DNA from: Nitrospira sp. MA-1
Lineage (GTDB): Bacteria > Nitrospirota > Nitrospiria > Nitrospirales > UBA8639
Assembly: GCA_032139905.1 (NCBI GenBank)
Contig: JAQJDB010000003.1
Coordinates: forward strand, 186,001-250,000
Reading direction: 5' to 3'
Length of the DNA stretch: 64,000 nucleotides
Below, piece by piece: positions 1 through 64,000 of this stretch. Position 1 is the stretch's first letter; each line of letters begins with the position of its first letter. The notes under the pieces were generated by a model. The model searched no databases. It was not told the origin of the DNA and saw only the letters and a list, made by a program, of their open reading frames with translations. The translations under genes and the position numbers were made by a program.

Positions 1-840
1 TGGCATAATGGGGGGGAGATTGCCCACAGGCGCTTTCGCAGCCTTTTCATACAGACCCATGGCTTCAGGCATCCATTTCGTGAGATCGGCAATCCGGGTT
101 TCATGGGCTGGATGGGTGGATAAAAATTCCGGTGGAGCGCCATCAGAAGTCGCTGCCATCCGTTCCCAGATGTGAATCGCTTCCCGTGGGTCGTACCCCG
201 CGTCGCCGGCAAGCAGGATGCCGATATAATCGGCTTCTGATTCGTGTTTTCGGCTAAACGGTAACAGCACTCCTGTCTGCACCCCAAGCCCCATCGCCTG
301 CATGGCTAACGCGTTTAACGCCGGATTTTGACCTTGGGTCGAAAGTAAAATCGACGCTGTGGTCATTCCATATTGAGCCACCAGTCCCTGGCTCATCCGT
401 TCACCTCCATGTTCCGCCAATGCATGAACCACTTCATGCCCCATAATGGCCGCTAATCCGGCCTCATTTTTGGCCATGGGGAAAATGCCGGTATAGACCG
501 CAATTTTCCCCCCAGGCAAAGCCCAGGCATTTTTCATATTGTCATCTTTAATGACAGTCACTTCCCAATCAAATCCTTTCGCCACCTCCGCGTATTTAGA
601 ACGCTTGGCCGCCTCAATAATACGAGCCGCGACCCGTTTGACCGGCTCAATTTCTGTGGGATCTTTGGAAATAACGACTTTCGGGTCCTGCAACACCTCA
701 CTATACTGGGCAGCCCCCATCTGACTCATCTGCCCCGACGGCATCAGGAGGAGTTGAGAGCGATTCGTATAGGGATTGGTCTGGCAACCAGAGAGCAGAA
801 TACTCAGGAGCAGTGCACAGGATAAGCCCGTACGAACCAT
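1..840 (-). CDS. M48 family metallopeptidase lipoprotein, 3' end outside window
   Basis: Zinc metallopeptidase of the M48 (HtpX/Oma1-like) family, probably acting in the periplasm on misfolded envelope proteins. Reading leftwards from ATG at 840 there are 280 open codons with no stop before the window edge, so the C-terminus is missing. The N-terminus is a lipoprotein signal (hydrophobic stretch then LLSGCQ lipobox). The zinc-binding HEVVH motif lies near residue 140 inside GHEVVHALAEHGGER, and a downstream ESEAD motif supplies the third ligand; both are typical of M48. A THPAHETR motif, frequent in YcaL/LoiP-like members, follows. It stands alone, upstream of and on the same strand as nothing obviously related except the M16 pair at 937-3980, another envelope protease set. 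Confidence 0.9.
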   Translation of the reverse strand, partial: MVRTGLSCALLLSILLSGCQTNPYTNRSQLLLMPSGQMSQMGAAQYSEVLQDPKVVISKDPTEIEPVKRVAARIIEAAKRSKYAEVAKGFDWEVTVIKDDNMKNAWALPGGKIAVYTGIFPMAKNEAGLAAIMGHEVVHALAEHGGERMSQGLVAQYGMTTASILLSTQGQNPALNALAMQAMGLGVQTGVLLPFSRKHESEADYIGILLAGDAGYDPREAIHIWERMAATSDGAPPEFLSTHPAHETRIADLTKWMPEAMGLYEKAAKAPVGNLPPIMP

Positions 841-936
841 GATGGCCCTCCACAATATCGGCATCTCAGAACCTCTCTGAATTCAGCATAGATCCCAAAG
901 AGGCATCCAGCTCCCGTTACATGCAGCGCGGACCAT

Positions 937-2424
937 CTACATTCCGGCAGAAGGCTCTGGAATGCGAATGTCCAATTCTTGAATTTTCTCGTAACGAGCC
1001 AATGCCGGTTTTGTGCCTACACGAGGGCCCACCACCAAAATGGCAAACTCCTTAGGTCTCAAATGTTTGTGTGCAGCCATTCGGACTTCAGCCGTGGTGA
1101 CCTTTTCTATGCCCTGGCGAAATTCTCTCAGCCAGGTTGAAGGGTACCCATAATATTCATACGTCAGGTATTTACCAAGCACTTTCGTGGGAGAATCCAC
1201 TGAAAAGACAAAGGAATTTAAAATGCTGGCTTTCGCGCTCGTCACTTCTTCATCCGTAGGAGGCTCAGCGACCATATTCCGAGCTTCCGCAATTAACGCA
1301 TCAATTCCCTTCGCCGTCGTTTCTGTTTTCGTCGACATCGAAAGAATGGCCATGCCCGGATAGTCCCATTGTAACCCGACGCCCCCATGAACATCATAGG
1401 CCAGCCCTTGCTTGGACCGGATGTTATAAAATAATCGGGCCCCAAATGACCCCGAAAGAATTTGATTGACGATCACCAATGGATAATAATCAGGATCGTC
1501 CCGACGAATACCCAGATGTCCCATAGCAATTTTGGCTTGGGTCATATCGTTTTTTTCAACATAAAATACACCAGCCGGAACGTTTGCCTGAATGCCAACC
1601 TGAGCATCCGATACCTCTGGGCCTTTGGGCCAATCACCAAAAATCGATTGAATGAGCGCCAACGTCTTTTCTCGTTCGAAATCGCCACTCACACCTAAAA
1701 TGATGCGATTAGGATGAAAGTATGTCGAATGCCACCGGATCACATCCTCTCGCGTGATAGATCCCACGGAGGCGTAAGTCGGCTCCCATGTATATGGTGA
1801 TTCTTTCCCATAAATTAACTTTTTAAATTCTCGTGACGTAATCTCATCGGGATCATCGTTCTGACGCGAAATCCCCGCCATCACCTGATTTTGAGCAATT
1901 TTTAACTTCTCAGGATCAAATACGGGAAACCGCAACACATCCCCGAATATCTTCAACACATCCGGAAAATCTTCAGTGAGAGAACCCATCGATGCGGTTC
2001 CCGACGAGTCCCCAATGTGTGTTTCAATCGCGGCGGCCTTCCCCTCCAAATACTCATCCAGCGCATCTCCGCTCAGAGTTTTTGTCCCCCCGGTGCGAAG
2101 CACGGTTCCCGTTAAGGAGGCCAACCCAACTTTTGCTTCGGGTTCCAACCGAGATCCTGTCCTGATCATGGCTGACACACCCACCAATGGTAACTCATGG
2201 TCTTCCATCAGCAATACCACCAGTCCATTATCCAGAACCACGCGTTCAGGTTCAGGAATGACCAGTTCGGGTAAGGGTGGAAAATGCAACTCCTCGACTT
2301 TAGTCACCTGCGCTTGCACCCAAACGGGTACACAAAACATGACGAAGACGACCAATCCCGCGCTCAGGATTGACCATCGGCCTACTCCACACACCGCAGA
2401 CTGCTGAGACATGATGCGATTCAT
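937..2424 (-). CDS. M16 family peptidase, non-catalytic-type subunit
   Basis: Insulinase/processing-peptidase family protein of 495 residues with an N-terminal signal peptide (hydrophobic segment ending near WVQAQ). It has the M16 fold landmarks (VVLDNGLVV start of the first domain, later the GLAYDVHGG segment with R/Y-type substrate contacts), but the position where HxxEH is expected reads KVGLASLTG, so the zinc site is absent. In bacterial two-gene M16 systems one partner carries the zinc site and the other is catalytically silent; this is the silent one. It follows the active gene 2421-3980 with a 4-nt ATGA overlap, so the two are translationally coupled and probably form a heterodimer in the periplasm. 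Confidence 0.9.
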   Translation of the reverse strand: MNRIMSQQSAVCGVGRWSILSAGLVVFVMFCVPVWVQAQVTKVEELHFPPLPELVIPEPERVVLDNGLVVLLMEDHELPLVGVSAMIRTGSRLEPEAKVGLASLTGTVLRTGGTKTLSGDALDEYLEGKAAAIETHIGDSSGTASMGSLTEDFPDVLKIFGDVLRFPVFDPEKLKIAQNQVMAGISRQNDDPDEITSREFKKLIYGKESPYTWEPTYASVGSITREDVIRWHSTYFHPNRIILGVSGDFEREKTLALIQSIFGDWPKGPEVSDAQVGIQANVPAGVFYVEKNDMTQAKIAMGHLGIRRDDPDYYPLVIVNQILSGSFGARLFYNIRSKQGLAYDVHGGVGLQWDYPGMAILSMSTKTETTAKGIDALIAEARNMVAEPPTDEEVTSAKASILNSFVFSVDSPTKVLGKYLTYEYYGYPSTWLREFRQGIEKVTTAEVRMAAHKHLRPKEFAILVVGPRVGTKPALARYEKIQELDIRIPEPSAGM

Positions 2425-3980
2425 GATTGACCCTCCCCGGAAGTGACTGCTTGAGGACTATCGGCAGGAGGAACCGTTTCAATCATGCCCACGATTCGGT
2501 TCGTGGATTGAAACATTGTGTTGGCGACCCGACGAATTTCGCTCTTGGTCACCTGATCCAACCGATCGATGGACCGGAATAACTCGCGCCAATCGCCAAA
2601 CAACATCTGATAATCAGTCAGGTACATCGCCATGCCGAGGTTATTATTCAAGGCCCTGACTAGCCCGGCTTTCGCTCTGGTGCGAAATCGAGCCAACTCC
2701 TCATCGGAGACGTCCTGGGTTTTAAGCCGGTCAAACTCTTCTCGTAAGGCCTGTTGCACGGCCTGATTTGTCACGCCCCGGCCAGGAACAGCATAGGCCA
2801 TCCACACATGCGGGTATTTGTCACCTGGATATTCCCCATAGGCTCCGACCGAAACCGCAATGCGTTTGTCCCGTATCAGCGATCGATACAACCGGGACGT
2901 CCTCCCATTCGTCAAAATATCGTCGATCGCATCGTACACCGGTTGATCAGTATGAGTTACAGGGGGTTTATGATACCCCTCGACATATAACGGTTGGGAA
3001 GGATCCTGCAGTTTCACAATTTTTTCGGCGATGGACGGAGGCTCAACGATTCGAAGCGGAGGGGGCGAGGGAGCAGAGGGAATTCGATTGAAATATTTTT
3101 CAAGAATCGGAATGACCGTCTCCGCTTTCACATCCCCGACGATCGCCGTTACTAAATTTGTAGGCACATACTGCGCCTCATAAAACTTCTTCGCGTCGGT
3201 CATCGTGTAGGATTGGATGTCGCTGGCAAAGCCAATCACCGGATGATGATACGGGTGAGCCATATAGGCCGTCGCGACAAACTGTTCGAGCAACCGGCCG
3301 AAGGGTTGGCTTTCCGTCCGCATTCGACGCTCTTCCATGACCACGTCCCGTTCCTCATAAAACTCTCGAAAGACCGGGTGCAGAAAGCGCTCAGACTCCA
3401 GATAGGCAAACAGTTCAACCTTATTGGCCGGAAGAGCATAAAAATACCCGGTCACATCAGCACCGGTGAACGCGTTTAAGGCGACCCCACCCTCTCGTTC
3501 AATGATATCGCCGAACTCATTTTTCACCACATAGGCAGAGGCCTCTTGTTGTCGTTTTTTAAAAACCGCATACAGGCGATCCACCCTCTCCGGGTCAGGA
3601 TCGGAAGAAAATTTCTCCGTTTGATAAGCCTGGTAGGCCTCTTCCAATGCCTCTAGCGCAATCTTTTCTGCGTCGTAATCGGTTGTTCCAATGTGGGGTG
3701 TTCCTTTAAACGCCATATGTTCAAACATATGAGCCAGTCCCGTTTGCCCCATGATTTCCTGAGCCGATCCCACATTGACGCGCGTCATGAAGGCAAAGAC
3801 AGGGGCCACTGGCCGTTCCACAATTATGAAGGTCCACCCGTTCTTTAACGTATGCTGGGTCACACGTTGTTCAAAGGAGGCCAGATCCTGACCAAACACG
3901 AACCCTCCGCTGACGAACCACGCCAGCCCCACAAGTCCGAGGGTCTTGCTCCATCCCATCATTCGGTTACCGATTCCCAT
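2421..3980 (-). CDS. M16 family zinc peptidase, catalytic subunit
   Basis: Exported insulinase-family peptidase (519 residues). A signal peptide (hydrophobic residues about 12-30, ending VFGQ) precedes the M16 domain. The inverted zinc motif HMFEH is at residues 84-88, and the distal glutamate region ERDVVMEERR follows as in the family. A second M16 domain with the FYEAQYVPTNLV segment follows. It is first in a two-gene unit with the inactive homologue 937-2424. Such pairs degrade peptides in the periplasm; the natural substrate is not visible from the sequence. Roughly 70 residues of charged insertion (around EKFSSDPDPERVDRLY) lie between the zinc motif and the distal Glu, which is common in bacterial pairs. 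Confidence 0.92.
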   Translation of the reverse strand: MGIGNRMMGWSKTLGLVGLAWFVSGGFVFGQDLASFEQRVTQHTLKNGWTFIIVERPVAPVFAFMTRVNVGSAQEIMGQTGLAHMFEHMAFKGTPHIGTTDYDAEKIALEALEEAYQAYQTEKFSSDPDPERVDRLYAVFKKRQQEASAYVVKNEFGDIIEREGGVALNAFTGADVTGYFYALPANKVELFAYLESERFLHPVFREFYEERDVVMEERRMRTESQPFGRLLEQFVATAYMAHPYHHPVIGFASDIQSYTMTDAKKFYEAQYVPTNLVTAIVGDVKAETVIPILEKYFNRIPSAPSPPPLRIVEPPSIAEKIVKLQDPSQPLYVEGYHKPPVTHTDQPVYDAIDDILTNGRTSRLYRSLIRDKRIAVSVGAYGEYPGDKYPHVWMAYAVPGRGVTNQAVQQALREEFDRLKTQDVSDEELARFRTRAKAGLVRALNNNLGMAMYLTDYQMLFGDWRELFRSIDRLDQVTKSEIRRVANTMFQSTNRIVGMIETVPPADSPQAVTSGEGQS

Positions 3981-4282
3981 TAATCACCATCCTGTTTAAG
4001 CAACGTATCTAATCTGACCATTAATTAATCCTACCCAGTAAATGAGAATTCTGGCAAGCAAGAAACGATTGAATGCGGAAACCGCATCGTAACAACACCT
4101 GCTCGTGTTATGACGGGATACCAATCTTGTCCTGAGACTTGCGGCAAAAAAGATTTGCCTTACCTAATTAAAAGAAAAGCTGTTGACAATGGGACCGCCG
4201 CCCGTGCGATAGAGATATTCGTGCACAACCCAGAAATGGTAACACTGAGTAATACTCTTGGCCTTCTAGCTCAACGCTCCTT
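3981..4282. other. Intergenic region, no gene seen
   Basis: About 300 nt between the M16 pair and the epimerase gene. It should hold the promoter of the M16 operon (minus strand) and the 3' end of the epimerase transcript. I see no convincing gene, hairpin or repeat. Confidence 0.5.
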
Positions 4283-5395
4283 TTATTCAACGACGATCAC
4301 CGATGAGGGCTCATCTCTCATCTCCATCCCAAGCCCGGATTCTTCCCAGGGGTGCAATACGGGTCCCTCATATTGATACCCTCCTTGAATTGGATCCCCA
4401 GACAACAGTAGCGGCATATCAAGATCTAAAAATTCAAACCCTCCCAAGCCCAACACCAGACTCCAGGAGCAGCCCATCGCCACACGGCTTTCTACCATGC
4501 CACCAATCATGAGCCCGAGTCCTGAAGCCCGCGCCAACCCGGCAATATCCATAGACTCCACCACCCCGCATTTCGTAATCTTCAGATTCAGTACATCCAC
4601 GGCGTTTCGTTCAATCAATCCTCTCGCATCCTCTACGGATCGAACCGATTCATCAGCGGCAAGAGGAATCGTTCCTTTCCGTCGCAAGGCCACGAATCCC
4701 TCAACATCCTCTCGGGCAACCGGTTGCTCGAATAACCTCACAGGTAGATGCAATCGCTCTATTGCTCTTATACACTCACTTGCCTGCTCCAATGAAAAAC
4801 CTTGATTCGCATCAAGGACCAGCTTCGAATCGGGACATGCGGCAGACACTGCCTCCATCCGCCGGATATCCTCATCCACCTCCAAGCCGACTTTCATTTT
4901 AAATACCCGGAATCCCCTGGCAAACCACGCTTGGGCGGTGCCTACCATCTGGTCGAGTGGTCCAATTGGCAACGTAACATCGGTCTCCTGTCGTCGCACA
5001 TCCGCCCCTCCCCAAAGTCCCCACAAGGGGATACTCATGCCACGGCACAATGCATCAAGGAGGGCCGTTTCAAGGCCACATCGCACGGCAGGAGTCCGGC
5101 GGGCCACCTCACGAAGCTGCTGTGCTAATTTTCTGAAATGAGTGACAGATTGTCCCAGACATTCCCTGGCTGCAAGAGGAAAGACTTGAAGGCAACCCGC
5201 CTGATCCTCTCCTGAAATATCAGGAAAGGGTGCCATTTCCCCAAAACCGTAGGCCCCGTTTCGAAGCGTGACACGGACAAAGACATTGTGAGCCTCCGTC
5301 ATGGCTCCTGATGCCACGACAAAGGGTGCCAGGAGCGGCAAGGCGATTGGCCACGCTTCAATTTTGGTAATACAGAAAGGATCACGCACGGGCAT
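4283..5395 (-). CDS. Dipeptide epimerase (enolase superfamily)
   Basis: Mandelate-racemase/muconate-lactonizing-enzyme type protein resembling L-Ala-D/L-Glu epimerases, which invert the second residue of murein dipeptides so they can be recycled. The N-terminal capping domain (TKIEAWPIALPLLAPF) is followed by the barrel: KMKVG (KxK base motif), VLDANQG (first metal Asp), LFEQPV (second metal Glu), ADES (third metal Asp) and LNLKITKCG (second catalytic Lys). All expected catalytic positions are present. I chose ATG at 5395 because family proteins begin just before the KIEAWP segment; a GTG at 5443 would add 16 unmatched residues. It lies behind the molybdoprotein gene on the same strand. Substrate specificity within the family is inferred. 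Confidence 0.85.
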   Translation of the reverse strand: MPVRDPFCITKIEAWPIALPLLAPFVVASGAMTEAHNVFVRVTLRNGAYGFGEMAPFPDISGEDQAGCLQVFPLAARECLGQSVTHFRKLAQQLREVARRTPAVRCGLETALLDALCRGMSIPLWGLWGGADVRRQETDVTLPIGPLDQMVGTAQAWFARGFRVFKMKVGLEVDEDIRRMEAVSAACPDSKLVLDANQGFSLEQASECIRAIERLHLPVRLFEQPVAREDVEGFVALRRKGTIPLAADESVRSVEDARGLIERNAVDVLNLKITKCGVVESMDIAGLARASGLGLMIGGMVESRVAMGCSWSLVLGLGGFEFLDLDMPLLLSGDPIQGGYQYEGPVLHPWEESGLGMEMRDEPSSVIVVE

Positions 5396-5462
5396 AACTA
5401 CATGAAGAGTCCACAGAAGAGAAAATGAGACGCGCTCTACCACGGTTTCCCGTCACGGCATT

Positions 5463-6107
5463 TCAACCATACCGATCATCATTCCAGGGAAGAGCGGTAT
5501 TGGAATACCCACGCACTTCCCAGAATCCCCGCTCATCTCGTTCGGAAAACGTAATTTTTTTGACCCACTTTGCGCCTTTCCATCCATAAAGCTTGGGAAT
5601 GATCACGCGTACCGGGCCACCATGATCCCTGGTTAATGGCCTCCCGCTCCAATGAGTTGCCAGAAGCACATCATCATCATTGCAAACCTTAAGAGTCACA
5701 TTGGTCGTATATTCATCAAAGGCTTCGAATAACACATACTTCGCCTCGGGCAAGGGACGAACCAATTCCAACAGATGTTGAAACTTCACACCTCCCCACT
5801 CATTATCCAACATGCTCCAGGACGTCACACAGTGAAAATCAGCAGTCAACTGCACTTGGGGCTGTCGTTGAAAGGCCTCCCAATCCCAGGTCAATGGATT
5901 GGCCACGCATCCATCAATACTTAAGGCCCATTCCGCCAGCACGATCTCCGGCTTACAGCCTAAATCAAGGACTGGAAAATTATTCACAACATGTTGCCCG
6001 GGCGGAACACGCTCATCTTGAGGTTCATCCACCTCCCGACAGGAAAATTCCCGCCGATGTTGGGCAACCTGTTGCTTCGCTTTTACCATCCGTTCGTTGG
6101 GTTCCAT
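5463..6107 (-). CDS. Sulfite-oxidase-like molybdopterin-binding oxidoreductase
   Basis: A 214-residue protein made of little more than the molybdopterin-binding domain of the sulfite oxidase/MsrP (YedY) family. It has the conserved Cys expected to ligate molybdenum (FHCVTSWS), the DHGGPVR segment and the LYGWKGAKWVKKI segment that hold the pterin. No twin-arginine or other signal peptide and no heme or dimerisation domain is visible, so it is shorter than true sulfite oxidase and seems cytoplasmic. The physiological substrate cannot be told. It is immediately upstream of the dipeptide epimerase gene (about 65 nt to its chosen start), perhaps co-transcribed. Confidence 0.85.
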   Translation of the reverse strand: MEPNERMVKAKQQVAQHRREFSCREVDEPQDERVPPGQHVVNNFPVLDLGCKPEIVLAEWALSIDGCVANPLTWDWEAFQRQPQVQLTADFHCVTSWSMLDNEWGGVKFQHLLELVRPLPEAKYVLFEAFDEYTTNVTLKVCNDDDVLLATHWSGRPLTRDHGGPVRVIIPKLYGWKGAKWVKKITFSERDERGFWEVRGYSNTALPWNDDRYG

Positions 6108-6505
6108 TTTTGGCCTTTCCTCCTCGGGTCCAGGAGAGCAGTCTAAAGGAAGCGAAACATCCGTCCCGTAATCAAAATCTCACAGCAAAACACTGTTCCG
6201 CTTAGTATAGCGAGGTTGCCAGGCCAGGAATAGTCGAAGAAGGAGAGCCAGCCTACCCTGAACCATCGGCCTCTCTAGTCTTCACCGGATTACAAATTTG
6301 AAGGTTTTCAAGAATCCCAGGCATCTTTTCATCAAGCAGCAGAATATTTCCGGATCACATAGCCAAGAAAAAATATTTCTGATAGATTATTGCATTCGTT
6401 CACCAACAGTCTGGAAGCAAACGGTTGTTCCCCATCTCGTTTTAAACCGCCCCCATTTCCAGCCAACTGTTATATCAGCAATATTTTTTGCGGAGGATCA
6501 GTTTC
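6108..6505. other. Divergent intergenic region
   Basis: Nearly 400 nt between the divergently transcribed molybdoprotein and FKBP genes. It must carry both promoters. I could not pick a promoter with confidence, and no RNA gene or repeat is evident. Confidence 0.4.
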
Positions 6506-7045
6506 ATGGCACTGCATGTATTGGCTCGGATTGTCTGTAGCTTCTTGCTGGTGGCCTCGGCAATGGCCACATCTGCACAGGCGGATTCACAAGAGGGAGG
6601 CTCACCCATGACCGTTTCCGAAGGAAAGTCCGTCTCAATGGAGTATACCTTGACGTTGGAGAACAAAGAGGTGCTTGACACCAACGTGGGGGGAGAACCT
6701 TTGACGTTTACTCAGGGATCCCACCAAATCATTCCTGGATTGGAAACAGCCCTGGATGGCATGAAGGCGGGCGAGAGTAAGCAGGTGACGGTTGCCCCGG
6801 AAGAGGGATATGGGCCTATCAACCCTCAGGCCGTCCAGGAAGTCCCCATTGATCAAATTCCGACTGATGCACGAAAAGTCGGAGTAAAATTACAAGGAAA
6901 AGATGGCCAAGGGCGAATGGTCACCCCGACCGTGACGGAAGTGAAAGAACAAGTGGTCGTCTTAGACTTCAATCATCCCTTAGCGGGAAAAACACTCTAC
7001 TTTGACGTGAAAATATTGGACGTCAAAACTGCCACTGCCCCATAA
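6506..7045 (+). CDS. Exported FKBP-type peptidyl-prolyl isomerase, SlyD-like
   Basis: Peptidyl-prolyl cis-trans isomerase/chaperone of about 179 residues, predicted periplasmic. ATG at 6506 is chosen because GGAGG at 6492-6496 sits 9 nt upstream and the protein then starts directly with a signal peptide (ALHVLARIVCSFLLVASAM, cleavage near AQA). The FKBP half has the GSHQIIPGLETALDGMKAGE segment; the inserted flap region (GYGPINPQAVQEVP, then DGQGRMVTP) is typical of SlyD-type proteins. SlyD is normally cytoplasmic, so an exported version is a variation. There is no His-rich nickel tail. A strong hairpin follows the stop codon. Confidence 0.9.
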   Translation: MALHVLARIVCSFLLVASAMATSAQADSQEGGSPMTVSEGKSVSMEYTLTLENKEVLDTNVGGEPLTFTQGSHQIIPGLETALDGMKAGESKQVTVAPEEGYGPINPQAVQEVPIDQIPTDARKVGVKLQGKDGQGRMVTPTVTEVKEQVVVLDFNHPLAGKTLYFDVKILDVKTATAP

Positions 7046-7062
7046 AATTAAGGGAATATTTC

Positions 7063-7100
7063 AACCAAGAACCCCGCCACTTTAGGCGGGGTTCTTGGTT
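7063..7100 (+). terminator. Intrinsic terminator-like hairpin after FKBP gene
   Basis: Perfect 16-bp stem: 7063-7078 pairs with 7085-7100 around a 6-nt loop (ACTTTA). It starts 18 nt after the FKBP stop. The stem ends in AA...TT pairs, so it could terminate the FKBP transcript and also the smbP-like transcript arriving from the other side. The U-tract is only short. Confidence 0.8.
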
Positions 7101-7148
7101 CCCCGACACATCATCACTTCCACCCGAAACATCTTGCAGAAAGCCCTT

Positions 7149-7556
7149 TCAATAATACCCCGAAGAGGGCACCATTTCATTACTTTCTGTTGAGGGTGTC
7201 ATTCCATTAATTTGGTTTAAATGTATCACCGCAGATTTGGCATGACTGGTAGCCACATCAGCATGCCCGGCTTCACCATGGGCAATGGCCTCCCCTAACT
7301 CGGCAATGGCCGCATCAAGGTGAGGATTATTCATGTCTTTTTTAGCGGCCTGCGCATGTTGAAGAGAAGCTTCCACATGCGTCACAACCACATCGGCATG
7401 CCCCATACCACCATGATCGACAGCTTCCTGTGCATGCGTTAACGCTTCCGCCACATGTGGATTGACCGTACCCGTTGAATAGGAAGCACAACCCGCCATA
7501 AGCCCCATACACAAAAGAGCAATAGTGAGCCGAGGGATCCAGGATAGCATCGTCAC
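7149..7556 (-). CDS. SmbP-like small metal-binding lipoprotein
   Basis: A 135-residue exported protein with lipobox (LMAGCAS) and a mature part of helical repeats rich in histidine. His recurs in patterns such as HAQEAVDHGGMGHADVVVTH and SHAKSAVIH, with Ala, Glu and Asp between. This resembles SmbP, the periplasmic copper-binding four-helix protein described from Nitrosomonas, and similar proteins in other nitrifiers. SmbP itself is not lipidated, so membrane anchoring is a difference. Likely role: buffering or sequestering copper in the envelope; inferred from composition and family resemblance only. Monocistronic. Confidence 0.8.
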   Translation of the reverse strand: MTMLSWIPRLTIALLCMGLMAGCASYSTGTVNPHVAEALTHAQEAVDHGGMGHADVVVTHVEASLQHAQAAKKDMNNPHLDAAIAELGEAIAHGEAGHADVATSHAKSAVIHLNQINGMTPSTESNEMVPSSGYY

Positions 7557-8114
7557 TACCTCCTTTTATTGAAATAAAAAGACCTCCCCACCAGCGAATT
7601 CTAGTGCAAAATGCATAGCTTCGTCCTCATCTTTCAATCATCCAGGACACAGGCCCTTCTCAAACGGCAGGTTATCCGGCATGAAGAGCTTCGTCATTTC
7701 GATTGTGCGTGGAGCAAATGCCACACCGAAGAGCAGGTCGGTTGCGATGGTCACGAGAGGACCGACAAAAAGGCTTTACTCATCGACATAAACCGGCAAT
7801 ACCAGGGGTATGATCGTTAGCAGCGGTGCTTCCGCGATTCGCCGTTTCCCTTTTGGCCTTAAACCGCCACCGGCGCAGTGCGATGCACCTCCCCTGCACA
7901 TTCTCATACAGAAAAGTGTAACGCAGGTCATTGTCGAATCAGCCAAAAACCCCATAAACAACCTGGGGTCACAACCTGGACTAAAATGAGAAAAAAAGAA
8001 AAGGGGAGAAATAGAGACAATTCAAAAACGATGAAGCCCGGATCATTCTGACCCGGGCTTCAAGAAAAAACCCGCGATGCCCTTTATGAAGATAAAGAGG
8101 CTGCGTGTGATGGT
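7557..8114. other. Intergenic region
   Basis: About 560 nt between the start of the SmbP-like gene and the end of the helicase gene. Besides the helicase terminator (8032-8062) and the presumed smbP promoter near 7560-7650, I see no supported gene; short open frames here lack start signals and family resemblance. Confidence 0.4.
8032..8062 (-). terminator. Intrinsic terminator of the DEAD-box helicase gene
   Basis: Stem TGAAGCCCGG (8032-8041) pairs with CCGGGCTTCA (8053-8062). Read on the minus strand the stem is followed by ATCGTTTTTG, a T-rich tail, about 50 nt after the helicase stop. Confidence 0.75.
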
Positions 8115-9386
8115 TTAGGAAGCTAAGGTAGATGGACGCGGTCGGCGACCAGCCGGTCGGTCATGCCGTGCCGGACTTCCCGATCGGGGAGCGCCGAAAC
8201 CTCTACCACCGGAATTTGGCCGAGGCCCACGTCTCTCCTGTGCAACGGGCGGCATCGGCGGCCGGCTTCCTGGGGCACAGGGAACCGCCTTCCCCAGCAA
8301 TTTTTCGATCATTCGTAATGAACGATTATCCTCACCGGTCACAAAACTGGTGGCCCACCCTTTGGTATTCTTACGCGCCGTCCGACCAATACGATGAATA
8401 TAATCTTCAGGCACATGGGGCAAATCATAATTGATCACGTGTTGAATATCGTCCACGTCCAATCCTCGGGCCGCAATATCAGTCGCGACTAAGATTTCAA
8501 AACGTCCACGGCGAAACCCTTCCAGCGCCGCTCGACGTTGAGGAAGCCGTCGGCCGGCATGCAACACTGCAACGCGACAACCGACCTTTTCCAGGGTTTC
8601 CCCGATCCGGTCAGCGCGATGTTTGGTCCTGGTAAACACGAGGACCGAACCTTCTGTCTCCTTTAAAATAGAAAGCAGGAGGGATGTTTTGTCGGAATTG
8701 GCCGTGTGATGCACGGTATGAGTCACGCCTTCAGCCGGTGTGGCCGATTTCGCCACCAAGGCTTTAAACGGATCGTTGAGAGACATCCGCGCCAAATCCG
8801 CCAGGTTATTTGGCATCGTAGCCGAGAAGAGTAAGGTTTGCCGGGATTCCGGTAACGCCTCAATGATTTGATTGAGCTGAGGGGCAAACCCCATATCAAG
8901 CATCCGATCGGCTTCGTCCAGAACAACCATCTGAAGCTTGGCAAAGGAAACCGTTCCCTGCCACATATGGTCAAGCAGACGACCGGGCGTGGCCACAATG
9001 ATATCCGGACGCTGCCGTAACCCACGGACCTGTGCATGCATATCAGCGCCACCCACCAGGGTGGTCGCAAAAATCCCGCGCACGCGCCCATACTTATCAA
9101 CTGTTTCTTGAATTTGAAAAGCCAATTCCCTGGTTGGCGCTAAAATCATCGCCCGTGGGTGGCCCTTCGGACCATCTGCCAATCGTTCAATGATGGGAAT
9201 GACAAAGGCGGCAGTCTTTCCAGTGCCGGTCTGGGCACAACCCAGCACATCCCGACCTTCCAAAGCCGGAGGAATGGCCTGGATTTGAATCGGAGTCGGT
9301 TCAGTTATTCCGAGTTTATTTAAAACCCCAACCAATGTAGCAGACACACCAAGCGCACCAAACTGTGACAACGCAGTTGCAGACAT
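8115..9386 (-). CDS. rhlE: DEAD-box ATP-dependent RNA helicase (RhlE type)
   Basis: RNA helicase of 423 residues that unwinds structured RNA in ribosome assembly or mRNA decay. Visible motifs in order: Q-motif (EPTPIQIQAIP), motif I AQTGTGKT, Ia PTRELA, GG, TPGR, II DEAD, III SAT, IV VFTRTKHRAD, V DIAARGLD, VI HRIGRTAR. The basic Arg/Gly/Pro-rich tail is typical of RhlE/cold-shock helicases. ATG at 9386 was chosen because AAGGAA precedes it by 7 nt and family homology begins there; the open frame to 9599 contains unrelated residues. Its promoter lies about 170 nt upstream, giving a long leader. Confidence 0.9.
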   Translation of the reverse strand: MSATALSQFGALGVSATLVGVLNKLGITEPTPIQIQAIPPALEGRDVLGCAQTGTGKTAAFVIPIIERLADGPKGHPRAMILAPTRELAFQIQETVDKYGRVRGIFATTLVGGADMHAQVRGLRQRPDIIVATPGRLLDHMWQGTVSFAKLQMVVLDEADRMLDMGFAPQLNQIIEALPESRQTLLFSATMPNNLADLARMSLNDPFKALVAKSATPAEGVTHTVHHTANSDKTSLLLSILKETEGSVLVFTRTKHRADRIGETLEKVGCRVAVLHAGRRLPQRRAALEGFRRGRFEILVATDIAARGLDVDDIQHVINYDLPHVPEDYIHRIGRTARKNTKGWATSFVTGEDNRSLRMIEKLLGKAVPCAPGSRPPMPPVAQERRGPRPNSGGRGFGAPRSGSPARHDRPAGRRPRPSTLAS

Positions 9387-9484
9387 AAAACTATTCCTTT
9401 TGTTACAAGGATCGTATATACACGGGGTCAGAAAACCGGGTGAAGCAGAAGTAGGTGGGAAGTCCGCTCCGAGCAGGATCTGGT

Positions 9485-9499
9485 CGCGATACGATCGCG
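9485..9499 (-). promoter_or_regulatory. Hairpin in the helicase mRNA leader
   Basis: CGCGAT (9485-9490) and ATCGCG (9494-9499) form a short GC-rich palindrome around ACG inside the predicted helicase 5' leader. Long structured leaders are common for cold-inducible helicase mRNAs; a regulatory role here is inference. Confidence 0.35.
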
Positions 9500-9558
9500 G
9501 GGCCCGAAAATTTATAGGATGTTCCCGTCGTCGGACCGAATCGACATGAACAGACCAC

Positions 9559-9587
9559 AGGTTACAGCACAATCCATATTGTGTCAA
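9559..9587 (-). promoter_or_regulatory. Sigma-70-type promoter of the helicase gene
   Basis: On the minus strand TTGACA (9587-9582), a 17-nt spacer and TAACCT (9564-9559). The -35 box is perfect and the spacing optimal. It places the transcript start near 9551, about 165 nt before the helicase ATG. Confidence 0.6.
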
Positions 9588-9721
9588 ATTTCCCTTCACG
9601 ATAACATCGCATGGTCAAACCTCTATCCAAATGATACGATCTCGGGCCAATCAACTGAGTAGAGTGAAAGACAGCAGCACTTCATGCACTCGAACTCCAT
9701 AATGTTAAAGGAACAAAACCC

Positions 9722-10222
9722 ATGAGCACCATTTACGATATTCCCTGCCAAAGCATTCAAGGAAAGGATGAGACTCTCGCCGCAAAAAAGGGCAAGCTCC
9801 TACTTATCGTCAATACGGCCTCCAAATGCGGGTTCACCCCTCAATTCCAAGGGCTCGAAGATCTCTATCAGAAATATTACGCCCAGGGCCTGGAAATTCT
9901 TGGATTTCCTTGCAACCAGTTCGGAAGTCAGGATCCGGGGAAGAACGAAGAAATCCTCACGTTCTGCCAAACACAGTATGGAGTAACCTTTCCCATGTTT
10001 GCCAAAGTTGACGTCAATGGGCCGGATGCCCATCCCCTCTTCAAACATCTCAAAACCGAGGCACCGGGAGTACTCGGATCAGAAGCCATCAAGTGGAACT
10101 TCACCAAATTTCTCGTGGACCAAACCGGTGCCGTCAAAGAACGCTTTGCGCCCGCAACCAAACCCTCAGATCTCGAGCCGGCCATCAAGGCACTTCTGAA
10201 TACTCCGGCAAAGCCGGCATAA
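9722..10222 (+). CDS. Glutathione peroxidase family protein
   Basis: Cytoplasmic peroxidase of the GPx/BtuE family, 166 residues, full length. Peroxidatic Cys36 (NTASKCGFT), a second cysteine in the FPCNQFG motif, the Gln70 and WNFTKF tryptophan of the catalytic set, and Cys82 in the position of the resolving cysteine seen in thioredoxin-dependent members. So it more likely uses thioredoxin than glutathione. An AAAGGA ribosome site precedes the ATG. glgC follows on the same strand after 110 nt. Confidence 0.92.
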
Positions 10223-10332
10223 GTGACTCGAGGCTTTTCAAGCTCACCCAACTTTCATTCACAACTCGGAGCTTGCACGCCAAGCAACAGCCAGAACGCA
10301 ACCCATTCCTTCCATCCGGGCCATTTGATATC

Positions 10333-11562
<1,230 letters not shown>

Positions 11563-11606
11563 TCGAGTCCAACCGGAACAGGCACATCCCAATATCGGGC
11601 AATCCC

Positions 11607-12404
11607 TCAAGTCACAATCAACATCCACAGTCCACACACAATCAAGCCGATCCCGGCAACCCATCCCAAGCCTCCACTCCAGATGCCAGGGGGCAATATC
11701 TTTTCAAAAAAAACAAAGACTGTAATCATTGCGATCCAGAGCACGTTCATCACTCCGCCCACAAACAACAACCCCATCAAGGCCCAACAGCAGCCCAGAC
11801 AAAACACACCATGATGAAGTCCCAAACGAAACGCGCCACACACGCCGGGTCGCCAATGCTCGCTAATAAAATGAGCAGGTGCCCGACAATGATCTAAGCA
11901 GGCAGCCTTCCAGGGGGTCATTTGATAGATGCCTGCGAGGATCAATAGCGCGGCTCCTACGACCTGACTGTTGGCCTTCATCATGGGCGAAAGCATGGCC
12001 ATTTCATGCAATCCCCACTGCACAACAGTCGCGCCCACACTAAACACACTCCATAGAGCCAAATAGCCACCAACAAAGGCCCCCGTCGGAGCCATGTGAG
12101 TGCTCTGCCGCTCGGCTTTGCGAACCATGCCTGCATACAACAGGGTCATCGGGACGGCACCCGGCAACATCATCCCGACCATCATGACGGCCCACATCAC
12201 ATACACAAACACAAAGTCCATTGGCATCCACGGATGCAACTGCAGGATGGCCTCAGGCGCGTCAGCATTCATCATGGGCATCTTTGCCCAGAGATACAGG
12301 ACATACGCCCAAGCTAAAACAATCACCCCAATCAGGGCTGAGAAAATCGTTATTCGATCACGCGTGGGTAACGAAGAAAATGAAGGCGCAGGAGAGGGGC
12401 TCAT
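11607..12404 (-). CDS. DUF2182 integral membrane protein
   Basis: A 265-residue polytopic membrane protein (about six helices) of the DUF2182 family, also called predicted metal-binding membrane proteins. It has Met-rich helices (VMWAVMMVGMMLPGAVPM) and the conserved Cys/His stretches PWKAACLDHCRAP and GLHHGVFCLGCCWALM. Function unknown. In many genomes the gene neighbours a DUF1326 gene, as it does here (12518-13153), so the two very likely work together. Confidence 0.88.
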   Translation of the reverse strand: MSPSPAPSFSSLPTRDRITIFSALIGVIVLAWAYVLYLWAKMPMMNADAPEAILQLHPWMPMDFVFVYVMWAVMMVGMMLPGAVPMTLLYAGMVRKAERQSTHMAPTGAFVGGYLALWSVFSVGATVVQWGLHEMAMLSPMMKANSQVVGAALLILAGIYQMTPWKAACLDHCRAPAHFISEHWRPGVCGAFRLGLHHGVFCLGCCWALMGLLFVGGVMNVLWIAMITVFVFFEKILPPGIWSGGLGWVAGIGLIVCGLWMLIVT

Positions 12405-12517
12405 GGAAATGGACTATAAGAACCCCTGCAACAATCAGCAACTGACCGGTAAGTTGAAAAACTACGATGATGACTGACGAAGGAGTAACCGACAAGGATA
12501 AACGCATCCCACCACAA

Positions 12518-13153
12518 TCAGGCCCTGATCACTCCATCCTGATTCATGTAAAGAATATTAAATTGCCCATAACTATTAGACAGATTCAATGCAATTCCGG
12601 CTTGAGCCTTCGTCGACCCATTGCCCACTTCGGCCACGGTGTATTCAAATCCCTCCGGTAAATTAATCCTGGCGCGATGGTCTCGTCCGGTATGGGGATT
12701 GGAGATGGGCGTACCCGTCGACTCGACCAAGCCCGGCACATTCACCGTGGCCTTTCTGGCGTCCACATCTATGGAAAGATCAATTGGAACAAACTGCGGT
12801 TCCAACACGTTGGACATCGTACTATTGAATACAAAAAAATGAGTAGCCCCCGGGATCGTCGCCTCGCCATGTAATATTTTCCGGAGGGCTTCGCGTTGCA
12901 AGGTATTCGCCCGTTCATCAATGAAAATCTGCTGCGTTCCATTTCCTTGTGCAATTTCCCCCGGCCATTGCAAGAGCATGACGTAGTTCAATCCATCCAG
13001 ACGCGTGTCATTGAAATACCCCTCTTCAATATATCCCGAGCCCATTGCCTCGCAAAATCCGTTCGTCGAGGGGGCATTAAACTGGCATCCACACCCATAG
13101 CTACAGTTGCAATTGGAAAACTCGACACCGCGCAGCATCCATTGATCAGCCAT
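12518..13153 (-). CDS. DUF1326 domain protein
   Basis: A 211-residue soluble protein of the DUF1326 family, with its N-terminal Cys-rich motif FSNCNCSYGCGCQF, which looks like a metal or redox site. No signal peptide. A good ribosome site (AAAGGAG) lies 7 nt before ATG. It is the upstream partner of the DUF2182 membrane gene (about 110 nt apart). The biochemical function of the pair is not known to me. Confidence 0.88.
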   Translation of the reverse strand: MADQWMLRGVEFSNCNCSYGCGCQFNAPSTNGFCEAMGSGYIEEGYFNDTRLDGLNYVMLLQWPGEIAQGNGTQQIFIDERANTLQREALRKILHGEATIPGATHFFVFNSTMSNVLEPQFVPIDLSIDVDARKATVNVPGLVESTGTPISNPHTGRDHRARINLPEGFEYTVAEVGNGSTKAQAGIALNLSNSYGQFNILYMNQDGVIRA

Positions 13154-13420
13154 CGTGCGCTCCTTTCAAAAGCAAGGCCGGATACCCCCCCAGTTCTTTT
13201 CATCTTTTACCATGCGGGCCACCAATGTTTCCATCATCACCAGGAGCATTTCCCAATCACGAGAGTTCTCGGGCGAGAACCTCTGTCCTACTTTTTATTT
13301 CCTTCTAAATTCCAACTTTCCACATCGCGCCATCTATACTTTTTCTCTCAGGTTCGCTACCATTCGCCTCCGAGCGGCACCATAGAAAAGCCGTACTACT
13401 AACAACACAAGGAGCACACC

Positions 13421-13513
13421 ATGGGCAAGAGCCAGGACGCACGCAAAGAAACCAAAAAGAAACCAGCGAAAACCATGAAGGAAAAGCGGGCCGAGAAAAA
13501 AGGCAAAAAATAA
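13421..13513 (+). CDS. 30-residue Lys-rich mini-protein
   Basis: ATG at 13421 follows AAGGAG (13409-13414) at ideal spacing and opens a 31-codon frame ending TAA at 13511. The product (starting MGKSQDARKETKKKPAKT) is strongly basic, about half Lys/Arg/Glu, with KEKRAEKKGKK at the end. The sequence reminds me of very short conserved Lys-rich proteins in other proteobacteria-like genomes, but I could not check. Probably nucleic-acid or ribosome associated if real. It stands alone, followed by a 10-bp stem-loop. Confidence 0.6.
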   Translation: MGKSQDARKETKKKPAKTMKEKRAEKKGKK

Positions 13514-13550
13514 CTCCGAGCATCCCTGCCCAATAGATCAAGACTCATGG

Positions 13551-13584
13551 GTTGACGAGGCGGAAGGCAGCACCCCTCGTCAAC
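13551..13584 (+). terminator. Stem-loop after the mini-protein gene
   Basis: GTTGACGAGG (13551-13560) pairs perfectly with CCTCGTCAAC (13575-13584) around a 14-nt loop. It lies 38 nt past the mini-gene stop. There is no T-tract, so it may protect the 3' end rather than act as a classic terminator. Confidence 0.4.
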
Positions 13585-13776
13585 GCTCAAACGATCTCTT
13601 CCACTTCTGCCAACCACAATTTCAAGTACCCATAGATCCAGAAAAAACAAACAGGGCTCCAGATGGACAGGACCACATCGCACCTCCTCACCTGTGTATC
13701 AGGAAAAGAGTACACGAGGAAGACCATCTAATTGAATGTTATTCAGCCATGGGGTGGAAACGTCAGCTGACAATTA

Positions 13777-15438
13777 CTAGTTGGACGAAATATCATCGGA
13801 ATGTGTGGAGCCAGCGGCTTGCGCCGCATGTTTTAACGCATCCAATCGTTTTGCATAGCGATGATCCGGGCGAATATGGGATAGCACCCGGAACCCTTCT
13901 AACGCCTGAGTCACGTGAGGTTGCATCCCCACAAAAAACAAATGCTGTTTATGGGCGCGAACGATACGCAGCATATCATCAATAGCTAATGCGGCTGTCC
14001 CATCGATTGCCGAAACGTCCGATAAATCCAACACACAACTGGTAAACTTTCGCAATCCCGGCACGGTCTCTAAGCGACGCACCATGTTTTTGGCTGACCC
14101 AAAACTCATCGGACCATCCACATGAATCAGCAATATTTTCCCGGCGTTGCGCTCCATAACGGCAACTTCTTCAGATCCCAGGGGTGATTCATCATGCACC
14201 TCTGTGATGACTTTCATATTGGCCAATTGCAAATCAGACATTTCCTTAACAAAAAATAAACTCGCCAGGACGACACCCACCGCGACAGCCGTGATTAAAT
14301 CAACCGCCACGGTAATCAAAAAGACCACAATCATAATTCCCACATCCGTCTTCGGGGCATCCCAGATATGTTGCAAGAATCGCCAATCAATAATATCCAC
14401 CCCGACCTTCAGCAGTATGCCTGCCAGTACCGCCAGCGGAATTTTTTCGGCCAACGGACCCAACCACAACAAGGTGGCTAGCAGCACAAGGCCCATCAGG
14501 GCACCGGAAATTGGGGTTCGCCCCCCGGATCGAATATTTGCCACCGACCGCATGGTCGCACCGGCACCAGGCAAGCCACCAAAAAGACCTGCCACCATAT
14601 TGCCGATTCCCTGGCCAATGAGTTCACGGTTGGAGTTGTGCTGAGTGCGGGTCATGTTGTCGCACACCAAGGAGGTGAGCAAACTGTCAATCGAGCCCAG
14701 TAGGGCAAAGACACAGGCCCCTTCTAGCATGAGAGGCAGGAACTCGATCTCAAACGCAGGGACATGCAATGGCGGAAAATCAGAGGGGACTGAACCAATT
14801 ACCGGTGCATCAGGAAAAAAGCCAATCGCGATTGGTGTACAGAGCAAAAGGGCCAATAACGGTGGTGGAACCACTCCTCCGATAGATGGGGGGGTAAGAT
14901 ATGTGATGAGCAAGGCGATCCCTCCCAATATGACCGCATGCAAGACGGGTTGTGTGAGAAACTCCACCACCCCCATCACATTGGGAATTACCCCTCCTGG
15001 TTTAGCCGCATGCCCAAATAGGGGACCGATTTGCAAAATAATAATGATGGCCCCAATGCCGCTCATAAACCCGGAAATGACTGGATAGGGCATAAGACGG
15101 ATATACCGCCCGATTCCTAACATCCCCATTGCGATCAAAACCACACCACCTAAAATTACGGTCGTATACACCAGTTGCAGGTTGTCGGCCATTTCGATCA
15201 TGAGGCCCGCAAACACCACCGTCATGGGGCCCGTTGGCCCTGAAGCCTGCGCAGGAGTCCCACCAAACAACGCTGCGAAGAATCCTACAAAGATTGCGCC
15301 ATACAGGCCCGCTGCAGCACCGGCCCCCGAAGCCACGCCAAATGCCAAGGCTAAAGGGACCGCGATGACTGCGGCGACCACTCCTCCAAAGACATCTCCT
15401 TTTAGGTTGCGGAAATGAAGACCGTGAATCAGCATCAT
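13777..15438 (-). CDS. SulP family anion permease with STAS domain
   Basis: Inner-membrane SLC26/SulP transporter, 553 residues. The N-terminal transmembrane domain includes the family motif region AQASGPTGPMTVV and repeated hydrophobic helices; a cytoplasmic STAS domain (ILLIHVDGPMSFGSAKNM, then CVLDLSDVSAIDGTAALAI) occupies about residues 430-530. Members move sulfate, bicarbonate or other anions with Na+ or H+; the substrate is not decided by the sequence. Since the same window carries a DabAB inorganic-carbon system, bicarbonate is a tempting but unproven option. Monocistronic. Confidence 0.93.
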   Translation of the reverse strand: MMLIHGLHFRNLKGDVFGGVVAAVIAVPLALAFGVASGAGAAAGLYGAIFVGFFAALFGGTPAQASGPTGPMTVVFAGLMIEMADNLQLVYTTVILGGVVLIAMGMLGIGRYIRLMPYPVISGFMSGIGAIIIILQIGPLFGHAAKPGGVIPNVMGVVEFLTQPVLHAVILGGIALLITYLTPPSIGGVVPPPLLALLLCTPIAIGFFPDAPVIGSVPSDFPPLHVPAFEIEFLPLMLEGACVFALLGSIDSLLTSLVCDNMTRTQHNSNRELIGQGIGNMVAGLFGGLPGAGATMRSVANIRSGGRTPISGALMGLVLLATLLWLGPLAEKIPLAVLAGILLKVGVDIIDWRFLQHIWDAPKTDVGIMIVVFLITVAVDLITAVAVGVVLASLFFVKEMSDLQLANMKVITEVHDESPLGSEEVAVMERNAGKILLIHVDGPMSFGSAKNMVRRLETVPGLRKFTSCVLDLSDVSAIDGTAALAIDDMLRIVRAHKQHLFFVGMQPHVTQALEGFRVLSHIRPDHRYAKRLDALKHAAQAAGSTHSDDISSN

Positions 15439-15918
15439 ATCGCTAAGCTCACAGCTCTAGAGAGAAAGGACTCATCACAGGTAGAAGCGACTGAAAAAGG
15501 TTAACAAGGACGGCAACGTTGTGAGAATTCGATTGACCATAGGACTCGAGTGACCTAAGGATGCAATACCTCAGTACCCCAGACCTGAAACATCAGAATA
15601 TCTTGAAGGGCCTACACTGATACCCACTCAACAAGGCACGAGCAAGGAAATTCTACGATGCCGGCATTTACTTCGCAACCAAAGATCATTTTTCTCGTTG
15701 AAACCAACCCAAATATTTCTTACGGACAATATACCAGCCGTGTTACCGGTCAAACTGAAAGGGTGAGCATCGTACGAATTCAGCTTCCACCAGGATGGGT
15801 GAAAAAAAGGAGGGTGCCCAGGAGGCCTTGTGTGATGGCCGGGTGCCCCAGAACGCGACCCCAATCACCACGACCATCACCATTCTGAAACAAGGCGAAA
15901 TTTCCGCATCTTTGCACT
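15439..15918. other. Intergenic region
   Basis: About 480 nt between the SulP start and the decayed SemiSWEET gene. I find no convincing gene, repeat or RNA. The SulP promoter should be near 15440-15550. Confidence 0.4.
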
Positions 15919-16173
15919 CTACCCGTACCGGAGCTTGAGGATGAAAATCCAACCAGCTAGAAACAGCGCCACCATAATGGTGATGACGAATGGCCAATCT
16001 GGATTGATCAATCCCTACACGCTCCAGAGAACCAAGCCCGAAGTCAACATTGAATACATACTCAGGGAAAAATCTTTGGTTCGTTTCGTTTTTACGATTT
16101 GAATCGCCTGAGGAAGAAACAATAAGGTCGTGCATGCCTCCGCGACATACCCCATCACGGGTACCCAATACAT
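15919..16173 (-). pseudogene. SemiSWEET-type sugar transporter pseudogene
   Basis: Begins with a strong ribosome site (AGGAGG, 4 nt spacer) and ATG at 16173. It reads MGYVAEACTTLLFLPQAIQIVKTKRTKDFSLSMY, matching the first helix and the PQ-loop with KTK.TKD motif of SemiSWEET (half-SWEET) transporters, normally about 85-95 residues. At 16015-16017 an in-frame TAG replaces the aromatic codon expected in the LW..YG motif (LWSV*GLINPDWP). Reading on in the same frame gives family-like sequence until a frameshift near 15954; after it the other frame reads WIFILKLRYG then stop (15919-15921), the expected C-terminal end. So there are two independent lesions in an otherwise recognisable gene. Confidence 0.75.
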
Positions 16174-16435
16174 GGTGCCTCCTGTGTGATTTCCCAATAA
16201 GCCAATGCGGTTGTTCCCGTGAATCACTTTGCTCAAATTTCTGCTCATGCCGTGCACTCTACCCATTGTCAGATAGGACGAACGAGATGACAGATTTTTG
16301 ATTGGCAAAACCATTGAGCCGAAAGAGGCGTCACATGTTTTCCGGATCATGCAACCAGTTGAGTCCCGGAAAGAAAATGACGTATGTTGGATGGCGATCT
16401 TTCACGAAGGTTTAAAAGAAAGGATTCTCAGGACA

Positions 16436-16750
16436 ATGACATTGCACGCTCATGCGGAAGCACTATATGCAGGCATCCGATCATTAATCGGTCAGCATGA
16501 CGCGAACCAGGTGCAAGCTACACTGGAACGTGACCTGCGCCACATGATTCCAACCTGGAATCACACAACACCTGACTGTCCCGGATGGTATTGGTTTAAA
16601 GCGCCGGGCGTGAGTGAACCCCGACTATTGTATGTGGGTCATGGCAGGATTGACACCAAGCTCATGGCAGATTTGGGTCCGCCGAATAATCTTGTGGATG
16701 TGCAGCGCATTAAAGGTCAATGGGCGGGGCCCCTTCTTCCACCAACCTAA
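16436..16750 (+). CDS. Hypothetical protein
   Basis: An open frame of 104 residues from ATG 16436 (150 residues if an upstream start at 16298 is used). The N-terminus MTLHAHAEALYAGIRSLIGQHDANQVQATLERDL... looks like a soluble helical protein, with a PGWYWFKAPG segment and RLLYVGHGRIDTK later. I recognise no family. The codon use and the coherent Trp/Gly-rich middle suggest a real gene. It lies just upstream of a family-2 repeat. Confidence 0.5.
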   Translation: MTLHAHAEALYAGIRSLIGQHDANQVQATLERDLRHMIPTWNHTTPDCPGWYWFKAPGVSEPRLLYVGHGRIDTKLMADLGPPNNLVDVQRIKGQWAGPLLPPT

Positions 16751-16751
16751 G

Positions 16752-16897
16752 GGAGAGTGTTAAAAAACATGCCCTGAGTCGGGCCGAAGGGCCCGCCAGC
16801 GGCGTTCTCGCCTCGTTGTCATGCTCACGTACTTGCGTGTACGCTCCGCGCGCTAACTTGCTGATGCCTTACTGGACAGGCTTTTTGAACACTCTCC
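16752..16897 (+). repeat. Family-2 inverted-repeat element, copy A
   Basis: About 146 nt bounded by a perfect 10-bp terminal inverted repeat, GGAGAGTGTT (16752-16761) and AACACTCTCC (16888-16897). Inside are GCCAGCGGCGTTCTC, a CTCACGTACTTGCGTGTACGCTCC block and CTGGACAGGCTTTTT, shared with copies B and C. No coding potential. Confidence 0.7.
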
Positions 16898-17036
16898 GCA
16901 TTGCTCTCGATTGCTCAGCAATGAAATAGTTAGGGCTGGAACTGGTGGGAATTTAAAATGATTCAACAGTCTTAAAATCTACCTTGTTTCTTCAGCCACT
17001 CCTAGTGGTCATATGGTCCAACTCCCGTTCCCCATT

Positions 17037-18128
17037 TCAAATCTGACTGGGGTCCAAATATTTGTGGACAACGCTCACCACATCCCGCAGCTTCTTCATC
17101 TCCGGTGAGTTATCGTAAATGAGCCAGATCCGGTCTTGAAGCGTGCCAATCAGTTTCACCGTTGGTTGATGATGAATGGACCCGACAGCCCACACGACTT
17201 CCGTGAGCACAGGAAATTCGATATCCGAGGAAGACCTAATCTTCAACACAGCATGGGACAGATACTTCAGCAACATCGTCATCACCTCAGCATCCCCGTC
17301 TGCTCGCAAAATTCTTCCTAAACCCTTGGCAGCGGCAGCTCGAATCGGGACCGGTTGGTCCTGACATTCAAACAGGTGTTGAAGATGCGGAACCACCTCA
17401 TGGCCCAACCCGGACAGAGCGAAAATGGATTCATTAGGGGAATGCCCCTGTTCAATTCGTGTCAAGAGATAAGGAAGGGCTTCCCGGTCAGGGAACTGAC
17501 GGAGCAAATCAAGAATAACCATTTGACGGGTTTGGGGTGTCTCAGGATCGGTGAGCAAGGCCACCAGTCGATGCGTCTGTCCCCATTCACTCAGTAGCAT
17601 AACCGGAAAATCAAGTGTTTCAAGTTCCCGTGTGAGTTGTTCAAAGACAGAAGCTCCGATGTCTACGGCCTGAGCCTCTCGCGGAAGGACGGAATCCTCC
17701 TGAATGGAGGCACGCACTTCTTTGTGCCACCCAAGGTCCTTCCTCTCCAGGCGATAAGATAACTGGCAGGCCGGGCCATACCAGAGCCGGTCCGGCGTAT
17801 GGGTCAGCTCAGCATCTCCGCCATAGCGTGCAACGCTTTGTTCGTGCTTCCGTTCTTCACAGATTACGTGGAATTCCACATCATGCGGTTGGGCGGCATC
17901 TGTGACCACCTGAAATCCGAGCTCTTCGAAACGCCGTTGGACCACGTTGAGGATAATCTCCGAGGACACAAAGCCATTTTCGCTCAGCGCCAGGGTAGAA
18001 ATCCAAATTATTTGAATCCTGGAGAGCTGTGTTTTTTGTTCAGAAGTTAAAGAGGCGCGGCGGGCCAAACTGTCCGTGGGCCAGACCAACATCAGAAGAA
18101 TAACGAGATGCACCACCATTCCCATCAT
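17037..18128 (-). CDS. Exported HEAT-repeat-like protein
   Basis: A 363-residue secreted or periplasmic protein of unknown role. ATG at 18128 is preferred because AGGGAG (18140-18135) precedes it by 6 nt and the protein then begins with a clean signal peptide (MVVHLVILLMLVWPTDSLARR). Residues about 30-190 are a domain I do not recognise (FQVVTDAAQPHDVEFHV suggests a GNA1162/lipoprotein-like fold). Residues about 200-340 contain helical HEAT-like repeats (RQMVILDLLRQFPDREALPYLL, then PIRAAAAKGLGRIL and VLTEVVWAVGSI). HEAT repeats suggest protein binding. Monocistronic. Confidence 0.7.
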   Translation of the reverse strand: MMGMVVHLVILLMLVWPTDSLARRASLTSEQKTQLSRIQIIWISTLALSENGFVSSEIILNVVQRRFEELGFQVVTDAAQPHDVEFHVICEERKHEQSVARYGGDAELTHTPDRLWYGPACQLSYRLERKDLGWHKEVRASIQEDSVLPREAQAVDIGASVFEQLTRELETLDFPVMLLSEWGQTHRLVALLTDPETPQTRQMVILDLLRQFPDREALPYLLTRIEQGHSPNESIFALSGLGHEVVPHLQHLFECQDQPVPIRAAAAKGLGRILRADGDAEVMTMLLKYLSHAVLKIRSSSDIEFPVLTEVVWAVGSIHHQPTVKLIGTLQDRIWLIYDNSPEMKKLRDVVSVVHKYLDPSQI

Positions 18129-18433
18129 GGCAATCTCCCTTATGGTCAAGACTACCAGAGATTCCTTTAATCGCAAACATTTTTTTGGTGGAAGGAAAAA
18201 GTTTGCGGATAAAGGCTAGGTTCCCTCTCCCAACGCCTATTGCTTCACAAGCAGCAGGGAAACAAGAATTTCAGGCGGAATAGTAGACAATTGCAGACAA
18301 TTTCCAATGGGACCGCATCATCACTCATACAGCCGGACACTACGGCCTCATTATACACCAGGGCTCACTTCCCGAAGATTTCCTTTGAAAAGTGGAAAAC
18401 GATAAGACAGAACGAACACGAAAATAAACGAAT

Positions 18434-19489
18434 TCATTCTGGCGTATCAGGTAACGATGCCATATCGATGACGAAACGGAAACGGACGTCGCCCCGCAGG
18501 ACGCGTTCGTAGGCTTCATTAATTTGTTGGATGGGAATGACTTCCACATCAGATGTGATGCCATGCTCCCCGCAAAAATTCAGCATGTCCTGCGTCTCGC
18601 GAATCCCGCCAACCAGGGAGCCCACCAGACGTCGCCGCCGCATGATAAGCTGAAACGCCCCAAGGGCAATCGGCTCACTCGGCGCACCGACAAGAATGTA
18701 TGTGCCATCGGTTTTCAGTAATTCGAGATGAGCATTGTAATCATGCTGGCCCGAAACCGTATCAATGACAAAATCAAACTGAGCCGCCAAACGCCTAAAC
18801 GTCCCCTCCTGCGAAGTCGCAGCAAATGCTGTGGCCCCAAGACGTTCAGCCTCCACCCGCTTTTGGTCGGTGCGGCTAAAAACAGTGACCTCCGCTCCAA
18901 GGGCCTTTCCAAATTTCACAGCCATATGGCCAAGCCCCCCCAACCCCACGACCCCGAGCTTATGTCCTTTTCCCACACCCCATTGTCGCAGCGGAGAGTA
19001 AGTCGTAATTCCGGCACACAAGAGTGGGGCTGCACCTTCCATCGAGAGAGTTTCCGGGATTTTCAGCACGTACTGTTCATTGACAACGATGTGGTGGGAA
19101 TACCCGCCATAGGTGGGGTGACCGTTTTTATCCAGCCCGTTATAGGTCGGAATCATTCCCGGTTCACAATATTGTTCTACACCCTGGGTGCATGCCGGAC
19201 AGGTGCGACATGAGTCGACAAAACATCCTACTCCGACCCTCTCACCTTGCCGAACCTTCCTGACGTCTTTTCCCACAATCGTCACGGTCCCGACAATCTC
19301 ATGGCCCGGGACCATGGGAAAAATTGATCCGCCCCATTCGTCACGCGCCTGATGAATGTCGGAATGGCAGACTCCGCAATAGTCGATCTTGATCAGAACG
19401 TCATTCGATCCGACCGGTCGCCGGTCAAAGCTGAACGGTTCGAGTGTGGCGCCGGCTTGCAACGCCGCATACCCTTTGGTGTTTCCCAT
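18434..19489 (-). CDS. Zinc-dependent NAD(P) alcohol dehydrogenase (cinnamyl/YahK type)
   Basis: Medium-chain zinc alcohol dehydrogenase, 351 residues, that reduces aldehydes or oxidises primary alcohols. Catalytic zinc motif CGVCHSD, GHE motif (PGHEIVG), structural zinc cysteines (CFVDSCRTCPACTQGVEQYC region) and Rossmann motif GLGGLGHMAVKFGKALG. The SRTDQKR segment after the second beta-strand fits NADP(H). ATG at 19489 has GGAG 7 nt upstream and starts MGNTKGYAALQAG; an upstream start at 19540 adds unmatched residues. Confidence 0.92.
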   Translation of the reverse strand: MGNTKGYAALQAGATLEPFSFDRRPVGSNDVLIKIDYCGVCHSDIHQARDEWGGSIFPMVPGHEIVGTVTIVGKDVRKVRQGERVGVGCFVDSCRTCPACTQGVEQYCEPGMIPTYNGLDKNGHPTYGGYSHHIVVNEQYVLKIPETLSMEGAAPLLCAGITTYSPLRQWGVGKGHKLGVVGLGGLGHMAVKFGKALGAEVTVFSRTDQKRVEAERLGATAFAATSQEGTFRRLAAQFDFVIDTVSGQHDYNAHLELLKTDGTYILVGAPSEPIALGAFQLIMRRRRLVGSLVGGIRETQDMLNFCGEHGITSDVEVIPIQQINEAYERVLRGDVRFRFVIDMASLPDTPE

Positions 19490-19539
19490 GGTTGCGCTCC
19501 TTTCTTTGGTCAAATCAATCCTGCCAGAGGGAAGGAGCA

Positions 19540-20388
19540 TTATGATGGCTGATTGAGAAATCTTGGGCGATCCCTGACGGAAATCATTCGCATCAGATCC
19601 CTCACGGACAAAATTCCCACAATGGCATGGTTTTCCGTAATGGGCAGATGCCGAATATTTTTTTCGGCCATAAGATCGCTGGCATCATGCACAGTCCGGT
19701 TGATATCAATATCGATCAGCGCTTGCGTCATCACGGAACCCGCCCTGGCCTGAGTCAGATTCCGGTTCTGAGCCAAACCCTTATAGACCAGATCACGCTC
19801 CGTGACAATCCCCACCATCTCGCCGGCCTGCGTGACCATAAGGGCACCAATCCGCTTGTCGGTCATACGCTGGGCGACGGTGATGAGTGTCGCTTCCCGA
19901 TCGATCGTTTCAATGTCACGCCGCATCAGCACACTGAGGGGCCGGTACACATCATCAAGATCGCGAATCGGCCCTTTCTCAGCATAAACAAAATGTTTCA
20001 CCAGATCGCGAACGGAAATCAGCCCGACAACCCCTTCCCCTTCTGTCACACAAAGATGCCGAATGCCATTTTTCTCCATGAAATGGCTGGCATCCAGCAT
20101 CGTTCGATCAGAGGGAATGGAGAGTAACGGGCTTGCCATAATCTGCCCCACGTTCGTTCCGGCCAGAGTCAGGTCCTTGGCTATGACCAGGCGAATAAGG
20201 TCGGTCTCTGAAATGAGCCCGATAATTTTTCTTTGCTGAGATTCCTGCCCTGCCGAATGGACAACGAGACTCCCAATCCGTCTGGCCGCCATAAGACTCA
20301 CCGCATTCACCACAGAGGTGTCTTCGCTTACACCTTCAAGATCGCGCTGCATATTATGCCCGATGGTTTCACGAATATCGACGCTCAT
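19540..20388 (-). CDS. Four-CBS-domain protein
   Basis: A 282-residue protein built of two Bateman modules: four CBS motifs near residues 10-70, 80-135, 150-205 and 215-272 (for instance GLISVRDLV, GIVTERDLVYKG, GILSVRDLMRM). CBS pairs bind adenine nucleotides and act as energy or ionic sensors; no effector domain is attached, so it probably works by binding another protein. AAGGAA precedes the ATG. It is separated from the alcohol dehydrogenase start by about 50 nt and may be co-transcribed with it. Confidence 0.88.
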   Translation of the reverse strand: MSVDIRETIGHNMQRDLEGVSEDTSVVNAVSLMAARRIGSLVVHSAGQESQQRKIIGLISETDLIRLVIAKDLTLAGTNVGQIMASPLLSIPSDRTMLDASHFMEKNGIRHLCVTEGEGVVGLISVRDLVKHFVYAEKGPIRDLDDVYRPLSVLMRRDIETIDREATLITVAQRMTDKRIGALMVTQAGEMVGIVTERDLVYKGLAQNRNLTQARAGSVMTQALIDIDINRTVHDASDLMAEKNIRHLPITENHAIVGILSVRDLMRMISVRDRPRFLNQPS

Positions 20389-20472
20389 AATTTTTCCTTC
20401 TTTATCATGGGATAAATGCCGGCCGGGCCTCTCATGCTGATTCGAAAGTGGCCCCTGCTCTGGACATGCCGA

Positions 20473-20871
20473 TTAGGTATGTTCCTGTTCTTGAATAAAT
20501 TGCCTCGCATTGGTCAGTTCATCATACAGGCATAATTGATTCTTCACTAAGAGGTGCTCAATCGCGGCAATCCTGAACATCACTTCAGGTAGCATAATAT
20601 CAAGGCGTTCATTGAGAGACTCAATTGTTTTGGCCAGCCCTCCCGGTGCCCGAGAAGAACGGGCGCGTTGAGGCTGTTGCGATTTTCTGGAGGCACCCAC
20701 TTTTTTTCGAGTGGCTGTCCCTTTTTTGGAGGAAACTGTCCCTTTTTTGGAGGAGGCTGATCCTTTCTTGGAGGAAGCTGGTGTTTTTTTGCGAGAAGGC
20801 GTCTGTTTTTTGTTGGAAGAAGGAGTGCGTTTGTTAGGTGCTTGACGGATCGACTTCTTTTTTACGGCCAT
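20473..20871 (-). CDS. Lys/Ser-repeat basic protein with short C-terminal domain
   Basis: A 132-residue protein. ATG at 20871 follows GGAGG at good spacing. Residues about 1-75 are low-complexity and basic, with a seven-residue SSKKGTx-type repeat run at DNA level as 21-bp repeats (about 20715-20790). Residues about 80-132 are an ordinary folded segment (SLNERLDIMLPEVMFRIAAIEHLLV...) with helical pattern. The basic tail resembles histone-H1-like or ribosome/DNA-binding bacterial tails. Function not known. Confidence 0.6.
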   Translation of the reverse strand: MAVKKKSIRQAPNKRTPSSNKKQTPSRKKTPASSKKGSASSKKGTVSSKKGTATRKKVGASRKSQQPQRARSSRAPGGLAKTIESLNERLDIMLPEVMFRIAAIEHLLVKNQLCLYDELTNARQFIQEQEHT

Positions 20872-21038
20872 ACTACCCTCCAATTAACCAAAAATGAATC
20901 TCACAAAGAACAACGGGGCACAGAGACTTGCGTCCTTTTGTCCATGAATACGCTAAACGACTATACACCACCATGTCAGATTTTTTCGAGCACACGGGAT
21001 TCCATGGCAATGAACAGAGCCAGCACTGTTCTACCTGG

Positions 21039-21587
21039 TCACTTCGGGTTTTTCAACTCCTTCTCAATGGTAACCTGACAGTCGGGACAAACCCCGTGCG
21101 TCAGATTTGGCATGATTCCGCCACCTAGAAGATCAAGACGGGAAAGAGCTTCTTCCAGTTCCACCCAATTCTGATTCGAGAGGCAGGCTTTGATACACCA
21201 ACTACAGATCCTGAGATATTGCCTTCCCCTCTTCACATCAGGGTCAAGTAAGGGAACGGGGCTCCGTGAGTCCTCACGAAGGGGATGTGTTGAGAACATC
21301 AGTTCGCCCTCAGGGAGAGGAGACACGGTAAGGAGAAAATATCGGCGACAGACTGAAGAATCACAGCGGAATTTGATTTCCTGAACTCTTTGTGTGGCCC
21401 TAACCGTATTCAAAATCAACCGATGAATCTGTCTGTTATCTTCCCCATCGATGAACTCCCAAAGCGACTTTCCGATGACATAGGCACGACTCAGGTGTGC
21501 TCCGTCATTTTGGCAGGCGAACTGCAACCAGGCCTCATTGATAAACCGGATATGATCGGTGCTGTCGATGCTGTATTGAATCGACAT
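21039..21587 (-). CDS. PAS-like sensor protein with Cys-pair C-terminal motif
   Basis: A 182-residue cytoplasmic protein. The first 110 residues look like a PAS domain (IRFINEAWLQFACQNDG, VIGKSLWEFIDGE). The last part carries CSWCIKAC, then the helix WVELEEALSRL and HGVCPDCQ, the arrangement found in many sensor and response-regulator proteins as a Cys4 knuckle-like module. No kinase or output domain is attached. AGGAGG lies 11 nt before the ATG. Probably a signal-sensing adaptor; the ligand is unknown. Confidence 0.72.
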   Translation of the reverse strand: MSIQYSIDSTDHIRFINEAWLQFACQNDGAHLSRAYVIGKSLWEFIDGEDNRQIHRLILNTVRATQRVQEIKFRCDSSVCRRYFLLTVSPLPEGELMFSTHPLREDSRSPVPLLDPDVKRGRQYLRICSWCIKACLSNQNWVELEEALSRLDLLGGGIMPNLTHGVCPDCQVTIEKELKNPK

Positions 21588-21833
21588 GACGCTGCAGGAC
21601 CTCCTGCTTGTATGGGACTTCCCACAACAATCGTGAAGGGTGGGTTCATCTTACGCCAAATGGTAAACCAATTCAAAATCGACAGGAGGGACGTCTTGGA
21701 TGGACCGTGCACCCGACACCGCATCCATTCCACGGCTGGTGGTCCTCATCTTCTGGAAGAAGTTTCGGTATTCTTGGTAGGGTGTGAAAGAACTTTTTCC
21801 CGGTTTCCCAAATCTTTCATGAGGAGTGGCTGA

Positions 21834-22805
21834 ATGAAATATGTCCATCTTGGTCGATCAGGATTAAAAGTCAGTCGGTTGTGTTTGGGCACAATGAATT
21901 TTGGTCCGGAAACCACAGAAGCCGACAGTGGACCCATCATGGATACGGCATTGGAACTCGGCATCAATTTTTTCGATACCGCAGACGTATATGGTTGGGA
22001 GGTGGGGGAAGGGATTACCGAACAGATTATCGGGCGTTGGTTTGCACAAGGAGGCAACCGCCGGGAAAAAGTCGTGCTGGCCACCAAAGTGTTCGGGCGG
22101 ATGGGAGACTGGCCCAACCAATCCCGTTTGTCCGCACTCCATATCAAGCGGGCCTGTGAAGCAAGTTTGCGACGGCTCCAAACCGATTATATTGACCTGT
22201 ATCAAATGCACCATGTTGACCGGCATGCTCCATGGGAGGAAATCTGGCAGGCCATGGAACAACTCATGCGCGAGGGAAAAGTTTTATACGTGGGGAGTAG
22301 TAACTTTGCCGGATGGCATCTGGCCCAAGCGCAGGAAATGGCCAGGCACCGGAATTTCCTTGGACTGGTGGCCGAACAAAGTTTGTACAACCTGAATGAC
22401 CGCATGATTGAGCTTGAGGTCATTCCGGCCTGTGAAGCATACGGCATTGGCTTAATTCCCTGGAGTCCGGTCGCGCGCGGCCTCCTGGCCGGGGCGCTTG
22501 AACCGGCGACGAGCGGACGACGGGCCGATGAGGATCTGCGGAAGAACGTGGAAAAATACCGTCCACGATTGGAAGCCTACGAAACGCTGTGCCGGGAATT
22601 AGGCGAAGCGCCTGCACATGTCGCCCTGGCCTGGCTCCTTCATCAACCAGCCGTCACGGCACCCATCATTGGTCCCCGAACTATGGACCAGTTAAAGGGC
22701 ACCATGCGCACCACCGAATTAACTCTCTCCAAGGATGTGTTAAAAAAGCTCGATACGATCTTCCCCGGACCTGGGGGTCCGGCCCCCGAAGCCTACGCCT
22801 GGTGA
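21834..22805 (+). CDS. Aldo/keto reductase
   Basis: NADPH-dependent aldehyde reductase of the AKR family (323 residues, close to YghZ/YajO-like members). It starts MKYVHLGRSGLKVSRLCLGTMNFG, has the catalytic Asp/Tyr region FFDTADVYGWEVGEGITE, Lys (VVLATKVFG) and His (YQMHHVDR) of the tetrad, and the cofactor-binding WSPVARGLLAG and PIIGPRTMDQL segments. GAGGAG-like ribosome site 8 nt upstream. Monocistronic; the substrate is undetermined. Confidence 0.93.
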   Translation: MKYVHLGRSGLKVSRLCLGTMNFGPETTEADSGPIMDTALELGINFFDTADVYGWEVGEGITEQIIGRWFAQGGNRREKVVLATKVFGRMGDWPNQSRLSALHIKRACEASLRRLQTDYIDLYQMHHVDRHAPWEEIWQAMEQLMREGKVLYVGSSNFAGWHLAQAQEMARHRNFLGLVAEQSLYNLNDRMIELEVIPACEAYGIGLIPWSPVARGLLAGALEPATSGRRADEDLRKNVEKYRPRLEAYETLCRELGEAPAHVALAWLLHQPAVTAPIIGPRTMDQLKGTMRTTELTLSKDVLKKLDTIFPGPGGPAPEAYAW

Positions 22806-23060
22806 AAGCCATCGGTGGGTGTCAAATAATTATAAATTGTGTCTAAAGGGATAACCCATAGGCAAAATAGTGACGTGTGCGTCCTGCCCTCACTTACCTC
22901 GTCATTATTCTAATTCCTTACAACTCAATAGGTTGTTTCCCCCCGAAACAAAACAATCACACACTTCTTCTTTGGCATAGCAGTTGCTCTAAACAACGGA
23001 TTAGAAAGCTCACACACGACAAGGTAGTCGGGCAAAAGGCCTCAAGCCAAGGAGGATGTC

Positions 23061-23465
23061 ATGCAAACGACAATCCCCATTCAAGCATGCGCCATCGGAT
23101 TAGCCCTTGTTCTCGTTGGAGGAAAAATAGCCGAAGCCGAAATGCCGCCACCCGAACCGGACGAGGCCTACTTGGTCGACGAAGATATCAATATTGTAAC
23201 CGGCCTCTACATGCGGGAATATTCCCTACGCAAAGACGGAATCGTGGATTACAAAACCGCCCGTCAAATCCTCATCTCGGAATATAATGAACATTGGAAT
23301 TCAGTCGTCGAAACCAAAGAATGGCCCTTATTCTATTGGCATGATGTAAACCGGGATGGTCATTGGTCCATGTATGTGGATCGAAAGGTCAACGGCTGCA
23401 CCTGCGATATTGTTCCTTACGAAGTGAAGACAGAGGACACGATCGCGCCGAACGATCCTTATTAG
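23061..23465 (+). CDS. Exported hypothetical protein with EF-hand-like loop
   Basis: A 134-residue secreted protein. AAGGAGG lies 5 nt before ATG. Signal peptide of about 26 residues (CAIGLALVLVGGKIAEA). The mature part is acidic and contains DVNRDGHWSMYVD, resembling a calcium-binding EF-hand/dockerin-type loop, plus two Cys (NGCTCDI). I recognise no named family. Monocistronic. Confidence 0.65.
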   Translation: MQTTIPIQACAIGLALVLVGGKIAEAEMPPPEPDEAYLVDEDINIVTGLYMREYSLRKDGIVDYKTARQILISEYNEHWNSVVETKEWPLFYWHDVNRDGHWSMYVDRKVNGCTCDIVPYEVKTEDTIAPNDPY

Positions 23466-23711
23466 ATATCCACTCCCACTCGTCAACCGTTACGCCACCC
23501 AACAGCATCTCCCGCTCCACAGGACCAGGCGCCCCGCTCCCTCGCCTATGCCTGGAAATCAACACGTTTCCTGCCTTCCTCCACACCACGGTTAGGAGCC
23601 TGCTTAACGTTGATCCTTTTCGCCAATGTGCCTGGGTACACTCTTAGGCTAATTTCTTGTTAATCTAGAATAGAATTATTCATACGGTTCGAATAATGAA
23701 AGGAGATAAAC

Positions 23712-23975
23712 ATGGGGCACACATTAGAACAGCTTCAAAAAATTGCAGATGATCTGAAGCGTCAGCGTGACGAGCTTCAGGTCAAACTCCACCTGGCCAA
23801 AGCGGATGCGCGTGATGAATGGGCGAAACTTGAAACACGGTGGGAAGACGTCAAGACCAAGATGGAAGCAGTCCGCAAGGAAGCCGGTCACACAACCGAG
23901 TCCGTGTCTTCCGGACTGGGACTTGTGCTGGACGAACTAAAAAAAGGCTACGACAACATTCGCAAGACATTGTAA
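23712..23975 (+). CDS. Small coiled-coil protein
   Basis: An 87-residue cytoplasmic protein with excellent ribosome site (AAAGGAGATAAAC then ATG). Nearly all of it is charged amphipathic helix (LKRQRDELQVKLHLAKADAR, then WAKLETRWEDVKTKMEAV), so a coiled coil is likely. Small proteins like this are common beside stress genes in lithotrophs, but I know no tested function. Confidence 0.7.
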   Translation: MGHTLEQLQKIADDLKRQRDELQVKLHLAKADARDEWAKLETRWEDVKTKMEAVRKEAGHTTESVSSGLGLVLDELKKGYDNIRKTL

Positions 23976-24095
23976 TCTGTGCCCCCTGTCGATTCCTCTT
24001 CCTTGTCTGATCTTGGTACCGATGAGGGACAGTACAATCATACAAATTAGATGAGGCCCTCCCAACTTCTCTAAACGCTCATCGGAACACCCAGG

Positions 24096-24770
24096 ATGAC
24101 CCGCGACGAATTCACCAAAATCATTGACCATACTGCGTTAAAACCGGAAATCACGAAAGACGAGATACGACAGGTCTGCGAAGAGGCCGGTACGTTCGGC
24201 TTCGGGGCGGTCTGTGTCGCACCGCTCTGGGTCCCGCTGGCCACGCGGTGCCTGGCGGGATCTCCAGTCCGAATTGCCACGGTCATTGGCTTTCCTCACG
24301 GCAACACGCTTCCGGACGTGAAAGCCTACGAGGCCAAACTGGCGATTGAAGCCGGGGCGCATGAATTGGATATGGTCATCCAGCTTGGCTTGCTTCGAGC
24401 GGGCAATCATGGAGCCGTCCTGGACGATATCCAGGGCGTCGTGAACGTCGCACGGCGTGCCCACTCTTCAAAAATCCTGGTCAAGGTCATTCTCGAAACG
24501 TCGCTCTTAAATAAGGAAGAACAGCAAATTGGCTGCCAACTGGTAGAGAAGGCCGGGGCCGACTTTGTGAAAACATCGACCGGATTCACCGGCAGCGGAG
24601 CCACGATTGAAGGCGTGGGTTTTCTGCGGGGCATTGTCGGACAACGGATAGGGGTCAAGGCTGCCGGCGGGATACGCGACCTGATCACGGCCGTGGCGTT
24701 GGTCAATGCCGGAGCCTCCCGCCTGGGAAGTTCGTCGTCCGTGGCCATTATGAAAATGTGGCCGGGTTAA
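24096..24770 (+). CDS. deoC: Deoxyribose-phosphate aldolase
   Basis: Class I aldolase (224 residues) that splits 2-deoxyribose-5-phosphate into glyceraldehyde-3-phosphate and acetaldehyde. The TIM-barrel family motifs are clear: IDHTALKPE start, ELDMVIQLG, the Schiff-base lysine in ADFVKTSTGF, and the second Lys in VKAAGGIRD. Full length and intact. The acetaldehyde could be handled by the alcohol dehydrogenase earlier in the window, although there is no operon link. Confidence 0.93.
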   Translation: MTRDEFTKIIDHTALKPEITKDEIRQVCEEAGTFGFGAVCVAPLWVPLATRCLAGSPVRIATVIGFPHGNTLPDVKAYEAKLAIEAGAHELDMVIQLGLLRAGNHGAVLDDIQGVVNVARRAHSSKILVKVILETSLLNKEEQQIGCQLVEKAGADFVKTSTGFTGSGATIEGVGFLRGIVGQRIGVKAAGGIRDLITAVALVNAGASRLGSSSSVAIMKMWPG

Positions 24771-24905
24771 TGCCTGACTTCCTTCAAAATTCCCTCCCTC
24801 TCTCTCTATAGGCATTCCAATAAACTTCTGCTGTGTTCGGAGCAAAGTCATGCCTGCTTCCACCCACATCTTACTTACTGGAAATGATGTGAATCGTAGT
24901 ATAGA

Positions 24906-25095
24906 TGCCGGGTTTCGGCCCGGCAGCCGAGGTCCTTTTGTTTCGGCAAAAGGACCCAAAACCATTGACGCCCCGTCTGGCCTCCTTGAAGAGGAGGGAC
25001 GCTAACTCTGAAGAGAGCGGACCAACTCGCTAGGCTCAAACAAGGTCCGCAAGCTGATAAGAGCGTCCCTCCTTTGGGCCAGCCGGCAGGCGTCG
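24906..25095 (-). repeat. Family-1 structured repeat, copy M1 (minus orientation)
   Basis: Reads on the minus strand as long hairpin plus two short hairpins. Hairpin 2: GGTCCTTTTG (24931-24940) and CAAAAGGACC (24947-24956). Hairpin 3: GCCGGG and CCCGGC near 24906-24923. The long stem includes GACGCC...GGCGTC and GGGACGC...GCGTCCC with a GAGCC...GCGAGTT apex around 25023-25040. Confidence 0.85.
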
Positions 25096-25111
25096 GATCA
25101 TAATTAAAGCG

Positions 25112-25238
25112 TGCCGACGTAGGTCCATCGAGGGCGGACCAACTCGCGGAGCCTGACCTGAGTTTTCGAAGGGCTCAAACAGGGCCCGCCCGTTGATGAG
25201 AGCCTTCACCTCTGGGACCGGACGCCAGGCGCCGGTCA
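25112..25238 (-). repeat. Degenerate family-1 long-hairpin fragment
   Basis: Follows M1. It retains the GGCGGACC...GGGCCCGCC arms, and the GAGC...GCGAGTT apex has an expanded loop (TTCGAAGGG insertion). The two short hairpins are missing. Confidence 0.55.
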
Positions 25239-25556
25239 AGGGGAATGAATGGGTTGAGGGGCTTAGGGAACTACACATCGCATTTCACGATGTGCTGTGG
25301 TGTTGTGGACGTTCACCGGTTGGCCGGCAACGAACGATGGTGTTTTACCCAACCAGCAACATTTCGGAAATTATTTGGAATGACTATAAAATACCGGGTA
25401 TCCTTTCCTTGCCCTTTCCATTCATCAATTCCGCCGGTCGTAAGCGGGAATCTATTCTTCCAGCTCGTCTCTTCCGTACCCGATCTTCCCGAATGCCGGC
25501 CGGGCATGATATCGTCTCATCCTGCTGGAGTGGTTGGCGACAACCTGGAGTAGCAA

Positions 25557-26153
25557 ATGGAAACTGAATCCACATCCGAAATGGGGAAAGATGCCCAACA
25601 CCATCCCCTCTTAGATGAGGTGATGAAGCAGCTCACTGATCATCGCCAGGCCTTTCACGCCTTCCTGACCCGCCGACTCGGCAATCCTGCCTTCGCCGAA
25701 GACCTCCTGCAACAATGCTTCATGAAAGCATTGGCCCATTTCCATTCCATCAAACAGATGGACCGGATCATCCCCTGGTTCTACCAAATCCTTCGACATG
25801 CGCTGATTGATTATTATCGAAGCAAAGAAACGGACAACAAACGGTTCCAGGCTTTTCTTGACGAGACCGAGACACTGGGCACCCATCAGGTCCCTTCTCT
25901 GGATGAACTACAACCGACGATTTGTGCCTGTCTGGATCGCCTCGTATTGACCCTCAAGCCCGAATATGCCGCCATCATTCGACGGATTGATTTGTCCGGA
26001 GAATCCCTTCAATCCGTCGCCAAGGATTTACAAATCACCACGAATAACCTCACGGTCCGTTTGCATCGGGCGCGCCATGCCTTGCGCAAGTCCCTGGAAG
26101 ATTCCTGCGGGATTTGCAGTAAACATGGCTGCTTGAATTGCACCTGCGAATAA
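25557..26153 (+). CDS. CorE-like ECF sigma factor with Cys-rich C-terminal tail
   Basis: An RNA polymerase sigma factor of the extracytoplasmic-function type, 198 residues. Region 2 (FHAFLTRRLGNPAFAEDLLQQCFMKAL, then IIPWFYQILRHALIDYYRS) and region 4 (SLQSVAKDLQITTNNLTVRLHRARHALR) are intact. The C-terminus ends CGICSKHGCLNCTCE, a cysteine cluster of the kind found in CorE-type sigma factors, which bind copper (or cadmium/zinc) directly and need no anti-sigma. No anti-sigma gene is adjacent. The next genes are a copper chaperone and a copper ATPase, strongly suggesting it senses copper and drives them. TGGAG precedes the ATG. Confidence 0.85.
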   Translation: METESTSEMGKDAQHHPLLDEVMKQLTDHRQAFHAFLTRRLGNPAFAEDLLQQCFMKALAHFHSIKQMDRIIPWFYQILRHALIDYYRSKETDNKRFQAFLDETETLGTHQVPSLDELQPTICACLDRLVLTLKPEYAAIIRRIDLSGESLQSVAKDLQITTNNLTVRLHRARHALRKSLEDSCGICSKHGCLNCTCE

Positions 26154-26248
26154 GTTTTCACGCCCCATTGCACGAAGCCTCCCGCTTCCCTCCTCATCTT
26201 TGTTTTACTAGAATTCCTTCCCTTTTCAACAGGTAAATTGTCCCAATG

Positions 26249-26369
26249 GAATGTTCAAAAAGGTCCGTCCAGCAAGGCCGCAGCCTCTTGAACGGGCGGA
26301 GCGTACGAAGGAGTACGTGAGCACGGCCAAGGGGTGAGAACGCCGCTGGCGGCCTTTTTCAACATTCCC
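26249..26369 (-). repeat. Family-2 inverted-repeat element, copy B (reverse orientation)
   Basis: About 121 nt bounded by a 16-bp terminal inverted repeat with one mismatch (GGAATGTTCAAAAAGG and CCTTTTTCAACATTCC). Relative to copy A it lies inverted. It sits between the sigma gene and copZ, upstream of the operon promoter region. Confidence 0.75.
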
Positions 26370-26411
26370 AACTGTAAGAATCGAGGTAGGGCTCCGTCTA
26401 TATAAACAAAC

Positions 26412-26444
26412 GGGGCATGTCGGACACAGAACGTGACATGCCCC
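26412..26444 (+). promoter_or_regulatory. Hairpin in the copZ-copA leader
   Basis: GGGGCATGTC (26412-26421) pairs perfectly with GACATGCCCC (26435-26444), loop of 13 nt, ending 34 nt before the copZ ATG and just downstream of an AT-rich TATATAAA (26398-26405) that could be a -10 region. Could be an operator or an mRNA structure. Confidence 0.5.
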
Positions 26445-26478
26445 ACACACAAACAAATTCCAACAAACGGAGGTTCCC

Positions 26479-26697
26479 ATGGAAGATCTCACACTCACGA
26501 TTCAAGGCATGAGCTGCGGTCATTGCGTTCAAGGCATCACCAACATCCTATCCAATTTGAAGGGTGTGAAGGTGGATCAGGTGAAAATTGGTGAGGCCAC
26601 CCTTGGCTTTTATCCTCAAACCATCACACCAGAAGAAATTATTTACGCGATCGAGGAGGAAGGCTATAAAGCCCGGCTCAATGTGGAGGCCGTATGA
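26479..26697 (+). CDS. copZ: Heavy-metal-associated domain copper chaperone
   Basis: A 72-residue HMA-fold protein with the metal site MSCGHC and the usual beta-alpha-beta pattern (MEDLTLTIQGMSCGHCVQGI ... EEIIYAIEEEGYK). It should bind Cu(I) and pass it to the P-type ATPase encoded 380 nt downstream. GGAGG lies 5 nt before ATG. The next small gene overlaps its stop by 4 nt, so both are coupled. The gene name is by family, not tested specificity. Confidence 0.88.
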   Translation: MEDLTLTIQGMSCGHCVQGITNILSNLKGVKVDQVKIGEATLGFYPQTITPEEIIYAIEEEGYKARLNVEAV

Positions 26698-26834
26698 GCA
26701 CCATTGAATGGACCGTCATCATCGGTGGACTGACCGCGATTGTCTGGGTCAATTGGTACTTCTTCATGGCCCAGGCCATGGCGGGTAAGCGAATTCAGAA
26801 CACCGAAGAAACCAGGCAATCATCCAAGCGGTGA
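26694..26834 (+). CDS. 46-residue single-pass membrane peptide
   Basis: Starts at an ATG that overlaps the copZ stop as ATGA, ends TGA at 26832. The product, starting MSTIEWTVIIGGLTAIVWV, is one hydrophobic helix (about residues 6-28) with Met and Phe near its end, then a short basic tail (GKRIQNTEETRQSSKR). Too short for most gene finders. Its location between chaperone and copper ATPase, translational coupling and coherent topology argue that it is a real gene that helps copper export, for example as an ATPase accessory. No family recognised. Confidence 0.7.
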   Translation: MSTIEWTVIIGGLTAIVWVNWYFFMAQAMAGKRIQNTEETRQSSKR

Positions 26835-26864
26835 ACGGGAAATGAACCTTCGTTCTGCCGATTT

Positions 26865-26954
26865 TGTCATCCTGAGCCCCTGGCGAAGGATCTGTGCCCA
26901 GGTGCAGATATCTAGGCTGAGCGAGATCCTTCGCTTCATTCACTCAGGATGACA
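26865..26954 (+). repeat. Inverted repeat of the GTCATCCTGAG type
   Basis: TGTCATCCTGAG (from 26865) is mirrored by CTCAGGATGACA (ends 26954), with GAAGGATCT and AGATCCTTC inside. Together they form a long imperfect hairpin. Similar short sequences occur at about 29597 and 45680. Widely scattered intergenic repeat type. Confidence 0.7.
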
Positions 26955-27076
26955 GAGTTCCTCAGGATGACAGCAGGGTGAGAGCTGAACCGAGGCAGTC
27001 GTATTTTTTTAATACCTGAATATTGAAATCACATGGTACCCACTTCACATCGAGCAACAAGAATAAGGAGACGTAC

Positions 27077-29503
27077 ATGAACACCGTCATCGCAAAAACA
27101 GAGAGAACACGATCGCATCCTCCCAGGAGGAAACGAGACGAACCGCCTGACATGGCCCCAACCCGGAAAGTGAGTCTCTCGGTCGGCGGGATGACCTGCG
27201 CCGCCTGCCAAATCCGCGTGCAACGCGCGCTGGACAAGGAACCCGGCGTCCTTCAGGCCTCAGTCAATCTCATGTTGAAATCGGCCGAGGTAACTTACGA
27301 TCCCGGCACCACGAGCGCGGATTCGGTCAGACAGGCCATTACCCAGACCGGGTATAAAGCGGAGATCAATTCCCCCGACCACATGGACCAGGATGAGCAG
27401 GCCCAACAGGAACAGACTCAAGCTCAGGAATTTCGATCATTTCGCAACAAGGCGATTGTCAGCGGGATACTCGGGGTGGTCGCCATGGTGCTCTCCATGC
27501 CGCTCATGAGTTCCGGACCCACACACGCGCACGATGGGGTGACCGATCCGTTCATGCAATGGATTATGGGATGGATGACACCCTTCCTTAGATCATTCGC
27601 CCCCGGGCTCTATTCAGTGGATACGGCTTGGCTCTCGGTAACCCTGCTCGCCATGACCATCTTCGTCATGACCTGGGCAGGCAGGCATTTTTATACGCGG
27701 GCCTGGGCGGCCTTCCGCCACCATTCGGCCGACATGAATACCCTGGTGGCGGTTGGCACCGGGGCAGCCTTTCTCTTCTCCCTTCTGGCCACCCTCGCGC
27801 CGGAGATCTTTCTCAGCCGGGGCATGGCGCCGGAACTCTATTATGAGGCCGTCATCATGATCATTGCGTTGATCCTGACGGGAAATGCCCTTGAATCAAG
27901 AGCCAAGCGCCAAACATCAGCGGCCTTGCGAAAACTCATGACGCTTCAACCCCGAACCGCCCGGATCATCCGGGACGGCCGGGAACGGCAGATTCCGGTG
28001 GAAGAAATGCGAACCGGAGACACGGTGCTGGTCCGCCCAGGGGAACGCATCCCCGTGGATGGCACTTTGCTCGCCGGAACCAGCTCAGTCGACGAATCGA
28101 TGCTGACGGGAGAATCCATGCCCGTCGACAAAAAACCCGGCGATCGCCTGATCGGGGGAACCATGAATACCACCGGCGCGTTTCAATATCACGCCACGAC
28201 TTTGGGCACAGACAGTGTCCTCTCTCGCATTGTGCAACTCATGCGCGAGGCCCAGGGGTCCCGCGCACCAATTCAAAAACTGGCCGACCGTGTCAGCGGA
28301 ATCTTTGTCCCCGTGGTCCTGTCGTTGGCGATTGCCACATTTATGGTGTGGTTTGTCATGGCGGATACTGCCCCTGCGATACGCGCCCTGGTCGCCGCCG
28401 TGTCGGTGCTGATCATCGCCTGCCCCTGTGCAATGGGATTGGCGGTGCCCACAGCCGTCATGGTGGCCACCGGAAAAGGAGCCGAACTGGGCGTACTCAT
28501 TAAAGGTGGAGAAGCGCTCCAACGGGCCAGCCAGGTCACGACCATCGTCATGGACAAAACCGGTACGCTCACCGAAGGACAACCGGCCGTCACCGAAATT
28601 CTCTCCGCCCCCGGCACCACACATTCCTCCCAAGAAATCCTTCGTCTGGTCGCCTCAGTGGAAAGTTCGTCGGAACATCCGCTTGGCCAAGCCATCGTGC
28701 GGCATGCCGCAATCAGGAAAAACTCCTTACTCCCGGTGCACGCGTTTCAAGCGATGACCGGGCGAGGCGCCGTAGGTATGGTTGAGGGACGAAAGGTCGC
28801 AGTAGGGAATCTCGCACTCATGTCTGAGTTGGACATTCAGACCACCGCCATCCAACAGGATGTCGAGCGATTCGCCAGAGAAGGAAAAACCCCCGTGTAT
28901 GTGGCCATCGACGGAATCGTGGCGGCCTTAGTGGCCATCGCGGACCCACTGAAAGCCTCTTCTCGCGAGGTGGTTGACCGCCTGCACCGGCTGGGGTATC
29001 AGGTCACGATGCTCACTGGCGATCACCAACGAACGGCAGAAGCGGTGGCACGAATGGCCGGAATCGCACGGGTGGTGGCGGGTGTCTTACCGGAAGGAAA
29101 GGTGGCGGAAATTACGCGGCTCCAATCGGCAGGAGAAGTCGTCGCCATGGTCGGTGACGGAATGAACGACGCACCCGCCCTCGCCCAAGCGGATATCGGC
29201 ATCGCCATGGGAGCGGGATCCGATATCGCCATTGAGGCCAGCGATGTCGCGCTCATGCGCAATGATCTGCGAGCAGTCGGGTCTGCCATCGAGTTGGCCC
29301 GGCAGACCATGAAGACCATGAAGCAAAATTTATTCTGGGCTTTTATCTATAATGTGGTAGGCATTCCGATTGCGGCCGGTATCCTCTATCCCATCTGGGG
29401 CATTATGCTCAGCCCTATCCTGGCCAGTGCGGCCATGGCCCTAAGCTCAGTCAGTGTCGTCACCAACAGCCTCCGGCTCCGCATGTGGTCGCCGGAGAAC
29501 TGA
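27077..29503 (+). CDS. copA: Copper-translocating P-type ATPase
   Basis: P1B-type ATPase of 808 residues that pumps Cu(I) from the cytoplasm. ATG at 27077 has AAGGAG 6 nt upstream; a start at 27023 is not needed. Order: one N-terminal HMA domain (GGMTCAAC, about residue 40), transmembrane helices, actuator TGES (about 343), CPC membrane metal motif (about 449), phosphorylation DKTGTLTEG (about 492), SEHPLG nucleotide site, MLTGD and [10 protein letters not shown] hinge, and final helix pair. An uncommon His-rich segment ([10 protein letters not shown]) precedes the second helix. Follows copZ, the membrane peptide and a CorE-like sigma. Confidence 0.95.
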
Positions 29504-29966
29504 GCCTCGAAAGTCAACTTGAGGGACACCAGGCAGCCGGGAAGAAACGGACCCGTTTCCTCCCGGCTTTCTACGACAAGGAGACCGTAAAACTCTTGTC
29601 ATCCTAAGTGGAACGAAGGATCTCGCTTAGCCGGTAGATCTACAGAAGACATAGAGCATAGTTCCCGTACTTGGCTTCAGGAAATGGAGCCAACGATTTT
29701 CAGCTCTCACAACATCATTCTGTTTGGCATGTTGTCTCCACATATCTCGAATCCTTTTCAATGGTGTCGACAGGCGATGCCACACAACGGGTTCACTCCT
29801 TTGCCCTCCTCACAAGGCCCGCCATATGTCACGTGTCTAACCTTTTCGTCTTTTTTTCCTTCCCAAACCATATTTTTCCCCTTCTGGCGGAAGCTGAAGA
29901 CCTTCGCCTACCTTGGAAGGTACGCCCATTTGATACAATTATGGGTTACCCCTAATCAGAGCAAAT
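29504..29966. other. Intergenic region
   Basis: About 460 nt between copA and the ligase-associated operon. It holds the copA terminator (29535-29571) and a GTCATCCTAAG-type repeat fragment (about 29597-29645). The remainder is T/C-rich with no gene that I can support; the repair operon promoter should lie near its end. Confidence 0.45.
29535..29571 (+). terminator. Intrinsic terminator after copA
   Basis: Hairpin GCCGGGAAGAAACGG pairing with CCGTTTCCTCCCGGC (one mismatch), followed by TTTCT. Begins about 30 nt after the copA stop. Confidence 0.75.
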
Positions 29967-30983
29967 ATGACTTCTTTCACACCTGAAACCGCATTGATCA
30001 AAATGACCCCCTACGGCCTGTACTGTCCCCAGGGGAGGTTTTACATCGATCCGGTCCGAGGACCGATCGAGCGGGCCGTCATCACCCATGGACATGCCGA
30101 TCATGCCAGAAATGTCGCCGAGACCTACTTCACCACCTTTGGATCGTCACCGATTTTGCAGAAACGTTTGTCCAACGACATTTCTTTGCATACGGTTTCC
30201 TATGGGGAACCATTTACTCTTGGGGAAACCACAGTCAGTTTGCACCCGGCCGGCCATATTTTGGGTTCGGCTCAGGTCCGCGTGGAGCATCAAGGAGAGG
30301 TGTGGGTGGTGACCGGGGATTTCAAACGGGACCACGATCCGACCTGTCAGCCGTTTGAGGTCGTTCCCTGCGATACGTTGATCAGCGAAGCCACGTTTGC
30401 CCTTCCGATTTATCGTTGGCCCCCCGCCGGGCAGGTGGCCCGGGACATCCTGGCGTGGTGGGACGAAAACATCGAACTCCACCAGGTCTCGGTTTTGTTC
30501 TGTTACGCATTGGGGAAGGCACAGCGCGTGTTGGCTGAGCTCAAAAAACTCACCGACCGCAGAGTGTTTCTGCATGGTGCCATCTTACCCATCGTGGATA
30601 TCTATCGAGAAGCGGGCATTCCCATGGTGCCGGCGGAGAAAATCGACCTCCAAAACAAACGGGACTATGCCGGTGAAATGATTCTGGCTCCTCCCGGCGC
30701 GCTGGGATCGCCATGGATGCGACGGTTTAAAGGCGCTCAGACCGGCTTTTGTTCAGGCTGGATGCGGGTACGCGGCAATCGCCGTCGCCGCGGGTATGAT
30801 CGGGGCTTTGTCCTGTCCGATCACGCAGACTGGCCATCGCTGCTGCAAACGTTTGAGGACAGCCGAGCGAGCCGTATCCAACTGCATCATGGGTATTCCG
30901 ATATTTTGGTCCGATACCTCGGAGAGCAGGGCGTGGATGCGATCAGCCTGGGATCACCTTTTGCGGACCTGGAGTCGGGATGA
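29967..30983 (+). CDS. Ligase-associated DNA exonuclease (metallo-beta-lactamase fold)
   Basis: A 338-residue protein of the metallo-beta-lactamase/beta-CASP-like nuclease family that accompanies ATP ligase in bacterial DNA repair operons. The HGHADHA zinc motif is present (ITHGHADHARN) with HPAGHILGSAQ and VTGDFKRD supplying further ligands; DHADW lies near the end. It overlaps the ligase gene by 4 nt (ATGA) and is the first gene of a four-gene operon. Family annotations sometimes call it mRNA 3'-processing factor. Confidence 0.92.
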   Translation: MTSFTPETALIKMTPYGLYCPQGRFYIDPVRGPIERAVITHGHADHARNVAETYFTTFGSSPILQKRLSNDISLHTVSYGEPFTLGETTVSLHPAGHILGSAQVRVEHQGEVWVVTGDFKRDHDPTCQPFEVVPCDTLISEATFALPIYRWPPAGQVARDILAWWDENIELHQVSVLFCYALGKAQRVLAELKKLTDRRVFLHGAILPIVDIYREAGIPMVPAEKIDLQNKRDYAGEMILAPPGALGSPWMRRFKGAQTGFCSGWMRVRGNRRRRGYDRGFVLSDHADWPSLLQTFEDSRASRIQLHHGYSDILVRYLGEQGVDAISLGSPFADLESG

Positions 30984-32596
30984 AACGGTTTGCCAACCTT
31001 TACCGGGCTTTGGATCAGACCACCTCGACAAACGGCAAACTCACAGCCCTGCGCCGGTATTTTGAGTCGGTCCCCCCGGCGGATGCCGCCTGGGCGCTGT
31101 ATTTTCTGTCCGGCCGCCGGTTCAAGCGAAAGGTGGGACCGGCCAACTTGAGGCAATGGATGATCGAGGCCTCGAATCTTCCGGCCTGGTTGGTGGAGGA
31201 AACGTACGCCAGTGTCGGGGACCTGGCTGAAACTGCGGCACTACTGACCGATACCCGAGCGCCAACTTCAATCAAACATTCCCTATCGGAATGGATGGAG
31301 AAAGAAATGCTGGTGTTAGGCATGGAACCTCCTGACCAACAACGACGGCGGATCCAAAGTTGGTGGCAATATCTTGATTACGATACGTGCTATTTGGTGA
31401 ATAAACTCCTGACCGGCTCGCTCCGGGTTGGCGTCTCCCATCTTCTCGTCGCCCGCGCATTAGCCGACAGCGCCAATTTACCGCGGCCGGTCATTCTGCA
31501 CCGGCTGATGGGCCATTGGGAACCGACCCCGCAATTTTATGACCAATTGATCGCTCCGGATGACGGCTCCACCGATCATTCCCGCCCGTACCCTTTTTGC
31601 CTGGCCAGCCCCTTTGAGCAACAGAAAACTCCTCATGAGCTGAAGGCGCAATTGGGCGACTCGCGCGAGTGGTTGGTGGAATGGAAGTGGGATGGCATCC
31701 GAGCTCAACTCTTGCGACGGCCTGGGGCATGTTACATCTGGACCCGCGGAGAAGAACTGGTCACTGATCGCTATCCTGAAGTGAGGGACGCCGCGTATGG
31801 ATTACCTGATGGGACCGTGCTCGACGGAGAAATTCTGGCCTGGTCCGAGGAAACGGGCGTCATGCCCTTTACGATCCTGCAACGCCGGCTTGGCCGCAAG
31901 ACGGTCGGCAAAAAACTGCTGCAGGACATTCCCATTTGTTTCATGGCGTATGACCTCATCGAGCATGAAGGCCAGGACATGCGTCAGCATACGACGACGG
32001 AACGGCGTGCCCTGCTGGACACGCTCCTCGATCAAGCCGGACCGGTCCTGAAAATTTCGCCGCTGCTGTCTGCAGCCAGCTGGGAGGAGGCCGCACAGTT
32101 GCAGACGCAATCGCGGGAACGACTCGTGGAAGGATTGATGTTGAAACACCGGAACGCCATGTATGAAGTCGGGCGTCGGCGCGGACATTGGTGGAAATGG
32201 AAAATCACTCCTCACACCCTTGATACGGTCATGATGTATGCCCAACCGGGCCATGGGCGCCGCGCCAATTTATACACCGACTATACGTTCGGCGTGTGGC
32301 AGGATCAGGAATTGGTTCCGATTGCCAAAGCCTATTCCGGGCTGAGCAATGAGGAAATTTACGAATTAGATAAATGGATACGGCAAAATACCCTGAAACG
32401 ATTCGGGCCCGTGCGCTCCGTGAAACCCGAACAAGTTTTCGAATTGGCCTTCGAGGCGATCAACCGGTCATCCCGCCACAAATCAGGTGTGGCCTTACGG
32501 TTTCCCCGAATTGCCCGATGGCGACGGGACCTTCATCCCAAAGATGCAGACTCGCTTGCCGATGTACATTCCCTGCCGGGGACGGGACAAGCATGA
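30980..32596 (+). CDS. ATP-dependent DNA ligase
   Basis: A 538-residue ATP-dependent DNA ligase of the bacterial LigC/B-type. Adenylation lysine in EWKWDGIRAQL, motif III DGEILAW, motif IV ETGVMPF-type region, and KWK motif V (WWKWKITP). An N-terminal extension of about 200 residues is typical of the ligase-associated type. It should seal nicks alongside, not instead of, the NAD-dependent replicative ligase. Overlaps both neighbours by 4 nt. Confidence 0.94.
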   Translation: MKRFANLYRALDQTTSTNGKLTALRRYFESVPPADAAWALYFLSGRRFKRKVGPANLRQWMIEASNLPAWLVEETYASVGDLAETAALLTDTRAPTSIKHSLSEWMEKEMLVLGMEPPDQQRRRIQSWWQYLDYDTCYLVNKLLTGSLRVGVSHLLVARALADSANLPRPVILHRLMGHWEPTPQFYDQLIAPDDGSTDHSRPYPFCLASPFEQQKTPHELKAQLGDSREWLVEWKWDGIRAQLLRRPGACYIWTRGEELVTDRYPEVRDAAYGLPDGTVLDGEILAWSEETGVMPFTILQRRLGRKTVGKKLLQDIPICFMAYDLIEHEGQDMRQHTTTERRALLDTLLDQAGPVLKISPLLSAASWEEAAQLQTQSRERLVEGLMLKHRNAMYEVGRRRGHWWKWKITPHTLDTVMMYAQPGHGRRANLYTDYTFGVWQDQELVPIAKAYSGLSNEEIYELDKWIRQNTLKRFGPVRSVKPEQVFELAFEAINRSSRHKSGVALRFPRIARWRRDLHPKDADSLADVHSLPGTGQA

Positions 32597-35055
32597 GGAC
32601 AGGCGCACGCATCGACGCGTATTTCAAGACGAAAGGGTGGACCCGATTCCGCTTTCAACGGGAAGCCTGGCGGGCCTATCGCCAAGGGCGGTCTGGGTTG
32701 ATCTATTCCCCGACCGGTAGCGGAAAAACCCTGGCCGCCTGGCTCGGGCCGGTTCGTCGGGCGCTCGAGACCCCCGCCGACAACAAAGGGTTGCAGGTTT
32801 TGTGGATTACTCCTCTGCGCGCGTTAGCCAACGACCTGGCAACGAATCTACGAGATTCGGTCGAGGCCCTGGATCTGCCCTGGCGGGTGGAGATCCGGAC
32901 GGGCGATACCGGCTCTTCCGTCCGTTCCCGACAACGGCAAAAGCCTCCCAACACCCTCATCACCACCCCCGAAAGTTTGTCGTTGCTATTGAGCTACGCC
33001 GAAGCAGACCAATTTTTTTACCGTCTGCATACCGTGATCGTCGACGAATGGCATGAACTCATCGGAACCAAACGCGGGGTTCAGCTTGAGTTGTGTCTGG
33101 CCCGACTTCGAGGCTGGCGGCCGGACCTGCAGACCTGGGGTCTGTCGGCCACACTGGGGAATGTCGATGAGGCGATGGAGGCCTTGCTGGGTCCGCATGG
33201 GGAGGGAATGGTGATCCAGGATTCGCAGACCAAAACGACTCACATTGAGGCGGTCCTCCCGGTCTCAGCCGGAAAATTTCCCTGGAGCGGCCACCTGGGA
33301 CTTCAGCTTCTTCCCCAGGTCATTGAACTTTTGGAAAACAGCAGAACCACCCTGCTGTTTACCAATACGCGGGCGCAGGCCGAACAGTGGGCGGAAGCTC
33401 TTTGTAAAGCCCGGCCCGACTGGACGCCGGTTATCGATCTCCACCATGGATCGATCGATCAGTCCTTGCGTCACCGTATCGAAGAAAAATTGCGGGACGG
33501 GGCCTTGCGCTGCGTGGTGTGCACTTCATCTCTGGACCTTGGGGTGGATTTCAGCCCCGTGGACCAGGTGATTCAGGTGGGAAGTCCGAAGGGCATTGCC
33601 CGCCTGTTACAACGGGCCGGCCGAAGCGGTCATCAACCTGGCGCCGAATCCCGAGTGGTGTGCGTCCCCACCCATGCGTTTGAACTCGTCGAAATCGCCG
33701 CCGCCCGGCATGCGGCGGAAGCCGGCCTTTTGGAATCCCGCCCCCCCCTCCGGTGGTGCCTGGATGTGCTCGCGCAGCATCTCATTACCATCGCCCTGGG
33801 CAGCGGCTTTGAAGCCGGGGCGATGCGGGAAGAAATTGAATCCACGATGGCTTTCGTCGGTCTTCAGAACGCGCAATGGCAATGGGTGTTGGACTTTATC
33901 ACCCGGGGAGGCCAAACGCTGCAGGGCTATCCGCAGTTCCATAAAGTCATCGAGAGCCATGGGGTCTATCGGGTGGAGGATCGACGTATTGCGGCCCACC
34001 ATCGGATGAGTATCGGAACGATCACGAGCAGCACGGCCATGCAGGTCCGGTGGCTACGTGGAGGGCTCCTCGGTCATATTGAAGAGGATTTTATCGCCAA
34101 ACTCAGAAAAAACGATCGCTTTCTCTTTGCCGGCCGACTGGTCAAATTGATGATGGTCCAGGACATGACCGCTTACGTGCAGCATGCAAAGAACGGAGCG
34201 CGAACGGTCCCTCGATGGCAGGGCGGGCGCATGCCGCTCAGTAGTGAGTTGGCCGACAGCGTATTGGCTCTGCTCGGACGTTCCCGAGCGGGGGATGTTC
34301 CCGACCCCGAAATACAGGCCATCGGGGATCTGCTTACCCTCCAAAGCCGCTGGTCTCGCGTCCCCGATCCCTCCATCCTGTTATGTGAGACGGTAAAGGG
34401 ACGGGACGGGGTGAGCATGTTTTGCTACCCCTTCGGCGGGCGGCTGGTGCATGAGGGCCTGGCGACCCTCCTGGCCTACAGGCTGACCCGCCTCCGTCCG
34501 ATGACCTTCAAACTTTCCGTCAACGACTACGGCTTCGAATTATTATCGAAAGAAGACCCCGACCTGGACGAAACGCTTCTTGCAAAGATGTTGACGACCC
34601 AGAATTTGTTGGATGATCTTCACGGGTGTGTGAATACCACGGAACTCGCCCGGCGCCAGTTTCGAGATATCGCGCGCATCGCCGGACTCGTCTTTCAGGG
34701 ATATCCCGGAAAAAGTAAAACCACCAAACAAATTCAGGCCTCGAGCAGTCTCATCTACGATGTATTCACGGCCTATGATCCCCATAACCTGCTACTCGAT
34801 CAAGCGTGGCGCGAGGTATTGGAGAACCAACTTCAATCGGCCCGACTGGCCCGCATCCTCGAGCGCATAGGCACCCAAACCCTCGTTCTGACCCATCCGA
34901 AACGCCTGACGCCCCTGGCCTTTCCCCTCTGGGCCGGGCGAATACAAAGTCAAACGATTTCCAGCGAAACATGGAAGGAACGCGTGCTGAAAATGATTGC
35001 CACGCTGGAGCAGGAATCCCACGAGCGGCCAGGTGCCAGGATGGCACGCGTGTGA
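32593..35055 (+). CDS. Ligase-associated Lhr-type DEXH-box helicase
   Basis: An 820-residue superfamily-2 helicase. ATG at 32593 overlaps the ligase stop. P-loop SPTGSGKT near residue 38, VDEWHEL (DEXH), SATLG, then the RecA2 motif region LDLGVDFSPVDQVIQ and QRAGRSGH. The long C-terminus matches Lhr-core style winged-helix and other domains. Works with the neighbouring nuclease and ligase, probably in repair of damaged or crosslinked DNA; inferred from the conserved operon. Confidence 0.93.
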   Translation: MRTGARIDAYFKTKGWTRFRFQREAWRAYRQGRSGLIYSPTGSGKTLAAWLGPVRRALETPADNKGLQVLWITPLRALANDLATNLRDSVEALDLPWRVEIRTGDTGSSVRSRQRQKPPNTLITTPESLSLLLSYAEADQFFYRLHTVIVDEWHELIGTKRGVQLELCLARLRGWRPDLQTWGLSATLGNVDEAMEALLGPHGEGMVIQDSQTKTTHIEAVLPVSAGKFPWSGHLGLQLLPQVIELLENSRTTLLFTNTRAQAEQWAEALCKARPDWTPVIDLHHGSIDQSLRHRIEEKLRDGALRCVVCTSSLDLGVDFSPVDQVIQVGSPKGIARLLQRAGRSGHQPGAESRVVCVPTHAFELVEIAAARHAAEAGLLESRPPLRWCLDVLAQHLITIALGSGFEAGAMREEIESTMAFVGLQNAQWQWVLDFITRGGQTLQGYPQFHKVIESHGVYRVEDRRIAAHHRMSIGTITSSTAMQVRWLRGGLLGHIEEDFIAKLRKNDRFLFAGRLVKLMMVQDMTAYVQHAKNGARTVPRWQGGRMPLSSELADSVLALLGRSRAGDVPDPEIQAIGDLLTLQSRWSRVPDPSILLCETVKGRDGVSMFCYPFGGRLVHEGLATLLAYRLTRLRPMTFKLSVNDYGFELLSKEDPDLDETLLAKMLTTQNLLDDLHGCVNTTELARRQFRDIARIAGLVFQGYPGKSKTTKQIQASSSLIYDVFTAYDPHNLLLDQAWREVLENQLQSARLARILERIGTQTLVLTHPKRLTPLAFPLWAGRIQSQTISSETWKERVLKMIATLEQESHERPGARMARV

Positions 35056-35750
35056 ACCGGTCATCGCAGATGAAATCCACGCGAACCGGTCATCATCAAG
35101 AACTGGTCATGAACTGCGCGGGGGAAACCCTCATTCTCCATAGTCAACGAGCCCTCTTTCGTCCCGCCACCCGGACATTACTGGTAGCTGATATCCATCT
35201 GGGGAAAGAAGCGGCCTTTGGACGGGCCGGTTTGGCCATGCCGTACGGTATTCACCCCTCCAATCTTCTGCGTCTTTCCCGGCTCATCTCCTGGTGTCGG
35301 CCGGAACAGCTCATCGTGCTCGGCGATTTGATGCACACAGCCCCCGGAGATACCGAGACGTGGCCGGATGAATTTTTAGGATGGGTGAAAACTCATTTGT
35401 CGTTGGACATCGCCGTGATCGCCGGCAACCATGATTGCGTGAAGAGTCAGGGGATGTTCGGTTCGCGGGTCAAGTGGCTGAATGAACCCCATGTCGCGGC
35501 CCCCTTTGCCTATGCCCATCAACCCATGTCTTGTGAGGGACTGTTTACGCTCGCCGGGCATCTCCATCCCACCTTTGTACTTGCCAGCCGTGGAGACCGG
35601 CTCCGGAGCCCGGTCTTCTGGTTTCGGTCCGACTCGGCGGTCCTCCCGGCATTCGGCACGTTCACCGGGGGATACAATATCTCACGCATCCCCGGCGACC
35701 GAATTTTTTTTATCGGTACCGAAGAGATCATTGAAATCCCACCACGCTGA
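35052..35750 (+). CDS. pdeM: Ligase-associated phosphoesterase, PdeM type
   Basis: Calcineurin-like metallophosphoesterase of about 232 residues. Motifs: LLVADIHLGK (DxH), VLGDLMH (GDxxH-like), IAGNHDC (GNHD), and GHLHP (GHxH). GTG at 35052 overlaps the helicase stop as GTGA and keeps the 4-nt overlap seen at the other junctions; ATG at 35070 or 35109 (MNCAGETL) are alternatives, the last matching where family homology begins. It completes the repair operon. Confidence 0.85.
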   Translation: MNRSSQMKSTRTGHHQELVMNCAGETLILHSQRALFRPATRTLLVADIHLGKEAAFGRAGLAMPYGIHPSNLLRLSRLISWCRPEQLIVLGDLMHTAPGDTETWPDEFLGWVKTHLSLDIAVIAGNHDCVKSQGMFGSRVKWLNEPHVAAPFAYAHQPMSCEGLFTLAGHLHPTFVLASRGDRLRSPVFWFRSDSAVLPAFGTFTGGYNISRIPGDRIFFIGTEEIIEIPPR

Positions 35751-35917
35751 ACTGTGAATCAATCCGCTGTTGAAGGCCGTTCACATAAAAGACGATGGGC
35801 AGGGACATATGGACTATGGTGGAGGGAACCTTTCTTCAGGTCTTCAAATACCATTAAAGATGTAGAAGCTCCGCAACCATCAAAAATGGCTGGCTCTTTG
35901 GCATGTCAAACAAAGGA

Positions 35918-36250
35918 TTAGGAATTGGTGGATTCAAAATGATCGGGTCTCAAGACACTGGCATCGAGCACAAATAAACTTCCCGAATGCCGCTCGAGGA
36001 AGGGCTTCAGCGCCGAGAGGATGGGCTCGACCTTATCCTCAGGCACCACAGTCAGGACCATTTGCAAACTGCTCGTATCATTGAACATGAGGTGACCCTT
36101 ATGGTATCCGCTGTGCCCTTTGCCTGAAACATCACTAAAGACGGTATACCCGCTGGCCTTGATTCGATCCAGCACATCGGTGACAAAACGGATATGTTCT
36201 CCTTCAAGAATGATTTTTATCTCTTTCATGGGGTATAGCCTGATGGTCAT
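35918..36250 (-). CDS. PII-like regulator of the inorganic-carbon operon
   Basis: A 110-residue protein of the PII/DUF190-like superfamily, with the short ferredoxin-like fold (KEIKIILEGEHIRFVTDVLDRI ... VLTVVPEDKVEPIL). It lacks the uridylylation T-loop Tyr51 of true GlnB. AAGGAGG precedes the ATG by about 10 nt. It is transcribed after the DabA homologue and belongs to the same cluster, as PII-like proteins often do with DabAB genes. Likely senses an adenine nucleotide or bicarbonate-linked state; inferred. Confidence 0.82.
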   Translation of the reverse strand: MTIRLYPMKEIKIILEGEHIRFVTDVLDRIKASGYTVFSDVSGKGHSGYHKGHLMFNDTSSLQMVLTVVPEDKVEPILSALKPFLERHSGSLFVLDASVLRPDHFESTNS

Positions 36251-36277
36251 AACGTCGCACGCCTCCTTAAAAGGGAA

Positions 36278-39200
36278 TTAAAGAATAATCCGCCACTCCT
36301 CCGGTGAATCATACAGAAAGAACTCCATGGTGACCGGGTCGAGGGCCACCAGATTGATCCACTGATTTCCGATTAAATTCTGCAAAAGTTGGTGCCTCGA
36401 AATGATGAGGGATATGCGTTCCAAAGGCGCTTCAATGATGCCAAAGAGCCGCATCGGTTCGTGGTAAGGCTTGGGACCATCATACACCGTCTGCAAGGGC
36501 AGTCCTATGCGCAAGTCACTCTGGGAACCAGACATCACCCCGATCCGGCCGACGACATTATGGTACACCTTACTCCCGGCTCCGTATACCTCGGGATCCA
36601 CGGTGGAAAAATAATGTTCCATGTTGATCCAATTACCCACAATCAACGGGGCCGTCATAATAATCTCTAGATATTTTCCCGTGGGGTCCTGGAGGTAATC
36701 GTAGGAATGCAAAAATGCTCGTCCTTCCAGATTCAAGCCCCGCGTCAATAACCGCCGGCCGATGATGAACGTCGAGTGTCTCGACAAGCCCCATTCAGGC
36801 CTCACCTGGGACCAATCCCAACTTCGTCGTTTGGCCAGACTGAGACTTCTTGGCAACGACGGCGTGCCGCTCTCGTCCGGTAGGCGGCTCAATCGTTCCT
36901 GACTGTTTCGGCGTCCCGCTTCCTCCAGATCGTGTTGGAGGCGCTGAAGGTCTTTCCGGTGAGTGGCGGGAACGTCCTCCAAATCGTACAACTCCACTTC
37001 GTCGGTGGTGGTATTGTGTTGTCCCGGTAAAAAATGGGTGTCTGGCGGAATAAAAATATCTTTCTGGGCAAGAAGCTGCCGGACAAGAGGCTTATTGGCC
37101 ATGGCCGCAAAAGCCCGCGCGTTCGAGATGCCCTCGTTACCGCCGCAAGCCCCGCAGTCCAGAGCCGACTCATAGGGATTGTTCTCCGATTCACTCCCAT
37201 GGCCGCAGATCAATACTAGCCTGGCAAAGCCTGTGGTAAACCCGATAATCCGCAAAGCGGTTTCCACATAATAGGCCTGTTCATTTGTCGTAAACCCTTT
37301 CTGGGTAATCCGGTGCATGCGCCGGCTGACTGCCCGGTGATGAATGCCGGAGTCCTTTCGCAACTCTCCCAGAAACTGTTCATGGCCGCTGGCATTCCAT
37401 CCTAACAACCGGTCTAGAGAATCTTCCTCCGTGCTATCCGTTTCAAGCTGCAAGGCCTGCCTGCGAAGTCGATCCACTTGATCGTGCGGAACGGCCAAAC
37501 CCAGACGACCGTAGCGTTCGATTAAGAGACGATAAATTGTCGCCCGATGTTCAGACGCCACAATTTCTTCAGCCTCCTCCCTGGACAATTTGTCCACGGT
37601 TAAGGTGGTGGCAATCGGAATCGCAAACCATTCCTTCAACCAGGCGGTGAACGTCCGGTACCAGGCCGGAGCAATCGTCTGGCCGAAGAGTCTGAACCCG
37701 AAAAACCAGCCGATCGCCTCCACCATCACATACGGGGTAATCACATTTTCTTTCAAATCATGAAGCAGGGCATGTCCGGTCTTGGCCAGAGTCTGACGTT
37801 CGAGAAATCGTTCAGCCGCTTTTCCCTGAGAGGCACGGGGAATTTCCCTGACCACGTGTTTGGGTTTCAGCAGGACCGGACATTGATCCGTTTCCTGTTC
37901 ACTCCCAAAACCCTGAAAACAGATGGGAAGGCCGAAAAATCCCGCGAATCCGAACGTTTCATTCCCCCCCGCTTCTTCAAGATGCCGGCGGAACCCCTCA
38001 GAGCGCACATCAATACAAAACATCGCCTGGGCCGGCGGTCTGGAAAAATTGGGTTTGTCCTTTTTGGAATCACTTTCATGCACGATGGCTAAATTGGGAG
38101 AAAGGCCCCTGACGAAGCCTTTCACATAGCTCATCTCAAAAGCCTGGAGCCAGAGGGGCCCATGCGTGGAGTCGGGAAAATTGGTGGTCCAATCCAGCAG
38201 CGTATCCAGGACTTCAAGCGGACATTCCACCAGGTCACTCAGCGGAAGTCCCAGTGATCCGGCCAGGTGACGAAGAAGCAACGTGTCTCCCTTGGCCGTT
38301 AAATCCTGTTGGACCGATCCCCATTTGGAGTCCGCTTCACGTCCTACGCCATCAAGCGTTTGCAAGGAAAGCGGGGTTGTGGAGAATAGAGTCTCGTCCA
38401 ATGTGGGAAATATCTCCGGATCCAGCCTTCCAGCAAGAAACATCCGGTAGAGACCGAAGCCAAAAGGAAAATGCTCCATGGAGGACAGGATGGCCGTATA
38501 GGTGCCCGGAAGTCGGAGTCGATCCTGACACACCCGCTGCACCAACTCACGCTCGTAAAAGAGACGAACCGCCAGATATTGAACCAGATCGATGGGAAAG
38601 GCTGTCTGCCATTCATGGTCAACCTGGTCGGCTCGCCACTTCAAAAACCCGGTCCACCCTGGAAGCTGGGCCAAGTGCAGGGTAAACACATTGCTCCAAA
38701 GATCGTGAGGAACACCCATGGACTGGAGGCAGGCCAGGACGGCATCTTCCGGCCGGTCAGGAAGGTGTTGCAGTTTGCTTGTCCAATCCGGGATGCCCAG
38801 CAGGAACCCGGAGCCCTCCCGCTGAGCCAAAGCCTTCCAACTCCCATAAAACGTCTTTTCCCGCATGGGCATCGGCCAGGGAGCGTGCCCTTGATCCAGG
38901 AACCCCGCACACCACTTGATGAGCTCCTGATTGATCTCTTCCTGAATGGACGTGTCACACATCCGATCGCACCATGCGGCCAGCGTCTCCTGTGTCCCCA
39001 GATTCTTTCCGGCCTGATCTGTCTGATGGCGTAAGGAAAGGTGAGCGTCCCCATGCGTGCCACGGGGCTGAAGCCGGAGAAACAAATCCCTCACACGGGG
39101 GTCTTCACACGCCTTGAGAAACACGGCATTCCGGACATCATGGGGGACGGCGCCGGTCCCATGAATCAGGAGCATCCGCAAGATTTCGAGGTGGGAAATG

Positions 39201-39559
39201 TTCCGCGTACCGATCGTGACAAAATGGTTGCCGGCAAGCGGTGCGACGGCATCAGTAATCGCCTCCTCCAAAAACCGGCCCTGTTGATAGAGGTCACGGT
39301 AATCCTGATTGGGTAAATATCCCCGTCCTCCCAAAAACGTTCCGGCCTCCGCAATCGCCCGGTGGATGGGTAAGTGTTCCAGGCCATGAAGCGGATTGTG
39401 GTGAATGAAGGTCTGCATGGGCCAGAACTGGGAAATCGTTTCACTCGCTAAATGAATCAGCGACCTGACCTCGATGCGCTCGATTTCTTTAAATGACTCG
39501 ACTTCCTGTGCCGTGGAACCTGTCATCGTCTCCATCCCTTGGTGTGTTGCATCAGACAT
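36278..39559 (-). CDS. dabA: DabA-type protein (DUF2309), inorganic-carbon uptake
   Basis: A 1093-residue protein of the DUF2309/UPF0753 family. In DabAB complexes the DabA subunit is a carbonic-anhydrase-like zinc protein that traps CO2 as bicarbonate with the energy of a cation gradient supplied by DabB. The zinc-site residues are visible: FCIDVRSE (Cys and Asp, near residue 513), CGHGS (near 785) and DCGACGG (near 803). The protein is large, as in other chemolithotrophs. Its neighbours in the same direction (NuoM-like and NuoL-like) complete the complex. Confidence 0.93.
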   Translation of the reverse strand: MSDATHQGMETMTGSTAQEVESFKEIERIEVRSLIHLASETISQFWPMQTFIHHNPLHGLEHLPIHRAIAEAGTFLGGRGYLPNQDYRDLYQQGRFLEEAITDAVAPLAGNHFVTIGTRNISHLEILRMLLIHGTGAVPHDVRNAVFLKACEDPRVRDLFLRLQPRGTHGDAHLSLRHQTDQAGKNLGTQETLAAWCDRMCDTSIQEEINQELIKWCAGFLDQGHAPWPMPMREKTFYGSWKALAQREGSGFLLGIPDWTSKLQHLPDRPEDAVLACLQSMGVPHDLWSNVFTLHLAQLPGWTGFLKWRADQVDHEWQTAFPIDLVQYLAVRLFYERELVQRVCQDRLRLPGTYTAILSSMEHFPFGFGLYRMFLAGRLDPEIFPTLDETLFSTTPLSLQTLDGVGREADSKWGSVQQDLTAKGDTLLLRHLAGSLGLPLSDLVECPLEVLDTLLDWTTNFPDSTHGPLWLQAFEMSYVKGFVRGLSPNLAIVHESDSKKDKPNFSRPPAQAMFCIDVRSEGFRRHLEEAGGNETFGFAGFFGLPICFQGFGSEQETDQCPVLLKPKHVVREIPRASQGKAAERFLERQTLAKTGHALLHDLKENVITPYVMVEAIGWFFGFRLFGQTIAPAWYRTFTAWLKEWFAIPIATTLTVDKLSREEAEEIVASEHRATIYRLLIERYGRLGLAVPHDQVDRLRRQALQLETDSTEEDSLDRLLGWNASGHEQFLGELRKDSGIHHRAVSRRMHRITQKGFTTNEQAYYVETALRIIGFTTGFARLVLICGHGSESENNPYESALDCGACGGNEGISNARAFAAMANKPLVRQLLAQKDIFIPPDTHFLPGQHNTTTDEVELYDLEDVPATHRKDLQRLQHDLEEAGRRNSQERLSRLPDESGTPSLPRSLSLAKRRSWDWSQVRPEWGLSRHSTFIIGRRLLTRGLNLEGRAFLHSYDYLQDPTGKYLEIIMTAPLIVGNWINMEHYFSTVDPEVYGAGSKVYHNVVGRIGVMSGSQSDLRIGLPLQTVYDGPKPYHEPMRLFGIIEAPLERISLIISRHQLLQNLIGNQWINLVALDPVTMEFFLYDSPEEWRIIL

Positions 39560-39568
39560 TCAACCGTA

Positions 39569-40744
39569 TTAAGCCATCATTCCGCACACGCTTGCCGTGC
39601 CCATCAACAGGAGCAATGTCCAGAGTTCATAGACCGATAAATCACGATGGGGGACATCGGGTCGGGGCTTTCCGAACGCGGTTTGATGCAGCATCGTGGT
39701 AAAGACCCAACTGACTGAAAGCCACACCGTGAACAACAACAGCCAAACCGGGAACAGGAAATGTGCCTCAGGGGCGTCGGGCGGAATATTCTGGAATGCG
39801 GCCACTACCGGCAGCACCGGTAACAGCATAATCAGAGAAATTAAAAACGTGAAGATGCCCCGAAAACGCGGCAGCCCGGCACCCAACCCTTGCAGAGTGT
39901 TCAGAGGATGAGCTCCGTATCGTTCGTGTAAAAAGGCATACGCACACAACAGCGCACTCATCAACAATGCGACCGCCATCCCGAAGGGAAGCCCCCATTC
40001 CGCAATATGAGAAAACTCACCACTCAACCCCCACAGTAACGCGAGGAAGGTGATCGTGGCATAGGCCAGGCCTTCACGAGGGAGGCGGTGTCCCATCGCT
40101 TTCAGGGAGGCATAGAGGGCGCTCACCAGCGCAAGCACCGGCAACACGCCCTTCCATTCCACATGGAGTATCAGCATGGCCTCCAGGTCCTGAAGCTGGG
40201 ACAGCCCCGCAGCCAGCCAGACCACAAGCCAGACACTGCCGAGAGATTCACGGGAAGACCGGAGGATGCCCAAAAAGGGCAGATGAAAAGGCACAAGTGG
40301 CAAAAAGGTGAGTACCAGAAACAGCACTCCGACACCGCCACCTCCTTCCTCCATGAAGATCGCCAGCACAGCCAGCATCAGGGCTAACGAAACATGCACC
40401 AGAGCCAGGGTCTTTTGAAGAGAAGCAGTCAGGTGTCGGGCCAGAAAAAATCCGGCATAGGCGAGAAGACCGATCACAAAGATCCGGTTGACCGGCTCCA
40501 TACCGAGCACTCCCCCCAGGCCCAGTCCGCCCAGCAGAAGGGTGGGCCCCACGTCATCGGAACCACGTGATGAGCCTTGTTGCCCAAGGATTCCACAGAA
40601 ACAGGCAAGAAGAATGGCGGCGGCAAGGAGACGGTTGGAGGAATCGGATTCGGTGTCCCATCCAAATACGGTCAAGACTCCCCCGGCTACCAGAATGGTG
40701 CCTAACCCGATTCCCCACAACCCCGATGGCACGGTTCGCTCCAT
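39569..40744 (-). CDS. NuoM/MrpD-related membrane protein in dab cluster
   Basis: A 391-residue hydrophobic protein with roughly ten to twelve helices, between dabA and the NuoL-like gene. Features such as FLPLVPFHLPFLGIL and LPREGLAYATITFLAL look like a distant, reduced version of the antiporter-like NADH dehydrogenase subunits; charged Lys/His/Glu in helices remain (LILHVEWKGVLPV). Two-gene DabAB systems lack this extra subunit. It likely serves as a second cation-translocating channel or as a regulatory subunit. The gene ends 9 nt before dabA starts. Confidence 0.75.
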   Translation of the reverse strand: MERTVPSGLWGIGLGTILVAGGVLTVFGWDTESDSSNRLLAAAILLACFCGILGQQGSSRGSDDVGPTLLLGGLGLGGVLGMEPVNRIFVIGLLAYAGFFLARHLTASLQKTLALVHVSLALMLAVLAIFMEEGGGGVGVLFLVLTFLPLVPFHLPFLGILRSSRESLGSVWLVVWLAAGLSQLQDLEAMLILHVEWKGVLPVLALVSALYASLKAMGHRLPREGLAYATITFLALLWGLSGEFSHIAEWGLPFGMAVALLMSALLCAYAFLHERYGAHPLNTLQGLGAGLPRFRGIFTFLISLIMLLPVLPVVAAFQNIPPDAPEAHFLFPVWLLLFTVWLSVSWVFTTMLHQTAFGKPRPDVPHRDLSVYELWTLLLLMGTASVCGMMA

Positions 40745-40849
40745 ATTAATTCCCCACCCTCCAAAGGCCCTGCATTAAAGAGAAGGACGGACACCAGTCA
40801 TGTTCAAGGTCCATATTCACCATACGTTCTCATTTGACCAAGACGAAGA

Positions 40850-42544
40850 TTAATACCGGTATGCCACTTTCTCCGCCAACCGAAGCAGGGCAGAACCCAG
40901 TTTTTTAAACAGGCCATCCACATAACACCGGTTGATGAAAAGAACCCAACCGGTCTGCCGTATCGAGAGCACCCAATGAGGATTGAGAATTTTCTGTCCA
41001 CGAGACGTGGTATACATAATCAGCCAGCCAAACAGCACCACCAGGGTCGCCACCAGGATCATCCCATCGAACACCTGTGGCGGGAAGGCGGCGGCCTGGA
41101 AAAATCCATTGGCGACGCCCGGATCCGGATACAGAAAATGCGTGAATGTTTCGCCCGCCCATAAATACACGAATCCGATAAAAAACAACGTCCCGATCAT
41201 CGCACCGGCGACCTTCCAGGAGGCCACGGCCTGCAGGCGATAGAGACTGAAAATGGCCTGGGAGGCCGTTACCCATCCGAAAAAGAGAAAAATCACCGCC
41301 CCATGAGCATCCTGAAGCGGAACCTCTAACACCCCATGGGCCACCAGAAGAATGAACAACGGCATGAGCAGCGTGACGCTCAGCCCGGTCATCCAGGTCA
41401 GCCCGGTCGGCAGCCTGGTCGGTCGGTGACCGGAGGTCGGCGGAAATTTCGGTTCATGTCGCGCGGCTTGAATGAGACTGCCCGAAGCCAGAAACAGGGT
41501 GGCCTTGAAAAACCCATGGGCAATGAGATGGAAGATGGCCAGGGCAAACGCTCCCAGGCCGCATTCCATAATCATATAGCCCATTTGTCCCATCGTGGAG
41601 AACCCCAACGTTTTTTTGATGTCATTCTGAACCAACATCATCGAGGCGCCGAGCAGGACGGTGCCGGCCCCCACGATGAAAACGAGATGAAGAGTTGTGG
41701 GTGAGAGAGCGTACAATGGGGCCAACCGGTTCAGCAGGAACCCTCCGGCGTTGATGATCCCGGCATGCATGAGTGCGGAGACTGGCGTCGGGGAATCCAT
41801 CGTATCCGGAAGCCAGACGTGGAGAGGAAATTGCGCGGATTTAGCCATCGCGCCCACAAAAATCAGCAGGGCGATAACCGGAACAATGCTGAGTTCAAGG
41901 GGGGAACCGGCCCACAACCGAATCATGGGAGGATCAGAAGCCGCTTGTTGAAACACGGCGGCAAATTCGAACGTACCAAAATATTGATAGATGAGCAGGA
42001 GGCCACAAAGAAAACTGACATCTCCAATTCGATGAACCAATAAGGTTTTTCGCGCATACTCGGAAGCCAGGGCATGAGAAACATTGAAGGCCAGGAGGAG
42101 ATACAACACCCAACTCAAGAGTTGCCAGAACAGAAATAACACCAGGAAATTCGGGCTGGCCACCAATGAGAGGATGGTGAACGTCATTAACCCGAGTAAC
42201 CCGAAAAACCGCTGGTACCCGGGATCACCCTCTAGATAGCGGCGGGAATACAGATGAATGACTGTGCTGACACTGGAGATGAGCACCATCATCACCGCTG
42301 TCAGCCGATCGACCAACATCCCCACGGTCAGGGAAGGAGCGGCTTCCTGCCCCCAGGACCAGAAGGTGAGGTGAATAGGACCCTGCGTACTGACGTGGTA
42401 GAGGGTCAGAAAAGAGAACAGGCTGGACCCGGCCGTGGCCACGATCCCGATCAAGGCAACATGGGACTGCAGTCGTTTGCCCTGCCATCCGATCAGCATG
42501 GCGGCGAGCAGCGGAAGGAGGGGAATGAAAATAGCCGTGTTCAT
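40850..42544 (-). CDS. dabB: NuoL/ND5-like membrane subunit (DabB)
   Basis: A 564-residue protein of the proton-translocating NADH-quinone oxidoreductase chain-5 family. Antiporter-like core residues: VSTVIHLYSRRYL, the LFLFWQLLSWVLYLLL segment, the K/H channel helices (VHRIGDVSFLCG; LPDTMDSPTPVSALMHA; LGFSTMGQMGYM). It is the first gene of the cluster, so the promoter lies upstream at 42545-43000. With DabA it should energise CO2 trapping; no other Nuo subunits are present. Confidence 0.92.
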   Translation of the reverse strand: MNTAIFIPLLPLLAAMLIGWQGKRLQSHVALIGIVATAGSSLFSFLTLYHVSTQGPIHLTFWSWGQEAAPSLTVGMLVDRLTAVMMVLISSVSTVIHLYSRRYLEGDPGYQRFFGLLGLMTFTILSLVASPNFLVLFLFWQLLSWVLYLLLAFNVSHALASEYARKTLLVHRIGDVSFLCGLLLIYQYFGTFEFAAVFQQAASDPPMIRLWAGSPLELSIVPVIALLIFVGAMAKSAQFPLHVWLPDTMDSPTPVSALMHAGIINAGGFLLNRLAPLYALSPTTLHLVFIVGAGTVLLGASMMLVQNDIKKTLGFSTMGQMGYMIMECGLGAFALAIFHLIAHGFFKATLFLASGSLIQAARHEPKFPPTSGHRPTRLPTGLTWMTGLSVTLLMPLFILLVAHGVLEVPLQDAHGAVIFLFFGWVTASQAIFSLYRLQAVASWKVAGAMIGTLFFIGFVYLWAGETFTHFLYPDPGVANGFFQAAAFPPQVFDGMILVATLVVLFGWLIMYTTSRGQKILNPHWVLSIRQTGWVLFINRCYVDGLFKKLGSALLRLAEKVAYRY

Positions 42545-42678
42545 GGGGAATCAACCACATTCTGGAAGGCGAAGCAGCATCGAGAACGCCCCGATGGCTC
42601 GTACGCCGCCACATGTTTTCCGGTTAATAATATTCCGTCTTGCTCCAATCAAGCATAATCCTTTTACTTAACGATTGA

Positions 42679-42695
42679 TATTGCAATACGCAATA
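42679..42695. promoter_or_regulatory. Palindrome upstream of dabB (candidate operator)
   Basis: TATTGC, AATAC, GCAATA: a perfect 6-bp inverted repeat, 135 nt before the dabB start. Dyads of this size are typical transcription-factor sites. No sequence match to a known operator is claimed. Confidence 0.4.
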
Positions 42696-42830
42696 ATGTG
42701 TTAGACCTAATTCATGGGCCTTTCGGTTCTCACCTCTTGATATCTTTTGGGGGAAAATTACCAAGGCACCGAACGGCTCCCTCCACCCCGCAGAAGAGGT
42801 GAACAGGTATCCACGGTGCGATTCTTCTGA

Positions 42831-42848
42831 AGAAGAATGGTTCCTGTC
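42831..42848. promoter_or_regulatory. Palindrome in the dab upstream region
   Basis: ATTCTTC and GAAGAAT separated by TGAA, a 7-bp inverted repeat. Could be an operator for either divergent gene. Confidence 0.3.
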
Positions 42849-43230
42849 AGATCGTTTAGCGATGCGCAAGCCGAGCTAATCCTTCATGTACTATATAGGC
42901 CTCTTGATCCATGAGGATGAATTAAAAAATAAACGATAAAAAGAAGAAATAATTACACGGAGATCCTTTTTTAAAGATGACGGCCAAGAAAGAGGCTCCT
43001 GACCCACGCTTGACTTTCCTTCTGACAGGCCACCCCGTCCCCTACCAACCGGGAAAAGGTGCGACAAGAAACACACCCTTCTGGGACTTTTAAGATTTTC
43101 CGAACGACGGTTCCGAAAGGTATAATTCCCCTTCATTCTGCGCAGGTGAGGCCCTGGCGGAATTGATCGGTTTGAACCGGTGAGGAAAGCATCTATTGCG
43201 ACCGTCTAATCTCAGAAGAAGGGAATCAAC

Positions 43231-44181
43231 ATGCCAGACAAAAAAATTATTGCCGTTGTGGGCGCCACGGGTGCGCAAGGTGGCGGTTTAATCCGTGCAA
43301 TTGTGCATGACCAGAATAGTGGCTTCATTGCTCGCGCGTTGACGCGGGATATTCATTCGGACAAGGCCAAAGCTCTCGCCACCCTGGGGGTGGAGGTGGT
43401 AGCGACCGACTTAGACGATCCTGAGAGCTTGAAACGGGCTTTTGAGGGTGCCTACGGCGCATTCTGTCTCACAAGTTTTTGGGAGCATGGTTCCCCGGAG
43501 AAGGAGTTGGCTCAGGCCAAGGCGCAAGCGCACGCGGCCCAACAGGCCGGAGTGTCCCACGTCATCTGGTCCACGCTGGAAGACACCAGACAGTGGATTC
43601 CGCTCGAAGATACCCGCATGCCGACCTTGATGGGAAAGTACAAGGTCCCCCACTTCGACGCGAAGGGTGAGGCGAATGACGAGTTTTCGAAACGCGGGGT
43701 GCCGACAACCTTTTATCTGACATCATTCTATTGGGAGAACCTGATTAACTTTGGCATGGGCCCCAAGACGGGTCAGGACGGAATCCTCCGGATCACCCTG
43801 CCGATGGGAAACAAAAAACTTCCCGGTGTCGCAGTGGAAGATATCGGAAAGGGCGCACTGGGCATCCTGAAGAAAGGCCGGGAATTCATCGGAAAAACGG
43901 TCGGGATTGCCGGCGAGCATTTAACAGGCGACCAAATGGCGGCGGCACTCACCCGCGCCCTCGGACAGAAGGTGCAGTATCAATTAGTGAAACCGGCCGT
44001 CTATGCTACGTTCGGATTTCCCGGCGCGGATGACTTGGCCAACATGTTTCAGTTCAAGCAAGAGTTCGAATCACAGTTTTGCGGGGCACGCGATCCGGAT
44101 CTCAGCCGAAGACTGAATCCGGACTTGGAAACCTTCGACCAATGGCTTGCGCAGAACAAAAACCGCATTCCGATCGAGTAA
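43231..44181 (+). CDS. NmrA-like NAD(P)-binding protein
   Basis: A 316-residue atypical short-chain dehydrogenase of the NmrA/HSCARG type. The nucleotide motif GATGAQGGGLIRAI starts near residue 11, then AFEGAYGAFCLT, and the middle part HVIWSTLEDT. The YxxxK catalytic pair of true SDRs is absent, as usual in NmrA-like proteins, which act as NAD(P)H redox sensors. Solitary gene; role in this organism unknown. Confidence 0.88.
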   Translation: MPDKKIIAVVGATGAQGGGLIRAIVHDQNSGFIARALTRDIHSDKAKALATLGVEVVATDLDDPESLKRAFEGAYGAFCLTSFWEHGSPEKELAQAKAQAHAAQQAGVSHVIWSTLEDTRQWIPLEDTRMPTLMGKYKVPHFDAKGEANDEFSKRGVPTTFYLTSFYWENLINFGMGPKTGQDGILRITLPMGNKKLPGVAVEDIGKGALGILKKGREFIGKTVGIAGEHLTGDQMAAALTRALGQKVQYQLVKPAVYATFGFPGADDLANMFQFKQEFESQFCGARDPDLSRRLNPDLETFDQWLAQNKNRIPIE

Positions 44182-44399
44182 CCCTGACGCCCCCTGTGTC
44201 CTGCTGAGCCCCTTCATGTGATCTTCATCCGTTCGCCTTGGCACAGGGTCGTTGCGGTCCGATCGCTCACCCATTTTGCCATTCCTGAAGTCTCTGGCAG
44301 AAATGAATCTGTCTCTCAAATGCGAAGGCCCTCACCCGTGGTGTCACTGGTTGGAACGGATTGGCTATCTATGCCAGAATGAAACGTGGAGGATAGGAA

Positions 44400-44636
44400 A
44401 TGGCAACAATGAATGTGTCGGTTCCCGATCCCATGAAGGACTGGGTGCAGGGCCAAATTGGGACGGGAAAATATGCCAACGCCAGCGATTACGTGCGCAA
44501 TCTGATCCGGCGGGATCAAGAAAAAATCGAGGTGTTACGGAAAACACTTCTCGAAGGAGAGCGTAGCGGTGTGAGCCGCCGGAAGGTTGAAGACATTATG
44601 AACGATGTCAAAAAACGACGTGTAGACAATGAGTGA
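44400..44636 (+). CDS. parD: ParD-family antitoxin
   Basis: A 78-residue ribbon-helix-helix protein (MNVSVPDPMKDWVQGQIGTG, YANASDYVRNLIRRDQEK) typical of type II ParD/CopG antitoxins, which bind their own promoter and neutralise ParE. GGAGG lies 8 nt before ATG. It overlaps parE by 8 nt, a normal arrangement. Confidence 0.9.
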   Translation: MATMNVSVPDPMKDWVQGQIGTGKYANASDYVRNLIRRDQEKIEVLRKTLLEGERSGVSRRKVEDIMNDVKKRRVDNE

Positions 44637-44919
44637 GTATCAACTTTCGAAAAAGGCAGACCAGGACCTCCAGAGAACCTACGAATTTTCCATCCAGCAA
44701 TTCGGGCAAAACGTGGCGGATGAATATTTCCTTTCCCTCAGAGATTGCCTGATGCAGGTGGCCGATAGTCCAACATTGGGACAGGATTGCAGTGAAATTG
44801 TGCCGGAATTGTGCCGGTTCGAATGTGGCCCCCACTCCATTTTTTATAAGACGGGAAAGAAGCGTATTGTGATCATCAGAGTCATACACCAAAGTATGAA
44901 CCCGGACATACACATGTAA
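44629..44919 (+). CDS. parE: ParE-family toxin (RelE/ParE superfamily)
   Basis: A 96-residue toxin with the RelE/ParE fold: SEYQLSKKADQDLQRTYEFS, later LCRFECGPHSIFYK and IVIIRVIHQSMNPDIHM. ParE toxins inhibit gyrase; whether this one does is inferred from the family. Complete with no lesion, so the pair is presumably functional. Confidence 0.88.
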   Translation: MSEYQLSKKADQDLQRTYEFSIQQFGQNVADEYFLSLRDCLMQVADSPTLGQDCSEIVPELCRFECGPHSIFYKTGKKRIVIIRVIHQSMNPDIHM

Positions 44920-45011
44920 AGCAGCGTGATGACGGCGCGACTCTGCCGGGAATCTCCCCTCCTCCCATCCTCCCTACTGAGATCATTTCCAAAGAAATCC
45001 GTAGAAAACAG

Positions 45012-45713
45012 ATGAAGTATTGTCTTCAATTACAAGATCAACAATGGCAATTGATCGATCAGGATGAGCCGGACCTGACGCCGGTGGTCATTGACTTTGT
45101 GTCCGGGAAAACCGCGTATCGAAGAAAATATGGCCACGCCGGTGGCGAGGCCATTAGTAAAGCGGTCGGCATCAAAAAAGGCAAACGACCGACGATAGTG
45201 GATGCCACCGCCGGGTTGGGGCGTGATGCCTTTGTGCTGGCGACGATGGGATGCCGCGTGCATATGATCGAGCGATCGGACATGATCAGCAAACTCTTAG
45301 AAGACGGATTACGTCGTGCCGTAGCAGATGAGAAAATTGGCGCGCTCATCAAAGACAAGCTATCCCTTACTTGTGGGGATAGCCGTCAGGCCCTGCTCCA
45401 TGTCCCGTTTGCACCCGAAGTCATTTATGTCGATCCCATGTTTCCCCTCAAGGACAAATCGGCGCTCGTAAAAAAAGACATGCGAATTGTCCAGGATATC
45501 GTCGGGCATGATACAGATGCCGATGAATTACTGAAGGTAGCCCTCACGATTGCCACCAACCGGGTGGTCGTCAAACGCCCGGCCTATGCCGATTATCTTG
45601 CCGGTATCAAACCCCAGACCTCGATCAAAACAAAAAAACACCGCTTCGACATCTATCTCACTCCCCGTCCGGTAGAACATGGTCATCCTAAGCGAAATGA
45701 AAGATCCGGCTAA
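45012..45713 (+). CDS. rsmJ: 16S rRNA m2G1516 methyltransferase
   Basis: A 233-residue class I SAM-dependent methyltransferase resembling RsmJ (YhiQ), which methylates G1516 of 16S rRNA. Motifs: the KTAYRRKYGHAGGEAISKAVG start, the SAM-binding VDATAGLGRDAFVLAT, the EVIYVDPMFP catalytic segment and KRPAYADYLAG near the end. Monocistronic, housekeeping. Confidence 0.9.
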   Translation: MKYCLQLQDQQWQLIDQDEPDLTPVVIDFVSGKTAYRRKYGHAGGEAISKAVGIKKGKRPTIVDATAGLGRDAFVLATMGCRVHMIERSDMISKLLEDGLRRAVADEKIGALIKDKLSLTCGDSRQALLHVPFAPEVIYVDPMFPLKDKSALVKKDMRIVQDIVGHDTDADELLKVALTIATNRVVVKRPAYADYLAGIKPQTSIKTKKHRFDIYLTPRPVEHGHPKRNERSG

Positions 45714-45903
45714 GCCGTGACAACTACAGCATTCGCTCAGGCCTTTCGATAATTTGCACCAGGCCTTCCTTGTCTACCCAACATCAGTGGAAAGCAGAGC
45801 ATATGAAGCGGTCCCACCGAACCTCCTGGCCCAGGCATCAGGCTTCTTACTCCGTCTTACTCATTTTGGAACCGCGAGACCGTAAGACCGTGAGCCTATC
45901 CTC

Positions 45904-45931
45904 TTGCGTATGTGGTGAGGTATGTTAACAA
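45904..45931 (+). promoter_or_regulatory. Possible pepN promoter
   Basis: TTGCGT (45904-45909), 16 nt spacer, TAACAA (45926-45931), about 55 nt before the pepN GTG. The boxes match sigma-70 consensus only in part. Confidence 0.3.
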
Positions 45932-45987
45932 TGAAGCCTCTGGCCATAGCCGGATATTGAGGATGATAAACGATAGGAGACGATGCC

Positions 45988-48663
45988 GTGTCTGAGGTAA
46001 ATTCCGTGACATATTTGAAAGACTATACGCAGCCTGATTATTGGGTCACACATGTTGATCTGACATTTGATCTTCGCGATGGAGAAACGTTGGTCAGCGC
46101 CAAGTTACAGGTGAAAAAAAATGGCAGTCATGATCACCCGTTGGTCCTTGATGGCGAAGAACTGGAATTGCTGGAGGTGAAACTCAATGGCCTCGCGATC
46201 CCCAAGAGGGCCAATCTGACAGAAGGCTACATCGTTGATCAAAGGTCCCTTTCCCTCCAACCCACAGGTGACGCCTTTACGCTCGAAACGCATGTCAAAA
46301 TTCACCCCGAACAGAACACCGCCCTTGAAGGCCTGTATAAATCAGGGGGCAACTGGTGCACGCAATGTGAGGCCGAAGGGTTCCGGCGGATCACCTTTTT
46401 CCCCGACCGCTCGGATAATATGGCGACATACACCACGAAGATTATTGCCGATCAAATTGCGGCCCCGGTTCTCCTTTCTAACGGGAACCTCGTCGATCAT
46501 GGGCCACTGGATAATCAACGGCATTATGCGGTGTGGGAGGATCCTTTTCCCAAACCCAGTTATTTATTTGCCCTTGTCGGGGGTGACCTCGCATGCATTG
46601 ACGATACCTTCGTGACAGCCAGCGGGCGCCAAGTGATGTTGTGTATTTATGCGGATGAAAAAGACCTCGATAAACTTGATCATGCCATGGCCTCCCTGAA
46701 ACGTGCGATGACATGGGACGAAGAGGTGTATGGTCGTGAATATGATCTTGACCTGTTCAATATTGTGGCGGTTGACGATTTCAATATGGGGGCCATGGAA
46801 AACAAGTCCCTGAATATTTTCAACACGAAGTATGTGTTGGCGCATCCTTCTACGGCGACCGATGCCGATTATCAAGGAGTGGAAGGGGTGATTGCCCACG
46901 AATATTTTCACAATTGGACCGGCAACCGGGTGACATGCCGGGACTGGTTTCAGTTGTGTTTAAAAGAAGGCTTGACGGTCTTCAGGGATCAGGAATTTTC
47001 CGGGGATATGGGTTCGCAAGCGGTCAATCGTATCGATAACGTCCGAAGCCTCCGGATGAGTCAATTCCCCGAAGATGCCGGGCCGATGGCCCATCCACCA
47101 CGACCCAATCAATTTGTCACCATCAATAACTTTTACACCGCCACCGTCTACAGCAAGGGTGCGGAGCTCAATAGGATGTTGCATACCCTATTGGGCAAGG
47201 AAGATTTCCGTAAAGCGTCGGATAAGTATTTTGAACGGTTCGACGGGCAAGCGGTCACGGTTGAAGATTGGGTGCATTGTATGGAAGAGGCCTCCGGTCG
47301 GGACCTCAGCCAGTTCATGCTCTGGTACACCCAGGCAGGCACACCCACAGTGAAAGCCGATTGGTCATGGGATCAGGCGAGGCAAATGTTCACCCTCACG
47401 CTCGAACAAATTGTCCCAACCATACAGAATCAATCAAACGGTCAACCCAGACACATTCCCGTGAAATATGGATTGATAGGACCCGATGGCGAGGATGTCA
47501 GTCAAGGAATGCTGGAGCTCACGCAAGCGAAACAGACATTTACCTTCGAGAATATCCCATCTGACTCTGTCCCTTCGCTTTTCCGCCATTTTTCCGCTCC
47601 GGTCAATCTGGAGGCTCCGTATACAGACGACCAATTGCGACATCTGATGGTGCATGACCGTGATGGATTCAATCAGTGGGAAGCAGGCAATCGATTCCTC
47701 ACCACCAAACTCATGGATCAAATTGATCGTGACGAACGCGGAGAAGACATCCTCGTTGGCGAAGATGTCCTGGATTCATTTCGTAGGATTTTGCAACGAA
47801 CAGATATGGACCAGGAACTCATGAGCCTGGCTCTCAGCCTGCCCGTCTATCAGGAACTGGCTCCTAACCGGACGGTGATTAATCCGCAAGCGATTCTCAA
47901 AGTACGCAAAACATTTCTGGAAACAATCGGCCGTGAGCTTCACGATAAGTTTCTCGAGATTTACCACACCAACTATGATCCCGGGAAGGCATATGATCGT
48001 GCGGATGCCGGCCGCCGCAGCCTGCAAAACACCGCGCTCGCGTATTTGTCGCATTCAGGAGACTCAGACGTGGCCAAGCTGGCCGTGAAGCAATATAACC
48101 AGGCCAACAATATGACCGACCGCTATGCGGCTATGTCAATCATCATCAATATGGATGAGGCGCAATCCTATCGAGACGACGTGACCCAACATTTTTACAA
48201 TCAATTTGCCAATGATGCGTTAGTCGTCGATAAGTGGATGGGGGCATTCGCGAGATCACAGAACGATAATATTCTCCAGATCGTAAAAGACCTGACAGGA
48301 CATGAGGCCTTTACACACCCCACCCCGAACAGAATGCGAGCGTTGTATGGGACTTTTTCGCATGGCAACCCCAAAGGTTTTCATGCCGAAGACGGATCAG
48401 GGTATGCCTTTGTCGCGGACTTTCTCATGGAACTGGATGCCAAAAACCCCCAAGTGGCCTCAAGAATGATTGGGGCATTCGAAAAATTCCGACAACATCG
48501 ATTGGATTTACAAAACAAAATGGAAGCACAACTCCGTCGAATAGCCGAAATGAAGAGTCTTTCAACCGATCTCAGTGAAAAGCTGGAGCGGTATTTGGGT
48601 AAGGAGACATTTAGCCAGCTCAGGGCTGGGAAAGAGGATGCCAAACCACCATCTCCGGCATAA
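45988..48663 (+). CDS. pepN: Aminopeptidase N
   Basis: Zinc M1-family aminopeptidase of 891 residues that removes N-terminal residues from peptides in the cytoplasm. Exopeptidase motif GAMENKS near residue 268, zinc motif HEYFHNW at about 304 with the third ligand Glu at about 327 (KEGLTVFRDQEF). Full length and close to the E. coli enzyme type. It starts with GTG; AGGAG lies 8 nt before it, while the nearby ATG at 45983 is in another frame. Confidence 0.95.
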   Translation: MSEVNSVTYLKDYTQPDYWVTHVDLTFDLRDGETLVSAKLQVKKNGSHDHPLVLDGEELELLEVKLNGLAIPKRANLTEGYIVDQRSLSLQPTGDAFTLETHVKIHPEQNTALEGLYKSGGNWCTQCEAEGFRRITFFPDRSDNMATYTTKIIADQIAAPVLLSNGNLVDHGPLDNQRHYAVWEDPFPKPSYLFALVGGDLACIDDTFVTASGRQVMLCIYADEKDLDKLDHAMASLKRAMTWDEEVYGREYDLDLFNIVAVDDFNMGAMENKSLNIFNTKYVLAHPSTATDADYQGVEGVIAHEYFHNWTGNRVTCRDWFQLCLKEGLTVFRDQEFSGDMGSQAVNRIDNVRSLRMSQFPEDAGPMAHPPRPNQFVTINNFYTATVYSKGAELNRMLHTLLGKEDFRKASDKYFERFDGQAVTVEDWVHCMEEASGRDLSQFMLWYTQAGTPTVKADWSWDQARQMFTLTLEQIVPTIQNQSNGQPRHIPVKYGLIGPDGEDVSQGMLELTQAKQTFTFENIPSDSVPSLFRHFSAPVNLEAPYTDDQLRHLMVHDRDGFNQWEAGNRFLTTKLMDQIDRDERGEDILVGEDVLDSFRRILQRTDMDQELMSLALSLPVYQELAPNRTVINPQAILKVRKTFLETIGRELHDKFLEIYHTNYDPGKAYDRADAGRRSLQNTALAYLSHSGDSDVAKLAVKQYNQANNMTDRYAAMSIIINMDEAQSYRDDVTQHFYNQFANDALVVDKWMGAFARSQNDNILQIVKDLTGHEAFTHPTPNRMRALYGTFSHGNPKGFHAEDGSGYAFVADFLMELDAKNPQVASRMIGAFEKFRQHRLDLQNKMEAQLRRIAEMKSLSTDLSEKLERYLGKETFSQLRAGKEDAKPPSPA

Positions 48664-48825
48664 ACATGAGAGCAGGGTTGAAGACAGACAGGGCGAAAAG
48701 TTGAGCGAGTCCTATCAATCAATTCCTCCCCAATCCTGCCATTTCCTAATCGAAGCCCATGCTCCGCCTCCGTCATTCCCGACATCCATCATCGGGCATC
48801 CCTCTAAACTTCCTCCTCCTCACCT

Positions 48826-49005
48826 TCAGGTCGGCTACCCGGGCTGACGTTTAATTTGTGAGGCGGACCTTGTTTGAGCCCTGCGAGTTGGGCCGCCCTC
48901 CCTGCTCCCACGTCAGCAAGATTTTATGGGGCCGACCTGGGTGAGATTGGTTTTGGCCACTTTTGCCGAAACAAAAGTGGCTCGTCGTTCGGGGCCGAAA
49001 CCCCA
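48826..49005 (+). repeat. Family-1 structured repeat, copy R1 (divergent long stem)
   Basis: The long stem uses different sequence from the other copies: AGGTCGGC (48828-48835) with GCCGACCT (48931-48938), then GCTGACGT (48843-48850) with ACGTCAGC (48910-48917), around the usual GAGC...GCGAGTT apex. Hairpin 2: CCACTTTTG (48957-48965), loop CCGAAA, CAAAAGTGG (48972-48980). Confidence 0.85.
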
Positions 49006-49082
49006 CCATTCATACCTCGCGCCATCCTTCCTCCGCTCATCACTCTTGCATAAAAGTCTCGCAACGGTTCTTCTCCTATCTT

Positions 49083-49275
49083 CCGACGCCTGCCGGCTGG
49101 CCCTAGGGAGGGACGCTGTTCGAATTTAGCGGACCTTGTTTGAGCAGAGCGAGTTGGTCCGCTCTTCTAAAGGTTTGCGTCCCTCCTCTTCAATAAGGCC
49201 AGACGGGGCGTCAATGGTTTTGGCCACTTTTGCCGAAACAAAAGTGGCTCGTCGTTCGGGGACGAAACCCCGGCA
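49083..49275 (+). repeat. Family-1 structured repeat, copy R2
   Basis: Typical copy: GACGCC opens at 49085, GGAGGGACGC...GCGTCCCTCC stem, GCGGACC...GGTCCGC inner stem around TTGTTTGAGC...GCGAGTT, closing GGCGTC near 49207, then the CCGAAA hairpin with CCACTTTTG arms and a CGGGG...CCCCG hairpin. Confidence 0.85.
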
Positions 49276-49354
49276 TACATCAAACATTCAAATCACCCTC
49301 CAAATTTTTGGCATCGAGCAGCAGACAAATTAAGAACAGGTTTCCTCAATCCAG

Positions 49355-49465
49355 CACCTTCAGATCAGCCAACCAGGCTAACGCTTATCACCAGGCGGAC
49401 TTTGTCTGATTATTGCAAGTTGGTCCGCCGTCTGCGTGTTTGCCTCGGTACGCTTTCATGTTGAT
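49355..49465 (+). repeat. Partial family-1 module before R3
   Basis: CAGATCAGCCAACCAGGCTAACGC, GGCGGAC and GTTGGTCCGCC remain, then GTTTGCCTCGGTACGCTTTC. Its right half has been lost or replaced by the start of R3. The same partial module precedes R5 and R8. Confidence 0.6.
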
Positions 49466-49655
49466 CCGACGCCTGCCGGCTGGCCCCAAGGAGGGACGCT
49501 CTTAGCAGCTGGCGGACCTTGTTTGAGCCTTGCGAGTTGGGCCGCTCTTCAGAGTTGGCGTCCCTCCCCTCCAATGAGGCCAGACGGGGCGTCAATGGTT
49601 TTGGCCACTTTTGCCGAAACAAAAGTGGCTCGTCATTCGGGGACGAAACCCCGAC
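49466..49655 (+). repeat. Family-1 structured repeat, copy R3
   Basis: Typical full copy with both short hairpins; apex GTTTGAGCCTTGCGAGTT. Confidence 0.85.
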
Positions 49656-49677
49656 ATCCATTCCCTGAAAAAAATGT

Positions 49678-50820
49678 CTATTGGCGGGTAACCGTTTTCG
49701 GAGAGGAGTCAGGCGTTGCGGTATCAAGATACGGATAATCCGTATATCCCCGGGCATCTCCCCCATAAAAGGTAGCGCGGTCATAGGGATTGAGAGGACC
49801 CCCCAAACGAAAGCGATCGGGAAGATCCGGATTGGCGATAAATAACCGGCCAAACGCCACGGCATCGGCATGGCGGGCGTGAATCACGGATTCAGCAGTT
49901 TCCTGAGTAAAGCCACCGGCGGCAATGACCGGTCCGCCGAATAAACCCTTAAAACGGGAAGAGGCATCGGGAGCATTGGGATCAAGCGCATTCGTATCGC
50001 TGCGCTGATTCGCACGGGGTTCCACGATGTGCAGATAAGCCAGCTTTCTTTTGCCAAGCTCCACCGCGACATGCGAGAACAGCGCCTGGGGATCACTATC
50101 GCGGATGTCGGCCGACACACCCCATGGCGCAATCCTCACCCCGACGCGGTCGTGGCCGAACACCCCCGTCACCTGTTCGACAATCTCAAGCAGAAACCGC
50201 GTGCGATTTTCAATGGACCCGCCATAGGCATCCTCGCGCCGGTTCGTATGATCCTGCAGAAATTGATCAATGAGATAGCCATTAGCGGAATGAATCTCGA
50301 CACCATCAAATCCGGCCGTCAGCCCATGCTCGGCCGCCTTGCGGAAATCACCGATAATCTCTTCAATTTCCCCAAGGGTCAGCGCGCGAGGGGTTTCGAA
50401 GGGAACGACATTGCCCTGCCGGTCCATATGATTGCCCGCCGCAACAACAGCCGAGGGAGCGCCGGGCAGCCGTCCGCCCGGCTGCATCGAACTGTGGGAA
50501 ATACGTCCGGTGTGCCAAATCTGCGAAAAGATAAAGCCCTGCTTGGCATGCACCGCCTCGGTCACCCCGTGCCAGCCCCTCACCTGATCCGCCGTATAAA
50601 TCCCCGGCGCACCGGGATAGCCACGGGCCTGTTCAGAGGTATCCGTCGCCTCGGTGATAATGAGCCCGCCGTCGCTCGCCCGTTGCCCATAATATTCCGC
50701 ATTCAGCCCGTGGGGAACGTCATCCGGTTGCTGACTGCGAAGCCGGGTCAAGGGTGCCATCACCACCCGATGCTTGAGAAGAATCGCCCCAAGGTTAAGG
50801 GGTTGAAAAAGTGCCGACAT
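49678..50820 (-). CDS. Old-yellow-enzyme-type alkene reductase
   Basis: FMN-dependent NADH:flavin oxidoreductase of the OYE/NemA family, 380 residues; reduces activated C=C bonds or nitro compounds. It starts MSALFQPLNLGAILLKHRVVMAPLTR, has the substrate-binding pair in EIHSANGYLIDQFL (His and Asn), the GGSIENR loop and the GFTQETA phosphate segment near the end. Physiological substrate unknown. Solitary, embedded between repeats R3 and R4. Confidence 0.93.
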   Translation of the reverse strand: MSALFQPLNLGAILLKHRVVMAPLTRLRSQQPDDVPHGLNAEYYGQRASDGGLIITEATDTSEQARGYPGAPGIYTADQVRGWHGVTEAVHAKQGFIFSQIWHTGRISHSSMQPGGRLPGAPSAVVAAGNHMDRQGNVVPFETPRALTLGEIEEIIGDFRKAAEHGLTAGFDGVEIHSANGYLIDQFLQDHTNRREDAYGGSIENRTRFLLEIVEQVTGVFGHDRVGVRIAPWGVSADIRDSDPQALFSHVAVELGKRKLAYLHIVEPRANQRSDTNALDPNAPDASSRFKGLFGGPVIAAGGFTQETAESVIHARHADAVAFGRLFIANPDLPDRFRLGGPLNPYDRATFYGGDARGYTDYPYLDTATPDSSPKTVTRQ

Positions 50821-50935
50821 ACCAAACTCCTGTTCAAAGTAATTTCAACCAATCGCCGTTATGGAAATTTACCATATCGACGGGAAAATCCGTAAATGGC
50901 GAACTAGGAAAAAAGCATCGCTTATCAAAAATGGC

Positions 50936-51124
50936 CAGGTCCCGTCCCCGCAGACGAGGTCCTTTTCTTTCGGGAAAAGGACCCAAAACCATTGATGCCT
51001 CGTCTGGCCACATTCAGATGAAGTGAACGCAGCCTTCAGGAGGGCGGACCAACTCGCAAGGCTCAAACAAGGCCCGCCGTTTCATTCGGGCGTTCACTTC
51101 TGGAGGCAGCCGCCAGGCATCCGG
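50936..51124 (-). repeat. Family-1 structured repeat, copy R4 (minus orientation)
   Basis: Divergent copy whose stems have changed on both sides. Long stem GTGAACGC (51023-51030) with GCGTTCAC (51090-51097) instead of GGGACGC/GCGTCCC; outer GATGCC (50994-50999) with GGCATC (51116-51121) instead of GACGCC/GGCGTC; hairpin 2 GGTCCTTTTC (50958-50967) and GAAAAGGACC (50974-50983). Hairpin 3 has degenerated. Confidence 0.85.
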
Positions 51125-51248
51125 ATTGGGTAATAAAAATAAAAGAGAAAAAATTCGGAGTACAGGGTTAAGGTGGGAGTGGGGGGGAATGCAAAGCATG
51201 CCCCCAATCAATGGTAGCCGAAATTGAAAGAAGCCTTACCTAGCCTAT

Positions 51249-51363
51249 CACCTCCAGGTCGGCCAACCAGGCTGACGCCAAAATTCGACAAGCGAACCGT
51301 TGATCCAACGCCTGTGAGTTGGGCGCCCTCCGTGGGTTTGCCTCGGTACGCTTTCATGTTGAT
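51249..51363 (+). repeat. Partial family-1 module before R5
   Basis: CAGGTCGGCCAACCAGGCTG arm then GAGTTGGGCGCCCTCCGTG and GTTTGCCTCGGTACGCTTTC. Same type as 49355-49465. Confidence 0.6.
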
Positions 51364-51553
51364 CCGACGCCTGCCGGCTGGCCCTAGGGAGGGACGCTCT
51401 TCGCATTTGGCGGACCTTGTTTGAGCAGAGCGAGTTGGTCCGCTCTTCTAAAGGTTGGCGTCCCTCCCCTCCAATGAGGCCAGACGGGGCGTCAATGGTT
51501 TTGGCCACTTTTGCCGAAACAAAAGTGGCTCGTCGTTCGGGGGCGAAACCCCG
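51364..51553 (+). repeat. Family-1 structured repeat, copy R5
   Basis: Typical full copy, near identical to R2 in the apex (GTTTGAGCAGAGCGAGTT). Confidence 0.85.
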
Positions 51554-51665
51554 AATCCCTTGACCTCGCCTGCCGGTCCGAAACCCCACCACCCATTCCT
51601 CGGGTCATCCTTCCTCCGCTCATCACTCTTGCATAAAAGTCTCGCAACGGTTCTTCTCCTATGTT

Positions 51666-51855
51666 CCGACGCCTGCCGGCTGGTCCCAGGGAGGGACGCT
51701 CTTCTCAGCTAGCGGACCTTGTTTGAGCCCGGCGAGTTGGGCCGCTCTTCTCCGATTAGCGTCCCTCCGCTCCAATGAGGCCAGACGGGGCGTCAATGGT
51801 TTTGGCCACTTTTGCCGAAACAAAAGTGGCTCGGCTGCCGGGCCGAAACCCGGCA
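51666..51855 (+). repeat. Family-1 structured repeat, copy R6
   Basis: Typical copy with hairpin 3 as GCCGGG, CCGAAA, CCCGGC instead of the CGGGG-CCCCG type. Confidence 0.85.
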
Positions 51856-51931
51856 TTGACCAAACCTTCACATCATGCCCGACATAATTCATGGGGCAAC
51901 AATCCCCTTCTGCCGACAATCAAAAATGGCA

Positions 51932-51960
51932 TTGACTTATATGCATCACTAGTGCATATT
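51932..51960 (+). promoter_or_regulatory. vapBC promoter with operator in the spacer
   Basis: TTGACT (51932-51937), 17-nt spacer, CATATT (51955-51960). The inverted repeat ATATGCA (51939-51945), TCACTAG, TGCATAT (51953-51959) fills the spacer and overlaps the -10 box, so VapBC binding would block polymerase. The start site would be about 51967, at or next to the vapB ATG. Confidence 0.65.
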
Positions 51961-51967
51961 CATACAT

Positions 51968-52168
51968 ATGAGAACGACTTTAAATATTGACAATGACCTG
52001 CTAAAAAAAGCCTCGAAATTAACCGGCATTGAGGAAAAAACCGCATTAGTTCGGTTAGGGCTTGAGGCGCTTATTTCCAAAGAGGCAGCCCACCGCTTGG
52101 CCCAACTTGGAGGATCAGAAAGGCAACTGAAGTTGCCTCCGCGACGGCGATCAATCCCCAAGCCATGA
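51968..52168 (+). CDS. vapB: VapB-family antitoxin
   Basis: A 66-residue antitoxin of the VapB (DUF2191) type: MRTTLNIDNDLLKKASKLTG, KTALVRLGLEALI, then a loosely folded basic tail (KLPPRRRSIPKP) that would neutralise VapC. No ribosome site precedes the ATG and the predicted transcript start lies right beside it, so it may be read from a leaderless mRNA. Overlaps vapC by 4 nt (ATGA). Confidence 0.85.
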   Translation: MRTTLNIDNDLLKKASKLTGIEEKTALVRLGLEALISKEAAHRLAQLGGSERQLKLPPRRRSIPKP

Positions 52169-52527
52169 TTCTCGTCGACACCTCCATCTGGGTGAACCAT
52201 CTCAGAGCAGGAAGTCCCCGTCTGGTATCCTTCCTCCAGGAAAGTTTGGTCCTAACCCATTCCGCTGTCATTGGAGAACTGGCGTGCGGAATGTTAAAAA
52301 ATCGTTTCGAGATCTTAGCGTTACTCCAGGCGCTTCCTAAGGCTCAAATAGCCGACGATCACGAAGTCCTTCACTTACTGGAAACTCAAAAATTATATGG
52401 AGCAGGACTGGGATGGGTCGACTGTCATCTCCTGGCTTCCGCTCAACTAACAGGGTGTGGCATGTGGACTGCTGATGGTGCTCTTCAAAAAGCTGCAATT
52501 AAACTACATCTTCAAGTCTACGAATAA
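52165..52527 (+). CDS. vapC: VapC-family PIN-domain toxin
   Basis: A 120-residue PIN-domain ribonuclease. Acidic active-site residues are visible: LVDTSIWV (first Asp), GELACG (Glu), WVDCHLLASA (Asp) and WTADGAL (Asp). VapC toxins cut tRNA or rRNA; the target is not predictable. Complete. Confidence 0.88.
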   Translation: MILVDTSIWVNHLRAGSPRLVSFLQESLVLTHSAVIGELACGMLKNRFEILALLQALPKAQIADDHEVLHLLETQKLYGAGLGWVDCHLLASAQLTGCGMWTADGALQKAAIKLHLQVYE

Positions 52528-52618
52528 ACCCCATCCTTCCGATCCACTTCTTCCCCTCCATCCTTCCTGTAGTCCTCCTTTTTTTTCATGGAAGTGCCAA
52601 ATATATTCTTTCCTACAT

Positions 52619-52912
52619 TCCGACGCCTGCCGGCTGGTCCCAGGGAGGGACGCTCTTCGCATTTGGCGGACCTTGTTTGAGCCATGGGAATTAATTCCCC
52701 CTTCCTCTCTCAGCTCCCCCGGCCTGGTGGTATGGCCGAGCAGTGCAACCGGCACCGGAAAAAAGGCGGGCAGTGTCCGAGCGCAGCGAGTTTGCCCGCC
52801 GCCGGTGGCGGTGCACTGCGCAGGGCACCCGAAGGGCCATGCCACGGCCAACATGGTTTTGGCTACTTTTGCCGAAACAAAAGTGGCTCGTCGTTCGGGG
52901 GCGAAACCCCGG
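52619..52912 (+). repeat. Family-1 repeat R7, chimeric long copy
   Basis: Begins like a normal copy (GACGCC, GGAGGGACGCTCTT, GCGGACCTTGTTTGAGCC), then switches after about 52684 to a second hairpin type: GGTATGGCC...GGCCATGCC outer, GGCGGGCA...TGCCCGCC inner, apex GTGTCCGAGCGCAGCGAGTT. It ends with the usual hairpin 2 (GCTACTTTTG/CAAAAGTGGC, with G-U pair) and hairpin 3. Confidence 0.8.
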
Positions 52913-53104
52913 TATCCACCTATCCCTCATTCCTGCGATTGCTGACAGGACTCTCGGTCAAAGAAATGACATCTGACAGAGAGTTGCTAAGGAGAAGATG
53001 GTGCTGATGGAAATATGTGCAGAACATCGCCAGGCTCCAGACTCACATGAATGACCCAGTTGAAAGATCAAAACTTGGCCTGCAATTACCCGGAAGGCAA
53101 CTTC

Positions 53105-53113
53105 TGGTATACT
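53105..53113 (+). promoter_or_regulatory. Extended -10 promoter of hicBA
   Basis: TGGTATACT: TATACT (53108-53113) with a TG extension one base upstream, 39 nt before the hicB ATG. No clear -35 box; extended -10 promoters can do without. Confidence 0.45.
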
Positions 53114-53151
53114 TTAGCCACATCAACAGTGCTATCAATGGGGAGGTCAGC

Positions 53152-53355
53152 ATGGAATATCCAATCGTTATCGAACAAGACCCTGAAGCCGGGGGGTATG
53201 TCGTCTATTGTCCCACGTTAAAAGGGTGTGTTTCACAAGGGGAGACTGAGGAAGAAGCCCTGGATAATATCAAGGATGCCATTAAGACCTACCTCGAAAG
53301 TATTGAAGATTTAAAACGACGAAAGAAGCTGCGGACCGTCGAAGTCACGGTATGA
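53152..53355 (+). CDS. hicB: HicB-family antitoxin
   Basis: A 67-residue HicB-like protein: MEYPIVIEQDPEAGGYVVYC, LKGCVSQGETEEEALDNIKDAI. ATG at 53152 follows GGGAGG (53141-53146) at 5 nt; the longer frame to 53017 has no start signal. It lacks a C-terminal DNA-binding domain, the compact form of HicB. Order antitoxin-then-toxin, 4-nt overlap with hicA. Confidence 0.88.
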   Translation: MEYPIVIEQDPEAGGYVVYCPTLKGCVSQGETEEEALDNIKDAIKTYLESIEDLKRRKKLRTVEVTV

Positions 53356-53564
53356 CCAAACTCCCGCAGGTCTCTCATGAACGCGTCGTGAGAGCCCTCA
53401 AGCGTGCAGGATTTTACCTCCTTCGAGAAGGCAAGCACATTTCCATGACCGACGATAAACATATCGTCATCATTCCTCGCCAGCATGTCATCAAACCGGG
53501 CACATTGAAACAGATCCTGGACGCGGCGGAAATATCCTCCGAACAGTTCCGGGAACTTCTCTAG
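53352..53564 (+). CDS. hicA: HicA-family toxin
   Basis: A 70-residue double-stranded-RNA-binding-like mRNA interferase (KRAGFYLLREGKHISM, then IVIIPRQHVIKPGTLKQIL). The catalytic His in the G-x-H segment (EGKHISM) is present. Complete. Confidence 0.88.
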   Translation: MTKLPQVSHERVVRALKRAGFYLLREGKHISMTDDKHIVIIPRQHVIKPGTLKQILDAAEISSEQFRELL

Positions 53565-53645
53565 CTCGCCGTCTCATCGCAATTTTCACCAGCAACCATT
53601 CCTCATCCGTCATCACGCACCATTCTTCACATCTGACCCACCACC

Positions 53646-54052
53646 TGCAGGTCGGCCAACCGAACTGTCGCTCAAATCAACAGGCGTACCGTTCATCCAA
53701 CGCCTGCCGGTTGGCCAAAGGTGGGAAGCTCTTATCCGTTGCGGACCTTGTGTGAGCCCTGCAAGTTGGTCCGCCCTCCATGAGTTTCCCTCGGTACGCT
53801 TTCATGTTGATCCGACGCCTGCCGGTTGGCCAAAAGGAGGGACGCTCTTCTGAGCTAGCGGACCTTGTGTGAGCCATGGGAATTAATTCACCCTTCCTCT
53901 CTCAGCTCCCCCGGCCTGGTGGTATGGCCGAGCGGTGCAACCGGCACCGGAAAAAGGCGGGCAGTGTCCGAGCCCTTCGACGTTGGCGAAGGATAAACTC
54001 CGCGAGTTGGTCCACCGTCCGTGAATTTGTCTCGGTACGCTTTAATTTTGAT
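53646..54052 (+). repeat. Family-1 mosaic repeat R8
   Basis: A chain of truncated modules: CAGGTCGGCCAACCG start, an inner GCGGACC/GGTCCGC hairpin with GTGTGAGCCCTGCAAGTT apex, a broken second copy, then the GGTATGGCC type, shared with R7, with an expanded apex (GAGCCCTTCGACG...GCGAGTT). Hairpins 2 and 3 are absent. Confidence 0.7.
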
Positions 54053-54242
54053 CCGACGCCTGCCGGCTGGCCCCAGGGAGGACGCTCTTATCCGTTGCGG
54101 ACCTTGTTTGAGCCCGGCGAGTTGGGCCGCTCTTCTCCAATTAGCGTCCCTCCCCTCCAATGTGACCAGACGGGGCGTCAATGGTTTTGGCTACTTTTGC
54201 CGAAACAAAAGTGGCTCGACCGCCGGGGCGAAACCCGGCATC
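54053..54242 (+). repeat. Family-1 structured repeat, copy R9
   Basis: Full copy with GCTACTTTTG...CAAAAGTGGC hairpin 2 and GCCGGG...CCCGGC hairpin 3. Confidence 0.85.
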
Positions 54243-54766
54243 TTACCATTGAAATCTCAAGGCCACCTCGCGAGTCCAAACTAGAGCAATCATAAAATCA
54301 TCGAAACTTCGAAAGAAATTCCCTCCATTCTAGTTGCTAGAATGAAATACAATCGCCCTCGAAATTTCTCGGCACACGTATCAATTTCCCTCTGAAGAAT
54401 TTCTGCAAGAAACCTGTCGAGGAATCTTGTCCGATTCATTTTAAAATTTTTCTCTTCTTGTATTTCAAACTACCCCTCAGCTTCCCAAGGCAATTTTTTT
54501 CTGTACTTCATTCCTTTTCTGATGTACGATTCTCAAGCTTTCACAAAGGAACACAATTCCAAACTTTGGATATTACCTGACTCCCCCACCAGGTTTATGC
54601 CATTCCCTCCCAACCAAGTACCCAACCCAATTGAGAAAGTCCGCCCAGTAGTTGCCAAAAATCATAAGGGCACATTCGCGCCACCTGTCCTGAATATTTT
54701 CCATCGGGTAAGGAATCAAAAACATTCGAAAGGGAAAGTACTCGTAAAATTGGTACCGGAACCCCT

Positions 54767-57235
54767 ATGAACCCGCCCGACAAGAAGACGCTGTCTGAAC
54801 GCGACATCTGCACCAAGTTCATCACGCCCGCCGTCGAGCAGGCGGGATGGGACGTCCTGGCCCAAGTCCGTGAAGAAGTCTCCTTCACGGACGGCCGAAT
54901 CATCGTCCGTGGCAAACTCGTCACCCGCGGCAAAGCCAAACGCGCCGACTACATTCTCTACTACAAGCCGAACATCCCCATCGCCCTGATCGAGGCAAAG
55001 GACAACAGTTACGCCGTTGGCGGCGGCATGCAACAAGCACTGGAGTACGCCAAGACCCTCGATATTCCATTCGTCTTCTCATCAAACGGTGACGCCTTCC
55101 TCTTCCATGACCGAACGGGGCAGAACGAGAAAACAGAGTCCGAACTCTCCCTCAACGCCTTCCCATCACCGGAAGCACTGTGGGAGAAATACCGCGCATG
55201 GAAAGGTCTGGCCCCGGCGCAGGAAGAAATCGTGCTTCAAAACTATTACGACGACGCGAGTGGCAAGGAGCCGCGCTACTATCAACGCATCGCCATCAAC
55301 CACACCATCGAAGCCATCGCCAAGGGCCAGGATCGGCTCCTCCTCGTCATGGCCACGGGTACCGGCAAGACCTACACGGCCTTTCAAATCATTTGGCGCT
55401 TGTGGAAGGCCAAGCGCAAGAAACGCATCCTCTACCTGGCGGACCGCAATGTCCTGATCGACCAAACCATGGTCAACGACTTTCGCCCCTTTGGAAAGAC
55501 CATGGCCAAACTCAGCACCGGATCCAAGACGATCGAGCGCGAGGATGGCAACGTGGTTGAGCTGACGACCGCTGTGGACAAAAAGCATCGACGCATCGAC
55601 ACCTCCTATGAAATCTACCTCGGTCTCTATCAGGCCATCACAGGCCCCGAGGAATCCCAAAAACTCTTCCGGGAACTCTCGCCCGACTTCTTTGACCTCA
55701 TCGTCATCGACGAATGTCATCGCGGCAGCGCGGCAGATGATTCCGCCTGGCGGGAGATTCTCGACTACTTCTCCAGCGCCACCCAGATCGGGATGACGGC
55801 CACGCCGAAGGAAACCGAATACGTCTCGAACATCCATTACTTCGGCCCACCCGTCTACACCTACTCATTAAGGGAAGGCATCCGCGATGGCTTCCTGGCT
55901 CCCTATAAGGTAGTCAAAGTCCATTTGGATGTAGACGTGGAAGGCTACCGCCCGATCAAAGGAGAGTCGGACAAGTATGGCAATGAGATCGAAGATCGGA
56001 TCTATAACCAGAAGGATTACGATCGAACCCTCGTCATCGACGAGCGCACCAAGCGCGTCGCCCACAAAGTGAGCCAATTCTTAAAAGAAGGCGGCGACCG
56101 CTTTCAAAAGACCATCATCTTCTGTGTGGACGTCGAGCATGCCGCCCGCATGCGCCAAGCCCTCATCAACGAAAACCAGGATATGATCCAGCAAAACAGC
56201 CGCTATGTCATGCGGATTACCGGCGATGATGCCGAAGGCTGCGCACAGATTGGCAACTTCATTGACCCGGAGGCCAAATACCCCGTCATCGTCACGACTT
56301 CACGACTGCTCTCCACCGGGGTCGATGCTCAGACGTGCCGCCTCATCGTCCTTGACCGGGAAGTCGGCTCCATGACTGAGTTCAAACAAATCGTCGGGCG
56401 CGGAACCCGCGTACATGCGGAAACCAACAAGTTCTATTTCACCCTCATCGATTTCCGCAAGGCCACCAACCATTTCGCCGATCCCGACTTCGACGGCGAA
56501 CCCGTGCAGATCTACGAACCTGGGGAGAACGACCCGGTGGCACCACCCGACGATGTCGCACCGCCAATTGATGAGGAAGAGCCCATTCCGCTACAGCCTA
56601 GCGACGAAGAAACGGTTATCCTGGACCCCGAAAAGCCGGACATCACGATCCCACCTGGCAGGAATCAACCGCGCAAATACTATATTCATGGTGAGAAAGT
56701 CAGTATTGTGGCTGAGCGAATCGAATATCTGGATGAATACGGCAAGCTCGTCACCGAAACCCTGCGCGACTATTCCAAGAAAACGCTACGAAATCACTAT
56801 GCCAGCCTCGATACGTTTCTCAAGCAGTGGAACCACACCGAACGCAAGCAGGCCATTATCGAGGAACTGGAAAACGAAGGGGTTTTCCTCGAACCATTGG
56901 CCGACGAAGTGGGAAAGGATCTCGATCCGTTCGACCTCATCTGCCACGTGGCGTTCGACCAGCCGCCGCTCACCAGACGCGAGCGCGTGGAGAATATCCG
57001 CAAACGCGATATCTTCAGCAAATACGGCGCGCAAGCCCGCGCGGTACTGGAAGCCCTGCTGCAAAAGTATCAGGACGAAGGCGTCACAAGCCTCGACGAT
57101 CCACGTATCTTAAAAATAGCACCGTTCGATACTATGGGCACTCCCATTGAATTACTCAAAACCTTTGGCGGACGGCCCGGCTTTGAAAAGGCCGTCCATG
57201 AACTGCAACATGCACTCTATGAGGGAGCAGCCTAA
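54767..57235 (+). CDS. hsdR: Type I restriction enzyme, HsdR (EcoEI-like)
   Basis: Endonuclease/translocase subunit of 822 residues. N-terminal PD-(D/E)xK nuclease domain (RADYILYY...ALIEAKD), ATP site ATGTGKTYTAFQ near residue 196, DECHRG near 315, TATP motif III, helicase motif region with SRLLSTGVDAQTCRLIVLDRE and QIVGRGTR. C-terminal EcoEI-type domain with DPFDLICHVAFDQPPLTRRERV. Forms the restriction complex with HsdM and HsdS downstream. Confidence 0.95.
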   Translation: MNPPDKKTLSERDICTKFITPAVEQAGWDVLAQVREEVSFTDGRIIVRGKLVTRGKAKRADYILYYKPNIPIALIEAKDNSYAVGGGMQQALEYAKTLDIPFVFSSNGDAFLFHDRTGQNEKTESELSLNAFPSPEALWEKYRAWKGLAPAQEEIVLQNYYDDASGKEPRYYQRIAINHTIEAIAKGQDRLLLVMATGTGKTYTAFQIIWRLWKAKRKKRILYLADRNVLIDQTMVNDFRPFGKTMAKLSTGSKTIEREDGNVVELTTAVDKKHRRIDTSYEIYLGLYQAITGPEESQKLFRELSPDFFDLIVIDECHRGSAADDSAWREILDYFSSATQIGMTATPKETEYVSNIHYFGPPVYTYSLREGIRDGFLAPYKVVKVHLDVDVEGYRPIKGESDKYGNEIEDRIYNQKDYDRTLVIDERTKRVAHKVSQFLKEGGDRFQKTIIFCVDVEHAARMRQALINENQDMIQQNSRYVMRITGDDAEGCAQIGNFIDPEAKYPVIVTTSRLLSTGVDAQTCRLIVLDREVGSMTEFKQIVGRGTRVHAETNKFYFTLIDFRKATNHFADPDFDGEPVQIYEPGENDPVAPPDDVAPPIDEEEPIPLQPSDEETVILDPEKPDITIPPGRNQPRKYYIHGEKVSIVAERIEYLDEYGKLVTETLRDYSKKTLRNHYASLDTFLKQWNHTERKQAIIEELENEGVFLEPLADEVGKDLDPFDLICHVAFDQPPLTRRERVENIRKRDIFSKYGAQARAVLEALLQKYQDEGVTSLDDPRILKIAPFDTMGTPIELLKTFGGRPGFEKAVHELQHALYEGAA

Positions 57236-57238
57236 CTT

Positions 57239-58693
57239 ATGTCCGTCCGGAATACCGTCAAATCCATTCAAGACATCATGCGCCAGGACAGCGGAGTCGA
57301 TGGCGATGCCCAACGCATCTCACAACTCTGCTGGATGTTCTTCCTCAAAATCATCGACGACCAGGATCAGGAACTGGAAATGATGCAGGAGGGCTACCGG
57401 TCGCCCATCCCGAAGAATTTCCAATGGCGCACCTGGGCCGCAAACCCCGAAGGCATCACCGGCGATGAACTCATGGCCTTCCTCAACGATGAACTCTTCC
57501 CCTCGCTCAAGGAACTCTCCGGCACGGCCAAGGACGGACGCCGCCGTGTCGTGCGGGATGTCTTCGAAGATGCCTACAACTACATGAAGTCCGGCCAGCT
57601 CATGCGCCAGGTCATCAACAAGATCGACGGCATCGATTTCAACAACCTCTCCGAACGCCAGCACTTCGGCGACATCTACGAGCAGATCTTGAATGACCTT
57701 CAAAGCGCGGGCAACGCGGGTGAATATTACACGCCTCGCGCCGTCACGGCCTTTATGGCCGATCGCATCGACCCGCACCCCGGCGAAATTCTCCTGGACC
57801 CCGCCTGCGGCACCGGCGGCTTTCTCACCTGCGCCCTCCGGCACATGCGCGACCGCTACGTCAAAACACCAAAGGAAGAGCAGAAAATGCAGCAGGCCCT
57901 GCGCGCCTGCGAGAAAAAACAGCTTCCGCACATGCTCTGCGTCACCAACATGCTCCTGCACGGCATCGACGACCCTTCCTTCGTCCGCCACGACAACACC
58001 CTGGCCCGGCCATATATCAGTTACGGCCAGTCCGACCGCGTAGACATCGTCCTCACCAATCCGCCCTTCGGCGGCAAAGAAGAAGACGGCATTGAAAGCA
58101 ACTTCCCCAAACATTTTCAAACCCGCGAAACAGCGGACCTCTTCCTGGCCCTCATCGTGCGCCTGCTCAGATCCGGCGGCCGCGCCGCCGTCGTCCTGCC
58201 CGACGGCTCGCTCTTCGGCGAAGGCGTCAAAACGCGCCTCAAAGAACATCTCATGGAGGAATGCAACCTCCACACAATTGTCCGTCTCCCCAACAGCGTC
58301 TTTAAACCCTACGCCGGTATTGGCACGAATCTTTTGTTCTTCGAGAAGGGCGAGCCAACCAAGGATATCTGGTTCTACGAACACCGTATTCCCGATGGAC
58401 AAAAAGCCTACTCGATGACCAGACCCATCCGTTTCGAGCATCTGAAACCCTGCATCGACTGGTGGGGCGGTGCGAAACGCAAAGGACGGAAGGAAACCGA
58501 AGTCGCCTGGAAGGTGACGGCCGATGAAGTCAAAGCCCGTGGCTACAACCTGGACTTCAAAAATCCCCACACCGTTGCCGACGACCACGGCGATCCCGAG
58601 GAACTGCTGCAAAAACTCGACGCAGCCGAAAAGGATACCGCTAATTTGCGTGATCAGCTCAAGGCCATTCTTGAGAAGGCCATGCTGCGATGA
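57239..58693 (+). CDS. hsdM: Type I DNA methyltransferase, HsdM
   Basis: Adenine methyltransferase subunit, 484 residues, starting 4 nt after the hsdR stop codon. SAM motif I LDPACGTGGFL near residue 187, motif IV NPPF near 274, N-terminal helical HsdM domain and the GEYYTPRAV segment. Overlaps hsdS by 4 nt (ATGA). Confidence 0.95.
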   Translation: MSVRNTVKSIQDIMRQDSGVDGDAQRISQLCWMFFLKIIDDQDQELEMMQEGYRSPIPKNFQWRTWAANPEGITGDELMAFLNDELFPSLKELSGTAKDGRRRVVRDVFEDAYNYMKSGQLMRQVINKIDGIDFNNLSERQHFGDIYEQILNDLQSAGNAGEYYTPRAVTAFMADRIDPHPGEILLDPACGTGGFLTCALRHMRDRYVKTPKEEQKMQQALRACEKKQLPHMLCVTNMLLHGIDDPSFVRHDNTLARPYISYGQSDRVDIVLTNPPFGGKEEDGIESNFPKHFQTRETADLFLALIVRLLRSGGRAAVVLPDGSLFGEGVKTRLKEHLMEECNLHTIVRLPNSVFKPYAGIGTNLLFFEKGEPTKDIWFYEHRIPDGQKAYSMTRPIRFEHLKPCIDWWGGAKRKGRKETEVAWKVTADEVKARGYNLDFKNPHTVADDHGDPEELLQKLDAAEKDTANLRDQLKAILEKAMLR

Positions 58694-60408
58694 ACCCGGC
58701 CCAACTTCTCAGTCACTTTGACCGGATCGGTGAGGCACCAGACGCCATCCCACGCCTACGCAGCTTTATCTTCGACCTTGCCGTGCGCGGAAAGCTGGTC
58801 GAGCAGGATCCCAGAGACGAACCCGCATCCGAACTGCTGAAACGAATTCAGGCGGAGAAGGACCGGTTATTGAAGGAAGGGAAGATCAGAAAACCAGAGC
58901 CACCACTTCAGATTGATGACGAGGAACTACCATTTAAGGTACCAACAGATTGGTGCTGGGCGCGCCTGACAACAATTAGCCGAAAAATTCATTACGGCTA
59001 CACTGCTTCAGCAAATAAATTGCTCAAAGATGTGCGTCTCCTGCGAATCACGGACATCCAAAACAACTCGGTTGATTGGGCATCAGTGCCGGGATGCGAG
59101 ATTTCCGACCATGACATAGGCCAATACAAGCTCGAACAAGGCGACATCCTAATCGCACGAACAGGCGGGACAATTGGGAAAACCTTCCTCGTTAGACATG
59201 CCCCGGTAACAGCAGTCTTTGCGTCCTATCTAATCCGTGTCCAAGGGACGACAGAACTCTATGATCAATACTTAAAGCTATTTCTCGAATCCCCCGCCTA
59301 TTGGAAGCAGCTTCAGGACGGAGCGCGAGGCGCTGGCCAACCAAACGTCAACGGCCAGACCCTTGGACGTATGGTCGTGACGATCCCACCCCTCGCAGAA
59401 CAACACCGGATCGTTGCCAAGGTGGATGAACTGATGGCCCTGTGTGATCGATTGGAGACGGCGCAGACGGAGCGGGAGAGCCGCCGGGATCGGCTAGTGG
59501 CGTCGTCTCTGCATCATTTGAATAATGGCGCGGATGCCGACGCATTCCTGGAACACGCCCGCTTCTACTTCAACCACCTCCCGCGCCTAACCACCCGCCC
59601 CGACCATATCAAACAACTCCGCCAAACCATCCTCAACCTCGCCGTCCGCGGCAAATTAGTGGAGCAAGACCCCACCGACGAGCCCGCCTCCGAACTGCTC
59701 AAGCAGATTCAGGCGGAGAAGGCGCGGTTGCTGGCGGATGGCCATATGCGCCGTCAAACAGATGTCATTCAAGTCGAGGAGACTGAATTTCCTTTCGAGA
59801 TTCCGGCAACCTGGTGTTGGGTGCATTTGATCGACGTGGTAAATAAACTTACAGACGGTACGCACCATTCGCCCCCGAACTTAGCGAATGGACCCTTCAA
59901 ATACATTACCGCCAAAAACATAAAGCCTGAAGGTGTAGCACTCGAAAACCTCACCTACGTAACAACCAAAGTTCACAATGAGATCTATGCCCGGTGTAAC
60001 CCCGAAAAGGGTGACATCCTTTACATCAAGGACGGAGCTACGACTGGCATCGTCACAATCAATGATCTTGATGAACCATTCAGTATGCTATCCAGCGTTG
60101 CTTTGCTGAAACTATCAGCACTAATTTATAACCGGCTAGTAGTTGTATTTTTACAGTCCCCATTTTTCTATAATCAAATGCGGGGCTTGATGAAGGGCGC
60201 TGCAATCACCCGAGTCACCCTAAAACGAATGGGGCCAGCGCTTATTCCCCTTCCACCCCTCGCCGAACAACACCGCATCGTCGCCAAAGTGGATGAACTG
60301 CTGGCCCTCTGCGACCAACTGGAAACCCAACTCACCACCACCCAATCCGAAACCCAAGAACTCATGGAAGCCATCCTCCATGACACCATTTGCAGCAGTA
60401 GGCCTTGA
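58690..60408 (+). CDS. hsdS: Type I specificity subunit, HsdS
   Basis: A 572-residue DNA-recognition subunit built as two target-recognition domains, each followed by the conserved helix PPLAEQHRIVAKVDELxALCDxLE (near residues 235 and 530). The first repeat segment GKLVEQDPRDEPASELLKRI and second GKLVEQDPTDEPASELLKQI are nearly identical, showing the internal duplication. The recognition sequence cannot be read from this. Confidence 0.95.
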   Translation: MNPAQLLSHFDRIGEAPDAIPRLRSFIFDLAVRGKLVEQDPRDEPASELLKRIQAEKDRLLKEGKIRKPEPPLQIDDEELPFKVPTDWCWARLTTISRKIHYGYTASANKLLKDVRLLRITDIQNNSVDWASVPGCEISDHDIGQYKLEQGDILIARTGGTIGKTFLVRHAPVTAVFASYLIRVQGTTELYDQYLKLFLESPAYWKQLQDGARGAGQPNVNGQTLGRMVVTIPPLAEQHRIVAKVDELMALCDRLETAQTERESRRDRLVASSLHHLNNGADADAFLEHARFYFNHLPRLTTRPDHIKQLRQTILNLAVRGKLVEQDPTDEPASELLKQIQAEKARLLADGHMRRQTDVIQVEETEFPFEIPATWCWVHLIDVVNKLTDGTHHSPPNLANGPFKYITAKNIKPEGVALENLTYVTTKVHNEIYARCNPEKGDILYIKDGATTGIVTINDLDEPFSMLSSVALLKLSALIYNRLVVVFLQSPFFYNQMRGLMKGAAITRVTLKRMGPALIPLPPLAEQHRIVAKVDELLALCDQLETQLTTTQSETQELMEAILHDTICSSRP

Positions 60409-60542
60409 AAGGATTTCCGCCAATGGGTTTAAAAAATAGCAAGAAGGAATTAATTCGGCCCCAAAAGAAACATGAACTGACACCAGCTTCCACATGAAGT
60501 AATGTTTAAATTTTTTCTGTACTTTTTTATGGGTTGGTTAGT

Positions 60543-60665
60543 ATGGCCGAAGAAGTATTGAATCAAGAATTACGCCATTCACCCCTACTCAAGCGGATGT
60601 GCCAAGCTAGAAGACTGGTCAAAAAACTGGCCCAAAATGTTCACAAGGCCAGACCCCAATCATAA
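60543..60665 (+). CDS. Possible 40-residue small protein
   Basis: ATG at 60543, stop 60663-60665. Product begins MAEEVLNQELRHSPLLKRM and is basic towards the C-terminus. The ribosome site is weak. It lies 27 nt upstream of the AT-rich gene 60693-62135 and could be coupled with it, or be chance. Confidence 0.3.
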   Translation: MAEEVLNQELRHSPLLKRMCQARRLVKKLAQNVHKARPQS

Positions 60666-60692
60666 CCACTAGGCTAAGGAAACAATTCAAAG

Positions 60693-62135
60693 ATGAGCAA
60701 GACATTGCTGGAACCAATTAAGGTTGAGGTAAGCACATTGGAACAAGTCCGCTCCAAGTGCACCGAACGTTTGCAAACACTTGAAAGTGCAAATGGAGAC
60801 AAGTTCGATTTCTCGAAAGTTATTCCTGGGATTGACCAAAGCATAGGTGATATAGACGCCAGGGTTTTAGGATTAATCGGTTTGGCAACAGGCTTGAACG
60901 GGGATGTTGAATTGGACCTTGTTCCAAATAAATTTGCCACAGAATTTCACTCCAATTTGTCCCAAGTAACTCAGCAATATCAAGCTCTTAACAACAGCTT
61001 TGATGAACTTAAAAAGCAAGGTGGGGTGGGAACTCTTGATCCGATTGGATTCACTGTTCAAAACGAAAACGCCCAAATAAACATTCCCATCCACAAAATT
61101 TTCAAGCAAATTCAAAACACGGTTGAAAACGCATTGGTCTTCTATTACCCATTGGCCAACATCATTAATGGGCCGCAATTTAGTGACTTTTCGTATGCAT
61201 TTAGTGAATTTTCCAAACAGCTTGCTAATATTCAGCGAATGCAAGCCAATTTATCACAAGTTGTTATAGACGGGGAGAAGGCTAAAAAGCATATTGAATC
61301 ACTTCAGAAACAAGCAGATGTCTTGAAAGAAGAATTAGATCGGCTAAAGATAGAGGGAGAGAAAGACCGCAAAACCATAGCGGAATATACCGAGGAAAGC
61401 ACTCAAAAAGTAACTGCAATTCGTACAACAAATGAACAGGCAGAGATACTAAAGACAGGTGTCCTGGCCTATCAAGCTAATTTCGAAAGTTTCAAAAAAG
61501 AGTTGCTGGAACGAGAAACAACATTCAAAACAGGGAAGGAGCAACAGGAAAACCTTATTAAGGAACTTGGGAATATTAAAGATGATATAAAAACGCTTAC
61601 AGAACAGGCCGAGGGTATGCTTACCGGTGCCACCGTCGCAGGGTTAGCTGGGTCCTTTGGTGATATAAGAGATAAGCTTGAAAAGGAATTGAAAGGAGCA
61701 AGGTGGATATTTTACTTTGCTGTTTTCTTGCTTTTTTTATCAGTACTCCCCCTTTTGGCTTATGTTTTACCTGGAATTTCATGGGTGTCAGGAAAAGAAC
61801 CAGACGTGAGCACAACTGAATTTTTTGGACAAATTATTGTTCGTGCTTTGCTTCTCCTTCCTGCAGGATGGTTCGCAAAATTTGCTGCTGTTCGGCATGC
61901 GGCATTATTTCGCTTGAAGGAGAATTACGCGTATAAATATTCCGTAGCCTCTTCCGTAGATGGATTCAAAAAGCAGGCAGAGCCTTTCAAGGATGCAATT
62001 GCTGCGGCAACGTTTTTTGAATTGACATTCAATCCAGCCGATCGAATGGAAGGGAAAGGGAATGAAGAAAGGCATCCAAACCCAGCTATGGAGTGGGTTA
62101 TGAAGAAACTTGGGGCCACATATGACGGGAAATAG
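60693..62135 (+). CDS. Coiled-coil membrane protein of unknown function
   Basis: A 480-residue protein. N-terminal about 190 residues without recognised domain, coiled coil about residues 190-310 (EKAKKHIESLQKQADVLKEE and similar heptads), GATVAGLAGSFGDIRDKLEKEL, then two membrane helices (about 337-360 and 381-403), and a cytoplasmic helical tail (KENYAYKYSVASSVDGFKKQ). The composition is AT-rich compared with the hsd genes, a sign of separate origin. AAGGAA precedes the ATG by 11 nt. Position immediately after a type I restriction system and this helix-to-membrane layout resemble membrane effectors of anti-phage defence; that is inference. Confidence 0.6.
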   Translation: MSKTLLEPIKVEVSTLEQVRSKCTERLQTLESANGDKFDFSKVIPGIDQSIGDIDARVLGLIGLATGLNGDVELDLVPNKFATEFHSNLSQVTQQYQALNNSFDELKKQGGVGTLDPIGFTVQNENAQINIPIHKIFKQIQNTVENALVFYYPLANIINGPQFSDFSYAFSEFSKQLANIQRMQANLSQVVIDGEKAKKHIESLQKQADVLKEELDRLKIEGEKDRKTIAEYTEESTQKVTAIRTTNEQAEILKTGVLAYQANFESFKKELLERETTFKTGKEQQENLIKELGNIKDDIKTLTEQAEGMLTGATVAGLAGSFGDIRDKLEKELKGARWIFYFAVFLLFLSVLPLLAYVLPGISWVSGKEPDVSTTEFFGQIIVRALLLLPAGWFAKFAAVRHAALFRLKENYAYKYSVASSVDGFKKQAEPFKDAIAAATFFELTFNPADRMEGKGNEERHPNPAMEWVMKKLGATYDGK

Positions 62136-62903
62136 TTTAATGAATTATCTAGAAAATCGTAGGCAAAAAATTAGATACGTTGTGAGGGGTCAGGTCTTCA
62201 TTCACACAACACTCCCACCTTGCCCCCAAATCTCCCTCCCTCGCCGTTATTGACCGAGATCATGTTGGAGTTGGAGAGACTTCTTCTTTTCGATTTCATC
62301 TGGTCGCCTCATCCTGCCTCGCAGATTATCCTGCCTTTGGCGTGGCCGGGGAGCGCAGCCAACTTCGGAGATTCGGCGAGGACGGTTTAAGCCCTTCAGC
62401 TTCGCTCAGGACAGGCTCCGCGAGTTCCGCTTCGGAACAAACCCCTACAAGGGCGAGGAAGTTTCTGCCTTTTTATTGGGTTGGTGGTCGGGTCCTGCCT
62501 TCATACGTTACACTGCTTCTGGCCTGGGCTGGTCCTGCTCAACGGGAAAGGCCACACGCACACGCGAAGGAACATAATGGGAATGTTGAAAAAAGCCACC
62601 AGTGGCGTTCCCTGCCTTCGCCGGAGCGGCTTCGCGCAGGCAGGTCGCCGTTTTGTCGTACTTACGTACTGAGGGTACGCTCCGGGCGCCAAAATGGCTG
62701 TGGCCTTGCTGGATGACGTTTTTGAACATTCCCGCCAGCTGCTGATGCTTAAATTTTTCTCGTGCATATTTTGGTGATTTTTGAGATTTATTCAACAAGG
62801 CCATAATGACCGGTGCTTCGATCACGTTCGCTGATAAAAAAATTCTAATCCAACTCTCACCAACCCGTGGTGCAGAGCACCATGAAGTCACGGGAACACA
62901 GAC
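62136..62903. other. Intergenic stretch with a family-2 repeat
   Basis: About 770 nt. It contains a family-1-like apex fragment with GCGAGTT at about 62365-62440 and family-2 copy C. No gene is supported. Confidence 0.45.
62579..62733 (+). repeat. Family-2 inverted-repeat element, copy C
   Basis: About 155 nt with ends GGGAATGTT (62579-62587) and AACATTCCC (62725-62733), 9-bp perfect and extended by AAAAA/TTTTT. The internal part shows GTACTTACGTAC and GTACGCTCC, shared with copies A and B, and is longer because of a GC-rich insertion. Confidence 0.7.
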
Positions 62904-63389
62904 ATGAACAATAATTATTGCCTGCGTCGAATTCGCTACATCCTGGATTTCAGTGATTCCAAAATGATTGATGTCTTTGCTCAGGCCAACCGGACCGTGA
63001 CGCGAACAGAGGTGAGTGCATGGTTAAAAAAAGATGATAATCCGGATTTTGTCGAATGTCCTGACATCATGTTCGCCACGTTTCTCAATGGGTTGATTAA
63101 CGATAGGCGCGGCAAGAAAGATGGCGCGCAGGCTGAACCGGAACAACGGCTCAATAATAATATTATTTTCGTCAAACTGAAGATCGCTTTCAATTTACAA
63201 GCCGATGCCATATTGTCGATATTGGCTTTGGCTGATTTTCGTATAAGCAAACATGAGCTGAGTGCATTTTTTCGCAGACCTGATCATAAACACTATCGCA
63301 AATGCCAGGACCAAATTTTGCGGAATTTCTTGAATGGCCTTCAACTGCAGTATCGTCACAAGATGGAACCCGACGAAATTTTTCAATAG
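62904..63389 (+). CDS. DUF1456 (YehS-like) protein
   Basis: A 161-residue protein of the DUF1456 family: two tandem copies of an about 70-residue helical unit (CLRRIRYILDFSDSKMIDVF and IIFVKLKIAFNLQADAILSI), each ending in a helix with NFLNGL or TFLNGL. Function in bacteria is unknown. Monocistronic, after repeat-rich DNA. Confidence 0.9.
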   Translation: MNNNYCLRRIRYILDFSDSKMIDVFAQANRTVTRTEVSAWLKKDDNPDFVECPDIMFATFLNGLINDRRGKKDGAQAEPEQRLNNNIIFVKLKIAFNLQADAILSILALADFRISKHELSAFFRRPDHKHYRKCQDQILRNFLNGLQLQYRHKMEPDEIFQ

Positions 63390-64000
63390 CCACCCCTTGA
63401 AGTCACGGGGAAAATCTTTGGGTGACTCATCCTCCGCCTCTCGCACTGGCCGGCATGGCCACCATGTACTTCGGGACGTTGATTCCTTTTCTCCAACAAC
63501 ACGGGTGGCGGCAAATCGATATTCGAGGCGAGGAGGTGGCTCGCTGTACTCCGCCTCGGAACAAGAAAGTTATTAGTGGCATTCCGGGACGAGAGTGCAA
63601 TGCGGTTATTTGAAGCGGCCCACTGCGATGTCTCTAAGGATTAATTCTCTTGATCATTAATTTGGGAACAATTATGCGCCGGGTTTCGGCCCGGCAGCCG
63701 AGGTCCTTTTGTTTCGGCAAAAGGACCCAAAACCATTGACGCCCCGTCTGGCCTCATTGAAGAGGAGGGACGCCAACTCCGAAGAGCGGCCCAACTCGCT
63801 CCGCTCAAACAAGGTCCGCGAGATGCTCAGAGCGTCCCTCCTGTAGGCCAGCCGGCAGGCGTCGAAACACCGAAGTCATTGGTGGCATTCTGGAACGGGA
63901 ATGCAATGCGTTGTTTGAGGATGCACAGCGGAATGACTTGAAGGCTAAAGTCACTCGACCATTCATTCGGAAGATTCAAGCACGTTTTTTTAATAGGTGA
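63390..64000. other. Repeat M2 between possible broken-gene fragments
   Basis: The 610-nt tail of the window. Two stretches of similar sequence lie either side of repeat M2: about 63577-63650 and 63866-63940. The right one, in frame to a TGA at 63998-64000, reads EVIGGILERECNALFEDAQRN... and the left one KVISGIPGRECNAVI then stop. This looks like a damaged gene duplicated around the repeat. No family recognised. Confidence 0.35.
63675..63865 (-). repeat. Family-1 structured repeat, copy M2 (minus orientation)
   Basis: Nearly identical in layout to M1: GCCGGG/CCCGGC hairpin 3 at its left edge, GGTCCTTTTG/CAAAAGGACC hairpin 2, and the long stem to GGCGTC near 63863. Apex GAGCGGAGCGAGTT. Confidence 0.85.

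What the first reader, a model, noticed from the sequence alone, without database searches (positions are those of the whole stretch)
48826..48938. R1 keeps the fold with an entirely different long stem
In R1 the outer stem is AGGTCGGC/GCCGACCT and GCTGACGT/ACGTCAGC, unrelated to the GACGCC/GGAGGGACGC stem of the others, yet the apex GAGC...GCGAGTT and the two following hairpins are the same. So the apex and the tail look like the fixed parts, and the long stem a replaceable spacer.
Basis: seen in the sequence. Interest (0 to 1): 0.75.

Follow-up and report, generated by a model that had tools for sequence, protein, structure and literature searches.

The report
Mobile three-hairpin repeat with interchangeable stems
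R1 belongs to a family of about 185-base intergenic DNA repeats, found in many related Nitrospirales bacteria, in which the hairpin tip and a two-hairpin tail stay the same while the long stem exists in several unrelated but always self-complementary versions; in the best-studied genomes the copies line both sides of islands of anti-virus genes.

Summary
R1 is one exact unit (48820-49004): long stem, fixed tip TTGTTTGAGC-NNN-GCGAGTTGG, two-hairpin tail. Its stem arms match class-B neighbours only at chance level (49-60%; shuffles average 50-53%), while tip (84-95%) and tail (89-90%) match strongly. R1 is no accident: 12 full class-A copies occur in at least five genomes of two genera, beside dominant class B and a third class C, all sharing tip and tail. 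Stems in A and B are held by compensatory change: interchangeable in sequence, but not a free spacer. About a third of class-B copies outside islands show flanks of a ~400-bp MITE with terminal inverted repeats and 8-bp target duplications, with empty sites in five relatives; class A was not found in it. In six islands of three genomes copies point inward from both flanks towards a defence core, and chimeric units occur, also at R1's orthologous site. Integron-integrase and Y1/RAYT readings are not supported. Best reading: a non-autonomous, structure-conserved mobile repeat, a new variant of the REP/MITE kind. Transposase and cellular role are unknown.

The parts
48820..49004 (+). R1: complete class-A unit (long hairpin plus two-hairpin tail)
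   Evidence: 93% copy at C3:22219-22403 matches exactly this stretch; class-A alignment
48820..48835 (+). R1 outer stem, left arm TCACC..CAGGTCGGC
   Evidence: fold; pairs kept in 12 copies, 93.5% of cells
48931..48944 (+). R1 outer stem, right arm GCCGACCTG-GGTGA
48843..48850 (+). R1 inner stem, left arm GCTGACGT
48910..48917 (+). R1 inner stem, right arm ACGTCAGC
48862..48897 (+). apex: GGCGGACC-TTGTTTGAGC-CCT-GCGAGTT-GGGCCGCC, the fixed tip
   Evidence: 67 genome copies within 3 mismatches, control 0; 84-95% identity to class B
48956..48981 (+). tail hairpin 1, GCCACTTTTGCCGAAACAAAAGTGGC
   Evidence: covarying pairs
48991..49004 (+). tail hairpin 2, GGGG-CCGAAA-CCCC, right end of the unit
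49085..49275 (+). R2: class-B unit (GACGCC..GGAGGGACGC stem)
49355..49656 (+). chimera: class-A part without its last right arm and tail, then a complete class-B unit (starts about 49468)
50940..51119 (-). divergent unit on the minus strand (approximate ends)
51249..51556 (+). second class-A part followed by a class-B unit (approximate ends)
51671..51858 (+). class-B unit (approximate ends)
52625..52920 (+). chimera: class-B left part with apex, then a complete class-C unit (approximate ends)
54056..54245 (+). class-B unit, last one before the restriction genes (approximate ends)
63665..63865 (-). class-B unit on the far side of the defence core, opposite orientation (approximate ends)
52165..52527 (+). 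PIN-domain (VapC-like) toxin gene between units
   Evidence: Pfam PIN E 1e-11
53017..53564 (+). HicB-like antitoxin and HicA toxin genes between units
   Evidence: Pfam HicB_lk_antitox, HicA_toxin
54767..60408 (+). type I restriction-modification genes hsdR, hsdM, hsdS: the core that the arrays flank
   Evidence: Pfam EcoEI_R_C, N6_Mtase, Methylase_S
45988..48663 (+). pepN aminopeptidase gene just upstream of R1; lies in the other island in G011 and G019
   Evidence: Pfam Peptidase_M1

Best explanation
R1 is a class-A member of a dispersed, non-coding, non-autonomous mobile repeat of about 185-194 nt (the core). The core folds from one strand into a long interrupted hairpin with a fixed tip, followed by a two-hairpin tail. 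Pairing is kept in the stem and sequence is kept in the tip and tail loops, so stems have diverged into unrelated-looking classes. Shown: the classes, the covariation, and that part of the class-B cores travel as cargo of a ~400-bp MITE with terminal inverted repeats and 8-bp target duplications (empty sites exist). Shown as patterns: arrays with inward polarity around defence cores, and chimeric units. Inferred: tip and tail are what a protein or the copying machinery recognises; in the islands the copies serve as homology that reshuffles toxin-antitoxin and restriction genes; chimeras arise when one unit lands in another and the two identical tails then delete the stretch between them.
For: 67 apex copies in the genome, control 0; stem classes A, B, C with shared apex and tail in several genomes; two-sided changes 21 cells (class A, slid controls 3-5) and 114 cells (class B, slid controls 8-15); sharp unit ends; 402-bp insertion with empty sites in G002, G011, G013, G017, G019; TIR units with 8-bp target duplication, 14 of 27 at 7/8 or better against 0.7% by chance; MITE flanks on at least one side in 54 of 168 non-island class-B cores; inward polarity in six islands of three genomes; chimera against intact A at the same pepN site.
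Against: No class-A core (0 of 12) and almost no island core (3 of 62 class B) shows the MITE flanks, so the route by which R1 itself spread is not shown. No target duplication at bare core ends. No transposase with matching ends was found. The orientation pattern of the islands is not explained by plain transposition.
Confidence: 0.72

Rival explanations
1. Transcribed RNA element: the unit acts in mRNA 3' ends (stability, termination) or as a small RNA, and its structure is conserved for that reason.
For: Strong covariation; G.T exceeds A.C on the written strand, 74 to 36; intergenic; outside islands the gene on the tail side is more often convergent, 32 to 12.
Against: No Rfam match at E up to 1. 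Orientation in islands follows the island half, not the genes. Folded single-stranded DNA would also tolerate G.T better than A.C.
Confidence: 0.13
2. Integron-like recombination sites: each toxin-antitoxin or defence cassette carries a folded single-strand site used by a tyrosine recombinase.
For: Cassette-like arrays rich in TA genes with a large imperfect hairpin beside each; pepN with its A-type unit sits in different islands in different genomes.
Against: No integron integrase above the family cut-off, only Xer-like matches. The conserved part is the tip, not the stem base as in attC (established knowledge of attC). Arrays converge from two sides. Many copies are far from cassettes.
Confidence: 0.08
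3. REP sequences mobilised by a Y1/RAYT transposase (IS200/IS605 type): single-strand transposition of the folded core.
For: No target duplication at bare cores; strand-biased pairing; palindromic and intergenic like REPs (PMC3733652).
Against: G019 has no Y1 match and G000 only a broken fragment, although each has over 60 apex copies; G014 has three Y1 matches and one apex copy. The unit is about five times longer than REPs and has no GTAG tag seen at its foot.
Confidence: 0.05

Closest known systems
MITEs (non-autonomous elements with terminal inverted repeats)
   Same: About 400-bp non-coding unit with ~20-bp TIRs, 8-bp target duplication, empty sites, many copies
   Different: Only part of the class-B cores ride in it; the core occurs without TIRs in islands, and class A was never seen in it
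REP / BIME / REPIN repeats and CGTC-tagged REPs (PMC3733652, PMC2817692, PMC3116915)
   Same: Intergenic palindromic repeats, dozens of copies, stem changes with pairing kept, subfamilies; CGTC REPs also lack a dedicated transposase
   Different: REPs are 20-40 bp single hairpins; this unit is 185-194 nt with three hairpins, a fixed tip and several unrelated stem classes, and no link to RAYT genes
Integron attC arrays (and attC clusters without integrase)
   Same: Large imperfect hairpins in arrays rich in toxin-antitoxin genes
   Different: No integrase; tip conserved rather than stem base; arrays converge on a core from both sides
Units in an Oxalobacteraceae MAG (L113, L283) and Variovorax (L271)
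   Same: Same tip TGTTTGAGC-GCA-GCGAGTT on a long stem followed by a two-hairpin tail
   Different: Different stem and tail sequences; only two apex matches per genome or record; no name for them was found in the searched literature

Membership tests
MITE (carrier of part of the class-B cores) | terminal inverted repeats | tested here: met
   GGATCATACAGAATATATGG / CCATAAATTCTGTATGATCC-like ends
MITE (carrier of part of the class-B cores) | target-site duplication | tested here: met
   8 bp; 9 of 27 perfect, 14 of 27 at least 7/8, 0.7% expected
MITE (carrier of part of the class-B cores) | empty site in relatives | tested here: met
   402 bp at C1:142k absent in G002, G011, G013, G017, G019
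MITE (carrier of part of the class-B cores) | autonomous element with the same ends | tested here: inconclusive
   TIR search of G000 and G019 gave pairs 170-547 bp apart, no transposase-sized pair recognised; other genomes not searched
R1 / class A as member of that MITE | TIR flanks around the core | tested here: not met
   0 of 12 class-A cores
REP (GTAG type) mobilised by RAYT | associated Y1/RAYT transposase gene | tested here: not met
   absent in G019, only a broken fragment in G000
REP (GTAG or CGTC type) | 20-40 bp single hairpin with a tetranucleotide tag at one end | tested here: not met
   unit 185-194 nt with three hairpins; definition from PMC3733652
Integron attC site | integron integrase in the genome | tested here: not met
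   no match over the cut-off of TIGR02249; the same weak matches occur in all 14 control genomes
Rfam RNA families | covariance-model match | tested here: not met
   no match at E up to 1 in window 42000-60000
Structured RNA element | transcription from the folded strand | not testable with these tools
   needs RNA-seq

The most novel reading that the evidence does not exclude
The three-hairpin unit is the working site of an undescribed cassette system: a host factor reads the fixed tip and tail on single-stranded DNA and assembles toxin-antitoxin and restriction cassettes into two terminus-near defence islands from both flanks, with stem classes deciding which units recombine. The same tip and plan in Betaproteobacteria would make it a widespread system.
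Probability: 0.12. Interest if true: 0.85.

Novelty: new variant of a known kind. Interest (0 to 1): 0.5.

Why it matters
It separates what is fixed (tip and tail) from what is interchangeable (stem) in a large repeat family, which gives a concrete recognition-site hypothesis. It also shows one repeat family framing defence islands with a consistent inward polarity, which bears on how such islands gain and lose genes.

Tried and rejected
Integron reading: no integrase. RAYT reading: no link with Y1 genes. Rfam: nothing. Target duplication at bare core ends: only weak excesses of 2-3 letters at shifted offsets among hundreds of combinations, taken as noise. Replication-strand bias of non-island copies in G019: positions set against the skew, no clear bias. 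Simple gene-orientation rule: none consistent. Defence enrichment outside islands: some neighbours (Gabija GajA/GajB, TIR, DNA methylases), but most are housekeeping. Apex in IMG/VR: none; phage and plasmid collections hold only tail-like stretches in Acinetobacter, Variovorax and Iodobacter records. Exact-sequence literature search: no paper.

Full report
What was asked. The finding says that R1 (48826-48938) has the same fold as its neighbours but an unrelated long stem, with apex and tail unchanged.

Observation. The arms are present and fold significantly (DNA z = -3.97). Against two class-B neighbours R1's stem arms are at chance identity (49-60%; shuffles 50-53% on average, maxima 63-67%), while apex (84-95%) and tail (89-90%) are far above chance. 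The repeating unit is larger than reported, 48820-49004: its 93% copy at C3:22219-22403 matches that stretch.

Family. In its own genome (4.76 Mb, 7 contigs; window = C3:186001-250000) the apex occurs 67 times within three mismatches, control 0. All but one of 20 relatives of the same genus and two genomes of other genera in the family hold the stricter apex pattern. Stem classes in 325 de-duplicated copies with a tail: B 240, C 35, A 12, other 38. Class A includes copies in G019, G020, G002, G028 (different genus) and three MAGs, which may overlap with the handles. Because copies were found by the apex, the tail was used for a less biased check: 74/83, 49/50 and 142/148 tails carry the apex upstream, shuffled 0; the last set comes from loci fetched by the apex.

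Structure is maintained. On 12 class-A sequences 92% of cells pair, with 21 cells changed on both sides (slid controls 3-5). On 40 class-B sequences it is 94% and 114 cells in 23 pairs (slid controls 8-15 cells). G.T exceeds A.C, 74 to 36, which points to the strand as written being the folded one, as RNA or as DNA. In 122 of 325 copies the three tip bases are GNA; d(GCGNAGC) is a very stable DNA mini-hairpin (own knowledge), so the tip could work on single-stranded DNA; this is only a lead.

Mobility. At C1:142 kb the core lies in a 402-bp segment absent from G002, G011, G013, G017 and G019. The unit recurs in the genus with TIR GGATCATACAGAATATATGG and 8-bp target duplications: 14 of 27 at 7/8 or better, 0.7% expected. 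MITE flanks are seen on at least one side of 54 of 168 class-B cores outside islands (25 on both sides), 3 of 62 class-B cores in islands (none on both) and 0 of 12 class-A cores. The bare core has sharp ends, a pyrimidine-rich 5' flank, an A-rich 3' flank and no target duplication. So the route by which R1 itself spread is not shown.

Islands. R1 opens an array flanking type I restriction genes (54767-60408), with PIN and HicBA genes between copies. A second island on the same contig is alike: core HsdM, HsdS, GmrSD-like, HsdR; flanks with ParE, Zeta, MazE/PIN, DUF433/DUF5615 and HicB. In G019 and G011 two islands each have defence-type cores (SIR2-like protein, cytosine methylase, type I RM, MrcB-like). 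In all six, copies left of the core are on + and right of it on -, with few exceptions, although most genes there run on +. Copies in one arm are not independent of each other, so no p-value is given. Sampled GC skew puts the islands near the + to - switch, hence near the replication terminus, in G019 and within about 0.2-0.4 Mb of it in G011; the sampling is coarse.

Chimeras. Several units join the left part of class A or B to a complete class-B or class-C unit with one tail. At pepN, G000 has the full R1 whereas G011 and G019 have the A left arm followed by a class-B unit; pepN itself lies in island 2 in G000 but island 1 in the others. Landing of one unit in another, then deletion between the two identical tails, would explain this; that step is inferred.

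Rivals. Integron and RAYT readings fail tested features. A transcribed RNA role remains open.

Beyond the phylum. Units with the same tip and plan but other stem and tail sequences exist in an Oxalobacteraceae MAG and in Variovorax, there close to a HigB-type toxin-antitoxin gene. The tail hairpin alone, after a different long hairpin, occurs in Acinetobacter. No described family was found in the open-access library, which lacks most subscription papers, so absence of a name is not proof of novelty.

Noticed in passing
G019 C1:3430000-3651000; G011 C1:1403000-1632000; G000 C3:18000-52000 and 234800-252200: Two defence islands per genome at matching chromosomal places, with repeats pointing inward on both flanks and lying near the replication terminus by sampled GC skew.
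   Followed up: partly
window 45988-48849: pepN with its downstream A-type unit lies in island 2 in G000 but in island 1 in G011 and G019: a core gene that changed island.
   Followed up: partly
L374, L375, L377 (G000 C4:225655, C4:272952, C7:636752): Elements with the same TIRs but a different interior made of CCTGAGC..CGAAGG-type repeats instead of the three-hairpin core; C7:636752 has a perfect 8-bp duplication ATCTTACT.
   Followed up: partly
L378 and L379 (G000 C7:190271, G019 C1:147002): Short CTGAG..CGAAGG-type repeats sit inside the tip of the hairpin, and in L379 a further stretch sits in the tail loop: loops look like insertion targets for smaller repeats.
   Followed up: no
L270 around 1501 (Acinetobacter baumannii record CP035931.1): The tail hairpin follows a quite different long hairpin in an intergenic stretch, so the tail module may be older than these stems.
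   Followed up: partly
L271 800-1580 (Variovorax paradoxus): Two such units back to back, tails outward, next to a gene annotated as HigB-family toxin.
   Followed up: no
G000 C6:175-179k, C7:806-808k, C6:319-326k, C7:927-930k and others: Outside islands, neighbouring copies often face outward around 1-6 kb of genes, among them Gabija (GajA/GajB) and TIR-like genes.
   Followed up: partly
window 48940-49240 and other tails: The tail reads as short open frames (..VLATFAETKVARRSG.., ..FGHFCRNKSGSS..) that could be mis-annotated as small proteins.
   Followed up: no
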